From assembly GCA_021464245.1 (NCBI GenBank), contig JADCRB010000039.1, positions 892,119 through 956,118 of the forward strand: a stretch of DNA of 64,000 nt, written 5' to 3'. This DNA comes from Carallia brachiata (Eukaryota; Streptophyta; Magnoliopsida; Malpighiales; Rhizophoraceae). A program made the translations under genes and the position numbers. Shown in pieces: positions 1-64,000 of this stretch (positions are counted from its first letter, which is position 1; each line of letters begins with the position of its first letter). The notes beneath the pieces are model-generated. The model saw only the letters and a list, made by a program, of their open reading frames with translations. It did not search any database and was not told the origin of the DNA.

Positions 1-520
1 GACACAAATGTCTTATACAACTAAAAATGCAAATTACTACAATTGAACACTTATTAGAAGAATTGAAAGCATTTACAGGCCAAAAGGTGTTGGAAATGTT
101 TTTTGCATTGAAATTAAGGTTTTTTGTAAGCGTTTTACCTCATTCAAGTTTAAATTTGGGTTAAATAAGCCATTAATGCAGAAAATCACTTATTTGCAAG
201 AAATGAAGTAATTTAGCCTCTTCACTAATGACACAAATGGTCTTATGCAACTATAAATGCAAAATATGATCAATAGAACACTTATTAGAGCGAATTGAAT
301 GCATTTAACACCCAAAAGTTGTTGGAAAACGTTTTTGTATTGAAATTAAAGGTTTTGTAAGCATTTATACTTATTTAAGTTTAATTTTGGTCAAATAAGC
401 CATTAAAATGCAAGAAATCACTTATTTCAAGAAATAAAGTAATTTAGCCTCTTTTGTTCATCACACAAATGGTCTTATGCAGCTAAAAATGTAAATTACG
501 ATCAATTGAACACTTATTGG
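1..520. repeat. Satellite-like tandem repeat, about 2.2 units of ~232 bp (left array)
   Basis: A unit of about 231-232 bp recurs head to tail. The marker cacttattag falls near 48, 279 and 511 (last copy gg-ended), and each unit contains acaaatg-tcttat, a ttaaataagcc block and an atttagcctctt end. The array runs off the left edge of the window, so its true length is unknown. The same unit reappears at 4156-4570 beyond the TTL pseudogene. Units differ by scattered substitutions and small indels, so the array is not fresh. No coding potential seen. Confidence 0.85.
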
Positions 521-1581
521 NTCTTAAAAAAAAACAACACACACAAAATACCAAAATATCGGTCCAATGGACGGCACACCCACCAACCACACAACCATAC
601 AACAACTTTTTACATGTTCAAAATTCCATGTGCCCCCCATGCTAAGTCTCAAGCCCGCACGGGTATACGTCGTTTTGCATCTGATAAATAACAATTGAGC
701 TTGTAAATGATTTGAAATTTGAAGCCGCAAAGGCGTCAACGTGGCGTTACTGGCAATGGCCATTTTCAGCAACAAATACCAAAATTCAAATTCCAAGTGT
801 TTTTGCCCTCTGTTCGTAAATATTATGAACGAGTAGTGTAAAATATTATGAATGAGTCTAAAATATTAAGTGACTCAGATATCAAAAAATAAAAAGGATG
901 TACACAAAAAATTTTTGTACTGATAGAAGTGTAGGCAAATGCGAGAATTCAAAACAAAGAAAAATCGAAAAAAGTTTAAATAAATAACATAACAGTAACC
1001 TTGATACTACATTTCAATTTAAAATTTTAAAGCATTAGGATTATAAATTTTTTTCACTTATAAATTACTTATTTTTTTTTCTTTTCTGATATGAAATATT
1101 TGATACAATAACTCACATATAATATCTTAATAAAAATATAGTAAACAGGGTAATTAATGTGAGTGGCAACCATCCCCAGTTTAGCGGTGGGAAGTGGCTT
1201 CAAACCTGCAACTCCAACCACCGAAATCCAAATTTTAAAAAATGGGACAAACAAGAGCTTATAGTTTCAGAGAACAATGGGTATCTTTTATGAGCAGAAT
1301 GCTTCCCTACCTCCACACAAGTTTTGATTTCTTTTTTAGCCTCTTGTCCCAAGACCCCAACTTTCTAATGTCACTTAGTTTCTTGGAAGTCACACTATTA
1401 TTTCTCATCAAAAACAAATAAATAAATAACACATTTATAGACTTTTGAATTTATATATAAAGATGCATCCCTTCTAAGGAGTAATCCTATAGCATTGAAT
1501 CCTTCACACTCAAGCCATTGGCAATATCATTCTCTTTGTTTCCCGATTTCTTCTCATATTGTTCAGTGAATCACGGCAGAA
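521..1581. other. Intergenic, 5' flank of TTL pseudogene
   Basis: AT-rich non-coding sequence. It starts with a single ambiguous base at 521, exactly where the satellite array breaks off, so the junction may be an assembly join. Short open frames here have no recognisable domains. The last ~130 bases before 1582 are the likely 5' UTR of the TTL gene. Confidence 0.6.
1452..1460 (+). promoter_or_regulatory. Possible TATA box of TTL gene
   Basis: The string tatatataa lies about 120 bases upstream of the ATG at 1582, a normal spacing for a plant core promoter plus a short 5' UTR. Such strings are common in AT-rich DNA, so this rests on position alone. Confidence 0.4.
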
Positions 1582-4078
1582 ATGTCGAAGTATTCTAGTG
1601 ACGCTCAACTGGGTTGTGGCCTGATGGGAGCCATTTATGGTCGCAGTAAATTCCATATCCGAAAAGCAACTGTACATTCCATGCCTATAGAAATCAGCGA
1701 CAATATTGCTGAGAAGCCTCCAGTTAATAATTCAAGTGGGCAGCAGAGCAAATGTGATACTGCTTCCCTTGGCTCTAGTTTGGCTAAACCTTCACCAAAA
1801 CTAGAGCGAAAAGACGCAAGGAAGCACAATTCGGCTCCTCCAATTCCTTTGGTTTCTCTTCGGCAGGATGAAGGTAGAAGAGCCTCAAATACTGCCAGGA
1901 GCTCAATATCGTCTTCGTCGAGCTCATGCCAAACAAATTTAACAACCCAATGAGGCCAAGCCAAGGAGGGGCTGGAAAATTGACTCCACAGAGTTTATTC
2001 CAATAGCAACACCACAACATAATAAATCCAATGATGGCAAGTCCATGTTTCGAGCAACTTCAAGCAATGTATTGCCGACAGGCCAACTTGGCAACTTGTC
2101 ACAGCAGGGCAATGGGAGTGCCTGTAAAATTCAGAGGAATCTTCAGGAAGTAAAATCCACAACAAGGTCCAGTAAAGACCGAAGCCTGTTTGGTGCGAGT
2201 GGTCTCATGGGCAACATTATCAGGCAGCCAAGTGAAATGTCGCGACGGTCTGAAGGTCTGGTGAATACAACGAATCCTGATGTTCTGAAAAACCTTGGAA
2301 ACGAGAAGTACAAGCAGGGAAAATTTGAAGAAGCCTTGGCTTTGTATGATCGATCAATCGCGCTTGATTCTACCAAGGCAACATATAGAAGCAATAGAAG
2401 TGCTGCTTTGACACGATTAGGCCGTCTTGTAGATGCTGTAGTGGAGTGCAAAGAAGCTATTAGGCTTGATCCTTCTTATGAAAGAGCTCGTCACCGCTTG
2501 GCAACATTGTATGTCAGACTGGGAGAAGCAGAGAAGGCATTGTATCAGTACAAACTAGCAGGGCCAATTGCGGACCCCAAAGACATTGCTCAGGCTCAGG
2601 CTCTTCAAAAGCACCTCAGTGGGTGTACCCAAGCTCGAAAATTAAAAGAATGGAAAACCTTATTGAAGGAGACAGCGAATGCAATTTCCTCAGGTGCTGA
2701 TTCTGCTCCTCAGGTTAGCTCTCTCACCACAATTTCTTGCCTATTTATGATTGCAATGGTAAAAACCGTTGTGCATTTTTCAGTTGATTCAATCTGTGTC
2801 AGCTTACCTTAGTTACATTCAGGTATATGCTATGCAAGCTGAGGCCTTGCTGAGGCTTAAGAGACATCAGGATGCCTACACTGCCTACCAAATGGGATCG
2901 AATTTTTGCATGAATTCTTTTACAGAGCTCTTTGGCGTGGCTGCTGGCGCTTACTTCTTAATGACCGGGGCAGAAGTCTACATGGCTGCCGGCAGGTTGG
3001 TAATTAATAACTCGTTTCCAATTCCAAGTCAAGAAAAAGCTATCAGAAGAGAAGGAAAGAGCTAATTATTATCATTGTGATCAATAGGTTTGAAGATGCT
3101 ATCGCAGCAGCCCAGCAAGCAGCTCGACTTGATCCAAGCAACCGAGAAATTTGCAGCATGGTAAAGAATGTTAAAGCAGTAGCATCTGCCAGATTGAGTG
3201 GTAACTTGCTATTCAGGGCATCAAAATTCGCGGAGGCCTGTGTTGCGTACAGCCAAGGACTTGAACATGAGCCCCACAACTCAGTTTTACTATGCAATCG
3301 AGCAGCTTGCCGATCCAAGCTTGGCCAATTAGAAAAGGCTGTGGAAGATTGCACGGCAGCTCTTTACTTGCAACCTAATTATGTCAAAGCCAGGCTAAGG
3401 CGGGCTGATTGTAATGTCAAGGTAATTTAATTAGCACTCAATTGATTTTTTTTTTTTTTTCCAAATTTTTTTACGTTGGCTTCTCTGTTCACTTTGGTCA
3501 TTGGGTGATTATAGCTTCAAAGATGGGAAGCCTGCATTGAAGATTACGAGCTGTTGATAGGAGAAAGTCCAGCAGATGAGGAGGTGGGCCAGGCCTTGAT
3601 CGAAGCCCGTATCAGGCTGAAGAAGCAACGAGGTGAAAACACACGATTGAACAAGATTTGTTTGTATTAACCAAAAAAAAAAAAACAAGATTTGTTTGTT
3701 TGCCAGCAGGGCAAAATTTTTTTTTTTTTTTGATATCTAAAACTTAAACCATCTGGTTTAGGGAGGGAGACAAACTCTTGACTTCTATTTTGCTGGTATA
3801 TGGCTACTGCTATCCAAGATACAAGCTTGTCGGAGCTTAACATAAATCTCTAACTAAACTAAATCAATATTAAGATGCAAAATTGGTAAAAATCAGCAGC
3901 AAATGAGGACATGTCTAATAGTTGTCTCGCTGTTCTCAGGTGGAAACTGAAGACCACCTATACTTGGGGAAAATCGGAGGGTGCGACGTCTATGCCATAC
4001 TTCAAGATGTGCGAGAATAACTCAAGAGTTACAGAAATTCCTGGCGGCGGAGAGGGAGAATTGTTAGATGAAAAATAG
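1582..4078 (+). pseudogene. TTL-type TPR / thioredoxin-like protein gene, decayed (lost thioredoxin core)
   Basis: The encoded protein matches plant TPR-repeat thioredoxin-like (TTL) proteins, scaffold proteins linked to brassinosteroid and osmotic-stress responses. Exons can be read at 1582-2713, 2823-2995, 3088-3421, 3515-~3640 and 3940-4078, with GT-AG introns and consistent phases. A low-complexity Ser-rich N-terminus leads to FIPIATP, then TPR blocks starting LGNEKYKQGKFEEAL and a second set around RASKFAEACVAYSQGLE. Damage: a one-base shift between about 1905 and 1960 separates the N-terminus from the TPR part. Exon 4 reads through KKQRGE into unrelated sequence and stops at 3668-3670. 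The middle of the C-terminal thioredoxin-like domain is missing. Its last exon survives at 3940-4078 (VETEDH..., then MPYFKMCENNSRVTEIPG) but has another one-base shift near 3970. The N-terminal break could be a sequencing error; the loss of the thioredoxin core cannot. Confidence 0.85.
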
Positions 4079-4155
4079 TCAAATTGCGTAGCAGTTGAAC
4101 ATAACACAAAACTTGTATATAGGCCTATTCATCAGAGTCTACAATAATATCCAAA

Positions 4156-4570
4156 CTAGACTTTTTCTGAGCATTTATATTTTATTTAAGTTTAATTTGA
4201 GTTAAATAAGATATTAAAATAAAAGAAAATAACTTATTTGTATGAAATTAAGTGATTTAACCTTTTTATTCAGGCCACAAATGCTCTTTTCCAACTAATA
4301 AATACAAATCATGATCAATTGCACACTTATTAGAGGAAATTTAATGCATTTAACACCCAAAAATGTGTTGGAAATGCTTTTTTCATTGAAATTATTAGTT
4401 TTTGTGAGCATTTTTATGTATTTAAGTTCAATTTGGGTTAAATAAGCCATTAAAATGAAAAAAATCACTTATTTGCATGAAATTAAGTGATTTAGCCTCT
4501 TTATTCACGTTACAAAAGGTCTTATACAACTAATAAAAGTAAATTATGACCAATTGCACACTTATTAGTT
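4156..4570. repeat. Satellite-like ~232-bp repeat (right array), about 1.8 units
   Basis: Same repeat and same orientation as 1-520. The cacttattag marker recurs near 4324 and 4559, about 235 bp apart, with the same ttaaataag and tttagcctcttt blocks. The TTL pseudogene therefore sits between two blocks of one tandem repeat family. Confidence 0.85.
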
Positions 4571-6124
4571 CATCGACACTCATATAACGTCCTACTGCTA
4601 TTTTCTTTTTTCCCTTGATTGTAACCTTTTTTAATTAAAAATTTATTGAATTGTGAGTTACGGAATAAGAATAGCTCTCTGTCTCTATAAACTCTATGCG
4701 CCTCTAGGCATTAGAACTCGGGATTGGTTGCACCCTGGATTGAACCTCCTTAACGTTGCAGAAATTTAAGAGAAAAAAACCCAAAGTGAGCTGTTGTCAC
4801 ATAAATCCGTTTCATTCTTAAATTAAGGCAACTAGGTGAAAACTGGCCCATTAGCTTGCGAGAAGGATGGAAAAAAGATTGGTTGCACCCTGGATTGGCC
4901 CTCGTTTAAACCTTTTTTGTATTTCCTGTTGGGCCGTATCCGAATGATGATTTATTGGACCATGTTATAGAAAGACAAAATGGAGCCCAACAAATGTGTC
5001 ATTCTAATCTACTGTCCGATCGGAATCTAACCCAATCCGGCTGTTTGTTACGTCCATATTTTGGCATGGGTGATGTTTCAACAACGCCAATGACCAATCA
5101 GGCGATCGCAACTCACCAATCCCGGGAACAACATACAATTAATTGTTAATTCTGTAATTAGACACCAAGCCCCTAGCTTTTCTCACTGATTCATTAACGT
5201 GCTTGTTATCCATGCCAAGAATTGCAAATGCCCCTTACTTTTCTTTACGTTAATCTTAAACTTGTGTTTCTCATGAGACATTCTATAATTGATAATTTAG
5301 ATTTATATTTTAGAGGTTTTGGTTCTAATGTTGAAAAAAATTATGAGAATTATGAGAATAAATAGAATAATCCCTTACCGTATAATTTACTGCTCAATGG
5401 GCTTCTAATAAAGAAAATTTCTAGCAGAGAAAAAAAAATCTTACACGTGCCTTTATTGAAAAGAAAAAGAAAAAAATCTCTCGCAAAACATCTCAGTTAA
5501 TATAATTTAAAAGTCTATTTTAAATATTTAATGTTCTAATTTATAAAAATGTGAAAGTTATCTTTAATATATAACTTATAATTTAATAAATTTTTTAATA
5601 AAAAAAATTAGGTAAATCATTTCATTACGCATTGGCGAGGATCCCATCAGGTGGTATACAAAGACCTAAGTGATTGTTTGCTTGATTGCTAAAAGTCATG
5701 ATATTGGTCAGATTTTAGGAACTGAATTATCTCAAAGACCGCAAAGTCTATCAATTCTGTTACGAAAACAGTCAGTGCAATGCACCAACGTCCTGTCTAG
5801 GCGGGGACCATTTTTTGAGTAAAATGACACGTCTCCAGAGATCCATCATCGAATGTCTCTTTCTATCACCCAAAGTTAATTACACATCTTATATATTGAA
5901 TCACTCTCAAAGGGTAGAGATTGTATGCACCAAAACAAACGGGATCTCTACACAACTTTTCTTGCGGAATCTCTGCATAACTTCTCTTGAATTCTCAAAA
6001 CTTCTACCACTCCATCCGCATATGGCAGAGAACCTGTCACTGGAATCATCCATTTCAATAATTTGCATGCACGCGCGCACATACATATATATATAATCTG
6101 CTAGTTGATTCAGTAACTCAAGTT

Positions 6125-6156
6125 TAATAATAATAATAATTATTATTATTATTATT
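6125..6156. repeat. (AAT)n(ATT)n microsatellite, self-complementary
   Basis: A run of aat triplets switches to att triplets, giving a perfect inverted repeat that could fold into a hairpin. Confidence 0.9.
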
Positions 6157-6724
6157 TTTGTTAACAGCAAAGTTTCTCCACCAATAATTAGAGGTGAAGT
6201 ACATGGTTTAATCATTTCATTTCTTAGGCACCAATGATGGGCTGAATCTAGTGCAAGTTGTGGGACCTTTTGTTTACACGCTTGACATAGATGCAAAGAG
6301 GGAATTTTTTTCCATTGCCTTGGAAGCATGTTGGGTGTCGCCATATAATATTTATGTCTTCTCCACGTCGAGAACATTAGTGGATTCCAACTCCTCCTCA
6401 ACCATCACGGATTCCCTTCATCTATCAGTGGGTTTCCCTTTCACCACCTAACTTTGAAAATAACCAATAAACTAGAAATTCGATCCATTAGAAGACCACT
6501 TAGAGATTCCTCTGATCTACTATTGTGGGCTCTCTCAAATCTAAGTGCCCAATAGCTGTCGTCCGTCTTTCTGTTCCTATGCAATTGCCATGTTCCCACC
6601 GTTTAGTATCTAATCTTATATTTTATTTCCGTCTTTGGTCTTGTTTCTTTTCGTGGGATCACCAAGTTTAGTTGCTAATTAATGTAGAAATATATCTCGT
6701 TATATACCACCCATCAACCATCAA

Positions 6725-6748
6725 ATATATATATATATATATATATAT
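6725..6748. repeat. (AT)n microsatellite
   Basis: Uninterrupted at dinucleotides over about 24 bases, shortly 5' of the R1 insertion. Confidence 0.9.
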
Positions 6749-6974
6749 AGTTTTTTTTTTCTTTTTGGCAATTTTTTATAAATCTTTGTGTTCCTTTTGT
6801 TGTGCCCCCTATAAATATGAGGTCCCAGCATTTTGCTTCTCGTTTTTCGAAAAGCTTATCACATTTAGATGTATGGGCAATTCGGATGACCATGTAGTGA
6901 TTCCCTTCTTTAATTGTCTGAGACAAGGATTATGAGGTATTATCTGTGTGATTAATGGCTGATAGACAAGACAA

Positions 6975-7789
6975 TGTAAATGCATTAAAAAAAAAAAAAA
7001 AGGGACTTGGTCATGGTTGGCAGTTGCCGACCTTGAAAATCAAGGTCGGCAATTGCCAATTCAAATATTGCAGGCCACCAACCCTTTTGGGGTTGGTGGC
7101 ACAGTCCACTTTGAAGGCTTATAAATAGGCCCTCACCCCAGTTTAATAGAGATAGATTCAGCAAATCTGTAAACAGAAAAATTCGAAAATTTGAGAGAAA
7201 AAGAAAATTTTGAAAATTTCTCAAGAAAATTTTTCCTTTTTTTACGTACTTTTACTCTGCAGTATACTCTCCTAACTCCTTTTTGAGAGATATTTTAGGG
7301 GTAAGCCCTAAAAAATTTGTTGTTTCCATTTCTAAAATTATTTTTAGGTTTATATTCTCGGATCGCTCTAGATCTAAATTTATGAGAATATAGATCTAAA
7401 AATATCAAATTACTACAAATCCGACTGGGATTAATTCTTATACGGCCCTCAGCAAAATTCAGGCAGCTCATCCGAGAACAAGTCCCTTCGACCCTCGGTG
7501 AAATTAAGTCCGATCGGCTCAAATCAGGTCTCTACGGTTCTTAACCGTAGTCAAAACGTCCAAATCAGATCTGATTTCAGTCTACCCAATTCAAGAAAAA
7601 ACTGTGGAAATTATTTCTGTCAAGATCAAGCTCGTGCAGCCCTTGACGGAATCAAAAAAGGAACACTAATCGGAGGATTTACGGAGATCGACCCCACGTA
7701 AATTTTTTTTTATTTTTACAATTTTTATTTGTAATTTATTTTTGTATTTTCGAGTTTAATTATTTTAGACTCGAAATTTACCCCTTACA
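6975..7789 (+). repeat. R1 5' LTR
   Basis: Starts TGTAAATGCATT and ends CCCCTTACA. It contains a TATA box (tataaata near 7120) and, near its start, a perfect hairpin (ttgccgaccttg / caaggtcggcaa, 7024-7052). It matches 16548-17361 along its whole length with scattered substitutions. Confidence 0.95.
7024..7052. other. Perfect hairpin in R1 5' LTR U3
   Basis: The 12-base arm ttgccgaccttg pairs exactly with caaggtcggcaa across a 5-base loop. The same hairpin occurs in the R1 3' LTR (about 16597-16625) and, with slight mismatches, in both R2 LTRs (about 42737-42778 and 48570-48605). It may act in transcription or be a regulatory palindrome; function unknown. Confidence 0.85.
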
Positions 7790-7812
7790 AATTTTTGGCA
7801 CGCTCAGTGGGA
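7790..7812 (+). other. R1 primer-binding-site region
   Basis: Directly after the LTR comes aatttttggcacgctcag followed by tgggacc. R2 has nearly the same string next to its own 5' LTR, so it is conserved at the expected primer-site position. It is not the initiator-Met type seen in R3. I cannot name the tRNA with confidence. Confidence 0.7.
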
Positions 7813-8355
7813 CCTCTTCACCTCCATCTCTTGTTCCTTAAAAAAAAAAAAAAGGCAAAAAGAAAAGAGCCAAGAAAAAAGAAAAAGAAAAAGAAAAAAG
7901 AAAAAGAAAAACTAGAGAAAAAGACAAAAAAGGTAAAAAAGTAAAAAAAAAAGTAAAAAGTAAAAAGTAAAAAAAAAAATTTTACTGGTGTTCAGCACAT
8001 TAAATGACACCAAAAAAAAGTACAGCTGCCGGTACCAACAAGAAGGCAACGGCTCCATTGCCAGCATCAATTACCCTAACTGGATACGCAGGTCCAGAAA
8101 CCCGAAGACGGACACAATTTCTTACCGTCCAAACCCGACAAAATATTGAAACGGAGAGTCCACAGCTTGCACAATAACAGAACTCTCCCTGACTCTCTTG
8201 CCGCATGGAGGAGTCGATCACCCACCCCGATCGAAGTTGGGGGCAACGCAACAAAGCCCGCTCAACAGAATCCAACTCATTCTATAGAGATCCACATAGA
8301 GGAATCAGAAGAGTTCTCTCCCCCAGTCTTTCGCGGAGCCTCATCTGTTGCTGTT

Positions 8356-9980
8356 ATGATGATCAACACAACCAGTACAGAAGAAAGGATTTCAGAATTG
8401 GAGAACAAGATTTTCAGCTGATCAGAGTCGTGGAGGAAAAAGATCAATAGATCGCCGCTCTCAAAGGAAAAGCCCCGATCCAAATTGATCCCGAAATCCG
8501 CGATGAGCAACCATATCCACCCGATTTCACTCCAGAAGCCACACCAGCTGACGTCTTCTCTGCAGAAAAGCGACCAGGTAGTTCTACACAGCTGCCACCC
8601 TCAAATTCTATAGCTTCGCTATCTGTTCAACAATTGCAGGAAATGATAGCCAATACGATCCGACTGCAACAAGCTACATCCTTCCATGGATCACAGATGT
8701 ACGTCAAACCGTACACCAGACGGATCGAAAATCTCAACATGCCTTTGGGCTACCAGCTGCCCAAATTTCAACAAGTCGACGGACAATGCGATCCCAAACA
8801 GCACATCGCCCACTTCGTTGAAACCTGCAACAACGCAGGGACTTACGGAGATCTCTTGGTGAAGCAGTTTGTTCGTTCACTTAGGGAGACCGCTTTCACC
8901 TGGTTCATAAATCTTGAACCAGAATCGATCGACAGTTGGAAACAGCTACAACGAGAGTTCCTCAACAGATTTTCAGCACTCGAAGGACGGTAAGTATGAT
9001 GGAGCTTACTAGCATCAAACAAAGGAAAGGAGAGCCCGTTGTCAAATACATCAACAGATGGCGTGCCCTCAACTTAGACTGCAAAGATCGTCTGACGGAG
9101 ACTTCTGCCGTGGAGATGTGCATCTAGGGAATGCATTGGGAGCTGTTATACATCCTGCAGGGCATCAAACCCCGAACCTTCGAAGAACTGGCGACCCGTG
9201 CACATGATATGGAGATAAGTATCCAGACTTCCGGAGGCACGGTTCCCATCCAATTGGACCAGCAAGGGGGCAGAAGGGAGATTAAGAAACCCAACAGTTT
9301 CATAAAAGGAAAAGAAGTGATGACTGTTGAAGCCGCACCAGTAAAAGTGGGAGCTAAAACGAAGGTAAATCCTCCGACCCAAATAACTCAGCCAAAACAA
9401 CAGGAAAGGCGAAAGGTGACATTGCGAGAGTTGGAGCAAAAGCAGTATCCATTCCCTGACTCAGACATCCCCGACATTGTTGAACAACTCTTGGAGGCGA
9501 AACTGATCGAACTCCCAGAGTGCAAGCGGCCAAATGAAAAGGATCGAGTCAACGATCCAAGATTCTGCAAATATCACCATATAGTAAGTCATCCAACCGA
9601 GAAATATTTCGTCCTAAAGGAGCTAATCATGAAGCTCAAAAGCCAGAATAAAATCATTCTGGACCAGGAAGGCATAACCTCGGCAAACCAGACCACCATC
9701 ACTTCAAAACCAAAAGAAGAAGTGACACACTGTAAGGAGGAGCCGCTCGACAACAAAAAGTCGACAACGGAGAAGGTATATGAAGCTCTCCAAACCCTTC
9801 TTGCTAACCCTCAGCTGTTTATAGCTTTGCAATCAACAGAAGTGTGGCAAAATCAAGTCAGCAATACTCTCCAGACCTCAGCTGAATCACAGCCATCAAA
9901 TGATTCTAACTCAGCGGAGCAGCAGGCGGACCAAAATCACGTCGGATGTTACTCTGCTATCTCATTTTCAGATGAGGATC
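8356..9980 (+). pseudogene. R1 gag (degenerate)
   Basis: This encodes the capsid-like Gag of a Ty3/gypsy element. The core retrotransposon-gag domain is recognisable at 8634-9127 (PLGYQLPKFQQ, HIAHFVETCNNAG, FTWFINLEPESIDSW, EYINRWRALNLDC-like). The less damaged R2 copy shows where it breaks: early stops or shifts around 8418-8450, a shift near 8970, and a CAG-to-TAG change at 9124-9126 where R2 has CIQGMHW. The C-terminal part (9131-9980) is basic and Gln/Thr-rich without a zinc knuckle I could see. In R1 it cannot give a full protein. Confidence 0.85.
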
Positions 9981-9984
9981 TCCT

Positions 9985-10300
9985 GCTGGGGTCCAAACCC
10001 CACAATCGGCCGTTGTATGTATCAGGCTATGTGAGAGAACAGAAGGTCCGACGTATTCTGATCGACGATGGTCAGCAGTCAATATTATCCCAAAATCCAC
10101 CATAAAGGAGCTCGGCATCGGCATTGATGAATTATCAGACAGCCGCTTGATGATTCATGGCTTTAATCAAGGAGGACAGAAAGCAATTGGGATGATTCGC
10201 TTGGAGCTAACTATCGGTAATCTCACTTCTAGCACTCTATTTCATGATCGATGCACGTACCACATATAAGATGTTGCTAGGACGACCGTGGATTCATGGA
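9985..10300 (+). pseudogene. R1 aspartic protease (degenerate)
   Basis: The frame contains [20 protein letters not shown], the start of a retroelement aspartic protease with D-D-G in place of the usual D-T/S-G. It then shifts by one base after the active-site Gly (about 10070). The rest reads on in another frame ([14 protein letters not shown], then LMIHGFNQGG). This protease would process the polyprotein in an intact element. Confidence 0.75.
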
Positions 10301-11168
10301 AATGGAGTTGTGCTCTCAAGCCTGCATCAGTGCTTCAAGTACTACAATGGTGGCGTTCAAAAGGTCAATGCTGACTTAAAGCCGTTCGATGATGCTGAAT
10401 CACATTTGGCGGATGCAGTCTTCTACACCAACACAGACAATCCGGAGATCATTCCATCAAAAGCTACTTGGATTGGGGGCATCCACAAAAAGGGAAAAGC
10501 TGTCGAAGAACCTGCCAATGCTCAACCCTAGGCTCCAACAAATGAAAAGCTGCCACAGCCTGCTGAACTTCGTCCGAAGGATGTTGCATCTTCAAGCTCC
10601 ACTCCAGTCCTACGCTATGTGCCGAAGTCACGACGCTCAGAAGGTCAACCCCCTTTCTCTTATTGTATTGATCTAAACAGGAGCAAGGACATAGCCAACC
10701 CAAGACAAAAGAGCTGCACAACCTGAAGGAGACTTACACTCTGCCGATACCAAAGATTGAGCCGGTTTTGTCTTCAAAACCATTAAAAGGCTTCGTCAAA
10801 CCACACACGGGGGCAGTCGAAGGCGGCTCACTTCCAGAAAGAAGAACACACGAAGGATTCGATCCTAATGCATACAAGCTCTTGGCCAAGGCGGGCTATG
10901 ACTTCTCAAACCCGAGCACAATGGGTACGCTGCCGTCCACACATGGCGCCGCTTCTCAAACATCACAGTCCCGACCTGGCTTAGGCTATCAGGAGAAGTC
11001 ACCTGTGCGGATCACGCTAAAGAGCCGAAGCCGAGCAGCTGATGCACGTGCCATCACCACCACCAAACAAGACAGGCTTATCCAGTCAAACAAAGAAGGT
11101 GAAGTCAGAGGTCTACATTTCATGTCACAATTAGCGATGAGGCTGAGTCCGACTCATCAGATGGTGAA
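10301..11168 (+). pseudogene. R1 region between protease and reverse transcriptase
   Basis: Continuation of the pol reading frame in broken pieces. The segment starting near 10251 has ARTTYKMLLGRPWIHG, typical of the protease-RT linker in this lineage. Beyond 10530 the frame is interrupted several times and then leads into acidic linker sequence before RT. No separate gene was seen. Confidence 0.6.
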
Positions 11169-13434
11169 GTGAAGGAGGCTCCCCCGGAACTTGAAGATGG
11201 TGGCCAAGCAACTGTTGATGAACTCAAGGAGGTCAATCTTGGCTCTCCGGAAGATCCTCGACCTACATTTGTAAGTGCTTTACTTACTGCAGAAGAAGAG
11301 CAAGAATATGTTCAGGTATTAAGTCAATACAGGGACGTGTTCGCATGGAGTTACAAAGAAATGCCTGGACTTGACCCAAAATTGCGGTGCATCGTCTAGC
11401 AGTAAAGAAGGGTGTTCGTTCTGTCAAGCAGCCACAACGACGGTTCCGCCCGGAACTCATTCCACAAATCGAGGAGGAGGTGAACAAGCTGATCAATGCT
11501 GGCTTCATCCGAGAGGTCACCTACCCAACGTGGATTGCCAACATTGTCCCGGTAAGAAAGAAGAATGGACAGTTGAGGGTATGTGTTGATTTTCGAGATC
11601 TTAACAAGGCCTGCCCGAAAGATGACTTTCCGTTGCCCATAACGGAGATCACAGTCGATGCAACAACGGGTCACGAAGCATTGTCCTTCATGGATGGTTC
11701 TTCAGGCTATAACCAAATCAGAATGGCACCAGAAGACGAGGAGTTGACAGCATTCCGCACCCCAAAAGGTATATACTGCTACAAAGTTATGCCGTTTGGA
11801 TTAAAAATGCTGGCGCCACTTATCAACGTGCTATGCAAAAAATTTTTGATGACATGCTGCACAAGATTGTAGAATGTTATGTTGATGACTTAGTTGTAAA
11901 GACTAAGAAGCGCAAAGACCACCTCGAGGATCTCAAGACGTGTTCGAAAGACTTCGGAGGCATCAGCTCAAAATGAACCCTCTCAAGTGCGCATTCGGTG
12001 TCACATCAGGAAAGTTTCTTGGGTTCGTGGTGCGCCATCGTGGAATCGAAGTTGATCAGTCAAAGGTTGAGGCAATTCAAAAGATGCCTGAACCTAAAAA
12101 CCTGCACGAGCTGCGAAGTCTACAAGGAAAGCTGGCCTACATTCGCCGTTTCATCTCCAATTTAGCTGGGAGATGTCAACCTTTCCATCGGTTGATGAAG
12201 AAGGATGTCAACTTCGAGTGGGACGAAGCTTGCAGCAAAGCCTTTGAGAGCATAAAGAAGTACCTTTCCAATCCACCAGTCCTAGGCTCCAATTCAAGGA
12301 AAGTCGTTGATTCTCTACATTGCAGCGCAGGAAAGATCTTTGGGAGCCTTGCTTGCACAGGAAAACGAGCAGGGAAAGGAAGTTGCCCTGTACTACTTGA
12401 GCAGAACACTAAACGGTCCGGAGCTGAGTTATTCGCCCATTGAAAAGACATGTCTAGCACTGTTCTTTGCCATTGACAAGCTGAGGCACTACATGCAAGC
12501 TCACACGGTACGTCTCATTGCCAGAGCTGATCCTGTCAAATATATCTTATCTAGACCAATCTTGTCAGGACGACTTGCCAAGTGGGCAGTAATCCTACAA
12601 AGCTACGACATTGTCTACGTGCCTCAAAAAGCAGTCAAAGGACAAGCTCTAGCAGACTTCCTTGCAGATCACCCTATTCCGTCCGATTGGGAGTTCACAG
12701 ATGATCTTCCAGATGAAGAGGTCTTTTACATTGAGACACTGCCACCATGGACGATGTTCTTTGATGGTGCAGCAAGGCGTGATGGTGCTGGTGCCGGCAT
12801 AGTGTTTGTCACTCCTCAACGACAAATACTACCATATGCTATCATTCTCGGTGAGTTATGTTCAAATAATGTTGCTGAATACCAGGCTTTGATCATTGGT
12901 CTTCAAATGGCTGTCGATATGAAGATTCCAACTATAGAAGTCCATGGAGATTCCCAGCTCGTCATCAACCAACTTACAGGATTGTATGATGTGAAGAAAG
13001 AGGACCTTGCGCCTTACCATCAACGTGCTCGACAGCTAATGGATGAATTTGAAAGCATCACCTTGGAGCATGTGCCTCGACGAGAAAACACTCAGGCAGA
13101 CGCGTTGGCTAACCTGGCCACTTCTCTTGCAAAGTCAGAAATCCAGGCTACAGTTGTTGCCGTATGCCAGAAATGGATAGTGCCACAGAAGGATGATGAA
13201 GAAACTACAGCAGCCAATACTGTATCTGTACGTCTCGCGGAGGACGAGGATTGGCGCCAACCAATCATTGACTACCTACAGCACGGGAAGCTGCCCGAAG
13301 ATCATCGTCATAAGACAGAAATTCAACGACGAGCTCCCCGCTTCATATATCTCAAGGATGCTCTGTATCGAAGGTCTTTTGATGGAGTTTTACTTCGCTG
13401 CCTAGCAATGAAGAGGCAAAACAGCTCTCGCTGA
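11169..13434 (+). pseudogene. R1 reverse transcriptase, RNase H and second RNase H
   Basis: RT blocks are clear at 11387-12250: FRPELIPQIEEEVNKLI, VCVDFRDLNKACPKDDFPLP, SGYNQIRMAPEDEE, and CYVDD (catalytic YVDD near 11877) in a second frame. The RT-linked RNase H covers about 12300-12670 (SRTLNGPELSYSPIEK, GQALADFLADHP). A second RNase H at about 12740-13110 has FFDGAARRDGAGAGIVF, NNVAEYQALI and HGDSQLVINQ, with the expected acidic residues. This dual RNase H arrangement marks the Tat lineage. Shifts near 11810, 11870 and 12300 split the reading frame. Confidence 0.9.
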
Positions 13435-14490
13435 AGCACATTCTGGTGTTTGTGGCGGACATCAATCGGGCCTAAGTTGCACTTCCAACTCAGAAGGATG
13501 GGATACTACTGGCCAACCATGGTACGTGATTCAATTGAGTTTGCTAAAACTGTCAAGCTTGTCAATTTCATGCGAATTACATACATCAACCACCGGAGCC
13601 ACTGCATCCAACTGTCTCATCCTGGCCCTTTGAAGCTTGGGGTCTCGACTTAGTGGGGCCCTTGCCAAAGTCATCCCTGGGTCACCTGTACATCCTCGCA
13701 GCAACCGACTACTTCTCAAAATGGGTCGAAGCCATTCCACTTAGAGAGGTAAAGAAGGAGCATGTTGCCAATTTCATCCGGACTCAGCTGATCTATCGCT
13801 ATGGAGTCCCTCGATTCATCATCACTGATAATGGTAAGCAGTTCTACAACAGCTTGATCGACAAGCTCTGCGAGAAGTTCAAGTTCAAGCAGTACAAGTC
13901 ATCCATGTACAATGCCCCAGCAAATGGCTTGGCTGAAGCATTCAACAAGACCTTATGCAACCTGTTGCGGAAGGTAGTCTCTAAATCCAAAAGAGATTGG
14001 CATGACAGAATTCCGGAGGCATTATGGGCGTATCGTACAACTTACCGGACTCCAACACAGGCGACGCCATACTCACTTGTCTACGGTGTCGAAGCAATAC
14101 TGCCGTTGGAAACACAGATTCCATCCTGCGCATGGCTGTTCTGGAAGGACTCACACAGGAGGAGAATGCTCGCCTACGTCTGGATGAGTTAGAAGCCCTG
14201 ATGAAAGGAGGCTCGAAGCACAACAGCAACTTGAGTGCTACCAAGCCCGGCTCACCAACACGTTCAACCGCAGGGTCCGCCCTCGATCTTTTCAAGTTGG
14301 AGACCTTGTTCTTGCAGTGCGACGGCCCATCAACATGAAGCATCGGCCTGGTGACAAGCTTACTTCCAAATGGGACGGGCCATACTTAGTGCAGGAGGCC
14401 TACACTCACAACGCTTACATGCTGTCAGACCAAGAAGGCGTCCGAATCGGCCCAATCAATGGTAAATTTCTGAAACAGTATTATGTGTAA
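13435..14490 (+). pseudogene. R1 integrase (degenerate)
   Basis: The zinc-binding region around 13440-13600 is eroded (several expected Cys/His residues and frame lost). The catalytic core at 13620-14130 is readable: WGLDLVGPLPKSS, ATDYFSKWVEAIPL, YGVPRFIITDNGKQF and NGLAEAFNKTL, giving the D, D and E positions. The frame shifts near 14110. The C-terminal end (PGDKLTSKWDGPYLVQEAYTH ... FLKQYYV) ends with taa at 14488-14490. No chromodomain follows, in line with Tat rather than a chromovirus. Confidence 0.88.
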
Positions 14491-14495
14491 ATATG

Positions 14496-14531
<36 letters not shown>

Positions 14532-14860
14532 AAAAAATAAAAAAAATAGAAAAAAAAAGAAAAAAAGAAAAAACAAGTTCGGAAGTCCCGATATGAAAAT
14601 CCAAGCGAAAATCCAAACCCGAAAATCAAAGCCCAAACACTTGAGCCCAATCAGAAAACACAAGCCCAACTCAAAGCCCGAAAACTAATCAGATCCAAAA
14701 CCCAAACACTCAACCCAAATCCAAGTCCAAAATCCAAAAACCAAAGTTAAAAGCCCAAACACTCGACTCAAATCCAATCCAAAAAAAATCCAAACCCAAA
14801 AAAAATTCTAAGTTCCAGACACAGTTCAGAACCCAAGTTCAAAATCCAATCCAACTCTTG
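14491..14860 (+). repeat. A-rich then A/C-rich spacer between integrase and WOX ORF in R1
   Basis: A long a-homopolymer tract (about 14496-14575) is followed by irregular repeats of aatccaa / cccaaac type words. The equivalent region in R2 (45160-45540, opposite strand) has the same composition with clearer ~50-bp repeats. Probably untranslated spacer ahead of the captured gene, possibly its promoter and 5' UTR. Confidence 0.75.
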
Positions 14861-14991
14861 GCCCGCATGAGTATAAACTGTGAACGGCCAAAAAATATAA
14901 AAGCGACGGAGGGTTTGAGTCTGAAACTCAACATCAGTCTCAACCAATCTTCACCACATACCAAGACCTTTGCTCATCTGCCACAAGAAAG

Positions 14992-15603
14992 ATGGAACCA
15001 GTTGCAAAACCTCAAGACAAGGGAGAAGAAAGGTCACCTCGCACAAAGTGGCAACCAACCATGGCACAACTGGAAATTTTGGAGGAAGTCTTCCACAACA
15101 ATGGAGGTATTATTCCTAATGCATCTCAGATTTACTAACTTGTCTCACGATTGCGCCTACTCAGGGCAATCGAAGGAAAAAATGTGTTTTATTGGTTCCA
15201 GAATCGGAGAAGCAGGAAGAAACCAGCACTGAAAACTGCTTCTTCCAAAACACAGTCTGTCGTTCCTATAGTAGATCTCACTAGTACAGCTTCACCCTCA
15301 AATAAAGCAGGCCCGAGTTCTACCACTGCAATGGTCTCTCCACGATATGTTCATCAAAGCCGTAGTCTATGGGAGCAAGCATACTGGTCTTGGTGGTCTC
15401 ACGGAGTCAGCCAAGGGTTCATCCCTCCTAGGTACTTAAGTCTAAGAGGAACTTTTCCAGCAGAAATGAGTCATTCCGGCAAAACTTTGCATCTCTTTCC
15501 AGAATATTCCAACAGCATCAACCAGCCGGAAAGCGACATCAACATCATCGGCCCACTAGATGAGGCCGAGCTTGACTTGGAGCTGCGCCTCGGGCCCCAC
15601 TAG
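14992..15603 (+). pseudogene. WUSCHEL/WOX-type homeodomain protein captured by retroelement R1 (one in-frame stop)
   Basis: The 204-codon frame opens MEPVAKPQDKGEERSPRTKW and enters a WOX homeodomain at about residues 18-82: WQPTMAQLEILEEVF, then IEGKNVFYWFQNRRSRKK, the diagnostic third helix of the WUS clade. Near the C-terminus TLHLFPEY (about residues 165-172) fits the WUS-box pattern TL-x-LFP. The end, LDLELRLG, is an EAR-like LxLxL repression motif. So all three signatures of WUS-class repressors are present in the right order. WUS proteins maintain stem cells in meristems. No intron is seen in the homeodomain, as expected if captured through RNA. One codon in the homeodomain is TAA (15136-15138) where R2 has CAA. 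The ORF lies between integrase and the 3' LTR. It could be transcribed from the LTR or its own spacer; that is inference. Confidence 0.88.
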
Positions 15604-15627
15604 AACGGTTGATAAGATAAGGTGCAA

Positions 15628-15712
15628 CGACTTTGGCAGCACACGGCAACGACTTCTGCAGCACACGGCAACGACTTCTGCAATACACGGTAACGACTTC
15701 CGTGACGCACGT
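15628..15712 (+). repeat. Minisatellite, about 3.5 units of ~23 bp, 3' of WOX ORF in R1
   Basis: The phrase cggcaacgacttctgcagca recurs with small changes. In R2 a shorter version occurs at about 44430-44480. It lies in the likely 3' untranslated part of the captured gene. Confidence 0.8.
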
Positions 15713-15890
15713 CAGCCGCTGCCTCTTTTGTCTCTTATGCGGGAAAGGGACATGGATGACCCTACTTGATTTTGCGTACCTTCTTTTTGACTTTTCAAAA
15801 AAAAAAAAAAACTCTTTATGTTATGTATATATATCCTGCATGTCCGAGCCGTAATACTCACCCCTCAGCTCTTCTTCTTCTCAAAAGAAA

Positions 15891-16476
15891 ATGGCTAGTC
15901 TTTGCACTTGTCTCAGGAAGTTCTTTGATCAAGAAGTTGGAGGCGCACGAGCTAAGAAAAGAAAGAGTAGTCTTCCTCGAGGGATCCCTAAAAGCCCTCG
16001 AAACTCAGTCTCCAACGTCATCGGTGTCATGGAGTTCCAACTACTCTCCTTAGTTCACATCTACCACAGAGGGATGAGACACTGCAATCATCCTAATTTT
16101 CCTTTAGATGCGACGACGTACAGGGAAGTTCCAACTACTCTTCTTACGTCGGAGCAGACTCGGGAGTCATCACTACAGTCAGTCTCTCTGTGTGCAGGTC
16201 TTGAAGTGCTGGGCCTTTTTCTTGGGGAGGTTCAAGTTCTTTGCCTACCGGATCATCCTCACCAGAGCTTTGGAACTTCAAAGAACCTTTACCAGCCTTT
16301 GCGAGTTATGGAAGCTCGAACTCACCTGGAGCCAAAACTTCAATTTTTATATTGGCTGGGCTGCTAACTTTCTCAAGATCGTATCAGTTTCTTATTGCGA
16401 TCCAACAACAGCAGACATTTTTAAAGATAGAAGACTCCAAGATTCAATGTTCATCAGGACGTTTCCAAGTTTTTAA
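15891..16476 (+). pseudogene. R1 3' ORF, unrecognised, frameshifted
   Basis: A frame starting MASLCTCLRKFFDQEVGGAR is followed by basic residues and runs to about residue 105 before shifting frame near 16200. The continuation (AFFLGRFKFFAYRIILTRAL ... YIGWAANFLKIV) lies in the next frame and stops at about 16476. R2 carries the same protein as one open frame of 206 codons (42874-43494, minus). I do not recognise the family. The N-terminus is Cys-containing and basic; the C-terminal half is hydrophobic and aromatic. It may be coding, or the frame may be accidental within the element's 3' UTR. Confidence 0.5.
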
Positions 16477-16530
16477 CTGGACTTCAAGACTAAGTTCGGA
16501 TCATTTCTGTAAAATTCTTCCTTACCGACC

Positions 16531-16547
16531 CTTGAAGTGGGGGCATT
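16531..16547 (+). other. R1 polypurine tract region
   Basis: cttgaagtgggggcatt lies directly before the 3' LTR. R2 has the matching string (opposite strand, 42827-42843). This is the expected position of the plus-strand primer. Confidence 0.8.
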
Positions 16548-17361
16548 TGTAAATGCATTTAAAAAAAAAAAAAAGGGACTTGGTCATGGTTGGCAGTTGC
16601 CGACCTTGAAAATCAAGGTCGGCAATTGCCAATTCAAACATTGCAGGCCACCAACTCTTTGGGGTTGGTGGCACAGTCCACTTTGAGGGCCTATAAATAG
16701 GCCTTCACCCCAGTTCAATAGAGATAGATTCAGCAAATTTGTAAACAGAAAAATCCAGAGAATTTGAGAGAAAAAGAAAATTTTGAAAATCTCTCAAGAA
16801 AATTTCTCTTTTTCTTACGTGCTTTTACTCTGCAGTATACTCTCCTAACTTCTTTTTGAGAGATATTTCCGGGGTAAGCCCCAAAAAATTTGCTGTTTTT
16901 ATTTCTAAAATTATTTTTAGGTTTATATTCTCAGATCGCTCTAAATCTGAATTTATGAGAATATAGATTTAAAAATGTCAAATTACTACAAATCCAGTTG
17001 GGATTAAGTCTCATACGGCCCTCAGCAAAATTCAGGCAGCTCATCCGAGAACAAGTCCCTTTGATTCTCGGTGAAATTAAGTCAGATCGGCTCAAATCAG
17101 GTCTCTGCAGTTCTTAACCGTAGTCAAAACATTCAAATCAAATCTGATTTCAGTCTACCCAGTTCAAGAAAAAGCTGTGGAAATTATTTCTGTCAAGATC
17201 AAGCTCGTACAGCCCTTGACGGAATCAAAAAAGGAACACTAATCGGAGGATTTACGGAGATCGACCCACGTAAATTTTCTTTTATTTTTACAATTTTTAT
17301 TTGTAATTTATTTTTATATTTTCGAGTTTAATTATTTTAGGATCGAAATTTACCCCTTACA
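16548..17361 (+). repeat. R1 3' LTR
   Basis: Same length and ends as the 5' LTR (814 vs 815 bases), including hairpin and TATA box. Scattered substitutions between the two LTRs show the insertion is not brand new. Confidence 0.95.
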
Positions 17362-19355
17362 GACACACAGAGGTAGGAGTTACAATTCCGTCAAGTTTAA
17401 GGAGGCTTTCATTTTAATATTTAGGTCTTGTTTAGTTTACCTGTTTACTGATTCTATTGTTGCAGATTGTTATTGCGAATAAATTTAAAATTATTATAAT
17501 ATTTGGTTGAACTGTTGTTAGGTAGAGACTACTACTAAATAATCAAATGATTATTTGGGACCTTCTTTGTTAAAATACAAAAATTTGAAAAAACCATTTC
17601 TTACTTCGAATTAAGGTCCAACGAATTTTTTGTAAATTGTGATAATAAGATGATTTAGAAGAGTTATATTTTGCTAACCAATCACAATTTTAGTTCTTCT
17701 CGAAAATTACATATATTTTCCATTGTTTTAGGGAATAAGCTGAGTACGGCTCCTGGTTTTGGCATCAATATATATTTGTATATATATGCTTGGCATCTTT
17801 TAGATATGCAGAGGAACAGAAGGTAGAAAAAGAACCTTTGTAGAAGGACGGAACAAGAAACAATGGAAGAAGACAAAAGGAAAATAAAAAAGTCATGTCT
17901 TATTTCTTGGCTTTAGTGTAGTCAAATAAGATAAGAAAGAATTTGTAATTATAAATTAATTAGCAGTCAAAAAAAAAAATTAGCAATTAATAATACAAAA
18001 AGTAACTTGAGAGTACTTTTTTATTTAGATATTATGGACCACCCTTATCAGTAATCAACAAACATGAAAATAGTTTACCAAATATTTTTTAAATTGTTGT
18101 TTAATTGTGAAAAATAATCAGCACATTCTAAAAATAGAATCAAACACTCACTAAATTTTTGGACTGTTACAATCCTCGTTGAAGAAAAAGTGCCACCCCT
18201 TCATTGTTTCATTCATTTCTACTTTTGGATCAAAGAGCCTTCAAAATATCACCAAGTCATAGCAATTAAAGGCATACAAACTTAATTGCAAAATTTTTAT
18301 GTTTCGAAATATGATGATTGATATTAAAAAAGTGATGTGGCGCTCTTTTTCAAAGTTGTTAACGTGATTGAACTTTTGGTAAAATAAAAAAGATAATTAT
18401 ATAGTGATCTCTAACGCACAATCAAAATATGTGTGTGGATTGAATATAATTTAAGTAGTCGGAAGCATTGACTATTAATTGTAAGATTTGAGGTTTTAAT
18501 TTCAGATCTTACCTATGTAATTTTTTCTTCATTACGTTGTTCTAGCAACTCCAATAAAAAAAAATTGTATTTATGCATTTTTTAAAATATAACAATAAAT
18601 GAGTCGAATTGCGATTTAGTTAACTTACTCATTGCATTGATAATAATGATGATACAAGAGTGCAATAATGATGATCTTGCATACGATAATTGCTAGTAGC
18701 TACTGACAATGGTTTTAATCTTAGGGCCCTCAACCTAATTTCATAACAGATGTGTGCATTGAAACTGAGTTTACCAAATAATGCTTGGTATTAAGTGTTG
18801 TGGTTCTCCCGTGCTCGGCATCTTTACAACTGTTACAATTATCGTAAAGATTCCGTCCATATTAAGATTCTAACATTTAATGGATGCCGGCGTGGTTACT
18901 TGGGTGGGGAGACTCAGACTCAAGATTCAAGAAACCCACTTTTTTAATTCTCTCTCACAATTTGCCATTAGTCTGTAACTCTGTATTAATTTTTTTAAAA
19001 AAAAAATCAAACAAACGATTTTCCATTGTATAAAAAAAGTGGGATTGTGTTGTGAGGTCACCACTGATGGTCAAATAGTTTTGTGACGAGGATAAACTTA
19101 ATAAAAGATATTTGAAGTGAGGTTTCAAATTTGAATTTTTTTAAATATATTCTATTTTTTTAAGTAAGGAGTAGTGAGAACGAAGGGCCGCACTAGCAAT
19201 TTAGAAATTTGCGTAAAAGAAATTTCTTGTTATCAAAAATTTTTTAAAAAAAATTAAGCAAAGCGCGCACTCGCCTCATATAAATCTCAAGAAGGAATTG
19301 TAATAGTTCTTCTCAAATCATATGTAACATAAAGACCTCCATGCTGGTGACACAA
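17362..19355. other. Intergenic between R1 and R3
   Basis: About 2 kb of AT-rich DNA. No gene, RNA or clear repeat was identified on either strand. Confidence 0.6.
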
Positions 19356-20192
19356 TGTTAGTCCCTTGAGCATTGCTCATGTGGGAGTTGGTAACACCTT
19401 ACGCCAATTTTTAACGTGGGACTTTAGAGTGACTGGGTGCTCTTTGAAATAAGGTAATAGCTGAAAGGTTTCAGCGTAAACTCGACCTTGCATGTGGGTC
19501 TCAGAGCAGACCAAGGCATAGAGTGGACTATAGGTTTGTGGACTCCATCAGATGAGTCGTGGGCTCTATCAAATGAGTCATGCGCTTAGGCCAAGAGGCC
19601 CAAACACAGGATTGGGTCTTGGCCAAGTCTGCATGGCACCAAAGATCCTGCGACATGTGGAATGTGGGGACATGCGGGTGTGACTCTATCCTGTTGGCCA
19701 GGTTTCGAGATAATGATCATTAGATCATGCATGACTAAGGATCGTGGGTAGATAAGACTTATTGAGATTAAGTCATGGATGATCGTGGGATATAAGGTTT
19801 ATTAAGATCGAGTCGTGGATAAAATCGTGGGAAGATAAGGATTATCATATCATGATAGAGATCACGGGGTGATAATAGTTATCTCAAATCCCTAAATAAC
19901 TGGGGGTGCCAGCTATCTATAAACCCTTGGGATTTGTCATTTGTACTAAGTGAGAAAGAAGTGAAATACTATCGAGAGTTCAGTGACTTATTCTTTTATA
20001 TTACTTTGAGTTAAAGTAATAAAGGCTGGAAAAAGTTCTCGTATGCTCTTGTATCTCTTATTGAGTGTGTGAGTTGTGTGCTTGGTTACAAAGTTCTATT
20101 ATGCAATCCTGTGTATACGGTTGGCTGAGACTAAGTGTCACTTAGTGTCATCACAAAGCGAAAATTTGAGTGAAAAATTTAGCCCTGTTACA
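19356..20192 (+). repeat. R3 5' LTR
   Basis: Begins TGTTAGTCCCTTGAGCA and ends CCCTGTTACA. A TATA-like tctataaacc lies near 19915. It aligns to 26382-27212 throughout, with many substitutions and small indels. Confidence 0.9.
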
Positions 20193-20194
20193 GT

Positions 20195-20206
20195 TGGTAT
20201 CAAAGC
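20195..20206 (+). other. R3 primer-binding site, initiator methionine tRNA type
   Basis: tggtatcaaagc lies three bases after the LTR. It differs by one base from the common plant primer site complementary to initiator Met-tRNA (tggtatcagagc). Confidence 0.9.
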
Positions 20207-20262
20207 ATAAAGGTTCGACCAATAGCAAGTGGTTCGAGTTTTGATGCAGTTCGTGAGCACGT

Positions 20263-21261
20263 TGTAAACAATTAAAAAAAATAAAAAGAAAAGGTTGAAA
20301 AGTAAACCCACGTGCTGCATGACATTGAGCATCTTCAAATTTGATTGACAAAATCCATGCATTTCCTTCAAACTTGGCTGGCAGATTTGTGCATTTTCAA
20401 ATTAGGATGGCAAATCCATGCACCTGCTACATTTTCTTCAAGATTGGCTGGCTAAGTTAGGTGGAATAGTAAATTCCTTTGGCCTATAAATAGATCGATC
20501 CAGGATCTTACAAAGGCATTTGGTAAAAAAAAGAACCAAGTATAGAAAGTTGCAAAAATTTCAATTTCATTTGTATTACCACCTTTCTCTTACATTTTTA
20601 TACTCTGAGTGTATCCTTCCCCCAATCATTCAGTAAATCTATAAACAGAAAAATACAGAGAATTTGAGAGAAAAAGAAAATTTTGAAAATTTCTCAAGAA
20701 AATTTCTTCTCTTCCTACGTGTTTTACTCTGCGGTATATTCTCCTAACTTCTTTTTGAGAGATATTTCAGGTATAAACCCCAAAAAAATTGTTATATCCA
20801 TTTCTAAATTTATTTTTGGGTTTGTATTCTCCGATCGCTCTAGATTTGGATTTGTGATAATATAGATCTAAAAATATCAAAATATTATAAATCCGGTTGA
20901 GATCAAGTCTCATACAACCCTCAGCAAAGTTCAGGCAGCTCATCCGAGAATAAATCTCTTCGACTCTCAGTGAAATCAAGCCAGATCGAGTCAGATCAGG
21001 TTTATGTTGTTCTTAACCGTAGTCCAAACGTTTACATCAGATCTAGTTTCAGTACTACCCAATTCAAGATAAAACTTTGAAATTTATTTTCGTCAAAATC
21101 AAGCTCGTGCAGCCCTTGACAGAATCACAAAGAAACACTAATCAGAGGATCTACGAAGATCGATCCCACGTAAATTTTTTTTATTTTAAATTTTTATTTG
21201 TAATTTGTAATTTGTATTTTCGATTCTAACTGTTACAGGCTCGAGATTTACGCTCGTTACA
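20263..21261 (+). mobile_element. Solo LTR nested in R3, related to the R1/R2 LTR family
   Basis: Bounded TG...CA and flanked by perfect 5-bp duplications cacgt (20258-20262 and 21262-21266). The right ~620 bases (from about 20635) match the R and U5 parts of R1/R2 LTRs. The left ~370 bases are different: no hairpin, but repeated gctggc-aaatccatgca words. So this is a separate subfamily sharing U5 but with another U3. No internal region is present, implying LTR-LTR recombination after insertion. It has its own TATA (ctataaata near 20483). Confidence 0.92.
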
Positions 21262-21359
21262 CACGTAGCCAAACTTTTTGAGGTATTTGGTAATCTTTCG
21301 GAGGATCCAAATTTCACCGTGTTTCAAACGTTGGCGCTCCATAACAATATATAATCGAT

Positions 21360-22200
21360 TTGCAGTGGCAACATAAGGTAGTAGCCTCTTCAAACATAGC
21401 TTTTCGGTTTGATGAGATGGCGGCGGAAATAGTCATCCTCAAAAAGATTGTAAGCTCTCAACTAGATGGAGGTGTTATGGATGACTCAATCAAGATGAAG
21501 GTGCTGGAGGCTAAAGCTTTCGAGGGAGCGAGGGATGCCAAAGAGATCGATAATTTTTTATGGGACATAGAGCAATACTTCAAGGTTGCCCGAGTGCCAG
21601 ACGACAAGAAGGTCAATCTAACCAGCATATATCAAGCCAAGGATGTCAAGTTGTAGTGGCAGAATCGATTAGATGACGATGCAAGTGTGGGCAGACCTAA
21701 GATCGAGACGTGAGAAAGCTTGAAGAAAGAGTTAAAGGACCAATTCTTATCCTGCAACATATCATGGGTTGCGAGGGAGTCCTTGAAGAAGTTGAAACCG
21801 AATGACACAGTTCGAGACTATGTGAAGGAATTCAGTTCTTTGATACTTGACATCCAGAATATATCGGATGAGGATAATCTTTTCAACTTTTTTCGGTTTT
21901 TAACCTTATGCTCAACTCGAGCTTAAAAGGAAATGTGTGAAGGACCTACTTTTTGCAATGGTTACGACTAATGGTTTAGTTGATTTTCAGATAAACAAGT
22001 CTCCCGATTCTGATGCTAGGAAGCAGCCCAAGGATAAGTCCAAGAAAAAGAAGGAAGGTAAGAAGGATAAGTACAACAGTGGCGATAAAAATAAAGCTAA
22101 AGCCGTCTACTAGAAATAAGGTAAAGGCAAGACTAACTCTAACTATTTTATCTGTAATGAACCACACATGACTAAGGAGTGTCCCAAGAGAAAGAAGTTA
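21360..22200 (+). pseudogene. R3 gag (degenerate)
   Basis: Gag core pieces can be read: VLEAKAFEGARDAKEIDNFL, DDKKVNLTSIYQ, and after two Trp-to-stop changes (about 21654 and 21711) SLKKELKDQFL and LKPNDTVRDYVKEFSSLIL. A basic Lys-rich stretch is followed by a zinc-knuckle remnant near 22140 (FICNEPHMTKECPKRKK), whose first Cys has become Tyr. It packaged RNA in the ancestral element. Confidence 0.85.
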
Positions 22201-22279
22201 AGTGTCATAGTTGTTAAGAAGAGTCGCAGAAAAAGCATCTCGGATAATGTTTGCCCCTCTTGTGTCAATCCTCTACAGT

Positions 22280-22534
22280 TGGTGAATGCTGTGCAAGCTA
22301 GACGTGCCCCACAATCCGGCTTGATGTATGTGAAGATCAGACTCAATAACAAGGAGTTGATGGCGATACCTGACACGAGTGTTACCCACAACTTCGTTGT
22401 GGAGAGGATGATGGAGTCACTGGGTTTGAAAATCATCAAAACTGAGAGTTGAATGAAAGCAATTAACTCAACAGCTCGGGAGGTGCTTGGCACAGCATTG
22501 GAAGTGAAGATAACTATTGGTCGTTGGTCGGGTG
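22280..22534 (+). pseudogene. R3 aspartic protease (degenerate, cut by gap)
   Basis: The frame has SGLMYVKIRLNNKELMAIPD followed by T-S-V-T-H-N-F. The expected active site is DTGATHNF, so the catalytic Gly is changed to Ser here. A stop follows at 22450-22452 and the N gap begins at 22535. Confidence 0.8.
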
Positions 22535-23524
22535 NNNNNNNNNNNNNNNNNNNNNNNNNNNNNNNNNNNNNNNNNNNNNNNNNNNNNNNNNNNNNNNNNN
22601 NNNNNNNNNNNNNNNNNNNNNNNNNNNNNNNNNNNNNNNNNNNNNNNNNNNNNNNNNNNNNNNNNNNNNNNNNNNNNNNNNNNNNNNNNNNNNNNNNNNN
22701 NNNNNNNNNNNNNNNNNNNNNNNNNNNNNNNNNNNNNNNNNNNNNNNNNNNNNNNNNNNNNNNNNNNNNNNNNNNNNNNNNNNNNNNNNNNNNNNNNNNN
22801 NNNNNNNNNNNNNNNNNNNNNNNNNNNNNNNNNNNNNNNNNNNNNNNNNNNNNNNNNNNNNNNNNNNNNNNNNNNNNNNNNNNNNNNNNNNNNNNNNNNN
22901 NNNNNNNNNNNNNNNNNNNNNNNNNNNNNNNNNNNNNNNNNNNNNNNNNNNNNNNNNNNNNNNNNNNNNNNNNNNNNNNNNNNNNNNNNNNNNNNNNNNN
23001 NNNNNNNNNNNNNNNNNNNNNNNNNNNNNNNNNNNNNNNNNNNNNNNNNNNNNNNNNNNNNNNNNNNNNNNNNNNNNNNNNNNNNNNNNNNNNNNNNNNN
23101 NNNNNNNNNNNNNNNNNNNNNNNNNNNNNNNNNNNNNNNNNNNNNNNNNNNNNNNNNNNNNNNNNNNNNNNNNNNNNNNNNNNNNNNNNNNNNNNNNNNN
23201 NNNNNNNNNNNNNNNNNNNNNNNNNNNNNNNNNNNNNNNNNNNNNNNNNNNNNNNNNNNNNNNNNNNNNNNNNNNNNNNNNNNNNNNNNNNNNNNNNNNN
23301 NNNNNNNNNNNNNNNNNNNNNNNNNNNNNNNNNNNNNNNNNNNNNNNNNNNNNNNNNNNNNNNNNNNNNNNNNNNNNNNNNNNNNNNNNNNNNNNNNNNN
23401 NNNNNNNNNNNNNNNNNNNNNNNNNNNNNNNNNNNNNNNNNNNNNNNNNNNNNNNNNNNNNNNNNNNNNNNNNNNNNNNNNNNNNNNNNNNNNNNNNNNN
23501 NNNNNNNNNNNNNNNNNNNNNNNN
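22535..23524. other. Assembly gap, 990 N
   Basis: Unknown bases inside R3 between protease and RT. Apparent open frames across it on both strands are artefacts. A real chromovirus would have the end of protease and the start of RT here. Confidence 1.
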
Positions 23525-24850
23525 CAACTGACCACAAGATCGATTTGGTACCCGGTTCCAAACCACCAGCACAAGCCTCATATTGCATGAATCTGCTAGA
23601 GCTGGTAGAATTGAGGAAGCAGTTAATAGAGCTGTTAGATGGTGCCCCGGTGTTGTTTCAGAGGAAACACAATGGCTCCCTACGGATGTGTGTTGATTAC
23701 AGGGTTCTGAATAAGGTGATGGTGAAGAACAAGTACTCTATCCCATTGATAGCGGACTTATTTGACAGGCTAGCGAGAGCCTCGTATTTCACTAAGCTGG
23801 ATCTGCGGTTTGGTTATTGGCAGGTCAGAATTGCAGAAAGAGCTGAATGGAAAACCACGTGCATTATACGCTATGGCTCCTACCAATTCCTAGTGATGCC
23901 ATTCAGTTTGACTAATACCCTTACTACTTTTTGTAATTTAATGAATGATATTTCATGACTTTATCGATCATTTTTTGGTTGTCTATCTGGATAATATTGT
24001 TGTATAGTGAGTCCTTGGAGGATCACTTGTCCCAACTGAGATTGGTGTTGTCTAGGTTGAGAGAGCACCAATTGTATGTGAAAAGGAAAAATGTGAGTTT
24101 GCCCGGCGTGAGATAATGTTCCTTGGGCATAGGGTGAGTCAAGGACAAATTAAAATAGACGAGAGAAAAGTCCAGGCAATAATAGAGTGGATGGCCCCTA
24201 CCAAGGTTTCTGAATTGAGATCCTTTCTTAGTTTGTTTAATTACAATAGGAAGTTTGTGCAGGGTTACTCTAAAAAGGTGGCCCCATTGGCAGACTTACT
24301 CAAGAAAGATAGACCATGGAGGTAGACTACAGATTGCCAAGAAGCCTTTGACAAGTTGAAGGCAACGATGTCCACGAAGCCGGTCCTAAGACTGCCTGAT
24401 TTCGAGTTGCCTTTCAGTGTGCTAACTAACGTCTCAGATAAAGCTATTAGAGGTGTGTTGGTGGAGGAAGGCCACCCCATTGCCTATAAGAGCCGGAAAC
24501 TCAATGATGTAGAGTAGCAGTACTCAGCCCCTAAGAAGGAGATGCTGGCAGTGGTGCATTGCCTTCGCACTTAGAGGGTATATTTGCTGGGAACTAGATT
24601 TGTGGTTCGGACTGACAATGTGGCTAACACATTCTTTCATATCAGAAGAAGCTTCCTGCACGGCAGGCGCGATGGCAGGTATTCTTGGCTAAGTATGATT
24701 TTACTTGGGAATACAAGTTAGGAAGGCACAATTAGGTGACATATGCCCTAAGTTGCCGACAAGTGTAAGAGACGGTTGCTGCCCTCACTTAAGTGCAGAA
24801 TGACTTGCTAGACAAAATCAAGGAGCAGGCCACACATGATGCCATATATC
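23525..24850 (+). pseudogene. R3 reverse transcriptase and RNase H (degenerate)
   Basis: RT blocks: GSLRMCVDYRVLNKVMVKNK, IADLFDRLARASYFTKLDL, FGYWQVRIAE, YQFLVMPFSLTN, and near 23975 a damaged YLDN catalytic box (normally YLDD). The RT end reads [15 protein letters not shown] and [20 protein letters not shown]. RNase H follows from about 24330 (DFELPFSVLTNVSDKAIRGV, YKSRKLNDVE). Several stops interrupt it, notably Trp codons changed to tag after RPWR, after DVE and in the LRT-RVYLLG block. Confidence 0.88.
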
Positions 24851-24979
24851 AGTGAGTGGTAAAACAAGTCAGGAAGGGTGTGATAAGGTGATATTGGCTC
24901 GATAATGATTTATTGCATGCCAAGGGTAATCGTGTATATGTTCCTAGTGGTACAGGTCTTAAGAAGGAGATACTCCGGG

Positions 24980-26110
24980 ACTCCCATGATTCACAGTGAG
25001 CTGGTCATCCCGGTGTTGAGAGGATATTTGCCTTACTGTCCCGCAAGTACTACTGGCCAAAGATGGAAGATGACATCGAGGCTCAGTAGGCTAGTCATCC
25101 CGTCGAGAGGATGCTGGCCTTACTGTCCCGAAACTACTACTGGCCAGAAATGGAAGATGATGTCGAGGCATATGTCAAGACGTGCATCACTTGTCATCAG
25201 GACAAGACGAAACGGTAGAAATGGGTAGGTTTGTTGCATCCGCTACCCATTCCTACGAAACCATAGGTGTCAGTTTCGATGGATTTTATTAGCGAGTTCC
25301 CAAAGGTTGATGGCGTGGGATCTGTCATGGTGGTGGTAGATCGGTTTCCCAAGTATGCAATGTTTATTCTTGCCCCCTCTTCATGTCAAGCAGAGACAGC
25401 TGCTGAATTTTTTTACAAGCAAGTAATGAAGTACTTCGGGTTGCTGGAAGATATTGTGAGCGATCGAGATCCTCGTTTTACGGGTAGGTTCTGGACGTCA
25501 TTGTTTAACATGATGGGTTCAAAATTGAAATTATCTACTGCCAACCATCCTCAGATTGATGGCCAGACGGAGCGAATCAACGGCTTACTAGAGGAGTATC
25601 TTCGGTACTACATGACTGCAAGTAAGAGGAATTAGCTTGAGTTGTTGGATTCGGCCCAATTTTGCTACAATCTTCACAAGTCCTCTTCCACATGTATGAG
25701 TCCCTTTGAGCTAGCTATGGGGCAACAGTCCTTTACTCCTAATGATGTGGTCAGGACTAGCTCATGAGGGAGATGTCTGGCAGGGCACCGGTTTGCTCGT
25801 TCTAAGCAAGAGCGCTAGAGGAGGCCCAGGATAGTTTGGACAAGACAGCCAAGCGATGAAAAAGTATGCGGACCAAGGGGAGGGACGTGCGGTTCTAAGT
25901 TGGGAATAAAGTGTTGCTGAAACTTACTCCCCAAATTTGGAAGAAGATTAACAGCAAGACAGTGCATCGTGAGCTGGTTCAAAAATATGACGGCCCCTTC
26001 CCAGTGGTGAAGAAAGTTGGCAATGTTGCATACAGGTTGCAACTCCTACAAAGGTTGAAGGTGCATCCAACCTTCCACGTGAATTTCTTGAAGCCCTTTC
26101 ACGAGGAAGC
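24980..26110 (+). pseudogene. R3 integrase (degenerate, with internal tandem duplication)
   Basis: The H2C2 zinc region (TCHQDK near 25190) follows an ~85-bp segment present twice (25001-25082 and 25091-25168). The core at 25267-25740 has VSMDFISEFPKVDG, VVVDRFPKYAMF, DIVSDRDPRFTGRFW and HPQIDGQTERINGLLEEYLR, giving all three acidic positions. A Trp-to-stop change follows at about 25633. The C-terminal module reads KVGNVAYRLQLL and VHPTFHVNFLKPF. Confidence 0.88.
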
Positions 26111-26149
26111 GGGCGATGAGCCTCCAAGGAAATAAGCACGACGTGCTCC

Positions 26150-26335
26150 CCCTAAAATCAAACTGAGTTCTAGCGTGAAGTGGAGAGAATCCTGGACCAC
26201 CGAACGCAGGGACAAAGTAAGAAGAACAACCGGGTTGAGTACTTGGTCAAGTGGAATGATGCCTCAGACAGTAAGGCAAGTTGGGAAAGAAATGTGACTT
26301 TATAGCAGTTTGAGAAGCATGTGAAAGACTACCTT
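26150..26335 (+). pseudogene. R3 chromodomain remnant
   Basis: After integrase, in a shifted frame, the sequence reads RILDHRTQGQSKKN, VEYLVKWND and KASWERN, then QFEKHVKDYLS. This is a chromodomain fold with the aromatic positions of chromoviral integrases. One Trp position is a stop (tag near 26302). It would have steered integration toward particular chromatin. Confidence 0.8.
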
Positions 26336-26365
26336 TCTACCCTACCAACAAGGATGTTGGTTTCA

Positions 26366-26381
26366 ACGAGAGGGGATGGTT
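26366..26381 (+). other. R3 polypurine tract region
   Basis: acgagaggggatggtt directly precedes the 3' LTR, the usual position of the plus-strand primer. Confidence 0.7.
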
Positions 26382-27212
26382 TGTTAGCCCCTTAAGCACT
26401 TGTCATACGGGAGTTGGTGGCACCTTACACCAATTCTTAATGTGGGATTTTGGAGTGGCTGGACACTCTTTGAGGTAAGGTGAAAGCTACGAGGGTCCGT
26501 TTAGGCACGGGCCTACATGCGGGTCCAAGTGTAGACCAAGACTTGGGCTGGACAAAGGATGCTGGGCTACATGTTCGTGGGCTCCATCAGATGGGCCATG
26601 AGCTTGGGCCAAGAGCCTCAAAACACGAGATTGGGCCTTGGCCAAGTCTGCATGGCACAACATGGCATTGCGTGGCACTGAGTTTCGATGACGTGTAGAA
26701 CGTGGGGACATGCAGGTGTGGCCCTATCCGGTTGGTTGAGCATCGGGATAATGCTCATTAGATCGTGCATGGCAAAGGATTGTGGGTAGATAAGGCTTAT
26801 CGAGATCAAGTGATGGATGATCGTGGGAGATAAGGTTTATCAAGATCGAGTCATGGATGAGAACGTGGGAAGATGAGGGCTATCTCCAAGCCTCAGATAA
26901 CTGGGGGTGTCAGGTATATATAGACCTTATGGGTTTGTCATTCGTACTCAATGAGAGAGAAATCATTTAGGGAGAAAAAATGAAATACTGTTGAGAGTTT
27001 AAGTGATTGTTCCTTTGTATAACTTGAGTTAAGTATTAGGAGGTTAGGAAATATTCTCATATACTCTTGTGCATCTTTTGAGTGTGTAAGTTGTGTGTCT
27101 ACTTATAAAGTTCTATTGTGCAATCCTTGTGTGTGTACAGTTGACTGAGACTAAGTGTGATTTAATATTATTATAAGAAGAAATTTTGGGTGAGAAAATT
27201 AACCCTATGACA
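26382..27212 (+). repeat. R3 3' LTR
   Basis: Begins TGTTAGCCCCTTAAGCA and ends CCCTATGACA. It aligns with 19356-20192 over its full length. Confidence 0.9.
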
Positions 27213-27588
27213 CCAGACATGCTTTTTCCTTAGAACCTCTTAGGGACAATCTTGAATGATTTTGCCGTCGTCTATTTTTTCCTTCTGATTTTGGGCTTCT
27301 TTTAAAACCAATCAAACCTTACTATTTATGAATTTATAAATAAGTTTTTTGATGGTCAAATTTTTTTATCTATAAAAAGTTTAAATAGAGCGTGAGTTAC
27401 ATAATAAAGATAAATTTTTTTATTTTTACAAATCTCACGCTAAAGATTAGAACACAAAACTTCCTAGATGAGCCAATTTTTTATTTATTTATTAATATAT
27501 GACTCATGTAATTTCAGTGTCGAGAAAGCTAACATTTGAACAGAAAAGGCAAAAACCGAGGAAGGAAAGTAAATATTTTCTTCTTTGT
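27213..27588. other. Spacer between R3 and HIPP-like gene
   Basis: AT-rich sequence; the part next to 27589 would be the 3' UTR of the minus-strand HIPP-like gene. Nothing else seen. Confidence 0.5.
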
Positions 27589-28288
27589 TTACTTTTTGAC
27601 TTCTTTCTTTTCTTCTTTCTTGTCTTCTTTCTTTGCCTCTTTCTTTACTTCCTTTTTCTCTTCTTTTTTCTCTTCTTTGGCAGGACCAACCGTGACGATG
27701 TCCACTTTCCCCACTTTCTTTAACTTCTTGACGACTGCCACTGTGTCCATATTCCCTATCACTGTCAGCTTCTGATCCTTTAGATTGGCCGCGATCGAAT
27801 CCACTCCTGCATGTTTACCAGAGACACCGGACAAGAACACTAACAAAAACATCCTAGTCCAATAAAAAGCATCAAAGAAAAACAGATCGCTTGGCAGAAG
27901 CCACAAAAAGGTTTTGAAAGGAAAATTTGGAACGGAAAAGAGACCAAATTGAATCCAGGAACTACAAGCTTGCTAAGGAATTTGAGGTTTTTTTTTTTTT
28001 TTTGTGCAGAATCATATACAGTTTGACAGCTTTTTTAAGGACTAAAAAGAAGAAGGCATGCTTGATCAATACCATAGATATCAGCAGCAGCTTCTATTGC
28101 CTTCTGCTTTGTCTTGTCATCAGTCATGGTCAAGACCTTTAAAACCACCTTCTGCTACAAAATTCCAACGAGATTAAGAAAAATGGAAAAAATGAACAAA
28201 GGGGATTGAATAATGCACGGACTGGAATCATAATTGTATAAGGAAAACATTAAAGAAGAAGAAGAAGAAGAAGTTATGCCTGAGCCAT
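27589..28288 (-). CDS. Heavy-metal-associated (HMA) domain protein, HIPP-like, without CxxC
   Basis: Exons on the minus strand: 28288-28280 (ATG GCT CAG), 28154-28073 and 27806-27589. The joined protein starts [20 protein letters not shown], followed by [20 protein letters not shown] and [20 protein letters not shown], then a long Lys/Glu tail. This matches plant HIPP/HPP proteins of the HIPP39-like type: one HMA ferredoxin-like fold. The metal-binding CxxC loop is absent (MTDDKTK instead), as in that subgroup. Phases fit: exon 2 ends ...TATG and exon 3 completes the Gly codon. The first intron would start GC (cag|gcataa), a rarer but accepted donor. The tail ends KKEVKK at a stop, with no C-terminal CaaX isoprenylation box, so the end may be truncated or shifted within the repetitive Lys codons. 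Function: probably a protein-interaction or metallochaperone-like adaptor; not certain. Confidence 0.75.
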
Positions 28289-31200
28289 TAGAAGAGAAAA
28301 TGGTAGCAATTCAAAGCTTGAACAATTAAAGCTGTAAGAAATGATATCACTACGAGCACGAAAGACCACGGCCAGCCCTGGCTCTTTTTAAGGGACGCAT
28401 TGGAACCAAATGTCACATACTTAAGTACTTTGAACTGTTTTAAGAACCGTATGATTCCATCAGGAGAAGACATAAATTAGTGGATAGAAAATATATTAAT
28501 AATACAATAGTTATTATTATTTATGTAATAAAATTAGTAAAATATGATATAAAAATTTATTATATTATTTTTTATTATATAAAAAATTAATATTGTTATA
28601 TAAATATATCATACACTTTTTTTTTTTTTTTTTTCTTCTCCGTCATTCAATATTTTTCCTATTAAAAGAGATCGGAAATTCTTCTTGGCAACGTCACAGG
28701 GAGGCGCGCAAGTCGCATAAGTGTTATCTCACAACTTGCCACTTGATTGTTTTTTGAATGTATGGTAAAATATTTAACAGAAAGGTAAATTAGGAAAGAG
28801 AAAAAATTTATTGTTTGCAACAACTGTAGGTTCACGTTACAACACAAAGGTGGGACCCAGGCAATAGACAATTGAGAGATTTTTTGTTTTAACTATTTTC
28901 TTTATGCTTAAGAGGGGTAAGAATGAAAAATATAAAAAAATATAATTAGAAAAGTAAATGAAGTTATTAACTTTTGTTTGTCTATTTTCTAATAGCACCC
29001 ATTTTCTTAAATTTTTAATTTTTCTCTTATATATTAAATAAATGCATAAAAATAAAATATTGTTATTTGTATGTTTAAACAATTTGAATAAAATCTAATT
29101 TTCCTAAATTATGGATTTGTTGATGTTCATCCACAAATGAGCAAAATATTATGATTTTAATTGTACAAAGAGCATAGAAGAACTCGTTTTCTTTTACATA
29201 AGTTATGAAAACTTTCAATATATAAGAGTCACCGAAGATATAAAACATGAAAAATGATTAATTTAGGGACTATGGTCGAGATCACAGTTGGCCAACCAAC
29301 GTCGAAAAAATGAAATGGAAAAATAGACTTTGGTAGACCACATCGGTTGACCGAAATAAAACGCGATAGTGTGAGTAAACTTGTGAGATCAACTGTTATG
29401 GATGATCTAAAATAGATAATCAACATTAAGTCGTGGTAGTCCTGAAAGTGTTTCCATCCCTCCACCGAGTCACAACCATAGTAAATGGGCTTTACAACTG
29501 GTGTGGATCATTTTTGGACCAAGAAGCAATGCTTCATTTACGTGTCAGAATTGGAAATGCTCATCAAAGGATGAAATAATTAGTAACAATCAGACTTGAA
29601 CATTTTCGAGAGTATCATGAGGTTTATGATAATTATTAAGATGATAATGAATGAAGGTCGTATAGATATTTTAATGGTGTCTTGATGGTGTCATATATTA
29701 ATTTTAATGTGTCATATAGTTTCCACAATAATATCGTATATTTTATCAAATGGTGTCATATAATGCAAAGTGTCCATATTCTTAATGATATATACTATTT
29801 ACAAATTATCGTGTAGACTCAATTAAAAGACATTTTTTTTTATCCATCTAATGTGTGTGTGTATATATATATGAGATGGATTTTTATCCCAATAGATTTT
29901 TTTCCTTCCCTTCATCACATTTCTATTTTTTTTCCATTTAAAAAATTATTTTACTGAATTTTTAATGCTTGTATAATTTTTTAATCCATTCTTACAATTT
30001 TTTTTCTTATTTTATGTCTGGCCACCAATCTTTTTAAAAGTATTTTTATCTTTTAATAAAACAAAAACATTAAAACTCATAAAGAATAATTACAAAGCCA
30101 CAATTCACAAAGTCCTCTCTCATGCCTTTTTTGATTTTCAAGCTACCGCAATAGTTTTTTTTTTTTTTTCAAAATTCAGTTATTTTGATTTCATTTAAAA
30201 AATTTATTGAATACCAAAAAGAATATATTAAATATTTCTCTTTAAAGATATTCTGATTTTTAACAGACTTATGACATAAAAAAAATTAATAACGTAATAT
30301 GTTAGTGTCATTTTTATGAGTTGAGATCGTGAATATAAAGTTGTTTTTTCTATGTGGCTAGCCATGCTGTTTTGTGAGACCCTCTTCGGGACCATCTTAT
30401 CGACCCGCATTGTCCTGACATTTTTTTAAAAAAATAAAAATGCATTTTAACCGTAGTTAATATTATTTCAAACATATTAATTATACCTTAACTTTTAATT
30501 TAAAAAAATTTCAAATCTTTGTTTTTTTACTAAAGGGCCGGGAGGCCGTCGGCCCCCCTTCCCTCGGCCGACTAATCTTTATTTAATTTTGAGAACTTAT
30601 TGTGCAAAATATAAATTGTGAATAATTCATACAAACTGGGAAAAAAAAAAAAGGCGAAGTGAAATGCAATCCTCTTGATCATTTAAATATAAAAGCAGTT
30701 CAGTAAAATAAATATATAGAGGAGGAACAATTAGAAAGAAATGGAGGATCACATGACGAAGCAAGTGTGGGGATTAATTTCGTCGCCCAAAAATGAGGCG
30801 GCGGCCTCATCGGATGCAACGGCCTCGGATCAAACAGCGTATTATGCATCATTGGTGACAACGTTTTTATGAGCATCATAGTAATGGTTGACAATAAACG
30901 TTAAATACTTGTAAAATGCGGCATAAGCATGATCGGACCATACGGGGAAATGGCCACAGCTCCGCTGCTTTCCCTTGCTCATTTTACGGCGGATCTAAAA
31001 AAATATTTCAGGTGGGGCAAATTTATATATCAATACAATAATAAAAATTAATATATGTAATAAAAGTAAAATTTTATATTAATTATTTTAAATAATAATC
31101 ATTATAATTATATCATGTAAGTTTTAATATTTTAATTTTTTTATACAATCAAATACATTTTTTATATAAGTAATCGTTCAATTATTTAATTATTTATCTC

Positions 31201-31637
31201 TCATGCAATCATGTAATGAATTCTTCATAATGTTTATTTGAAAAAAAAATTTATTTACTATTAATTATTTTAATGGGTAAAATTGAAGATATTTTTATAA
31301 ACAAATATATATTTGAATATAAAATATGTTTTTAAACATTTCTTTCCCTTTTAATAACAATCATTACTACTAATTTATTTTACTAAAAGATAAAGCATTT
31401 TCAGAAAAGAAAACTAATATGAATATAAGAAAAAGATATTGAAATAATTTTAAAAGCAAATGAAAATAATTTTAGTATTTATGCTAAAAATGGCTACCAA
31501 GAAAATTAAAAAAATGAAAAAAAAATTAAAATGTAAATAGAATAAAAAAATTATTTCTTAAACAAAAAAGGAAAGAAAAACAAAACAAAAAAAGAAAGCG
31601 TTGAAAAGGTTGAAAGAGGACACTTGAACCTTAAATC
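28289..31637. other. Intergenic, AT-rich
   Basis: About 3.3 kb with no supportable gene. It holds a short (GAA)n tract (28255-28272, in the intron side of the HIPP-like gene), t-homopolymers, a cluster of tggtgtcatata-like words at 29675-29770, and a GC-rich island at 30533-30572 (gggccgggaggccgtcggcc). A 43-codon frame at 30741-30872 has no recognisable features. Confidence 0.55.
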
Positions 31638-32075
31638 ATTGTTGTTAAAATCGGATTGGACCAGCCAGTCTGACCGGTTCAACCGGTGATCGGCCAAAGG
31701 TTCGGGTTGGTTCATGACAATTTTTGGCACTTAACTTGGATCAGTCAAAACCGGTGAAAAATTAGACCGGTTCAACCAGTTCAAACCAAATAAAAAGTTT
31801 CATAAATTATAATTTGATTCCAAAGTTTATTTAAACTATAATTTGACTTTTAAATTTAATTGAAACTTTCAATTTAGTCTTAAATTTATCGAAATTTTTA
31901 ATTTAATTCTTAAAAATAAAAAAATTAATATTTAATCATCATATATAAGTATTTTTTAAAATTACTTTTATACATATATATATTAATAAATACTATTTCA
32001 AATACTAGTTCAATCAATTAAACGTTAACTCACTAATATTTTCAATTCGATAATCAGTTTAATTTTGACAAACTT
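31638..32075. mobile_element. Small TIR element (MITE-like), 438 bp
   Basis: Flanked by accttaaatc (31628-31637) and accttaaacc (32076-32085), a 10-bp duplication with one mismatch. The ends are imperfect inverted repeats (attgttgttaaaatcgg vs aagtttgtcaaaattaaac on the other strand). The left half has several accggttcaacc words. No coding capacity. The TSD length suggests a Mutator-like origin; the weak TIRs leave this open. Confidence 0.65.
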
Positions 32076-33410
32076 ACCTTAAACCTTGAGAATATGAGGG
32101 TGGAAAAGCAGAGAGTGAGGATAAGTAAGCCTAGTATTCCACTAATTTAGATTTCCATTGTTGAAATAAAACAACTTACAAAATATATAATTTTAAAGTT
32201 GAGGGTGGGCAATTGTCCACCCTCAAGTCAACGTGCATCCGTCAATGGGTCCAAAAGCATAGCCTCTAACCGTAATCTTTTACTTCTCAATTTCTAGTTC
32301 CACCACTTTCACCTCATCCCTTGAAGACAAGCAAGTTGTTATCAATGAATATATTGCGTATCGAACTCGATTAATAACGACATGAAGGCGTCTGTGTGAA
32401 TGACATGTCATTTGTCTCTTCTGACCTCCAAAAACCCATCACCTTTTCCCAAAATTTCTGATTTTCTCAAAAATAATACCTGCAAACCAAAAATCTCCAA
32501 AAACAAAACCAAAGAACAATGGCTTCTAATGAGGGCTGTGGCACAAAAACAGTAAAAAAAAGGCGGGGAGGCCCGCCGGGGGGAGGCGGGGGGAGAGGTG
32601 ACAGCATGTGCCTTTTGGAGATCCAACGACCTCGGACCTGGTTCCGGCAAGTGAACTTAACTAACATTGCCGGGGAAGACAAACCTATCTGTGAGCCCAA
32701 TTAAGTCAGGGCCCATTTATGTCAAGGCCCAATCAATTCAAGACCCCCGTACAGTGTACCATGCCAAGGAGGTGTCCCTTTGAGCTCCTTCGAGCTTTGA
32801 GGAGAGCTTTCTTTAAAGCACTGCCCAATTTTCCGTCCGACTGATTTCCCCAGGTGCAAGCAGTTTTGTTGAGAGTGAACTAAACTCTTGTCCCGAAAAT
32901 GAGTGAATTTGGGTGGATGTTATAGCTTAAGTCATTTTTTATTCGTCCTGAACTAAGCTCTCCGATTGATTGACTTAATTTGGAATTTGGGGACTTAGGG
33001 CCAGGCCAAGTTAACAAGATTAAACTTTTAAATTTTTGGTTTTTTTTATTGATACAACAGACGATTTATAGAGTATATATATTCAAAGTGAATACCATCG
33101 TTTTGTTTTATTAAAGATGGTAGTCTAATAATAAAAAATAAAAAAAAAAAAAACGCAAAAAGAGAGAGTGAGGTGTAGAATTGATGCGAGTGCCGTGATT
33201 GGAGGAAATGTCTTGCAACTGCTAAAGCCAATGTTGCAGCTCTAATAGGCTTGGACTTCCACAAAGTTTTGGGCCCCACAGCTCACACCCACATAAACAA
33301 TTTTATTTCTTATGCGCTAGGCTTGGCTAACACCTCAAATTAAACCTAACAAATTTTTATTTCATTTTTTTACTGACTTGGGCCACCCAACACCGTGGTA
33401 GTTCTAATAT
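32076..33410. other. Intergenic with a G-rich patch
   Basis: No gene supported. A strongly G-rich stretch at 32563-32597 (runs gggg, gggggg, gggggg) stands out from the AT-rich background and might form a G-quadruplex. A 61-codon frame across it (32519-32704) is Gly/Arg-rich by composition and is not accepted as a gene. Confidence 0.55.
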
Positions 33411-33888
33411 GGGATATACATTTTTTTCTTAAATTTTAAATTTTTTATATTTAATTTAAATCTTTTTGATATTTTATTGAATCTTAAATTTTTTAATTTT
33501 TACCAAATTAGTCCTTGTTTACCAAAAGTAATCAATCTATTAAAAAAATTTTAACTTTACAAAAAATTATTTAAAAAAAGATAAAGTAGATGAATTAAAT
33601 GTCTTTTTTATAAAAAAATATACATGTTATTATTTAATTCGTATATTTGTTGATTAAAAAATATTTAATATGCATATTTATTGATGAAAAAAATATTAAT
33701 TCTATATTTAGCATTTTTTAAATAACTTTTATTAAATTAAACTCATTATTAATAGATTAACCACTTTTTATAACTTAAAGGATTGATGTAGTAAGAAATC
33801 AAAATTTTAAGATTCAAATGAAATGTGAAAAAAATTTAGATTCAAACGTAAAAAAATTTAAAATTTAGAATAAAAATATACTTATCCC
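33411..33888. mobile_element. MITE, same family as 41204-41699, 478 bp, degraded
   Basis: Begins gggatatac and ends acttatccc, with long imperfect inverted ends. Internal phrases (aaattagtcc, agtaatcaatctattaa, gattcaaatgaaatg) match the 41204 element. Flanks gttctaatat and gttttaatcc are a degenerate 10-bp target duplication. Confidence 0.75.
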
Positions 33889-35020
33889 GTTTTAATCCCT
33901 ACTAACAACTTTGGCAGACAAACGCTAGTGACGATAATTGTATCATTGTATGCCATACTAATAGCTTCTTAAAAAGTGCTGTCATATTTTCCCTAGATAA
34001 AAAATTTTGATCAAATATTATAATCTCCTTTATTAAATATTATAAATCAATTGATTTCAAAGGTCTTTTTTATTATGTTAACCCTTGACCTGACTTAATT
34101 ATCACTCATTTCGTGGAATAACTATGATGTCTATTTACTTTTTTTAAAAATAACATTACATAATTTTAAATAAATAAAAAAATAATAACATAATATTATT
34201 CAATAATATTAAATAATTTTTTAATTTATTTTTTAATAAATTAAATCATTTACCTTAATTGTTAGGTTTTAATTACCTGTTTTCCCACTCCTTTCATGGT
34301 TTTTTTCTTCCCTTAAAAAATTCATGTTGTTCTTACTTTTTCAAGAAGAAGATTATAATATATATTCGAGTAAAGAAAGAGCCAACCATTTTCACGAGAT
34401 TCCACCCCTGTAACCCTCTTTTATATGTCCTTCTCGCCTCTCTACTCTTTCCTTTCCATGAGCAGTCCGCGAAAGTCTATCCTCTTTTCATTCTGAGTTC
34501 CCTCTTGTTGTCCTTGTGCTTGCCATCCCATGGTGAATTTTCCATAGCTGTCTTTTCTATCGTGTCCTGCTCCTATTGCAGCCGATGAGCCGACCGAATT
34601 CCCAAACCATCTCACCATTGACTTTGCTTGTATTTCTGATCGTATAGCACATGCCTCTAAGCCCTTTTTTTACTTTCCTTGACTTGTTTCTTCTTTTTAC
34701 AAACTTGGTGACACGGAATTCAAAAGGGCGATCGATATACAGGAGATTTGCTGGACTCTAGCTACAGCCTACGTGGGTCCTTTTTACAGAGAGGTGCTCC
34801 TTTTTATGCACTGCAATGATCAAATCCGTGAAATTGAGGAGCCAGCCCGTCTGACCAGGATGTCAGCCAACTGTTTGCAAGCTAAGAAGATTGTCAGAAA
34901 TTTTAGCAGGAAGTAGTTAACAGTTTACTGTTAACAGAGATACACCGACAGAGAGAGAAACACCTGCTGCAGTGGTTGCAGAGGCACTTGTGTCAGGGAC
35001 CTGGGGTTAGTGGTCCTTTC
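33889..35020. other. Intergenic, 5' flank of GT-A
   Basis: AT-rich non-coding DNA. The frame of GT-A exon 1 extends upstream to 34976, but with TTG where the paralogues have ATG. No clear promoter element was singled out. Confidence 0.5.
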
Positions 35021-38000
35021 ATGGAGGCAATTTGGCGGCCATTTATGAAGCTGCCTGCACGGTACTACGCTGTCACGCTCTTCTTCTTATTCCTTCTTGT
35101 CGGCGCGTTTTACTCCACGCGCATCCGGGACTCCAATGTAAGTACCAGCACGCGCACAACGTCAATTCTTGGTCTAATTTTCCACCACTAATGACTGATC
35201 TGGCATCTTGATTCTTCCCTTTTTCTTTTCTTTGACACTTTTTTTTTTAAATTAAAAAATTATATAAATACAAAATTTAAATATAAAATAATAATTTAAA
35301 TTTATTACTTATTGTATAATAAATTTAATATAATTAATAATTTAAATTTAAATAATAATTAGATTTTGTTATTTTATGACTCAAAGCATGTAATTAATTT
35401 TAGACAAATGACAATGTAAATTATGACTTTTTTTTAATATTTGGTAAGTATAAATAAAATAAAATTAAAGTGATATAAATTGATTAATAATTAAATTTAA
35501 AGGAATATAAAAAATAAATTATTTAAATATTGCAGTGTATACGTGTTTTCATTTTTCCAAACTTATACTCAAGTAGTGGTCATCCATTTTTATTAATCTT
35601 TTCGGGGCGTCGGCATGGTGTCTTGACTCTAAGAAGATTCCATGGCCGAATTTATGCCGCGGGCTTCGGATTCATTTATAAAAATAGTAAAAATTTGGTG
35701 GGCATATAATTTTTTTATTATATTTACACGTATTTTTTATGTAATTATGTATGTTTTTTATATAATTATAATAATAAAAATGATATAAAAAATTATATTA
35801 TTATTTTTTATTTTTTATTTTTCTTTTATAATTACATAAAAATATCTATAATTATAAAAAATATATATATGTTGATACAATAAAAAAAAATTATATACCT
35901 ATATAATAGTAGTGGTCATCCATTTTTATTAATCTTTTCGGGGCGTCGGCATGGTGTCTTGACTCTAAGAAGATTCCATGGCCGAATTTATGCCGTGGGC
36001 TTCGGATTCATTTATAAAAATAATAAAAATTTGGTGGACATATAATTTTTTTTATTATATTTACACGTATTTTTTATGTAATTATATACGTTTTTTATAT
36101 AATTATAATAATAAAAAATAATATAAAAAATATTATTATTTTTTATTTTATATTTTTTTATAATTATACAAAAATATCTAAAATTATAAAAAATATATAT
36201 ATATATATATTGATACAATAAAAAAAATTATATACCTATATAATAAAATCTTATAAAAAATCGACACGTCTTATGTTTTCCACGTGTGTGGGTACCACCA
36301 TTTGAAGTTATTGCAGTTCAGCGGGCCGCAGCTGGTTGGTTTGTTGACTTTTTCTGTCATTCATTCGAGTTTTCGTTCGAGCTGCAGGGCGTTTCTGGCC
36401 GTTCGACGCCGAAACCAATCGTAGCCGAGGAGTCGATCAAAGAATTCCACACGTCCATTGATGAAATCCCAAAAAATCCCCGTCACCCAATCGAGACACC
36501 ACTCAACTGCAGCGCTCTCGACCACACACGAACATGCCCCGCCAACTACCCCACCACCTTTACTCCGGATTCAGACGGTCCACAGCCTCCCACGTGTCCG
36601 GACTACTTCCGTTGGATCCACGAAGACCTCCGCCCGTGGGGCCGCACAGGCATCACGAGAGAGATGGTGGAGAGTGCCAACAAAACAGCGCTTTTCGATT
36701 AGTGATCGCGAACGGCAAAGCCTACGTGAAGAAATATCGGAGGGCGTTTCAAACCAGAGATGTTTTTACGCTGTGGGGAATCCTACAGTTGTTACGGAGG
36801 TACCCAGGTAAGCTGCCCGACTTGGAGTTGATGTTCGATTGCGTCGACTGGCCGGTCGTGAAGTCAAGAGACCATAGCGGGCCCGGTGCTCCGGCGCCAC
36901 CGCCTCTTTTCCGATACTGTGGAGATGATGATACGCTGGATATCGTGTTCCCTGATTGGTCCTTCTGGGGATGGTAAAGAGCAAAGATCTTTTCATTGGA
37001 TCATTGCTTATGTAATAAATAATGGCTGTCTCTGTAAATTTTGACGCTGGTTTGATTAAAATAACGTAGGCCTGAGATCAGTATAAAGCCATGGGAGCAA
37101 TTGCTGAAGGATTTAGAAGAGGGCAACAACAGGACTAGATGGATGGAGAGGGAACCTTTTGCTTATTGGAAGGGAAACCCGGCTGTTGCCGTGACAAGAA
37201 AGGACCTTATGAAATGCAATGTCTCGGAAAAACAGGACTGGAATGCTCGCCTATATGCCCAGGTATTTGCAAGCTCCTTAATCTTCATTGTTCTGTCCTA
37301 GCCCTTTTGATGGCCTCTAAAGTTGCTTTTTCGGAATCAGAAAAAAATAAAAATAAAAGAAAGTTGCTTTTTGTATTATTCATGTTGCTTGCTAATTGTT
37401 TCTTCCATTTCTTTACTTACATGGTCCAACGTTATCAGTTAAGCATTGGTTCATAATCAGAAAATTTAATTAGTAGAATGATGTTATGAGACATTTGCAT
37501 CCTATATGTCATGACATTTGTATCCTAATTGTTATGAGATTTCCCTTTTTTTTTTTTTTTTTTAGAGATGAAAAAAATTATACCGCATATATAACGGTTA
37601 TCAAAATTTTAGACTTATGTCCTATATTTTATAAGATATGATTGTTTTATATTTACATAAAAAGTAAAAAGATGTTATATTTATAAGTTCTGAATAGTTG
37701 CTACGTTTTTCCTATCAGTTTGCCTCTTGTTTTCTCGACATCCATGTATTTTTGCAACATGTCGTCAGTAAGGAGACCACAAAGTTTGTCTCTTTTATGA
37801 AAATTTGTAATCTATTTCAGGATTGGATTCGAGAATCACATGAAGGATACAAGCAATCTGACTTAGCGAGCCAATGCGTTCACAGGTTTACAAAAAATCC
37901 AGAAGTCACCGTTTTTCATTTTTTTCTGTGCTAAATAATTAAGGTCCCAGTCTCTCTGACATTGGCAAATTTATTCAGGTACAAGATCTACATTGAAGGG

Positions 38001-38682
38001 TCTGCATGGTCAGTCAGTGAAAAATACATTCTTGCCTGCGACAGCGTGACACTACTTATAAGACCCCATTACTATGACTTCTTCACGAGAAGTTTGGTGC
38101 CGATTCACCACGACTGGCCCACAAAGCATGATGACAAATGTAAATCAATTAAGTTCGCTGTCGACTGGGGCAACAGGCACAAAGAGAAGGTAACACTCTA
38201 ACCAAGTTAAAATTTTTTGAATGAGTGGGTGGAGGCAGTTGAGGACTCAACAATAGCTTTGTTTATGTTTTGGCCTCAAAATATACGGATATGTTGACAT
38301 ACTATCCGTGGATTGGGCAGGCACAGAACATTGGGAAGGCAGCTAGTCAGTTCATTCAACAGGACTTGAAGATGGAATATGTCTATGACTACATGTTTCA
38401 TCTGTTGAACGAGTATGCAAAGCTCTTGACATTCAAGCCATCTATACCTCCTAAAGCCGTTGAACTGTGTTCAGAAACAATGGCTTGCCCAGCCAATGGG
38501 TTAGAAAAGAAGTTCATGGTGGAATCCTTGGTAAAAGGTCCTGCAGACTCAAACCCATGCACCCTTCCTCCCCCGTACGATCCCGCTTCTCTTAATGCCA
38601 TAATAAGGAGAAAAGAAAATTCAATAAACAAGTGGAGCTATGGGAGAAGAATTACTGGGATAAGCAAAGTAAGCAGCCCTAG
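35021..38682 (+). CDS. GT-A: O-glucosyltransferase, Glyco_transf_90 (rumi/POGLUT-like), two frame breaks
   Basis: Six exons: 35021-35137, 36388-36973, 37070-37262, 37821-37885, 37979-38189, 38321-38682, all GT-AG and phase-consistent. The protein is a type II membrane enzyme of the secretory pathway. A short cytosolic N-terminus is followed by one membrane segment (YAVTLFFLFLLVGAF) and a luminal GT90 domain. Family blocks: CPDYFRWIHEDLRPW, DVFTLWGILQLLRRYPG, LFRYCGDDDTLDIVFPDW, ISIKPWEQLL, AYWKGNP, YKIYIEGSAWSVSEKYILAC, HYYDFFTRSLVP, VYDYMFHLLNEYAKLL. GT90 enzymes move glucose or xylose from UDP-sugar; the plant acceptor is not known to me. Breaks: one base missing at about 36690 (after NKTA) and one near 38630, shifting the tail. 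The ATG at 35021 is used because the paralogues' ATG is TTG here. It may be functional if the breaks are sequence errors. Confidence 0.8.
35573..36240 (+). repeat. 336-bp tandem duplication in GT-A intron 1
   Basis: 35573-35908 is repeated at 35909-36240. Both start gtagtggtcatccattttt and contain cggggcgtcggcatggtgtc. Copies differ at only a few positions, so the duplication is recent relative to the surroundings. Confidence 0.92.
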
Positions 38683-41203
38683 AGGAGTTTCTAGCTTATG
38701 TCGTAATTTTCCTCTATTTATACACAGCGAAATATATTCTTCATTTCCATAATTTTGATTTTCTAGGATAGCATAATCCTAAATTTCTCTGAAATCAGAA
38801 TGCCATCAAATTAATATACCAAGCTTCAGATTTCTGTCCAACTGAACTTGGAATTCATTCAGGTTTCTGTAAGTAGAACATTGCATTTTCTTGCACAGTA
38901 AACAATGAGACACCAGCTTCCGCCTAATAGTAAATTTGATATGTACCAGTTTCACTCTTCCAGTTAGGAAAAATATGTAATTCTTTAATTGACAAGTTGC
39001 TGAGCAATGTTGTAAAACGAAGCTGGTCATTATAAAGTAATACATAAAGGAAATACTTAGTCAGATGTAATATCAAAGTAGTATGTGCCGATTGAAAATT
39101 TAAGAAAAATATATATATGTAAAAAAATTATTAGATATCATTAGATGAATTGTGTAATTATTTAGTATTATTTAAATTATGTTGTGTAGTAGAGTGTAAT
39201 ACAAAAATGTGTATATTATTTTTTTTAACATACAAAATGTGTGTATTAGAAGTGAGATTTCTTTGTCAAGGAATTGATTGATGAAGACTTTCAGTTAACG
39301 AAAAATTATTTTTAGTTTTAGTTTTTCTATTTAATTTGATTTTTAAGCTTAAACAAATTGCGAGCACTCTATGTAATAAGTAACTCTCTTAATTTTCATA
39401 ATTTGCCCAAAAAATTCGGACGTTATACCTTAAAAATAAATTAATTTTTACTTGTTTGTAAAATTAAGAAAATTGAGATTTAAATCCCTAACCACTCTCT
39501 AAGAACTTTGTTCTTGTAGTCTCAAGTTAAGCCAACTTTGTTCATTAAGCATCATATTGCGGACATCTTGTGTAGAAGAACCAGTTATATACGTGTTAGC
39601 TTGCGACGCGATATCTTTGTCACTTTGTGCGATTCGAACATGTTCTATGTGGTTGTAGGCAATTCCAAGAGTTTGTAACTTGAAGATGCTTTATGGATGC
39701 CATTGGTGGGCTTTGCTTGGACTTTCTGAAACTAGTTGCTGGCCCAACTTGTTCAATTCAAATAGCTCAAAACTACCATTGCGTTCTACTCCTTACAGGC
39801 AAATAATAAAATTCTTCGGAGAAAAAAAAAACCTCCACTTAATATGATTTAGTAATTAGTGCAAACGTATTGACTAATAGGTTTCAAGTTCAAGTACTAT
39901 TAATACTCGGTGGGGTTAAACTTATACTGACATATATTTTTCATGTCATAACTATCTGAATTAAGCGCACTTTACCTGAATACGTGTACAATATTTCTTG
40001 ACAGAACTGTTAATCCCTTATTCTCGCTTTTCTATTTTTTCAAAAAAAAAAAAAATGGTGAGTACTTTGGGAATAACATAGCAAAAAATTACACTTGTAG
40101 GAAAATGATTTGGTTTTATGTTATTTTAGTAAAACATCAGTATGATATCAAATCAAATAATTGTTTGTTTAGTGATAATATATAGAAATATTTAATGACG
40201 TTAACATGTTCCTCCTTAGTTCTGGTCCAGAAAAAAAAAATGTTCCGCCTCAGCATTCTTTTGACTCTTCCAATAGAAAATATGTGTGTAATACTTTTCT
40301 ACACTTTCCTTCTGAAGAGGAGAGGGGGTGAGACGGTAGAAGGCCTCTTATAGTTTGAATCTTTGGCCTTTAGTTTTTTTAGATTTTTTTTAAAAAATTA
40401 TCAATTAAAATTATTAAAAAATTATTGTTTTCACTTATCTTCTGTATCTAAGAATTACTCTTTCAGATTTTGAAAATCCACACGGAAGTACATTAATTCG
40501 CTTGATATAGGTGCTGTTATTTACACGCAAAAAGCACTCTATGCATGCAAATGGGATGATAAAGACAAAAAACAATATCCTTTGGCTCACATCTATGAAG
40601 CTTTTTTTTTTTTTTTAAATATGTATAAAGTTATTTCCTTTGTGTAAATAGCCCCATTCATATATATCCAAATACGAAAAAGATGGGACAGGGAAAAGAG
40701 ATGAAGAGATGGATAGAAAAGTGCTAATAATATAATTGTAAGAAATATTTTTATAACAGTATTAATTTTTTTGTATTAAAAAATGATGTGATAATTTTTA
40801 TATTATATTTTATTAATTTTATTATAAAAATAATTATAATTTTTTTATTTTATTTTATTTTTTTGGGTTAAAAAATAAAAAAATAAGGGTGGTGCTCCAT
40901 AATCTCGTCAAGAAGTATTGTCTCTACTCTCAAAGTAATCTCTGGACTGTCTGGATAGTTACAGTATAACCACTATTACAAAGAAGAGGAGTATGTTTAA
41001 CCCTACCAAACGTTCTAATAACTTTCGAACCCAAAACCTTTAATTTGATAATATTCAACTTTTATCACTGGACTATAACAATTAATTTAATGATAATTAT
41101 AATTATTTTATTATTAACACTTTCTAACTTTCTTCTGCACACTTATTTTTATCCGCATACATGCTCCCGGAAACCAAAAACTTAACTTACTCAAAGGAAA
41201 ATG
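38683..41203. other. Intergenic between GT-A and the duplicated block
   Basis: No gene supported. From about 40170 the sequence becomes homologous to 52560 onward (aatatttaatgacgt, then ttatttacacgca near 40515 and 52870), marking the left start of the first copy of the segmental duplication. The segment before that has no recognised content. Confidence 0.6.
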
Positions 41204-41699
41204 GGGATAAATATTTTTAAAGTCCTAAACCTTTAGATTTTTTTTACGTTTGAGTCCTAAACCTTTTTAACATTTCATTTGAGTCCTAAATCTTTTAATT
41301 TTTTACTATATCAGTCCTTTAAATTACGAAAAGTAGTCAATCTATTAATAAGTGAGTTTAATTTAATAAAAATCATTTAAAAAAACTTAAATACATGAGT
41401 TAAATATTTTTTTCATCAACAAAATATGTATATTAAATATTTTTTTAATCAACAAATATACGAATTAAATAGGCAACATGCATAATTTTTTTAAAAAAGA
41501 CATTCAATTCATATATTTAATTTTTTAAATAGTTTTTGTAAAGTTAAATTATTTTTTAATAGATTGATCACTTTTGTTAAACAGAGGGACTAATTTGGTA
41601 GAAAATCAAAAAGTTTAGGACTCAAATGAAATGTCAAAAAGGTTTAGGACTCAAACGTAAAAAAACCTAAAGGTTTAGGACTAAAAAAATCTTTATCCC
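41204..41699. mobile_element. MITE with long terminal inverted repeats and perfect 10-bp TSD
   Basis: 496 bp from gggataaata to tctttatccc. The two ends are inverted copies over more than 150 bases (agtcctaaaccttt ... / ... aaaggtttaggact), with tandem sub-repeats of gagtcctaaacc type. Flanked by aaggaaaatg at 41194-41203 and 41700-41709, a perfect 10-bp duplication, which points to a Mutator-like TIR element. The paralogous position at about 53020 reads caaaggaaaacgtgtcc without the insert, so the empty site is visible. Confidence 0.93.
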
Positions 41700-42001
41700 A
41701 AGGAAAATGTGTCAGAAAGTAATTCCACAGCCGTAAAAACTTCTAACGATGTTAAGGCGCGCTTTCCGACTTTGTTCCAAGATTATTTATCCCTTATGCC
41801 ACCCAAAGTGAGATTAAAATTTACGTATGTTAGCGCCTTAGCGGACAGCTATTCCATAATGCACTCTTCCAATACTGTCATCTTCCATTCCAATTCCCTC
41901 CTCGCCCCTTTGCCTTTCAATCTCTCCCCCTCTTGCTCTCGGGCTGGCCCCACCGGATTGTCAATAAACTTGATACACACATGATTTGCAAACCATCACT
42001 T
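41700..42001 (+). other. 5' flank of GT-B, left of the R2 insertion
   Basis: Homologous to 53020-53335, just upstream of GT-C exon 1. Both copies keep a 91-codon frame (41709-41984 and 53031-53306) with the same start and stop, in spite of compensating indels. This may be a 5' UTR upstream ORF or simply recent duplication. R2 separates this segment from its gene. Confidence 0.75.
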
Positions 42002-42826
42002 TGTAAAACGTAAATTTCGAGCCTGTAACAGTTAGACTCAAAAATACATAAACAAATTACAATAAAAAATTGTAAAATAAAAAGAAATTTATGTGGGGTC
42101 GATCTCTGAGTAGATCCTCCGATTAATGCTCCTGTTTTTGACTCCGTCAAGGGCTGCACGAGCTTGATCTTGACATAAATAATTTTCACAGCTTTTTCTT
42201 GAACTGGGTAGACTGAAACTGGATCTGATTTGGACGTTTTGACTACGGTTAAGAACCGCAGAGACCTGATCTGAGCCGATCTGGCTTAATTTCACCGAGG
42301 GTCGAAGGGACTTATTCTCGGATGAACTGCCTGAATTTTGCTGAGGGCCGTATGAGGATTAATCCCAGCCGGATTTATAGTAATTTGATATTTTCATATC
42401 TATATTCTCATAAATTCAGATCTAGAGCGATCCGAGAATATAAACCTAAAAATAACTTTAGAAATTGAAACAGCAAATTTTTTGGAACTTACCCCTGAAA
42501 TATCTCTCAAAAAGGAGTTAAGAGAGTATACTGCAGAGTAAAAACACGTAAGAAAAGGAGAAATTTTCTTGAGAGATTTTAAAATTTTCTTTTTCTCTCA
42601 AATTCTCTGTATTTTTCTGTTTACAGATTTGCTAAATGTTTTTTATTGAACTGGGGTGAGGGCCTATTTATAAGCCCTCAAAGTGGACTGTACCACAAAC
42701 CCCAAAGGGTTGGTGGCCTGCCATATTTGAATTTGCAGTTGCCGACCTTGATTTTCAAGGTTGGCAACTGCCAACCATGACCAAGTCCTCTTTTTTTTTT
42801 TTTTTTAATTATAAAATGCATTTACA
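42002..42826 (-). repeat. R2 3' LTR
   Basis: 825 bp, TG...CA on its own strand, with TATA box (tataaata near 42665, minus strand) and the U3 hairpin near 42737-42778. Confidence 0.95.
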
Positions 42827-42843
42827 AATGCCCCTACTTCAAG
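42827..42843 (-). other. R2 polypurine tract region
   Basis: Read on the minus strand this is cttgaagtaggggcatt, one base different from the R1 tract and directly next to the 3' LTR. Confidence 0.8.
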
Positions 42844-42873
42844 GGTCGGTAATGAAGAACTTTATAGACGTGA

Positions 42874-43494
42874 TCAGCACCGAGTCTTGAAGTCCAGTTT
42901 GAAATTTAGAAACGTCCTGATGAACATTGAATCTTGGAGTCTTCTATCTTTGAATATGTCTACTGTTGTTGGATCGCAATAGGAATCCGATACGATCTTG
43001 AGAAAGTTAGCAGCCCAGCCAATATAGAAATTGAAGTCTTGGCACCAGGTGCATTCGAACTTCCATAGCTCGCAAAGGCTGGCAAAAGTTCTTTGAAGTT
43101 CCAAAGCTCTGGTGAGGATGATCTGGTAGGCAAAGAAGTTGAACCTCTCCAAGAGGAAGGCCCAGCACTTTGGAACTTCAAAACCGGCACACAGAGAGAC
43201 TAACTGTAGTGATGATTTCCTAGTCTGCTTCGACGTAAGGAGAGTAGTTGGAACTTCCCTGTATGTCGCCGCATCCAAAGAAAGATTAGGATGATTGCAG
43301 CGTCTCATCCCTCTGTGGTAAATGTGAACTAAGGAGAGTAGTTGGAACTCCATGACACCGATGGCGTTGGAGACTGATTTTTGAGGGCTTTTAGGGATCC
43401 CTCGACGAAGAAGACTACTCCTTCTTTTCTTAGCTCGTGCGCCTCCAACTTCTTGATCGAAGAACTTCCTGAGACAAGTGCAGAGACTAGCCAT
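42874..43494 (-). CDS. R2 3' ORF, unrecognised 206-codon frame
   Basis: One uninterrupted frame from MASLCTCLRKFFDQEVGGAR to DFKTRC. It is the same protein as the broken R1 ORF at 15891-16476 and lies between the WOX ORF and the 3' LTR. The first ~45 residues are basic (GARAKKRRSSLLRRG). Later parts are hydrophobic and aromatic (FFAYQIILTRAL, FYIGWAANFL). I do not recognise it. It is either a small accessory protein or a chance frame in the 3' UTR. That it is open in R2 while R1 has a shift is weak support for coding. Confidence 0.45.
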   Translation of the reverse strand: MASLCTCLRKFFDQEVGGARAKKRRSSLLRRGIPKSPQKSVSNAIGVMEFQLLSLVHIYHRGMRRCNHPNLSLDAATYREVPTTLLTSKQTRKSSLQLVSLCAGFEVPKCWAFLLERFNFFAYQIILTRALELQRTFASLCELWKFECTWCQDFNFYIGWAANFLKIVSDSYCDPTTVDIFKDRRLQDSMFIRTFLNFKLDFKTRC

Positions 43495-44405
43495 TTTCTT
43501 TTGGGATGAGCATTATGACTCGGACATGCAGGATATATATACATAATATAAAGAGATTTTTGTTTTTTGTTTTTTTGTTTTGTTTTTTTTTTTTTTTTTT
43601 GAAAAGTTAAAAAGGAGGTACGCAGAATTGAGTAGGGTTATCCACGTCCCTTTCCTGCATAAGAGACAAAAAAGGCAGCTGCTGACGCGTGTCACGAAAG
43701 TCCTTCTTTCCATGACACCGATGGTGTTGAAGACTGATTTTTGAGGGCTTTTAGGGATCCCTCGACGAAGAAGACTACTCCTTCTTTTCTTAGCTCGTGC
43801 GCCTCCAACTTCTTGATCGAAGAACTTCCTGAGACAAGTGCAGAGACTAGCCATTTTCTTTTGGGATGAGCATTATGACTCGGACATGCAGGATATATAT
43901 ACATAATATAAAGAGATTTTTAATTTTTTGTTTTTTGTTTGTTTTTTTTTTTTTTTTTGAAAAGTTTTAAAAAGGAGGTACGCAGAATTGAGTAGGGTTA
44001 TCCACGTCCCTTTCCTGCATAAGAGACAAAAAAGGCAGCTGCTGACGCGTGTCACGAAAGTCCTTCTTTCCATGACACCGATGGCGTTGGAGACTGATTT
44101 TTGAGGGCTTTTAGGGATCCCTCGACGAAGAAGGCTACTCCTTCTTTTCTTAGCTCGTGCGCCGCCAACTTCTTGATCGAAGAACTTCCTGAGACAAGTG
44201 CAGAGACTAGCCATTTTCTTTTGGGGTGAGCATTATGACTCGGACATACAGGATATATATACATAATATAAAGAGATTTTTGTTTTTTTGTTTTTTTGTT
44301 TTTTTTTTGTTTTTTTTTTGAAAAGTTAAAAAGGAGGTACGCAGAATTGAGTAGGGTTATCCACGTCCCTTTCCTGCATAAGAGACAAAAAAGGCAGCGG
44401 CTGAC
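43330..44405 (-). repeat. 360-bp tandem triplication in R2 covering the start of the 3' ORF
   Basis: Three copies with exactly 360-bp spacing: ATGs at 43494, 43854 and 44214 on the minus strand, each followed by the same 40-residue frame and preceded by the same t-rich tract and catgcag-gatatatatac block. The second and third copies end early, after GVME, in a fusion to the next unit. Differences are few, so the expansion is recent. R1 has only one copy. Confidence 0.95.
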
Positions 44406-44490
44406 GCGTGTCACGAAAGTCGTTACCATGTGTTGCAGAAGTCGTTGCCGTGTGTTGCCAAAATCGTTGCACCTTATCTTGTCGGCCGTC

Positions 44491-45022
44491 CTAGCGGCGC
44501 CCGAGGCGCAGCTCCAAGTCAAGCTCGGCCTCGTCTGGTGGGACAATGATGTGGACGTTGCTGGAGCCTCCCGATTGGTTGATGCTGCCAGAATATTCTT
44601 TGACTGACTCCATAAGACCACCAGGACCAGTACGTATGCTCCCACAGGCTACTGCTTTGATCGTTATAGCCTGAAGAGACCATTGCAGTGGTAGAACTCG
44701 GACCTGCTTCATTTGAGGGTGAAGTTGTACCGGTGGGATCTACCATCGAAACGGCAGACTGTTCTTTGGAAAAAGCAGCTTTTGGTCCTGGTTTCTTCCT
44801 GCTTCTCCGATTCTGGAACCAATAAAACACATTTTTTCCTTCGATTGCCCCGAGTGGGCGCAATCGTGAGACAAGTTGGTAAATCTGAGAGGCATTAGGC
44901 ATAATACCTCCATTGTTGTGGAAGACTTCCTCCAAAATTTGCAGTTGTGCCATGGTTGGTTGCCACCTTGTGCGGGGTGACCTTTCTTCTCCCTTGTCTT
45001 GAGGTTCTGCAACTGGTTCCAT
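44491..45022 (-). pseudogene. WUSCHEL/WOX-type homeodomain protein captured by retroelement R2 (homeodomain intact, WUS-box deleted)
   Basis: Starts MEPVAEPQDKGEERSPRTRW at 45022 and reads through the entire homeodomain without a stop: WQPTMAQLQILEEVF, NASQIYQLVSRLRPLGA, IEGKNVFYWFQNRRSRKK. About 85 residues of Ser/Thr-rich linker follow. After GVSQ (about 44600) a deletion relative to R1 removes the segment with the WUS-box (TLHLFP in R1) and shifts the frame. The EAR-like tail DEAELDLELRLG is still there but in another frame, ending near 44491. The open frame itself stops at 44519 after 167 residues. Position and surroundings match R1. As it stands it would make a DNA-binding protein with no repression motifs. 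Confidence 0.88.
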
Positions 45023-45159
45023 CTTTCTTGTGGCAGAGGAGCAAAGGTCTGGTGTGTGGTGAAGATAGGTTGAGACTGATGCTAAATTTCAGACTCAAAC
45101 CCTCCGTCGCTTTTATATTTTTGGGCCATTCACAGTTTATACTCATGCAGGTCAGGAGT

Positions 45160-45540
45160 TGGATTGGATTTTGAACTTGGGTTTTGGACTATGTCTGGAA
45201 CTTGAAATTTTTTGGTTTTGGGTTTTGGATTGGATTTGGGTCAAGTGTTTGGGTTTTGAACTTGGACTTTTGGATTTGGGTTGAGTGTTTGGGTTTTGGA
45301 CTTGGACTTTTGGATTTGGGTTCTGGACTGTGTCTGTAACTTGGAATTTTTGGATTTGGGTTGAGTGTTTGGGCTTCTAGACTTGGACTCTTGGATTTGG
45401 ATTTTCGCTTGGACTTTCAGATCGGGACTTCCGAACTTTTTTTTTTCTATTTTTTTTGATCATTTTTTGCTTTTTTTTTCTTTTTCTTTTTTTTTGATCA
45501 TTTTTTTTTCTTTTGATTTTTTTTAAACATATTTACACAT
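45160..45540 (-). repeat. Spacer with ~50-bp repeats before the WOX ORF in R2
   Basis: On the plus strand it is rich in ttggatttgggtt / gtgtttgggttttgg words. A ~50-bp unit recurs at about 45238-45380, followed by t-homopolymers. It equals the A/C-rich spacer 14491-14860 of R1. Confidence 0.8.
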
Positions 45541-45700
45541 AATACTGTTTCAGAAATTTACCATTGATCGGGCCGATTCGGACGCCTTCTTGGTCTGACA
45601 GCATGTAAGCGTTGTGAGTGTAGGCCTCCTGCACTAAGTATGGCCCGTCCCATTTGGAAGTAAGCTTGTCACCAGGTCGATGGTTTATGTTGATGGGCTG
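45541..45700 (-). pseudogene. R2 integrase C-terminal remnant
   Basis: Reads PGDKLTSKWDGPYLVQEAYT and ends FLKQYYV at a stop, identical in sense to the end of R1 integrase at 14340-14490. It is all that is left of pol in R2. Confidence 0.85.
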
Positions 45701-45715
45701 TTCACAGTTTATACT

Positions 45716-46020
45716 CATACGAGGCAGGAGTGTTGAATTGTGATGTCGCCTTTTATACTTGTGCGAGGCAGAAGTGTTGAATTGCGGTGTCGCCTTTTAT
45801 ACTCGTGCGAGTCAGGAGTGCTGAATTGTGGTGTCGCCTTTTATACTCGTGCGAGGCAGGAGTGCTGAATCGTGATGGATTGATTATCGCCTTTTATACT
45901 CGTGCGAGGCAGGAGTGTTGAACTGTGATGTCGCCTTTTATACTCGTGCGAGGCAGGAGTGTTGAATTGTGGTGGATTGATTTTTGCCTTTTATACTCGT
46001 GCGAGGCAGGAGTGCTTTGT
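45716..46020 (-). repeat. Minisatellite in R2, six to seven units of 44-54 bp
   Basis: The block cgccttttatactcgtgcga followed by ggcaggagtg recurs at about 44-bp steps, with two longer units of about 54 bp that contain an extra gattgatt piece. R1 has no such array. The unit resembles the short stretch at the start of the WOX leader (gttcacagtttatactcatgc near 45130), so it may have grown from it. Confidence 0.9.
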
Positions 46021-46387
46021 TGTGGAGCTGTTCAGCTGAGAAGCTGCGGATCTGCTGAGCTGTTGAGTTGCTGAGCTGGACTTTGATTCAGGGTATAAGT
46101 TTTACCCTCGAATCTGGATTTGAACTTTGAGTTGGAATTTGGATTTGGGCTTTGAGCCCGGGTTTAGCCGAATTTATGTTTGGCTTTGAATTTTGTTGGG
46201 TTTTGAGTCGGGATTTGAAATTTGCCCCCGAATCTAGATTTGGATTTTGAGGAAGGGTTCCGAACTTGCACATAAGTTTCAGACATTTTCTTTTCTTTTT
46301 TTTTCCTCTTTTTTTTTGGCTTTTTTTTTCGTGCTTTTTTTTTTGCACTTTTTTTTTTTTTGTTTTTTTTTTTTTTTTTTTTTTTCT

Positions 46388-46433
<46 letters not shown>

Positions 46434-46440
46434 GTAAATT
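46021..46440 (-). other. R2 spacer, second A-rich tract
   Basis: t/g-rich sequence on the plus strand ending in a 110-base t-rich tract (46316-46430), like the one after integrase. With 45420-45540 this makes two copies of the integrase-end plus A-rich-tract module, so R2 had an internal duplication. Confidence 0.65.
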
Positions 46441-46444
46441 TTAG

Positions 46445-47837
46445 AAGTTTACCGTTTGATCAAACCAGGTCGGGATGCGTTGACAGCATGCAAGCGTAAT
46501 TTCATGTTGACTTTCTTCTGACGGATTTGAAGGGACGGCAGTCTGGTTGACTGAGACTATGTCTCCCTGGTCCAAATTGATTTTATTTTGGTCTATGAGC
46601 TTCAAGATCAGCTCCTTTAAGACGAAGCACTTCTCGGTTGGATGGTTGATTGTGCGGTGATACCTGCAGAATTTCGGATCATTGACCGATTCTTGTGATT
46701 GGGTTGCTTACATTCCGGGAGTTTGATCAACTTAGCTTCTAAAAGTTGATCGAGAATGTCTGGAACGTCGGAGTCGGGGAATGGATACTTCTTCTGTTCC
46801 AACTCTCGCAAGGTCGTCCTTCCCTTTTCTTGTTGTTTCGGTTGATTTGCCAGCGCTGGAGGACTCATTTTTGCTTTAGCTCCAACTTTTATCGGTGAAG
46901 CATCAATGGTCATCACTTCCTTGCCCCCATGTTGGCCCAGTTGGATGGGAATCGTGCCTCCAGAGGTCTTGATGCTTATTTCCATGTCATGTGCGCGAGT
47001 TGCTAATTCCTCAAAAGTTCGAGGTTTGATGCCCTGTAGGATGTATAATAGCTCCCAGTGCATCCCTTGGATGCACATTTCCACAGCAGAAGTCTCCGTA
47101 AGATGATCTTTGCAGTCTAGATTGAGAGCACGCCATCTGTTGATGTATTCGACAACGGGCTCTCCTTTCCTTTGTTTGGCACTAGTAAGCTCCATCATGC
47201 TCACCGTTCTCCGAGTGCTGAAAAATCTGTTGAGAAACTCTCGTTGTAGCTGTTCCCAACTGTCGATTGATTCTGGTTCAAGGTTTATGAACCACGTGAA
47301 AGCGTTCTCCCTGAGTGAACGAACAAACTGCTTCACCAAGAGATCTCCGTAAGTCCCTGCATTGTTGCAGGTTTCAACGAAGTGGGCGATGTGCTGTTTG
47401 GGATCGCCTCGTCCGTCGAATTGTTGAAATTTGGGCGGCTTGTAGCCCAGAGGCATGTTGAGACTTTTGATCCGTCTGGTGTACGGTTTGACGTACATCT
47501 GTGATCCTTGGAAAGATGTAGCTTGTTGCAGTCGGATCGTATTGGCTATCATTTCCTGCAATTGTTGAACAGATAGCGAAGCTACAGAACTTGAGGGTGG
47601 CAGCTGTGTAGAACTACCTGGTTGTTTTTCAGCATTGAAGACATCGGCTGGTGTCGCTTCTGGAGTGAAACCAGGTGGATATTGTCGCTCCTCGTGGGTC
47701 TGGAGATCAACTTGGATTGGAGCTTTTCCTTTGAGGGCAGCGATCTGTTGATCTTTTTCTTCCACAGTTTTGAGCAGTTGGAAAATTCTGCTTTCCAATT
47801 CTGCAATCCTGTCTTCAGTGTTCGTTGCGCTTGTCAT
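46445..47837 (-). pseudogene. R2 gag, near-complete with one frameshift, joined to integrase end
   Basis: Starts MTSATNTEDRIAELESRIFQ. A coiled-coil-like heptad region (EEKDQQIAALKGK) is followed by the gag core ([73 protein letters not shown]). It is open for 406 codons to 46617. One base is missing near 46690; in the restored register it would continue to about 46500 before running into sequence similar to the integrase terminus (acatgctgtcaa-like), the scar of the pol deletion. This is the best gag of the family here. It is structural; no enzyme domain remains. Confidence 0.88.
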
Positions 47838-47935
47838 CGTGATTGTGACAACGTTGATGTTGGATTCCTGCTAATTTTTTTTGTAGAGGAGCAAAAGATG
47901 GGAGGCGGAGAGGTCCCACCGAGCGTGCCAAAATT

Positions 47936-48670
47936 TGTAAAGCGTAAATTTCGAGCCTGTAACAGTTAAACTCAAAAATACATAAACAAATTACAATAAA
48001 AAATTATAAAATAAAAAGAAATTTATGTGGAGTCGATCTCTGAGTAGATCCTCCGATTAATGCTCCTGTTTTGACTACGGTTAAGAACCGCAGAGACCTG
48101 ATCTGAGCCGATCTGGCTTAATTTCACCGAGGGTCGAAGGGACTTATTCTCGGATGAACTGCCTGAATTTTGCTGAGGGCCGTATGAGGATTAATCCCAG
48201 CCGGATTTGTAGTAATTTGATATTTTCAGATCCATATTCTCATAAATTCAGATCTAGAGCGATCCGAGAATATAAATCTAAAAATAACTTTAGAAATTGA
48301 AACAGTAAATTTTTTGGAACTTACCCCTGAAATATCTCTAAAAAAGGAGTTAAGAGAGTATACTGCAGAGTAAAAACACGTAAGAAAAGGAGAAATTTTC
48401 TTGAGAGTTTTTCAAATTTTTCTTTTTCTCTCAAATTCTCTGTACTTTTCTATTTACAGATTTGCTGAATGTTTTTTATTGAACTGGGGTGAGAGCCTAT
48501 TTATAAACCCTCAAAGTGGACTGTACCACCAACCCCAAAGGGTTGGTGGCCTGCCATATTTGAATTTGCAGTTGCCGACCTTGATTTTCAAGGTTGGCAA
48601 CTGCCAACCATGGCCAAGTCCTCTTTCTTTTTTTTTTTTTTTTTTTTGTTAATTATAAAATGCATTTACA
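47936..48670 (-). repeat. R2 5' LTR with ~90-bp internal deletion
   Basis: 735 bp against 825 bp in the other LTR. The missing segment lies at about 48070, between two gttttgact copies that border the same stretch in the intact LTR (42130-42240). One copy remains, as expected for slippage or short-repeat recombination. Confidence 0.93.
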
Positions 48671-48714
48671 AACTTTGTTACCAAAATTAGATTACTGTTT
48701 TTCAGAACAATAAC

Positions 48715-49910
48715 ATGCAGTCCGGATTTTGTACTGATCATGGCTGCTTGAAGGAGGCGATATGGCGGCCATTTACGAAGCGACCCGCGCGATCCGGCTC
48801 CGTCCTTTTCTTCTTCCTCTTTCTACTGGTCGGCGCCTTGGTGATCACCTTGCGCGTTCTGGATTATAACACTGTAAGTGAGACCTGGCTTCTTCTGTTA
48901 CCAAACTACCTAATTATAATCCGCAAGTGCTATATTACATAGTCGTACGTATACCCACAACTGTATGGCTCTACTTTCTCTCCTCTTTTTTTTTTTAAAT
49001 TAAACTTTAATTGTATTTTAGTATCCTTTTAAATATATTTAGTATTGTTTTTAAATTTTTAATTTTTTAAAAAAACTTTAAATTTTTTTGTCTTATTCAT
49101 ATATGGTTAAGGCCTTAATTGGCCAAATTTTAATAAAAAAAGAAAAGAAAATGGGAGGAAAATAGAAAAAAAATTTTAATTTTTTTTATTAATTTAAGTA
49201 ATTATCTTTTATTTTTTTTCTAAATTATTATTCATTTTTTTATAATTTTTTAATCATTATTTTTTATCAATTATAATAATAATAATAATAATAACAATAA
49301 TATATTATTTATTTATTTATTTTTTTCGTATCTAAGTATACTATCAATGTTTTGTCAAAAAAAAAAAAAAAAAAAAGAACAGCTGTCTGGCCGTACGCTT
49401 TTTTTAAATCCAGAGACCAAGGTTTCGTACTCCACACGTTTCCAATCGAGAAACGTACGGCGAGCAAGGCTTGACTCACAGTTCTTATGTGGGTTTCGCA
49501 CGGTTGAAAATTTTACCCGTGCACGATGGTTCATAGAATAGTTTGACTTCTACCTCTCAAAGTTTGGACTGCTTGGTTTTCAGGCTTTCGGTGGCGGCCC
49601 ACGCTTGCCTGACGAAAAATCCAAGCGACAAGCGCCCAAGAGCATTGAGGCACCAATCATCAATTGCACTGCTTTTGACCTCACAGGAACCTGCCCCACA
49701 AACAACCCCACGAACTTCACTTACGATCCCAGCCGTCAATCAAACACCTTTTGTCCAGAGTACTTCCGATGGATCCACGAAGACCTGCGTCCGTGGTCCC
49801 GGACGGGCAACACCAGAGACATGATGGAGAGAGCTAAACTACAGCGCATTTTAGATTGATTATTTTGAACGGCAAGGCTCAGGTGGAGAGATATCGTACC
49901 GCGTTTTGGA
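48715..49910 (+). pseudogene. GT-B: truncated GT90 glucosyltransferase
   Basis: Exon 1 at 48715-48873 (MQSGFCTDHGCLKEAIWRPF, membrane segment VLFFFLFLLVGALVIT) and exon 2 from 49584 (AFGGGPRLPDEKSKRQ, CPEYFRWIHEDLRPWSRTG). A one-base loss near 49836 breaks the frame at the same spot as in GT-A and GT-C. Homology ends at about 49908 in the middle of the exon (ERYRTAFW-like), followed by unrelated AT-rich DNA. None of the catalytic-domain exons 3-6 is found downstream, so it cannot make an active enzyme. Its upstream region was also displaced by R2. Confidence 0.9.
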
Positions 49911-50386
49911 GTAAGAGTAAAGATAGGGAAAGGAGGAGAAAGATAAAAAATAAAAATAAAATTATTTAGAATGATAGTAAAAATTAAAAGAAAAATATAT
50001 AATAAAAAATAAATATTAATTTATAAAAAAAAAGTAGTAAAAAATTAAATTATTTAGATAAATTTAAAAAATTAAAAATAAAAATAAAAAAATAAATTAT
50101 AATGATTACAATTTTTTTCTTTCTTCTTTTTTTCTTTACAAAACAAACAAGTCCAAGCAATGGTTTTTATTTTCCTCTCCATCATCTTCTTCTTTATTTT
50201 TTTTTAATTTTAATTTTAACTCTTTTTTTTAAATAAGTATAACTTACTTATAATCTTACACTACAAAATAAGTGAATTTTACTTGAATAAAATAATTAAA
50301 AATAATATTTAAATAATATTAAATTATTAATTAATTTTATCTAAAAAAAAGGATAAAATTTATAAGTACCTTTATTTTTTTTAGGT
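49911..50386. other. AT-rich filler after GT-B truncation
   Basis: Low-complexity a/t-rich sequence with no homology seen to GT-C. It replaces the missing end of exon 2. Confidence 0.5.
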
Positions 50387-50780
50387 TTGAAGTTTTCAAA
50401 TTGGCCGCGAAATTTCAACCAAAAAAAACATGTAAACGACGTCGTTTATCAGTCAATGACTATCTCATTGACTTTGCCATTCGGCTCGGCTTTGCAGCGC
50501 ATCAATGACGGCTCAGCTCAGAAATCAATCATGCGCACGGTTAATTCTTGTGCAATTCCCAAAAAGCCCTCAACGAAAATCAAATTTCCACTCAACTGCA
50601 ATTGAAGTTAAACTCACAAATGTGTTCGAAAAAAAAAAAGTTTAACTCAGAAAAACATGACCCACAGGGTACGTTTCCCGAAGATCCAGACAGTCCGTCG
50701 CTTTTCCAGATGTTTTCTGATGGATCCACGAGGTATTACGCCCGATTTGTCAATTGCCAAAGTTGCAAACAGCTTCGTTG
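50387..50780 (+). pseudogene. GT90 exon-2 remnant (first copy)
   Basis: Fragments resemble the start of GT90 exon 2: IPKKPSTKIKFPLNC (compare IPKNPRHPIETPLNC in GT-A), and further on SDGSTRYYARF (compare YFRWIHEDL region, strongly changed). Stops and shifts abound. The whole segment is homologous to 59225-60140, so it is the older degraded gene carried by both copies of the duplication. Confidence 0.7.
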
Positions 50781-51795
50781 ACCCGGACCGCGACCTGACT
50801 TGACTTGATAGGTTTTCTTTTTTTTTTTTTCCCTCTTTTCACTTTCAGTTTGATGCAAATTATACCTACTTTACATCAATTTGACTAGAGTCTGTAAGGA
50901 CCTTAATTAGTATATACAGATGTATATTGTGATTAGATAGTGAAAAATTAAATAAAAAATAAATTAATAAAATAAAATAAAAAATAATATAGTAATGATA
51001 ATATTATGTTAATAAAAAGTAATAAATAAGAAGTTGTGAGAAAGAAAATAAATAATAATTTGTGAGAGAAAAAGTAAAAAGTAATTGTTTGAATTTGATT
51101 AAAAATAAATAGAAAAAAAATAAATAGTAACAATTGTCCTTTTATTTTTTTTCCTTTTTTTCACTAGAAAATTTTCAAACATAGTATTAAACTTCCCTTG
51201 TCTTTGATTAAATTTGAGTGCTTTACAATTTTTTTTTTTAAAAAATAAAGTGCTAACTTTCAATGATATAATAAGTCTGCATAGAATAAAGACAACAATT
51301 TATCAGAAGAGTTATACACCCAATTCAAGGGTTGTATACCCAATTCGTTATAATTTAATTTTAACCAATAGACACATAACATATTTTAAAGAAAATTAAA
51401 AATTAGATGAGATCCACCAACTTTTCCTCTCTCTTTTCTCTCTGTTGCCCTGTCTCTCCCTGTTTTCACCTACGTCTAAAAAAACATTTCCTAAATAAAT
51501 ATACTGCTTGATGCTTCCATATATGCTTATGCTAACATGCATCTCCTAGTCCTAGTCCGATGAATGAATTTCAAGCCAATTTTATATTAGCACCTTCAAC
51601 AACCAAAAAAAAAAAAGGTGTTCGAAGCTCCCACTATTGAATTCATTAAGTGTATGCATAATATTACATCAAACTAGAAGGTTTCAAAAAAAAAAACAGA
51701 AAAAGAGACACAAAAGTAAACAATGATCGTCACGAAAAGTAAATTAATAATCATGAAATGCAGAATATTGAATGAAGAAGAGAAATAATGGGTGT
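50781..51795. other. Intergenic, duplicated with 60140-61226
   Basis: Contains stretches homologous to the GT-D/ADF spacer (caccaacttttcctc near 51418 and 60380; gaatttcaagccaatttt near 51567 and 60970). No gene seen. Confidence 0.6.
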
Positions 51796-52487
51796 CTAAA
51801 GTGCTCATACTTTTATAACGTATGTCAAGGTTCATTTTCATTAGGATTAGAAGTGTTAAAAAGTAATCTGATTTAATAATTTTTTTGAATTTACTCAAAA
51901 AAATTGGGTCAAAAACCTAATATTTCAACATGAATTCAAAAGTGATCCAATCTGAAAATGACCTGAAAATTTTGAGTTGGATCCAGATCACCCGTTAGGT
52001 TAAAAAAAAGAAAAAATAGTGAAATTTTTTTAAATTTTTTACCTTTAACTTATCTTTTTTAAGTACTAATTAGTACTATTTTCGTAAAATATAAATATAT
52101 ATGATACAAAAACTAAATTTAAACGTTTAGTTCATTATATAAATGAGTTTTAAATTTAATTAAAATATTTTATTTTAGTGAAAAAATGACTTAAAAAAAT
52201 AATGATTTAGTGCGAATTCAACCCGAATTCAATCTGAATCTAACCTGAATTTGAAACGATCCAACATGAACCTGAACCGAATGTAACGTGACCTCAATGT
52301 AACCCAACTGAAAATGACCCAAATTAAAAACGAACTAATCCAAATTCGACCCAACTCGACTTTTTGATACCTCTAATTAAGATGAGTAGCTTGCAACTCA
52401 ACTTGAATGCCATCAACTTCCCTCTTGAATCTATCTTTGGAGCTTGCATACACCATTTTACTCCTCACCCTTGATATATCGGACGAC
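51796..52487 (-). pseudogene. ADF 3'-exon fragment interrupted by a hAT element
   Basis: Minus-strand copy of the last ADF exon (compare 61227-61377): [19 protein letters not shown] and ELQ remain readable in 52384-52487. The terminal codons and 3' UTR are at 51780-51847. Between them sits a 528-bp transposon. The fragment ends at about 52487 inside the exon, where the tandem duplication junction lies; the rest of the gene is absent in this copy. Confidence 0.9.
51848..52375. mobile_element. Non-autonomous hAT-type element, 528 bp
   Basis: Ends are inverted repeats: tagaagtgttaaaaagt at the left and, on the other strand, tagaggtatcaaaaagt from the right. Flanked by 8-bp duplications attaggat (51840-51847) and attaagat (52376-52383), one mismatch. 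The unoccupied paralogue is at 61266 (cactaggatctgtagc). TIR sequence and 8-bp TSD are hAT hallmarks. The interior has repeated aacc-tgaa words and no transposase. Confidence 0.93.
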
Positions 52488-53364
52488 ATTGTTAGGATTC
52501 GAATTTAAATTAATGAAAAAAAAACTCATTAAATCACTAATTAAATTGTTACTTTAACAGTGATAGTATATAGAAGTATTTAATGACGTCAACATATTTA
52601 CTCCTTAGCATTCTTTTGACTCTGCCAATAGAAAATATGCGAGGCGATACAATCATACAATAGACAACTATTCTAGACTTGAGGAGCAACACTCCGATCA
52701 CAAACAAGATAATTATCTTTTTTTTTTTGAAAAATTATCAATTAAAATTATTGAAAAATTATTATTTTCACTTGTGTCTAGTAATCTTCTTAGAAGAATT
52801 TGAAAATTCATATAGAAGCACATTAATTAGCTTAATATAGGGTGTTGTCATTCTTTGGTCAAAAAAAAAAAAGGGTGTTGTTATTTACACGCACAAATCA
52901 CTCTCTGCACGCAAAAAGGATGATGAAAACAAAAGGCAATGCCCTGCGGCCCTTTGCCTGCCGTCTATGAAGCTATTTCCTTCGTGTAAATAGCTCTATC
53001 TTGAATGACTTAACTTAGTCAAAGGAAAACGTGTCCGAAAGTAATTGGACAGGCAAAAAACTTCCAACCATGTTAAGGCGTGCTTTACGACTTTTGTTCC
53101 AAGATAATTTATTCCTTATCCCACCCAAAGTGATAATAAAATTTACATATGCTAGCGCCTTAGCGGTCAGCTATTCCATAGTGCACTCTTCCAATACCGT
53201 CATCTTCCATTCCAATTCCCTGCTCGCCCCTCTGCCTCTCAATCTCTCCCTCTCTTGCTCTCCGGCTGGCCCCGCCGGATTGTCAATGAACTTGATACAC
53301 ACATGACTTGCAAAATCATCACTTTGATACCAAAAATTTGATTATTGTTTTTGAGAAGAATAAC
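52488..53364 (+). other. Duplication junction and 5' flank of GT-C
   Basis: From about 52488 the ADF homology stops, and from about 52560 the sequence matches 40170 onward, so the tandem duplication junction is within ~70 bases. The flank holds the 91-codon frame 53031-53306 that is also present before GT-B. The GT-C ATG follows at 53365. Confidence 0.75.
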
Positions 53365-56300
53365 ATGCAGTCCGGATTTTGCACTGATCATGGCCGCTTG
53401 AAGGAGGCGTTATGGCGGCCATTTACTAAGCTACCTGCGAGATCCTGCACCGTCCTTTTCTTCTTCCTCCTTCTCCTGGTCGGCGCGTTGGTGATCACCT
53501 CGCGGGTTCTGTATTATGACACTGTAAGTGAGACCTGACTTCTTCTGTTACCAATCTACCTAACTATAATCACAGATCAAGATTTCTGTTAGAATTAGCA
53601 CTGTTACATTGATTGAAGAATTCAAATTTTAAGTTTTTCTTCTTAAATTTTAGATTGAATTGTTTGAATAAGTCAAGAGATATTATTCTAATATAATGTT
53701 TCGATATTTAAAGATTTATTTTTTAAATTAACTATTTTTTTGTAATTAGTTTTATTTTTAAATTAATTTTATCTTGTAAAATTTTATTTAAGAAGTTAAA
53801 TTATTAATAAAAATTAAAAAAAAGAGATTATCACATCTTCTTTTTTTGCTGAAATTTTCAGTAAATTTCTCTTTTTCACTACAATTTTTCCTCTTTACTG
53901 CAATTCTTTATATCTTTAATTTTTTATTATCATAAACTAGAGAATCAAACGCTCAAACTAAAAAATCCAAAATTTTCCATACCACTAAAACCAACAGTTT
54001 CGTACTCCACCTGTTTCCTACCGAGAAACGTACGGCGAGCAAGGCTTGACTCACTGGTCTTCTGTGGGTTTCGCACCGATTTCGGCGGAAAATTTTCCAC
54101 GTGCATGATGGTTCATAGGATAGTTTGACTTCTGGTATGGGCTTCCAACGTTTGAACTGGTTGGTCTTTCAGGCTTTCGGTGGCGGCCCACGCTTGCCCA
54201 ACAAAACATCCAAGCAACAAGCGCCTAAGAGCATTGAGTTCCCAATCATCAATTGCACTGCTTTTGACCTCAGAGGAACCTGCCCCACAAACAACTCCAC
54301 GAACTTCACGTATGATCCCAGCCGTCAATCAAACACCACTTGTCCAGAGTACTTCCGATGGATCCACGAAGACCTGCGCCCGTGGTCCCGCACAGGCATC
54401 ACCAGAGACATGGTTGAGAGAGCTAAAACTACAGCGCATTTAGACTGATTTTTTGAACGGCAAGGCTTACGTGGAGAGATATCATAGGGCGTACCAGACC
54501 AGGGACGTTTTCACGCTGTGGGGAATCCTACAGTTGCTACGGAGGTACCCCGGTCAATTGCCAGACCTGGAGCTGATGTTCGACTGCGAGGACCGTCCGT
54601 ATATAAAATCCACCGATTTTAGTGGGCCCAACGCTCCTTCACCCCCAGCTTTGTTCAAATACTGCGGAGATGATGATTCCCTTGATATAATTTTCCCCGA
54701 TTGGTTTTGGGGTGCTGGTAAGTTGTTCTATACATATATCGATCCCATATTTTATGTTACTTTTTTTTTTTATAATAATTTATTATTATTTAATACACGT
54801 AAATTTATTTATTATTTTATTATTTATTTTAATATTTAACTTATTATATAGCGTAAGAATTATATTAAAAAAAGTTGAATTAGAATTCTTAAATCTAGTG
54901 AATCTGCCATTCATTTCATTTTTATGAATCTAAAACAATTGACTCTGTATTAGTATGTTCTGCATATAAACCACCTAACCGAAGTCAATATAATTAATTA
55001 ATATCATATTCTTTTAGAAGCATTACGCAAGGCAGACATATATCTACCACATGTGACGACATTCTTCCATTTGTCATGTTGATATTTTATGCTTATAGTT
55101 GAAAGGGAGATGTTAAGTGGGCAGACAACAACCAAGTACATTGCATTTCAAACAACTCTACCATACTTTTTTTTTTTTTTCAAAAGTATACTATGTTGTC
55201 AAAAAGATAGTGCTACATTTTTCAAAAATGTATTATAATTTTTTAGTTACTAAAAAAAACCCATTATTGTAGCTGACTGAGCCCTTATACCTCCCGAACA
55301 CGTTTCTATGTAGTGGTCCAATAGTTTAAAGAGATAAATATGTTTGAATCACATGCAACCTTTGCATTTTGTCTTTGTCTTCCTTCGCATCCATAGAAAT
55401 ACCCAAAAAGTTGTGCATCAGAAAGAGAGTGTCCGGACACTTATCTAGATGCTTTTACAAAATATAATCGGTTTTTTTTTTTTAAGGTTGAATTGGATTG
55501 ATTTTTATAAAAAAAAATAATTTTTTCAAAATTTTTTATTTTAAAATATATTATGTAGAATCTATATTTTAAATTTTAAAGTAATATTTATTTAATTTTA
55601 AATTTTAAATTTATAATTTTTTGTTTTATATTTTTTTAAGTTACGTTAAAAATATAAGCTATTGCTCTAGACAATTTTTCTGGTTATATTGTTCAGTGCA
55701 CAATCTTCTCTCACATTAATATTACCTGGACAGCTTGTTAAAATCCAAGATGTAAAATTTTCATTTAAATAGTGAAGGGAGTTTTTAATTGAGTAGATGT
55801 ATAGAACATCAAAATTAGAACTCACACTTGGACTACAAAAAAAAAAAACAAAAAAAAAAGAACTCACACTTTGTGAAGACATAAGACGGTTAGAATCTAA
55901 ATTTTTAACTCTTCCCTAAAAGGGTCTGCTTTTGACCAACTAAGCGCAACCAGATTGGTTTCAGTTATTTTCTTTGATTAGCTCATTCGATGGTGAACGT
56001 GTGTGGACGCACGTTATTGGCTCTAATTTTACTTTTTAATGTGTTTCTACCTCTTGTTTTTAGCAATTTTCTTCAGTGATTTTGCTTTATGTCTATCTTA
56101 TCTTTCAAATCCGTTGGTGAATATTGCAAGTAATATAAAATTTTCTCATGCAGGTAAATGCAAACTTTTCTTACCGTTACAAAAGAGTATAAATTTACAT
56201 TGTCTGATTAAGAGCAAAGTCGAAATAAAATCTTCCTCTTTTAAGTAGCATCTCTACTCTTTCGTGTAGGCCGGAGGTGAACGTAAAGCCATGGGAGCCA

Positions 56301-58780
56301 CTATTGAAGGACTTCAAAGAAGCAAATAAGAAAACAAAATGGACGGCAAGAAAACCTTATGCCTATTGGAGGGGAAATCCAGATGTTTCTCCATCACGGC
56401 AAGACCTTATGAACTGCAACGTCTCAGCCGAAAAGGACTGGAAAGCTCGCCTATATAAGCAGGTATAAATAATTAGGAAAGCAGCGCATAATAATTTCTT
56501 TGTTCTTCGTGTTGATAATTGAGTGCACTCATTGTAAGGACAAAGTTGGATAAATGGGGTCGGATGGCCGGGAGAGAGGCCAGGAGAGAGAAAAAAAAGT
56601 ACGTTTGTGCTACTTTTTATATGCAATGAGCTATTTACTCGTAATTTATTTTTCTTAAAAATAAAAAAAAATAAATAAATAAATGTGATTCATACGAAAT
56701 CTACATTTATTTTATACTTTCCCTCTATTTTCTCTCATCCTCTCCGTTACACGGACCTATCCATATAGTCGGGTCCTAAGTAAAATATTTGGTCCTATAT
56801 TGGTGAAAATCAAAAAATAATACCTTTGGAAATCTTTTGCAGGATTGGGATCGAGAATCAAAGGATGGTTTTAAGCAATCGGACTTGACGAAACAATGCA
56901 CTCATAGGTAAAATGGAATAGATAAAAATTAAGCGGACTTAAATTAAGTGGCACACGCATCTTCTCTTTTCTTTGACTTGTTGCTCCCTCAATGCCTATT
57001 CTATATCGGTGCATGCTTTATTTTTCTTATAATTTATGCAGGTATAAGATCTACATTGAAGGGGTTGCATGGTCAGTCAGCCAAAAGTATATTCTTTCAT
57101 GTGATTCTCTCACCTTACAAGTACAACCCCGTTATTTTGACTTCTTCACTAGAGGTTTGGTACCACTGGTTCATTACTGGCCTATAAAGGCCGACGACAA
57201 GTGCAGATTTATTAAGTTTGCCGTCGAGTGGGGCAACAGCCACAGAAAACAGGTACAATTCAGGCATTATACCATGAAAGCATCATCACATTGGGATGTG
57301 AAATTCATTACACTATTTCATAAATGAAAAGGTTTTTCTCCAAAAATTCAATTATAACTATATACATTCGACTCCTTTCAAATCCTAACAATGTGAATTT
57401 CGTGCACTCAAATGCTTATTTAAGACTTTGAACCACCGTATAGAATTTTAGGGGAAAATTAAGATGTTAGGCCAAACATTTGCAGCTTTTTTTTTTTTTT
57501 CCCTAAATGGCACTCTAAACTCTGACCATCACATCCGCAGCCATTCATACATGAACAACCTTATGCTCTGTTTGTTTACGGTTAGAATAGGAAAAGAAAA
57601 GAAAAAAACATTCTTTCCCATGTTTGGGAAGATGAGAGGAAAACTGTACAACACCATCTGTCAAACTGTCACATCAAGTGAAGAAAGTGAAAAAAAAATC
57701 AGTAAAGTGAGATTATTTTTTTTAACAAAAAAATTACCTAAATACCTTACCTCTACATCCCAACCACAAAATCCAAACATAGATTTACCAACTACAGTGC
57801 AACAAGTGGCACAAAAAGTTAAAAAATGATTATTCAAGTCAATAGGGCTAATATGGTAATTTTACATATTATTACTTTTTCACTTTTTCATACAATCCAA
57901 TATCATCAATTCACAGTTTCTTCTACATAATTATAATCTATCCAAGTAACGGATTCATTTACTTTTCTTTCTCACAACTTTCTTATTGAATCACTTTTTT
58001 TCTCATCACTTTTTTTCTCATCAAATTCTTACAATCCAAACAGACTATTAGAGTTTGTTGAACTTATGGAGAAAATAAAATCTCTTGGTTTAGTATAACC
58101 AAATGTCAAAGAGTAAAAAAGGAAATCGAAATGCATATAAAATTACACGTCCAAAATCGAAAGGTTTATTAGTTTTTTTTTTGGTTGGGGAGGGGGGGAG
58201 GGGGCGCCTAAACTCCTAATAGAAATCAATTTTGCGTGCACAATCACCTAAGTTGTGACTTGTGACTTGACTAAATCAACTATAAATTATAGTATGACTG
58301 AAATCGTTTTTTTTTAAAAATAAATTATACGATTTTTAAAATCTTATTCATGTTAAATATTTACCATAATAATAATTTATTTTTTTTGGCCAGGCACAGG
58401 AGATGGGAAAGGTGGGGAGTAAATTCGTGCAGAATGAATTGAAGATGGACTACGTTTATGATTACATGTTTCATCTATTAAACGAGTATGCTAGGCTCCT
58501 GTCATTTAAGCCCGTCATATCTGGAAATGCGGCCGAACTTTGCTCGGAGGAATTGGCTTGTCGTGCGGAGGGAAAACTGGAAAAGAAGTTTTTGATGGAT
58601 TCCTTGGTGAAGGGTCCGGCAGAGAGAGGCCCATGCACCATGCTTCATCCCTACGATCCCGCATCTCTTCGGTCCCAATTAAGCAGGAAAGAAGAGGCAA
58701 TAAGAAAAGTGGAGTTATGGGAGAAGCAATACCGGGACAAACAAGGGAAGAAAAAGTGGCCATGGCAGAGATCGAATTAA
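53365..58780 (+). CDS. GT-C: O-glucosyltransferase, Glyco_transf_90 (rumi/POGLUT-like), best-preserved copy
   Basis: Six exons as in GT-A: 53365-53523, 54173-54717, 56270-56462, 56843-56907, 57042-57252, 58394-58780; exons 3, 4 and 5 have exactly the same lengths as in GT-A (193, 65, 211). N-terminal membrane anchor (VLFFFLLLLVGALVIT), then CPEYFRWIHEDLRPW, DVFTLWGILQLLRRYPG, LFKYCGDDDSLDIIFPDW, VNVKPWEPLLKDF, AYWRGNP, YKIYIEGVAWSVSQ, RYFDFFTRGLVPL, VYDYMFHLLNEYARLL. The C-terminus is intact (KVELWEKQYRDKQ, ending WPWQRSN). No KDEL. Breaks: two T losses in poly-T runs around 54441-54455, and one base short at the end of exon 2 (about 54705), where FWGW-PE is expected. If those are errors it is a normal ~520-residue Golgi/ER enzyme. 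A Tourist-like MITE lies in intron 5. Confidence 0.82.
57564..58047. mobile_element. Tourist-like MITE in GT-C intron 5
   Basis: 484 bp with TTA on both sides (57561-57563 and 58048-58050). Ends tgctctgtttgtttacggt and, reversed, tagtctgtttggattgta share a TCTGTTTG core. Three-base TTA duplications and this core are typical of PIF/Harbinger-related Tourist elements. Absent from GT-A intron 5. Confidence 0.8.
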
Positions 58781-59037
58781 TGTGTTGTCTATTTTGTGAA
58801 TTGTTACTTTAATACTAGTTAAGGAAACGGAAATGATAGGTGGATGGGACAGAGATAAACAAGTTAGGAACGGAATTAATTGTGATGCATAAAAAAAATT
58901 ATGGTTGAACACAAAGAAAATGCGGAAGCAAAAAATTAATGACAACCAATTAAACATGGATGATGGATACTAGCAGCAAGTCCAGTGCAAAGAGAAACTT
59001 GGCAGCCATACATCACCTCACAATGGTTAGCGTGTCA
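58781..59037. other. 3' flank of GT-C
   Basis: Likely 3' UTR and short spacer; no other feature seen. Confidence 0.5.
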
Positions 59038-59111
59038 GATATTTTATTCTCTTCTTCATTCTCTTCCTGGTGGTCGGCGCGTTCCTAACCACGCGCCTCG
59101 TCCATTATAGT
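59038..59111 (+). pseudogene. GT-D: GT90 exon-1 remnant (membrane anchor only)
   Basis: Reads YFILFFILFLVVGAFLTTRL then VHYS, clearly the membrane-anchor exon of the GT90 family, ending at a changed donor (agt|gcaagt; GC instead of GT). No ATG survives in frame. It belongs with the exon-2 remnant downstream. Confidence 0.82.
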
Positions 59112-59224
59112 GCAAGTAACGGTTTTTATTTTTCTTTTTACCACCTTCAGATAAGAGATCTGACGTTTTCAAATTCTCCCTGGAAATCTCAAAAGACAAA
59201 AAAAAAAAAAAAAAAGTAAACGAC

Positions 59225-60110
59225 GCCGTTTTATCCCTCCCTTACCATCTCACTGACTTTCCCATTCGGCTCGGCTTTGCAGCGCAACAATGACGGCTCA
59301 GCTCAAAAACCAATTGTGCAAAGAAGATAATGTTTATTTTAATTCTAAATATTTATAAAATTTTTTAATTTAATTTTAAATTTTTTATTTTTTTAATTAA
59401 ATTTTAAATTTTTTAATTTTTTTATAAATGAGTCCTTCCATCAATGATAATTAGTCAAATCGTTAAAAATTACCGTTGACTAAACGAAAATGAATAAAAA
59501 AATCATATATATGGTTTTTCCTTATTTGCTAGTTTAATATTTTAAAAAATATTTTAAAATGGTAAAAATAAATAAAAAATAATTAATTTTTTAAAAATGG
59601 CAAAAGTAAAAAAAAAAACCCTAAAAAATACCCCATTATCACATTTTTGAAATTAGAGGACTTAATTGAAAAACTTTTGAATGTTTAACACTTGATTGAA
59701 AAGGTTTAAAATGTTGAGGACTTGATTGAAATGAAAAAATATAAAAGAAACCATATTTAGAATTTTTTTTTATTTATCTTTGTTTAATCAATCATCGTTT
59801 TTAAAGATTTAACTGACTTCTGTTAATGAAATAAATAATTTATAAAAGAACTGAAAAATTTAGAATTAGATTAAAAAAATTAAAAAGATTACCATGGTAA
59901 AATCCTATTGTGCGTATGGTGGATTCTTGTGCAATTCCCCAAAAGCCCTCAATGAAAATAAAATTTCCACGCAACTCCAATTGAAGTTCGAACTCCTCTA
60001 CAAAAACATCACCCACAGGATACGTTTCCAGAAGATCCAGACCGTCCGTGTCCTTTTAATGTGTCCAGATTCTTTCTGATGGATCCACAAGGGATTACGC
60101 CCGATTTGTC
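59225..60110 (+). pseudogene. GT-D: GT90 exon-2 remnant, split by a 587-bp insertion
   Basis: 59225-59319 and 59907-60110 are homologous to 50420-50750. Readable scraps resemble exon 2 of GT90 (CNSPKALNENKIS in one frame, PKSPQ-like in another; DPQG-like end). Many stops. The insert is listed separately. With 59038-59111 it is the second copy of an ancient dead GT90 gene. Confidence 0.72.
59320..59906. mobile_element. Insertion of ~587 bp in GT-D remnant, probable TIR element
   Basis: Flanked by attgtgc at 59313-59319 and 59907-59913. The paralogous block near 50530 lacks it. The a/t-rich ends look loosely inverted (ttaattctaaat near the left end, its complement near the right). Interior phrases (gaggacttgattgaaa) resemble other unclassified small elements. 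Superfamily undetermined. Confidence 0.6.
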
Positions 60111-60495
60111 AATTGCCATAAATGCATACAGTTCCGTTACCCGGATGGCAAACTAACTGGAATTAATAGGACTTTTCCCCCTCTCTTGATATTAATTTTG
60201 TTGTACGTATATTAAAATTGGACTCACTGTACATCAATTTTAATTCGAATATATAATAATTTTTAACTATTATACATATAATACTTAAAAATTCTCAATA
60301 CTTCATTAAATTTAAATTTGTTACACATCCATTATATGCATAATATATTTTTTAAAAATATCAAAAAAAATAGATGGGACTCACCAACTTTTCCTCCCTC
60401 TCTTCTCTCTGTCCCTTGCCCCGTACCTCCCAGTTTCCACCTCCGTCGAAGGAACATTTCCCAAATGCCATATATGCATATACAGTATCCGTTAA

Positions 60496-60964
60496 CACTG
60501 TGTTTGGGAGGAGGGAAAGTAAGGAGAGGGAGAGAAGAGTGAGAAGATCAAAGTAAGCTGTTGTATTTGAGATATGTTTGAAAAATGGGGAAGAGAAAAA
60601 TTTCTAATTCTCATAATTCTCCCTATCCCACCAAAACCAATTCTCTAAAAAATGAGAGGAAAGTTGTTAGTTTTCCTACTAAATTTATTAAATGACTCAA
60701 TTACCCTTACATAATTTAAAAATTACAATTTTATCTAAATAAAATATCTTAATATAATTTATTATAAAGGATAAAATTGTTATTTCAACACATTTTATAT
60801 TCTTTTTCCTCACTTTCCATCATTTTCCAAACAAAAGAATTTATAATTTTCCTCCTTCCCATCACCTCTTTCCAAACACAAGAGAGGATAGAAAATATTC
60901 TCTTCCTCTAATGATTCTCTCCTCCACTTTCCTCTCCCTCGAGAATTTTATCCAAAACACAGTG
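60496..60964. mobile_element. MITE, 469 bp, CACTGTGTTTGG ends, TAA target duplication
   Basis: Starts cactgtgtttgggagg and ends ccaaaacacagtg, a good terminal inverted repeat; purine-rich ggagag and pyrimidine-rich ctctcc interiors are also inverted. Flanked by taa on both sides (60493-60495, 60965-60967). TAA fits a PIF/Harbinger-type element, while the CACTG terminus would also suit CACTA. The paralogous stretch near 51545 lacks it. Confidence 0.85.
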
Positions 60965-61226
60965 TAAATGAATTTCAAGCCAATTTTTATGTTGACCACT
61001 TCAACAACCAAAAAAAAAAAAACAAAGAAAGAAAAGTGTTCGAAGCTCCCACTATTGAATTAACAAAGTATTGAATGCAGTAAGAGTATGCATAATATTA
61101 CATCAAGCTAGAAGGTTTCACAAAAGAGAGAGAGAGAGATACAAAAATAAACAATGGTGGTCACGAAATGTAAATTAATAATCATGAAATGCAGAATGTT
61201 GAACGAAGAAGAGAAATAATCGGTGT

Positions 61227-62563
61227 CTAAAGTGCTCGTCCTTTTATAATGTCAATGCTCATTTCACTAGGATCTGTAGCTTGTAACTCAACTTGAATGC
61301 CATCAAGTTCTCTCTTGAATCTATCTTTGGAGCTTGCATACACCATTTTACTCCTCACCCTTGACGCATCGGGGGCCCTACAATGGTAAAACACCCCAAT
61401 TATTTATCTTTTTGTCTATAATGGAGGTGCTAAGGGTGAAACTAAATTCGGTTTGAAATTTACTGCCTCCAATTAGCTCAGTTCTTAAAAAGGCCTAATA
61501 AAAAAAAGATCCAATTATACCATACAAAGAACCACATTTCTTAAAACAAAAATTGGTGGCAGTGCGAGGTACGCAGGCACAACAATAGAAACAACGTACG
61601 ATGAACGAGCAGCAGAGCAGAACTACTAACTCACCATGCAATGAAGAAAATTTTGCTTTTCTGGCAATTCTCATCAGTAGTGAAATCAAAGTCGTAAACA
61701 GCATAGCGGCACTCATCAGCAGGCAACGATGCGGTAAAATCGTCGTAAGTTTCTTCCGGGCTCCCAAGTTTCTCTATCACCACCTGCTGAGCCTCGATCT
61801 TGAAAACGATGAATCGGTAATTCCTCTTTGCTTTCAGTTCCAAAAACTTCAGCTTACACTCATCATTCACAGCCATTCCAGACGCAGAGTTTGCCTGATC
61901 CAACAATATTCAAGTTGAAATAAATAAGCTTGACGAAAAAAGCAGTGCATAAATCACAAGATTTCCAAACAAGTAAGTAATGGTTGCATTTCGTAGGTCG
62001 ACAACATAATGAAAGTTGAATGTTTTTGAGTATCCACCAAAAAAATGGCAGCTTGAAGACAATAAAAATGAGGGCTTGACTATTTCTAAAGACTGATCTA
62101 ACAGCCTACTATATTAGCACCAGGCCTTTAAACCAAAGATTTTCATCATTCTATCAAAAAATGAGAAATTTTTGCACTTTCTCTTCTAATATATTCCAAG
62201 ACTGCACATTAAAGAAGTGCTTTTTCCCATCCATTACGAGACGGACGTGAAGAAGCGTTTAAAGTTTCCACTTTGAATTCCCAAAGAAAAGAAGTACAAA
62301 CTTTTTCAATCGTCATAACAGTTGCCAGTGAATCTATTTATGAAAATTCTTCGGACGAAAATTTGGTCACAAAATAGTCTCTTCTTCGATAATGGAGGAA
62401 AACTGGACAAACGAAAATCGGATCATTGAATATCCTCATCTGATTAATAGCAAAACAGCCCCACTAACAGACAATGCGACTCACTCCTCGCTAAATCAAC
62501 CATTCCTGCACGAATTCGGTAATCAAAATAAGGAGAGAGAGAGAGAGAGAGAGAGCATACCAT
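61227..62563 (-). CDS. ADF: Actin-depolymerizing factor (ADF/cofilin), group I
   Basis: Three exons on the minus strand: ATG alone at 62563-62561, 61894-61635 and 61377-61227, total 414 bases for 137 residues. An intron directly after the ATG is a hallmark of plant ADF genes. The protein reads [20 protein letters not shown], then [40 protein letters not shown] and [20 protein letters not shown], and ends DIIKGRAL. Ser6 (the regulatory phosphorylation site after Met removal) and the actin-binding long helix ([20 protein letters not shown]) are present. ADF severs and depolymerises actin filaments in the cytoplasm. All splice sites are GT-AG, with no break. It is closest to the ADF1-4 class by its start. 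Its 3' exon was duplicated at 51796-52487. Confidence 0.95.
62532..62555. repeat. (GA)n microsatellite in ADF intron 1
   Basis: A ga run just inside the 5' end of intron 1 on the ADF strand (ct repeats following atg|gtatg). CT-rich leaders near ADF starts are common and may influence expression. Confidence 0.85.
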
Positions 62564-64000
62564 GTTGTCGGAGAAGATACCAGAGGTATTGACAGGAAGG
62601 GGAGAAAGCAAAATTTAGAATGGAAAGGAGAAATGGGAATGTAGGAGAGGGGATGGGGGATCCGACAGAAGGAAGAGATCCTTAATTTTTGGGGGCGACG
62701 AATTAGAGAGGTCAGACAAGTACGGGGAGCAAGAGAAAATTGAGGGACAAAACAAGGGTTGAGAATTCTCTTCACAACTACCCTCCCTTGTCATCTCTCT
62801 GTCTTTTTTATGTTTTTTTTTTTTATCAATTTATATTCGTCCTAGAGATATTAAAACTAAAACCGTATAAAAATCGATCAAATCATCCAAAATCGATTCA
62901 TATGATTTTCACTAATTTATATTTATCAAAACTGTAAATGTTTGTATTGATAGTAGTTTTAAAATTTTAAAATCTGTCAGAGACAAATTAGATACAAATT
63001 AAAAATTTTAAAATCAATTCAATCCATTCTAATATATACACATAAGGGACGTGACCATGAAGCATCTTATACAAACCATTTGATTGGGATACTAAATTCT
63101 AATTCATCAACACTTTAGTCAGTTTCGAGAATTGAAAATCCACTATTAATCAAATGGGACGTCATGAATTTATGCGGGCACTTTGTTGACATCCGGTAAG
63201 AAAGCAATACAACGCCCTGAAAACACCTTCACTCAGTTAAATATCGTTGCGATAACATTGCATTGTGGACGTCCTGCCGCATTTTCATTTTGACACTTCC
63301 TGTGCTTTGCATTCTATCGTAGATACGGTGACTTCAAGATTTTGTTGGGGTTTTGCAGATGAAACTCTTGGTAAGTTAACTGGATATACGATCAAGTGGC
63401 CGTACGAAACAACTTGAAAAGACTTTGTAAGTAAGATTCAATCTTCCTTTGGAAGTTGCCATTTTGTAATTCTAAAATTTTCAATGGATATAGACTATTT
63501 TTAGAGTTGTGTGTTGTCAATTAGTCTGTGCACATAGTTGAATTATTTGTTGTGAATTTTTTTTTTGTTTCATGCAATCCGTTAAAACCGATCAAATCTA
63601 ATCTGTTAATGAATTGAATTTAGATAAATTAAGTAGGATGATGAATTATACGCAGATGGAGATTCATCCAACCACCGATAGCGGATTAAATATGAATATA
63701 CTCCTAAAACTGATCAACTTGATCCGTGAACACCTCTAAATAAAACATGGCCAAAATAGAAAATTTTAACGTTCCATACATGTACATGCCTTTTCACGTC
63801 CCGAACTTCTCCCTTACAACCCCCTAGCATTGGCCAAGATGGTCCAAGTTCAAAACAGAAACTCTGAGGAATCTTTCATAATTCAGTATAAAATTACATT
63901 GCAAACGCTTATTAATACGTAAGAACCAACTCAATTTATTTAAATCAGTAAACAATATGGTAATAATACAGTAACCAAATTACAAGACAACCTCGGCGAC
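62564..64000. other. 5' flank of ADF and right end of window
   Basis: Contains the presumed ADF 5' UTR and promoter in the first few hundred bases. Beyond that it is AT-rich, with no gene, RNA or repeat identified up to the window end. Confidence 0.5.

Follow-up and report, generated by a model that had tools for sequence, protein, structure and literature searches.

A WUSCHEL-clade homeobox gene carried by two Tat-lineage LTR retrotransposons in Carallia brachiata

Two related LTR retrotransposons, R1 and R2, lie on opposite strands of the window, the whole stretch of 64,000 nucleotides of Carallia brachiata DNA analysed here, and both contain a homeobox gene of the WOX class (Table 1). In R1 this gene is located between the integrase and the 3' LTR, downstream of gag, RT, RNase H, archaeal-type RNase H and integrase domains in that order, and is followed by an orphan accessory frame, ORF-B.

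Table 1. Features of elements R1 and R2, with positions in the window
Feature	Positions	Strand	Basis and remarks
R1, Tat-lineage Ty3/gypsy LTR retrotransposon	6975-17361	+	10,387 bp; R2 homology ends at LTR edges, LTR alignment, flanks, domain order
R1 5' LTR	6975-7789	+	TATA-like TATAAATAG at 7120
R1 gag	8394-9547	+	stops and frameshift; tblastn with R2 gag frame; Pfam PF03732 25.7 bits on 8451-8993
R1 pol from RT on	11375-14490	+	RT, RNase H, archaeal-type RNase H, integrase, integrase C-terminus; split into several frames
Candidate internal promoter, TATA-like TATAAAAG	14896-14903	+	96 nt before R1 WOX ATG (95 nt in R2)
R1 WOX ORF	14992-15603	+	203 codons plus stop; TAA at codon 49 (15136-15138)
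Homeodomain of R1 WOX ORF	15043-15234	+	about codons 18-81; Pfam stretch 17-77, alignment to WUS
WUS box TLHLFP of R1	15484-15501	+	codons 165-170
EAR-type LDLELRL of R1	15571-15591	+	codons 194-200
ORF-B of R1, orphan accessory ORF	15891-16494	+	frameshift and stop; end = end of R2-matching part
R1 3' LTR	16548-17361	+	LTR alignment
R2, second independent insertion	42002-48670	-	own LTR pair and target-site duplication; gag frame open
R2 5' LTR	47936-48670	-	internal deletion
R2 gag	46617-47870	-	one open frame, 417 codons; Pfam PF03732 57.2 bits
R2 WOX gene	44491-45022	-	CAA at codon 49, homeodomain intact; Pfam 47.6 bits
Three tandem copies, spaced 360 bp, in R2	43349-44368	-	repeat ORF-B leader (with TATA) and first codons
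ORF-B of R2	42874-43494	-	206 aa, intact
R2 3' LTR	42002-42826	-	LTR alignment

An archaeal-type RNase H between RNase H and integrase is described as marking the Ogre/Retand elements within the Tat lineage (PMC6317226), and this arrangement was found in R1, where PF17917 is followed by PF13456 (88 bits) and PF00665, with a further pol match to PF00078 and one to the integrase C-terminus (PF24626) below its cut-off. A Pfam scan of all antisense frames of at least 45 codons in the pol-3' LTR regions of R1 and R2 (the longest 91 and 111 codons) gave one chance-level match and no TRP28 (0 of 27 frames); a Retand-type antisense TRP28 ORF was thus rejected, and since no such frame was found we file the family as Tat, not Retand. 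R1 is a decayed copy, because gag and pol are broken at several places, and an intact gag-pol is absent from both elements, most of pol being missing in R2. The two LTRs of R1 differ at 48 of 813 sites (K2P 0.062), and GACA flanks the element on both sides: a single base separates it from the TG of the 5' LTR, and it follows the CA of the 3' LTR immediately.

In R2 an open gag, the WOX homeodomain and ORF-B remain but most of pol is missing, R1 positions 9722-14321 having no match in R2; the element is perhaps a non-autonomous gag-bearing derivative, or else the product of a simple deletion. Its LTRs differ at 21 of 706 sites (K2P 0.031) and are flanked by AAGT in the same placement, again with a single base between the 5' copy and the TG; counted without that base, the flanking repeats of R1 and R2 match in 4/5. 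A tblastn search of the window with the WOX ORF recovered the second copy running from 45022 to about 44491 (-), at 81% identity over 141 aa plus a tail piece. The two elements are colinear over the end of the integrase, the spacer, the leader and the ORF (85% over R1 14322-15414), with downstream pieces at 78-87%.

R1 and R2 are separate insertions, because homology stops at the LTR edges, the flanks differ (GACA and AAGT) and the LTR distances between the elements (K2P 0.093-0.122 across the four pairs) exceed those within R1 and within R2. A larger segmental duplication as the source of both copies was rejected, since homology ends at the LTR edges. From these distances it follows that the two lineages split before either insertion and that the WOX gene was present before the split. 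By blastn, the gene is carried by both of the family elements in the window that have an internal region, which makes a rare accident unlikely, as far as two elements in one window can show. The WOX gene is therefore very probably ancestral and family-wide, and looks like a lasting part of the element family rather than an accident; the proposal of the earlier note that an element had captured the gene and kept it gained support from its presence at the same place in two independently inserted elements. At a substitution rate of 1.3e-8 per site and year, the insertions would be about 2.4 (R1) and 1.2 (R2) million years old. A relic third LTR of the same family, more diverged (16-18% from the R1 and R2 LTRs), was also observed at 20628-21251 (+), and may point to a long period of activity of the family.

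The R1 ORF, which begins with an ATG in good context (AAAGATGG) and terminates in TAG, encodes in a single frame, from N- to C-terminus, IEGKNVFYWFQN, the WUS box TLHLFP (from residue 165) and LDLELRLG (from residue 194), the protein ending in the EAR-type sequence LDLELRLGPH. The earlier note had described exactly this order of homeodomain, WUS box and EAR motif, in a WUS-clade gene within a Tat-type LTR element, and the motifs, the Pfam scores of both copies, the archaeal-type RNase H and the flanking LTRs all bear it out; what it overlooked is the in-frame TAA at codon 49, within the homeodomain, which leaves the R1 frame open only from 15139 onward. Read with the stop as X, the frame matches the Pfam Homeodomain family PF00046 at 41.6 bits (cut-off 22.9), whilst the halves flanking the stop, scored separately, reach 15.4 and 22.0 bits, both below the cut-off. 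When the 125 residues after residue 78 were shuffled 200,000 times, TLxLFP arose in 29 shuffles, LxLxL within the last 12 residues in 1081, and both jointly in none. The nearest annotated proteins are WUSCHEL and other flowering-plant WOX proteins (best E 2.4e-12); all annotated-protein matches (8 of 39 candidates at E <= 10 in one search, 26 of 105 at E <= 1 in another) contain a homeodomain, most being named WUS, WOX or homeobox, and no element-borne relative was recognised among them. Relatives were also sought elsewhere, in viral contigs (2 stretches matched, 0 confirmed), in prokaryote genomes (22 matched, 0 confirmed) and in plasmids (none). The ORF at 14992-15603 is almost certainly a WUS-clade WOX gene, of the class of master regulators by which plant stem cells are maintained.

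Both copies are damaged, in different ways. The R1 copy is dead as written, and the whole protein cannot be made from it because of the TAA at codon 49. In R2, 86 bp including the WUS box are deleted after codon 141 and the frame is shifted, with the EAR codons persisting downstream of the deletion with one in-frame 6-bp difference; splicing was rejected as the origin of this gap, which does not begin with GT and was treated as a deletion. Since the lesions differ between the two copies, their common ancestor most simply had neither. Across codons 1-141 there are 43 single-base differences, of which 20 are C-to-T or G-to-A in the direction R2 to R1 and 11 in the reverse direction, an asymmetry that would fit more decay in R1, as in methylated DNA.

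Among solved structures, the best matches of the R2 homeodomain are WUSCHEL and STENOFOLIA: it aligns to the Arabidopsis WUS homeodomain without gaps (69.7 bits), and to STENOFOLIA at 61.7 bits with a gap needed at an extra loop residue. Compared with other homeodomains, WUS has Y54 inserted where helix 1 ends (PMC7203112), and the extra residue in the loop between helices 1 and 2 is present in R1, R2 and all 11 WUS-branch rows of our alignment, compared with 1 of 18 other rows (from Spinacia, named WOX2). The base-readout residues of WUS (R38, Q89, N90, R94) and a main cluster of its backbone contacts (K82, N83, Y86) (PMC7203112) are kept at 7/7 positions in R2 and 6/7 in R1 (R38K), and 25 of the remaining 57 homeodomain positions in R2 match WUS; lesser backbone contacts listed in the same source are altered conservatively in both copies (K92R, R96K, R100K). 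A structure model of the R2 protein shows three helices with pLDDT 93-96 over residues 21-70, and low confidence beyond about residue 80.

A tree was built from R1, R2 and 29 of 30 protein hits (31 rows, 64 columns, bootstrap not settled). The element pair sits on a long branch, and the best tree places it next to P0032, a single outgroup row that is itself on a long branch, with support 65/73; grouping the pair with the 11 WUS-branch rows was not rejected by the AU test over these 64 columns (p 0.157). The end of helix 3 in the element copies, NRRSRKK, resembles NRRSRSR of P0032, a likeness that we take to be convergence, given the WUS box and EAR motif. The element gene might conceivably be a mosaic. 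Judged by its motifs, membership of the WUS clade is solid, and the extra loop residue and the EAR sequence favour descent from WUS itself over another WUS-clade gene; the WUS-like source named by the earlier note stood at the level of the clade, whilst the tree did not place the pair with WUS itself. Terminal EAR sequences in plant WUS rows are SLELRLN (Humulus WUS, the Arabidopsis row P0017 and Cannabis) and SLELTLN or SLELSLN in others. The element gene shares with WUS and its clade IEGKNVFYWFQN, the loop residue, the main contacts, the WUS box and a terminal LELRL EAR in the same order, and its protein begins with MEP, as does P0017, an unnamed row that we take to be WUS. It differs in helix 3 (NRRSRKK compared with NHKARERQ), in homeodomain identity (at most about 52% to any host WOX found, 29 rows compared) and in length, the element protein being 203 aa and the WUS-branch rows 289-317 aa, except for the unnamed P0014 (162 aa) and P0009 (227 aa). 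It also differs from WUS in being one uninterrupted exon inside a retrotransposon, with both copies broken. WOX genes of cotton reportedly have two to four exons (PMC5501002), and the capture of an mRNA, as had been suggested, fits the absence of introns, although sense introns would be lost in any case when an element replicates via RNA.

The region between pol and the 3' LTR also contains the candidate promoters and ORF-B. The leader holding TATAAAAG is common to R1 and R2, and a second TATA-like sequence, TATATATA at 15826, lies 65 nt before the ORF-B ATG in R1; the tandem copies of the ORF-B leader in R2 represent a possible promoter amplification. ORF-B is under purifying selection between R1 and R2, and in this comparison it is more clearly constrained than the WOX ORF. 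It has no Pfam family, none of 155 protein candidates reached E <= 10, and among solved structures there was a single match, at E 1.3; on these results the idea that ORF-B is another gene captured from the host was rejected, and its single-sequence fold was unusable (pLDDT 40). We read the region as two putative accessory genes with their own promoters, as in Grande, whose accessory gene reportedly encodes a nuclear protein expressed from its own promoter. TGAA, TAAT, TTAATGG, G-box and TGAA pairs showed no excess in six regions (lowest p 0.267 in 30 region-motif tests). This argues against simple self-activation by way of WUS sites in the LTRs and leaders, and autoregulation through such sites in the LTR or internal promoters was rejected.

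Taken together, the reading that we prefer, with a probability of roughly two in three, is that of a family-borne WUS-clade accessory gene that is expressed and acts on host gene activity. Before the divergence of R1 and R2, a Tat-lineage family would have taken up a WUS-clade homeobox coding sequence, with spliced RNA as the probable source, and would have kept it as an accessory gene in sense orientation, placed beside ORF-B, after integrase and ahead of the 3' LTR. On a long plant RNA, ORFs in a downstream position are seldom translated, and a separate WOX transcript is therefore likely, which may start from a TATA-type promoter belonging to the gene itself, 95-96 nt ahead of the ATG. The 203-aa protein would enter the nucleus and bind WUS-type TGAA sites through the kept base-contacting residues, its WUS box and EAR tail would recruit co-repressors, and, as predicted from these motifs, it would act as a small nuclear repressor that chooses DNA sites much as WUS does. 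Such a protein could shift host gene activity in the cells that express the element, most plausibly shoot stem cells, the source of the germline. That the gene was translated and useful to the element at some time is somewhat favoured, whereas its use specifically in stem cells is a tentative suggestion. The germline of Arabidopsis originates from shoot stem cells, and of the 54 TE families raised in 7-day shoot stem cells 26 are LTR retrotransposons, with TE expression lower in embryonic and 35-day stem cells (PMC7560203). Stem cells appear the most attractive site because the germline descends from them and LTR retrotransposons are prominent among the raised TE families. It is rather doubtful, if conceivable, that the element uses a WUSCHEL-like regulator to make or keep cells stem-like, or to lower defence, and so reaches the germline more often, as a mobile element that manipulates plant cell fate.

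Evidence that selection kept the WOX ORF is mixed. The comparison of dN/dS with gag that the earlier note had proposed gave 0.60 for the WOX ORF (p 0.09; 173 shared codons of two decayed copies), below 1 but not significantly so, whilst the same test showed clear constraint on gag (0.16, p 2e-27) and ORF-B (0.33, p 8e-5). Wrong frames of the WOX ORF gave 0.63 and 1.33, and the test therefore has little power here. Across codons 1-78 the copies differ by 2 synonymous changes (of 49.8 sites) and 6 non-synonymous changes; 9 of 234 sites differ, when post-insertion decay alone predicts 10.9. This is lower than the divergence of the two R1 LTRs from the R2 3' LTR (70 and 79 of 811 sites; p 0.016 and 0.003), the R2 LTR used in this test, the shorter R2 5' LTR (70 and 77 of 699) being left out. 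Recombination could be the cause of the low divergence of codons 1-78, synonymous sites included. Codons 79-141 differ at 34 of 189 sites, more than the LTRs. When a dead homeodomain was allowed to drift in simulation to 51.6% identity, by substitutions only, absence of a stop together with 7/7 contacts was reproduced in 2 of 5000 runs.

The strongest rival to a functional accessory gene, unlikely though it appears, is that the captured WUS-clade sequence was copied along unused and inherited by both copies as a passenger. A dN/dS that is not clearly below 1, two broken copies and LTRs without enrichment of WUS sites are all consistent with this. It sits less easily with a homeodomain that is at most 52% identical to the 29 host WOX rows yet keeps all seven main contacts in R2, and with a frame that is open save for one lesion per copy and has both WUS box and EAR motif in R1. 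The rarity of the homeodomain outcome under dead drift also argues against it, although the divergence could predate capture and have arisen in the host gene.

A different role for an expressed protein is improbable but worth setting out: WUS protects stem cells against viruses, and the element protein might oppose host WUS at its sites or partners, for example by lifting stem-cell protection against viruses and mobile elements. The kept set of DNA contacts in an otherwise short and diverged protein, and the WUS box missing from R2, would suit such an antagonist; however, R1 keeps both WUS box and EAR motif, and the deletion in R2, which shifts the frame, resembles decay. Less probable still is that the conserved stretch was kept as DNA or RNA (packaging, promoter or enhancer) rather than as protein. 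Synonymous changes are few too in codons 1-78, and the leader and TATA are likewise conserved, but a recognisable homeodomain, WUS box and EAR motif are encoded in order. Plant LTR elements are known to capture host genes, most of which occur in one copy or a few copies of the element (PMC7264820), yet a stray WOX retrocopy dropped into R1 alone, as the chance insertion that the earlier note had named as its own refuter, is refuted by R2, and two independent captures have a negligible probability given the same sequence at the same place with a match running through both flanks.

We therefore return to the family-borne accessory gene and its known counterparts. The position between pol and 3' LTR is shared with the accessory ORFs of other Tat elements, namely TRP28 in Retand, the plant mobile domain in Ogre and the nuclear protein in Grande. 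Retand differs in that its conserved ORF is antisense and encodes TRP28, its pol-3' LTR region having no sense ORF with a known domain according to the main text of PMC11963269, whereas the frame described here is a sense homeodomain of clear host ancestry. Another counterpart is the AlkB-type m6A demethylase of Phalaenopsis Gypsy elements, a host-type regulatory gene fixed in a Ty3/gypsy lineage, with 38 and 23 consensus sequences in two species and activity in vitro (PMC9289625); this is an RNA demethylase whose activity was tested, not a developmental transcription factor. The YgdH/LONELY GUY (cytokinin) domain in Citrus LTR elements (PMC9289625) is likewise of a growth-regulation gene type, but it is an enzyme-family domain, and any link to WUS biology would be indirect reasoning on our part.

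Plant LTR elements commonly carry extra ORFs of varied kinds, 314 similarity groups being reported for Ty3/gypsy (PMC6317226), and a survey of 121 angiosperm genomes described 15 uncommon domains in LTR elements (PMC9289625). The nine named in the main text of that survey are PMD, G-patch, AIR1, DUF1409, YgdH/LONELY GUY, L26, B3, ArgoL2 and AlkB-type 2-ODD; homeobox is not among these nine, the other six being shown in a figure only. No prior report of a WOX gene in a retrotransposon appeared in titles and abstract openings among the matches listed, and the strings 'homeo' and 'WUS' are absent from the main text of PMC11963269, PMC6317226, PMC7264820, PMC9289625, PMC3726574, PMC12786077 and PMC11728184, a check of main text only, the full extra-domain lists of PMC6317226 and PMC9289625 being supplementary files. 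Accessory genes of this kind are thus known, whilst a WUS-class developmental regulator as a family-borne gene is new as far as these searches go. The extra genes known in plant LTR elements are mostly of unknown use; if the preferred reading is true, the family would offer a concrete, testable example of a mobile element that influences the cell lineage from which gametes descend. The WUS network may then have a mobile competitor or partner, and element genes may be among the WOX genes counted in some genomes.

Elsewhere in the window, exons of a TPR-repeat protein, presumably TTL-like, lie at 1943-3430 (+), a few kb before the start of R1. A glycosyltransferase family 90 gene (Pfam PF05686) is present twice, at 36465-38749 and 54444-58777 (+), with R2 between the two copies. 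A long run of N extends from about 22540 to 23530, and frames on its far side, up to 23958, resemble by eye the reverse transcriptase of another retrotransposon.
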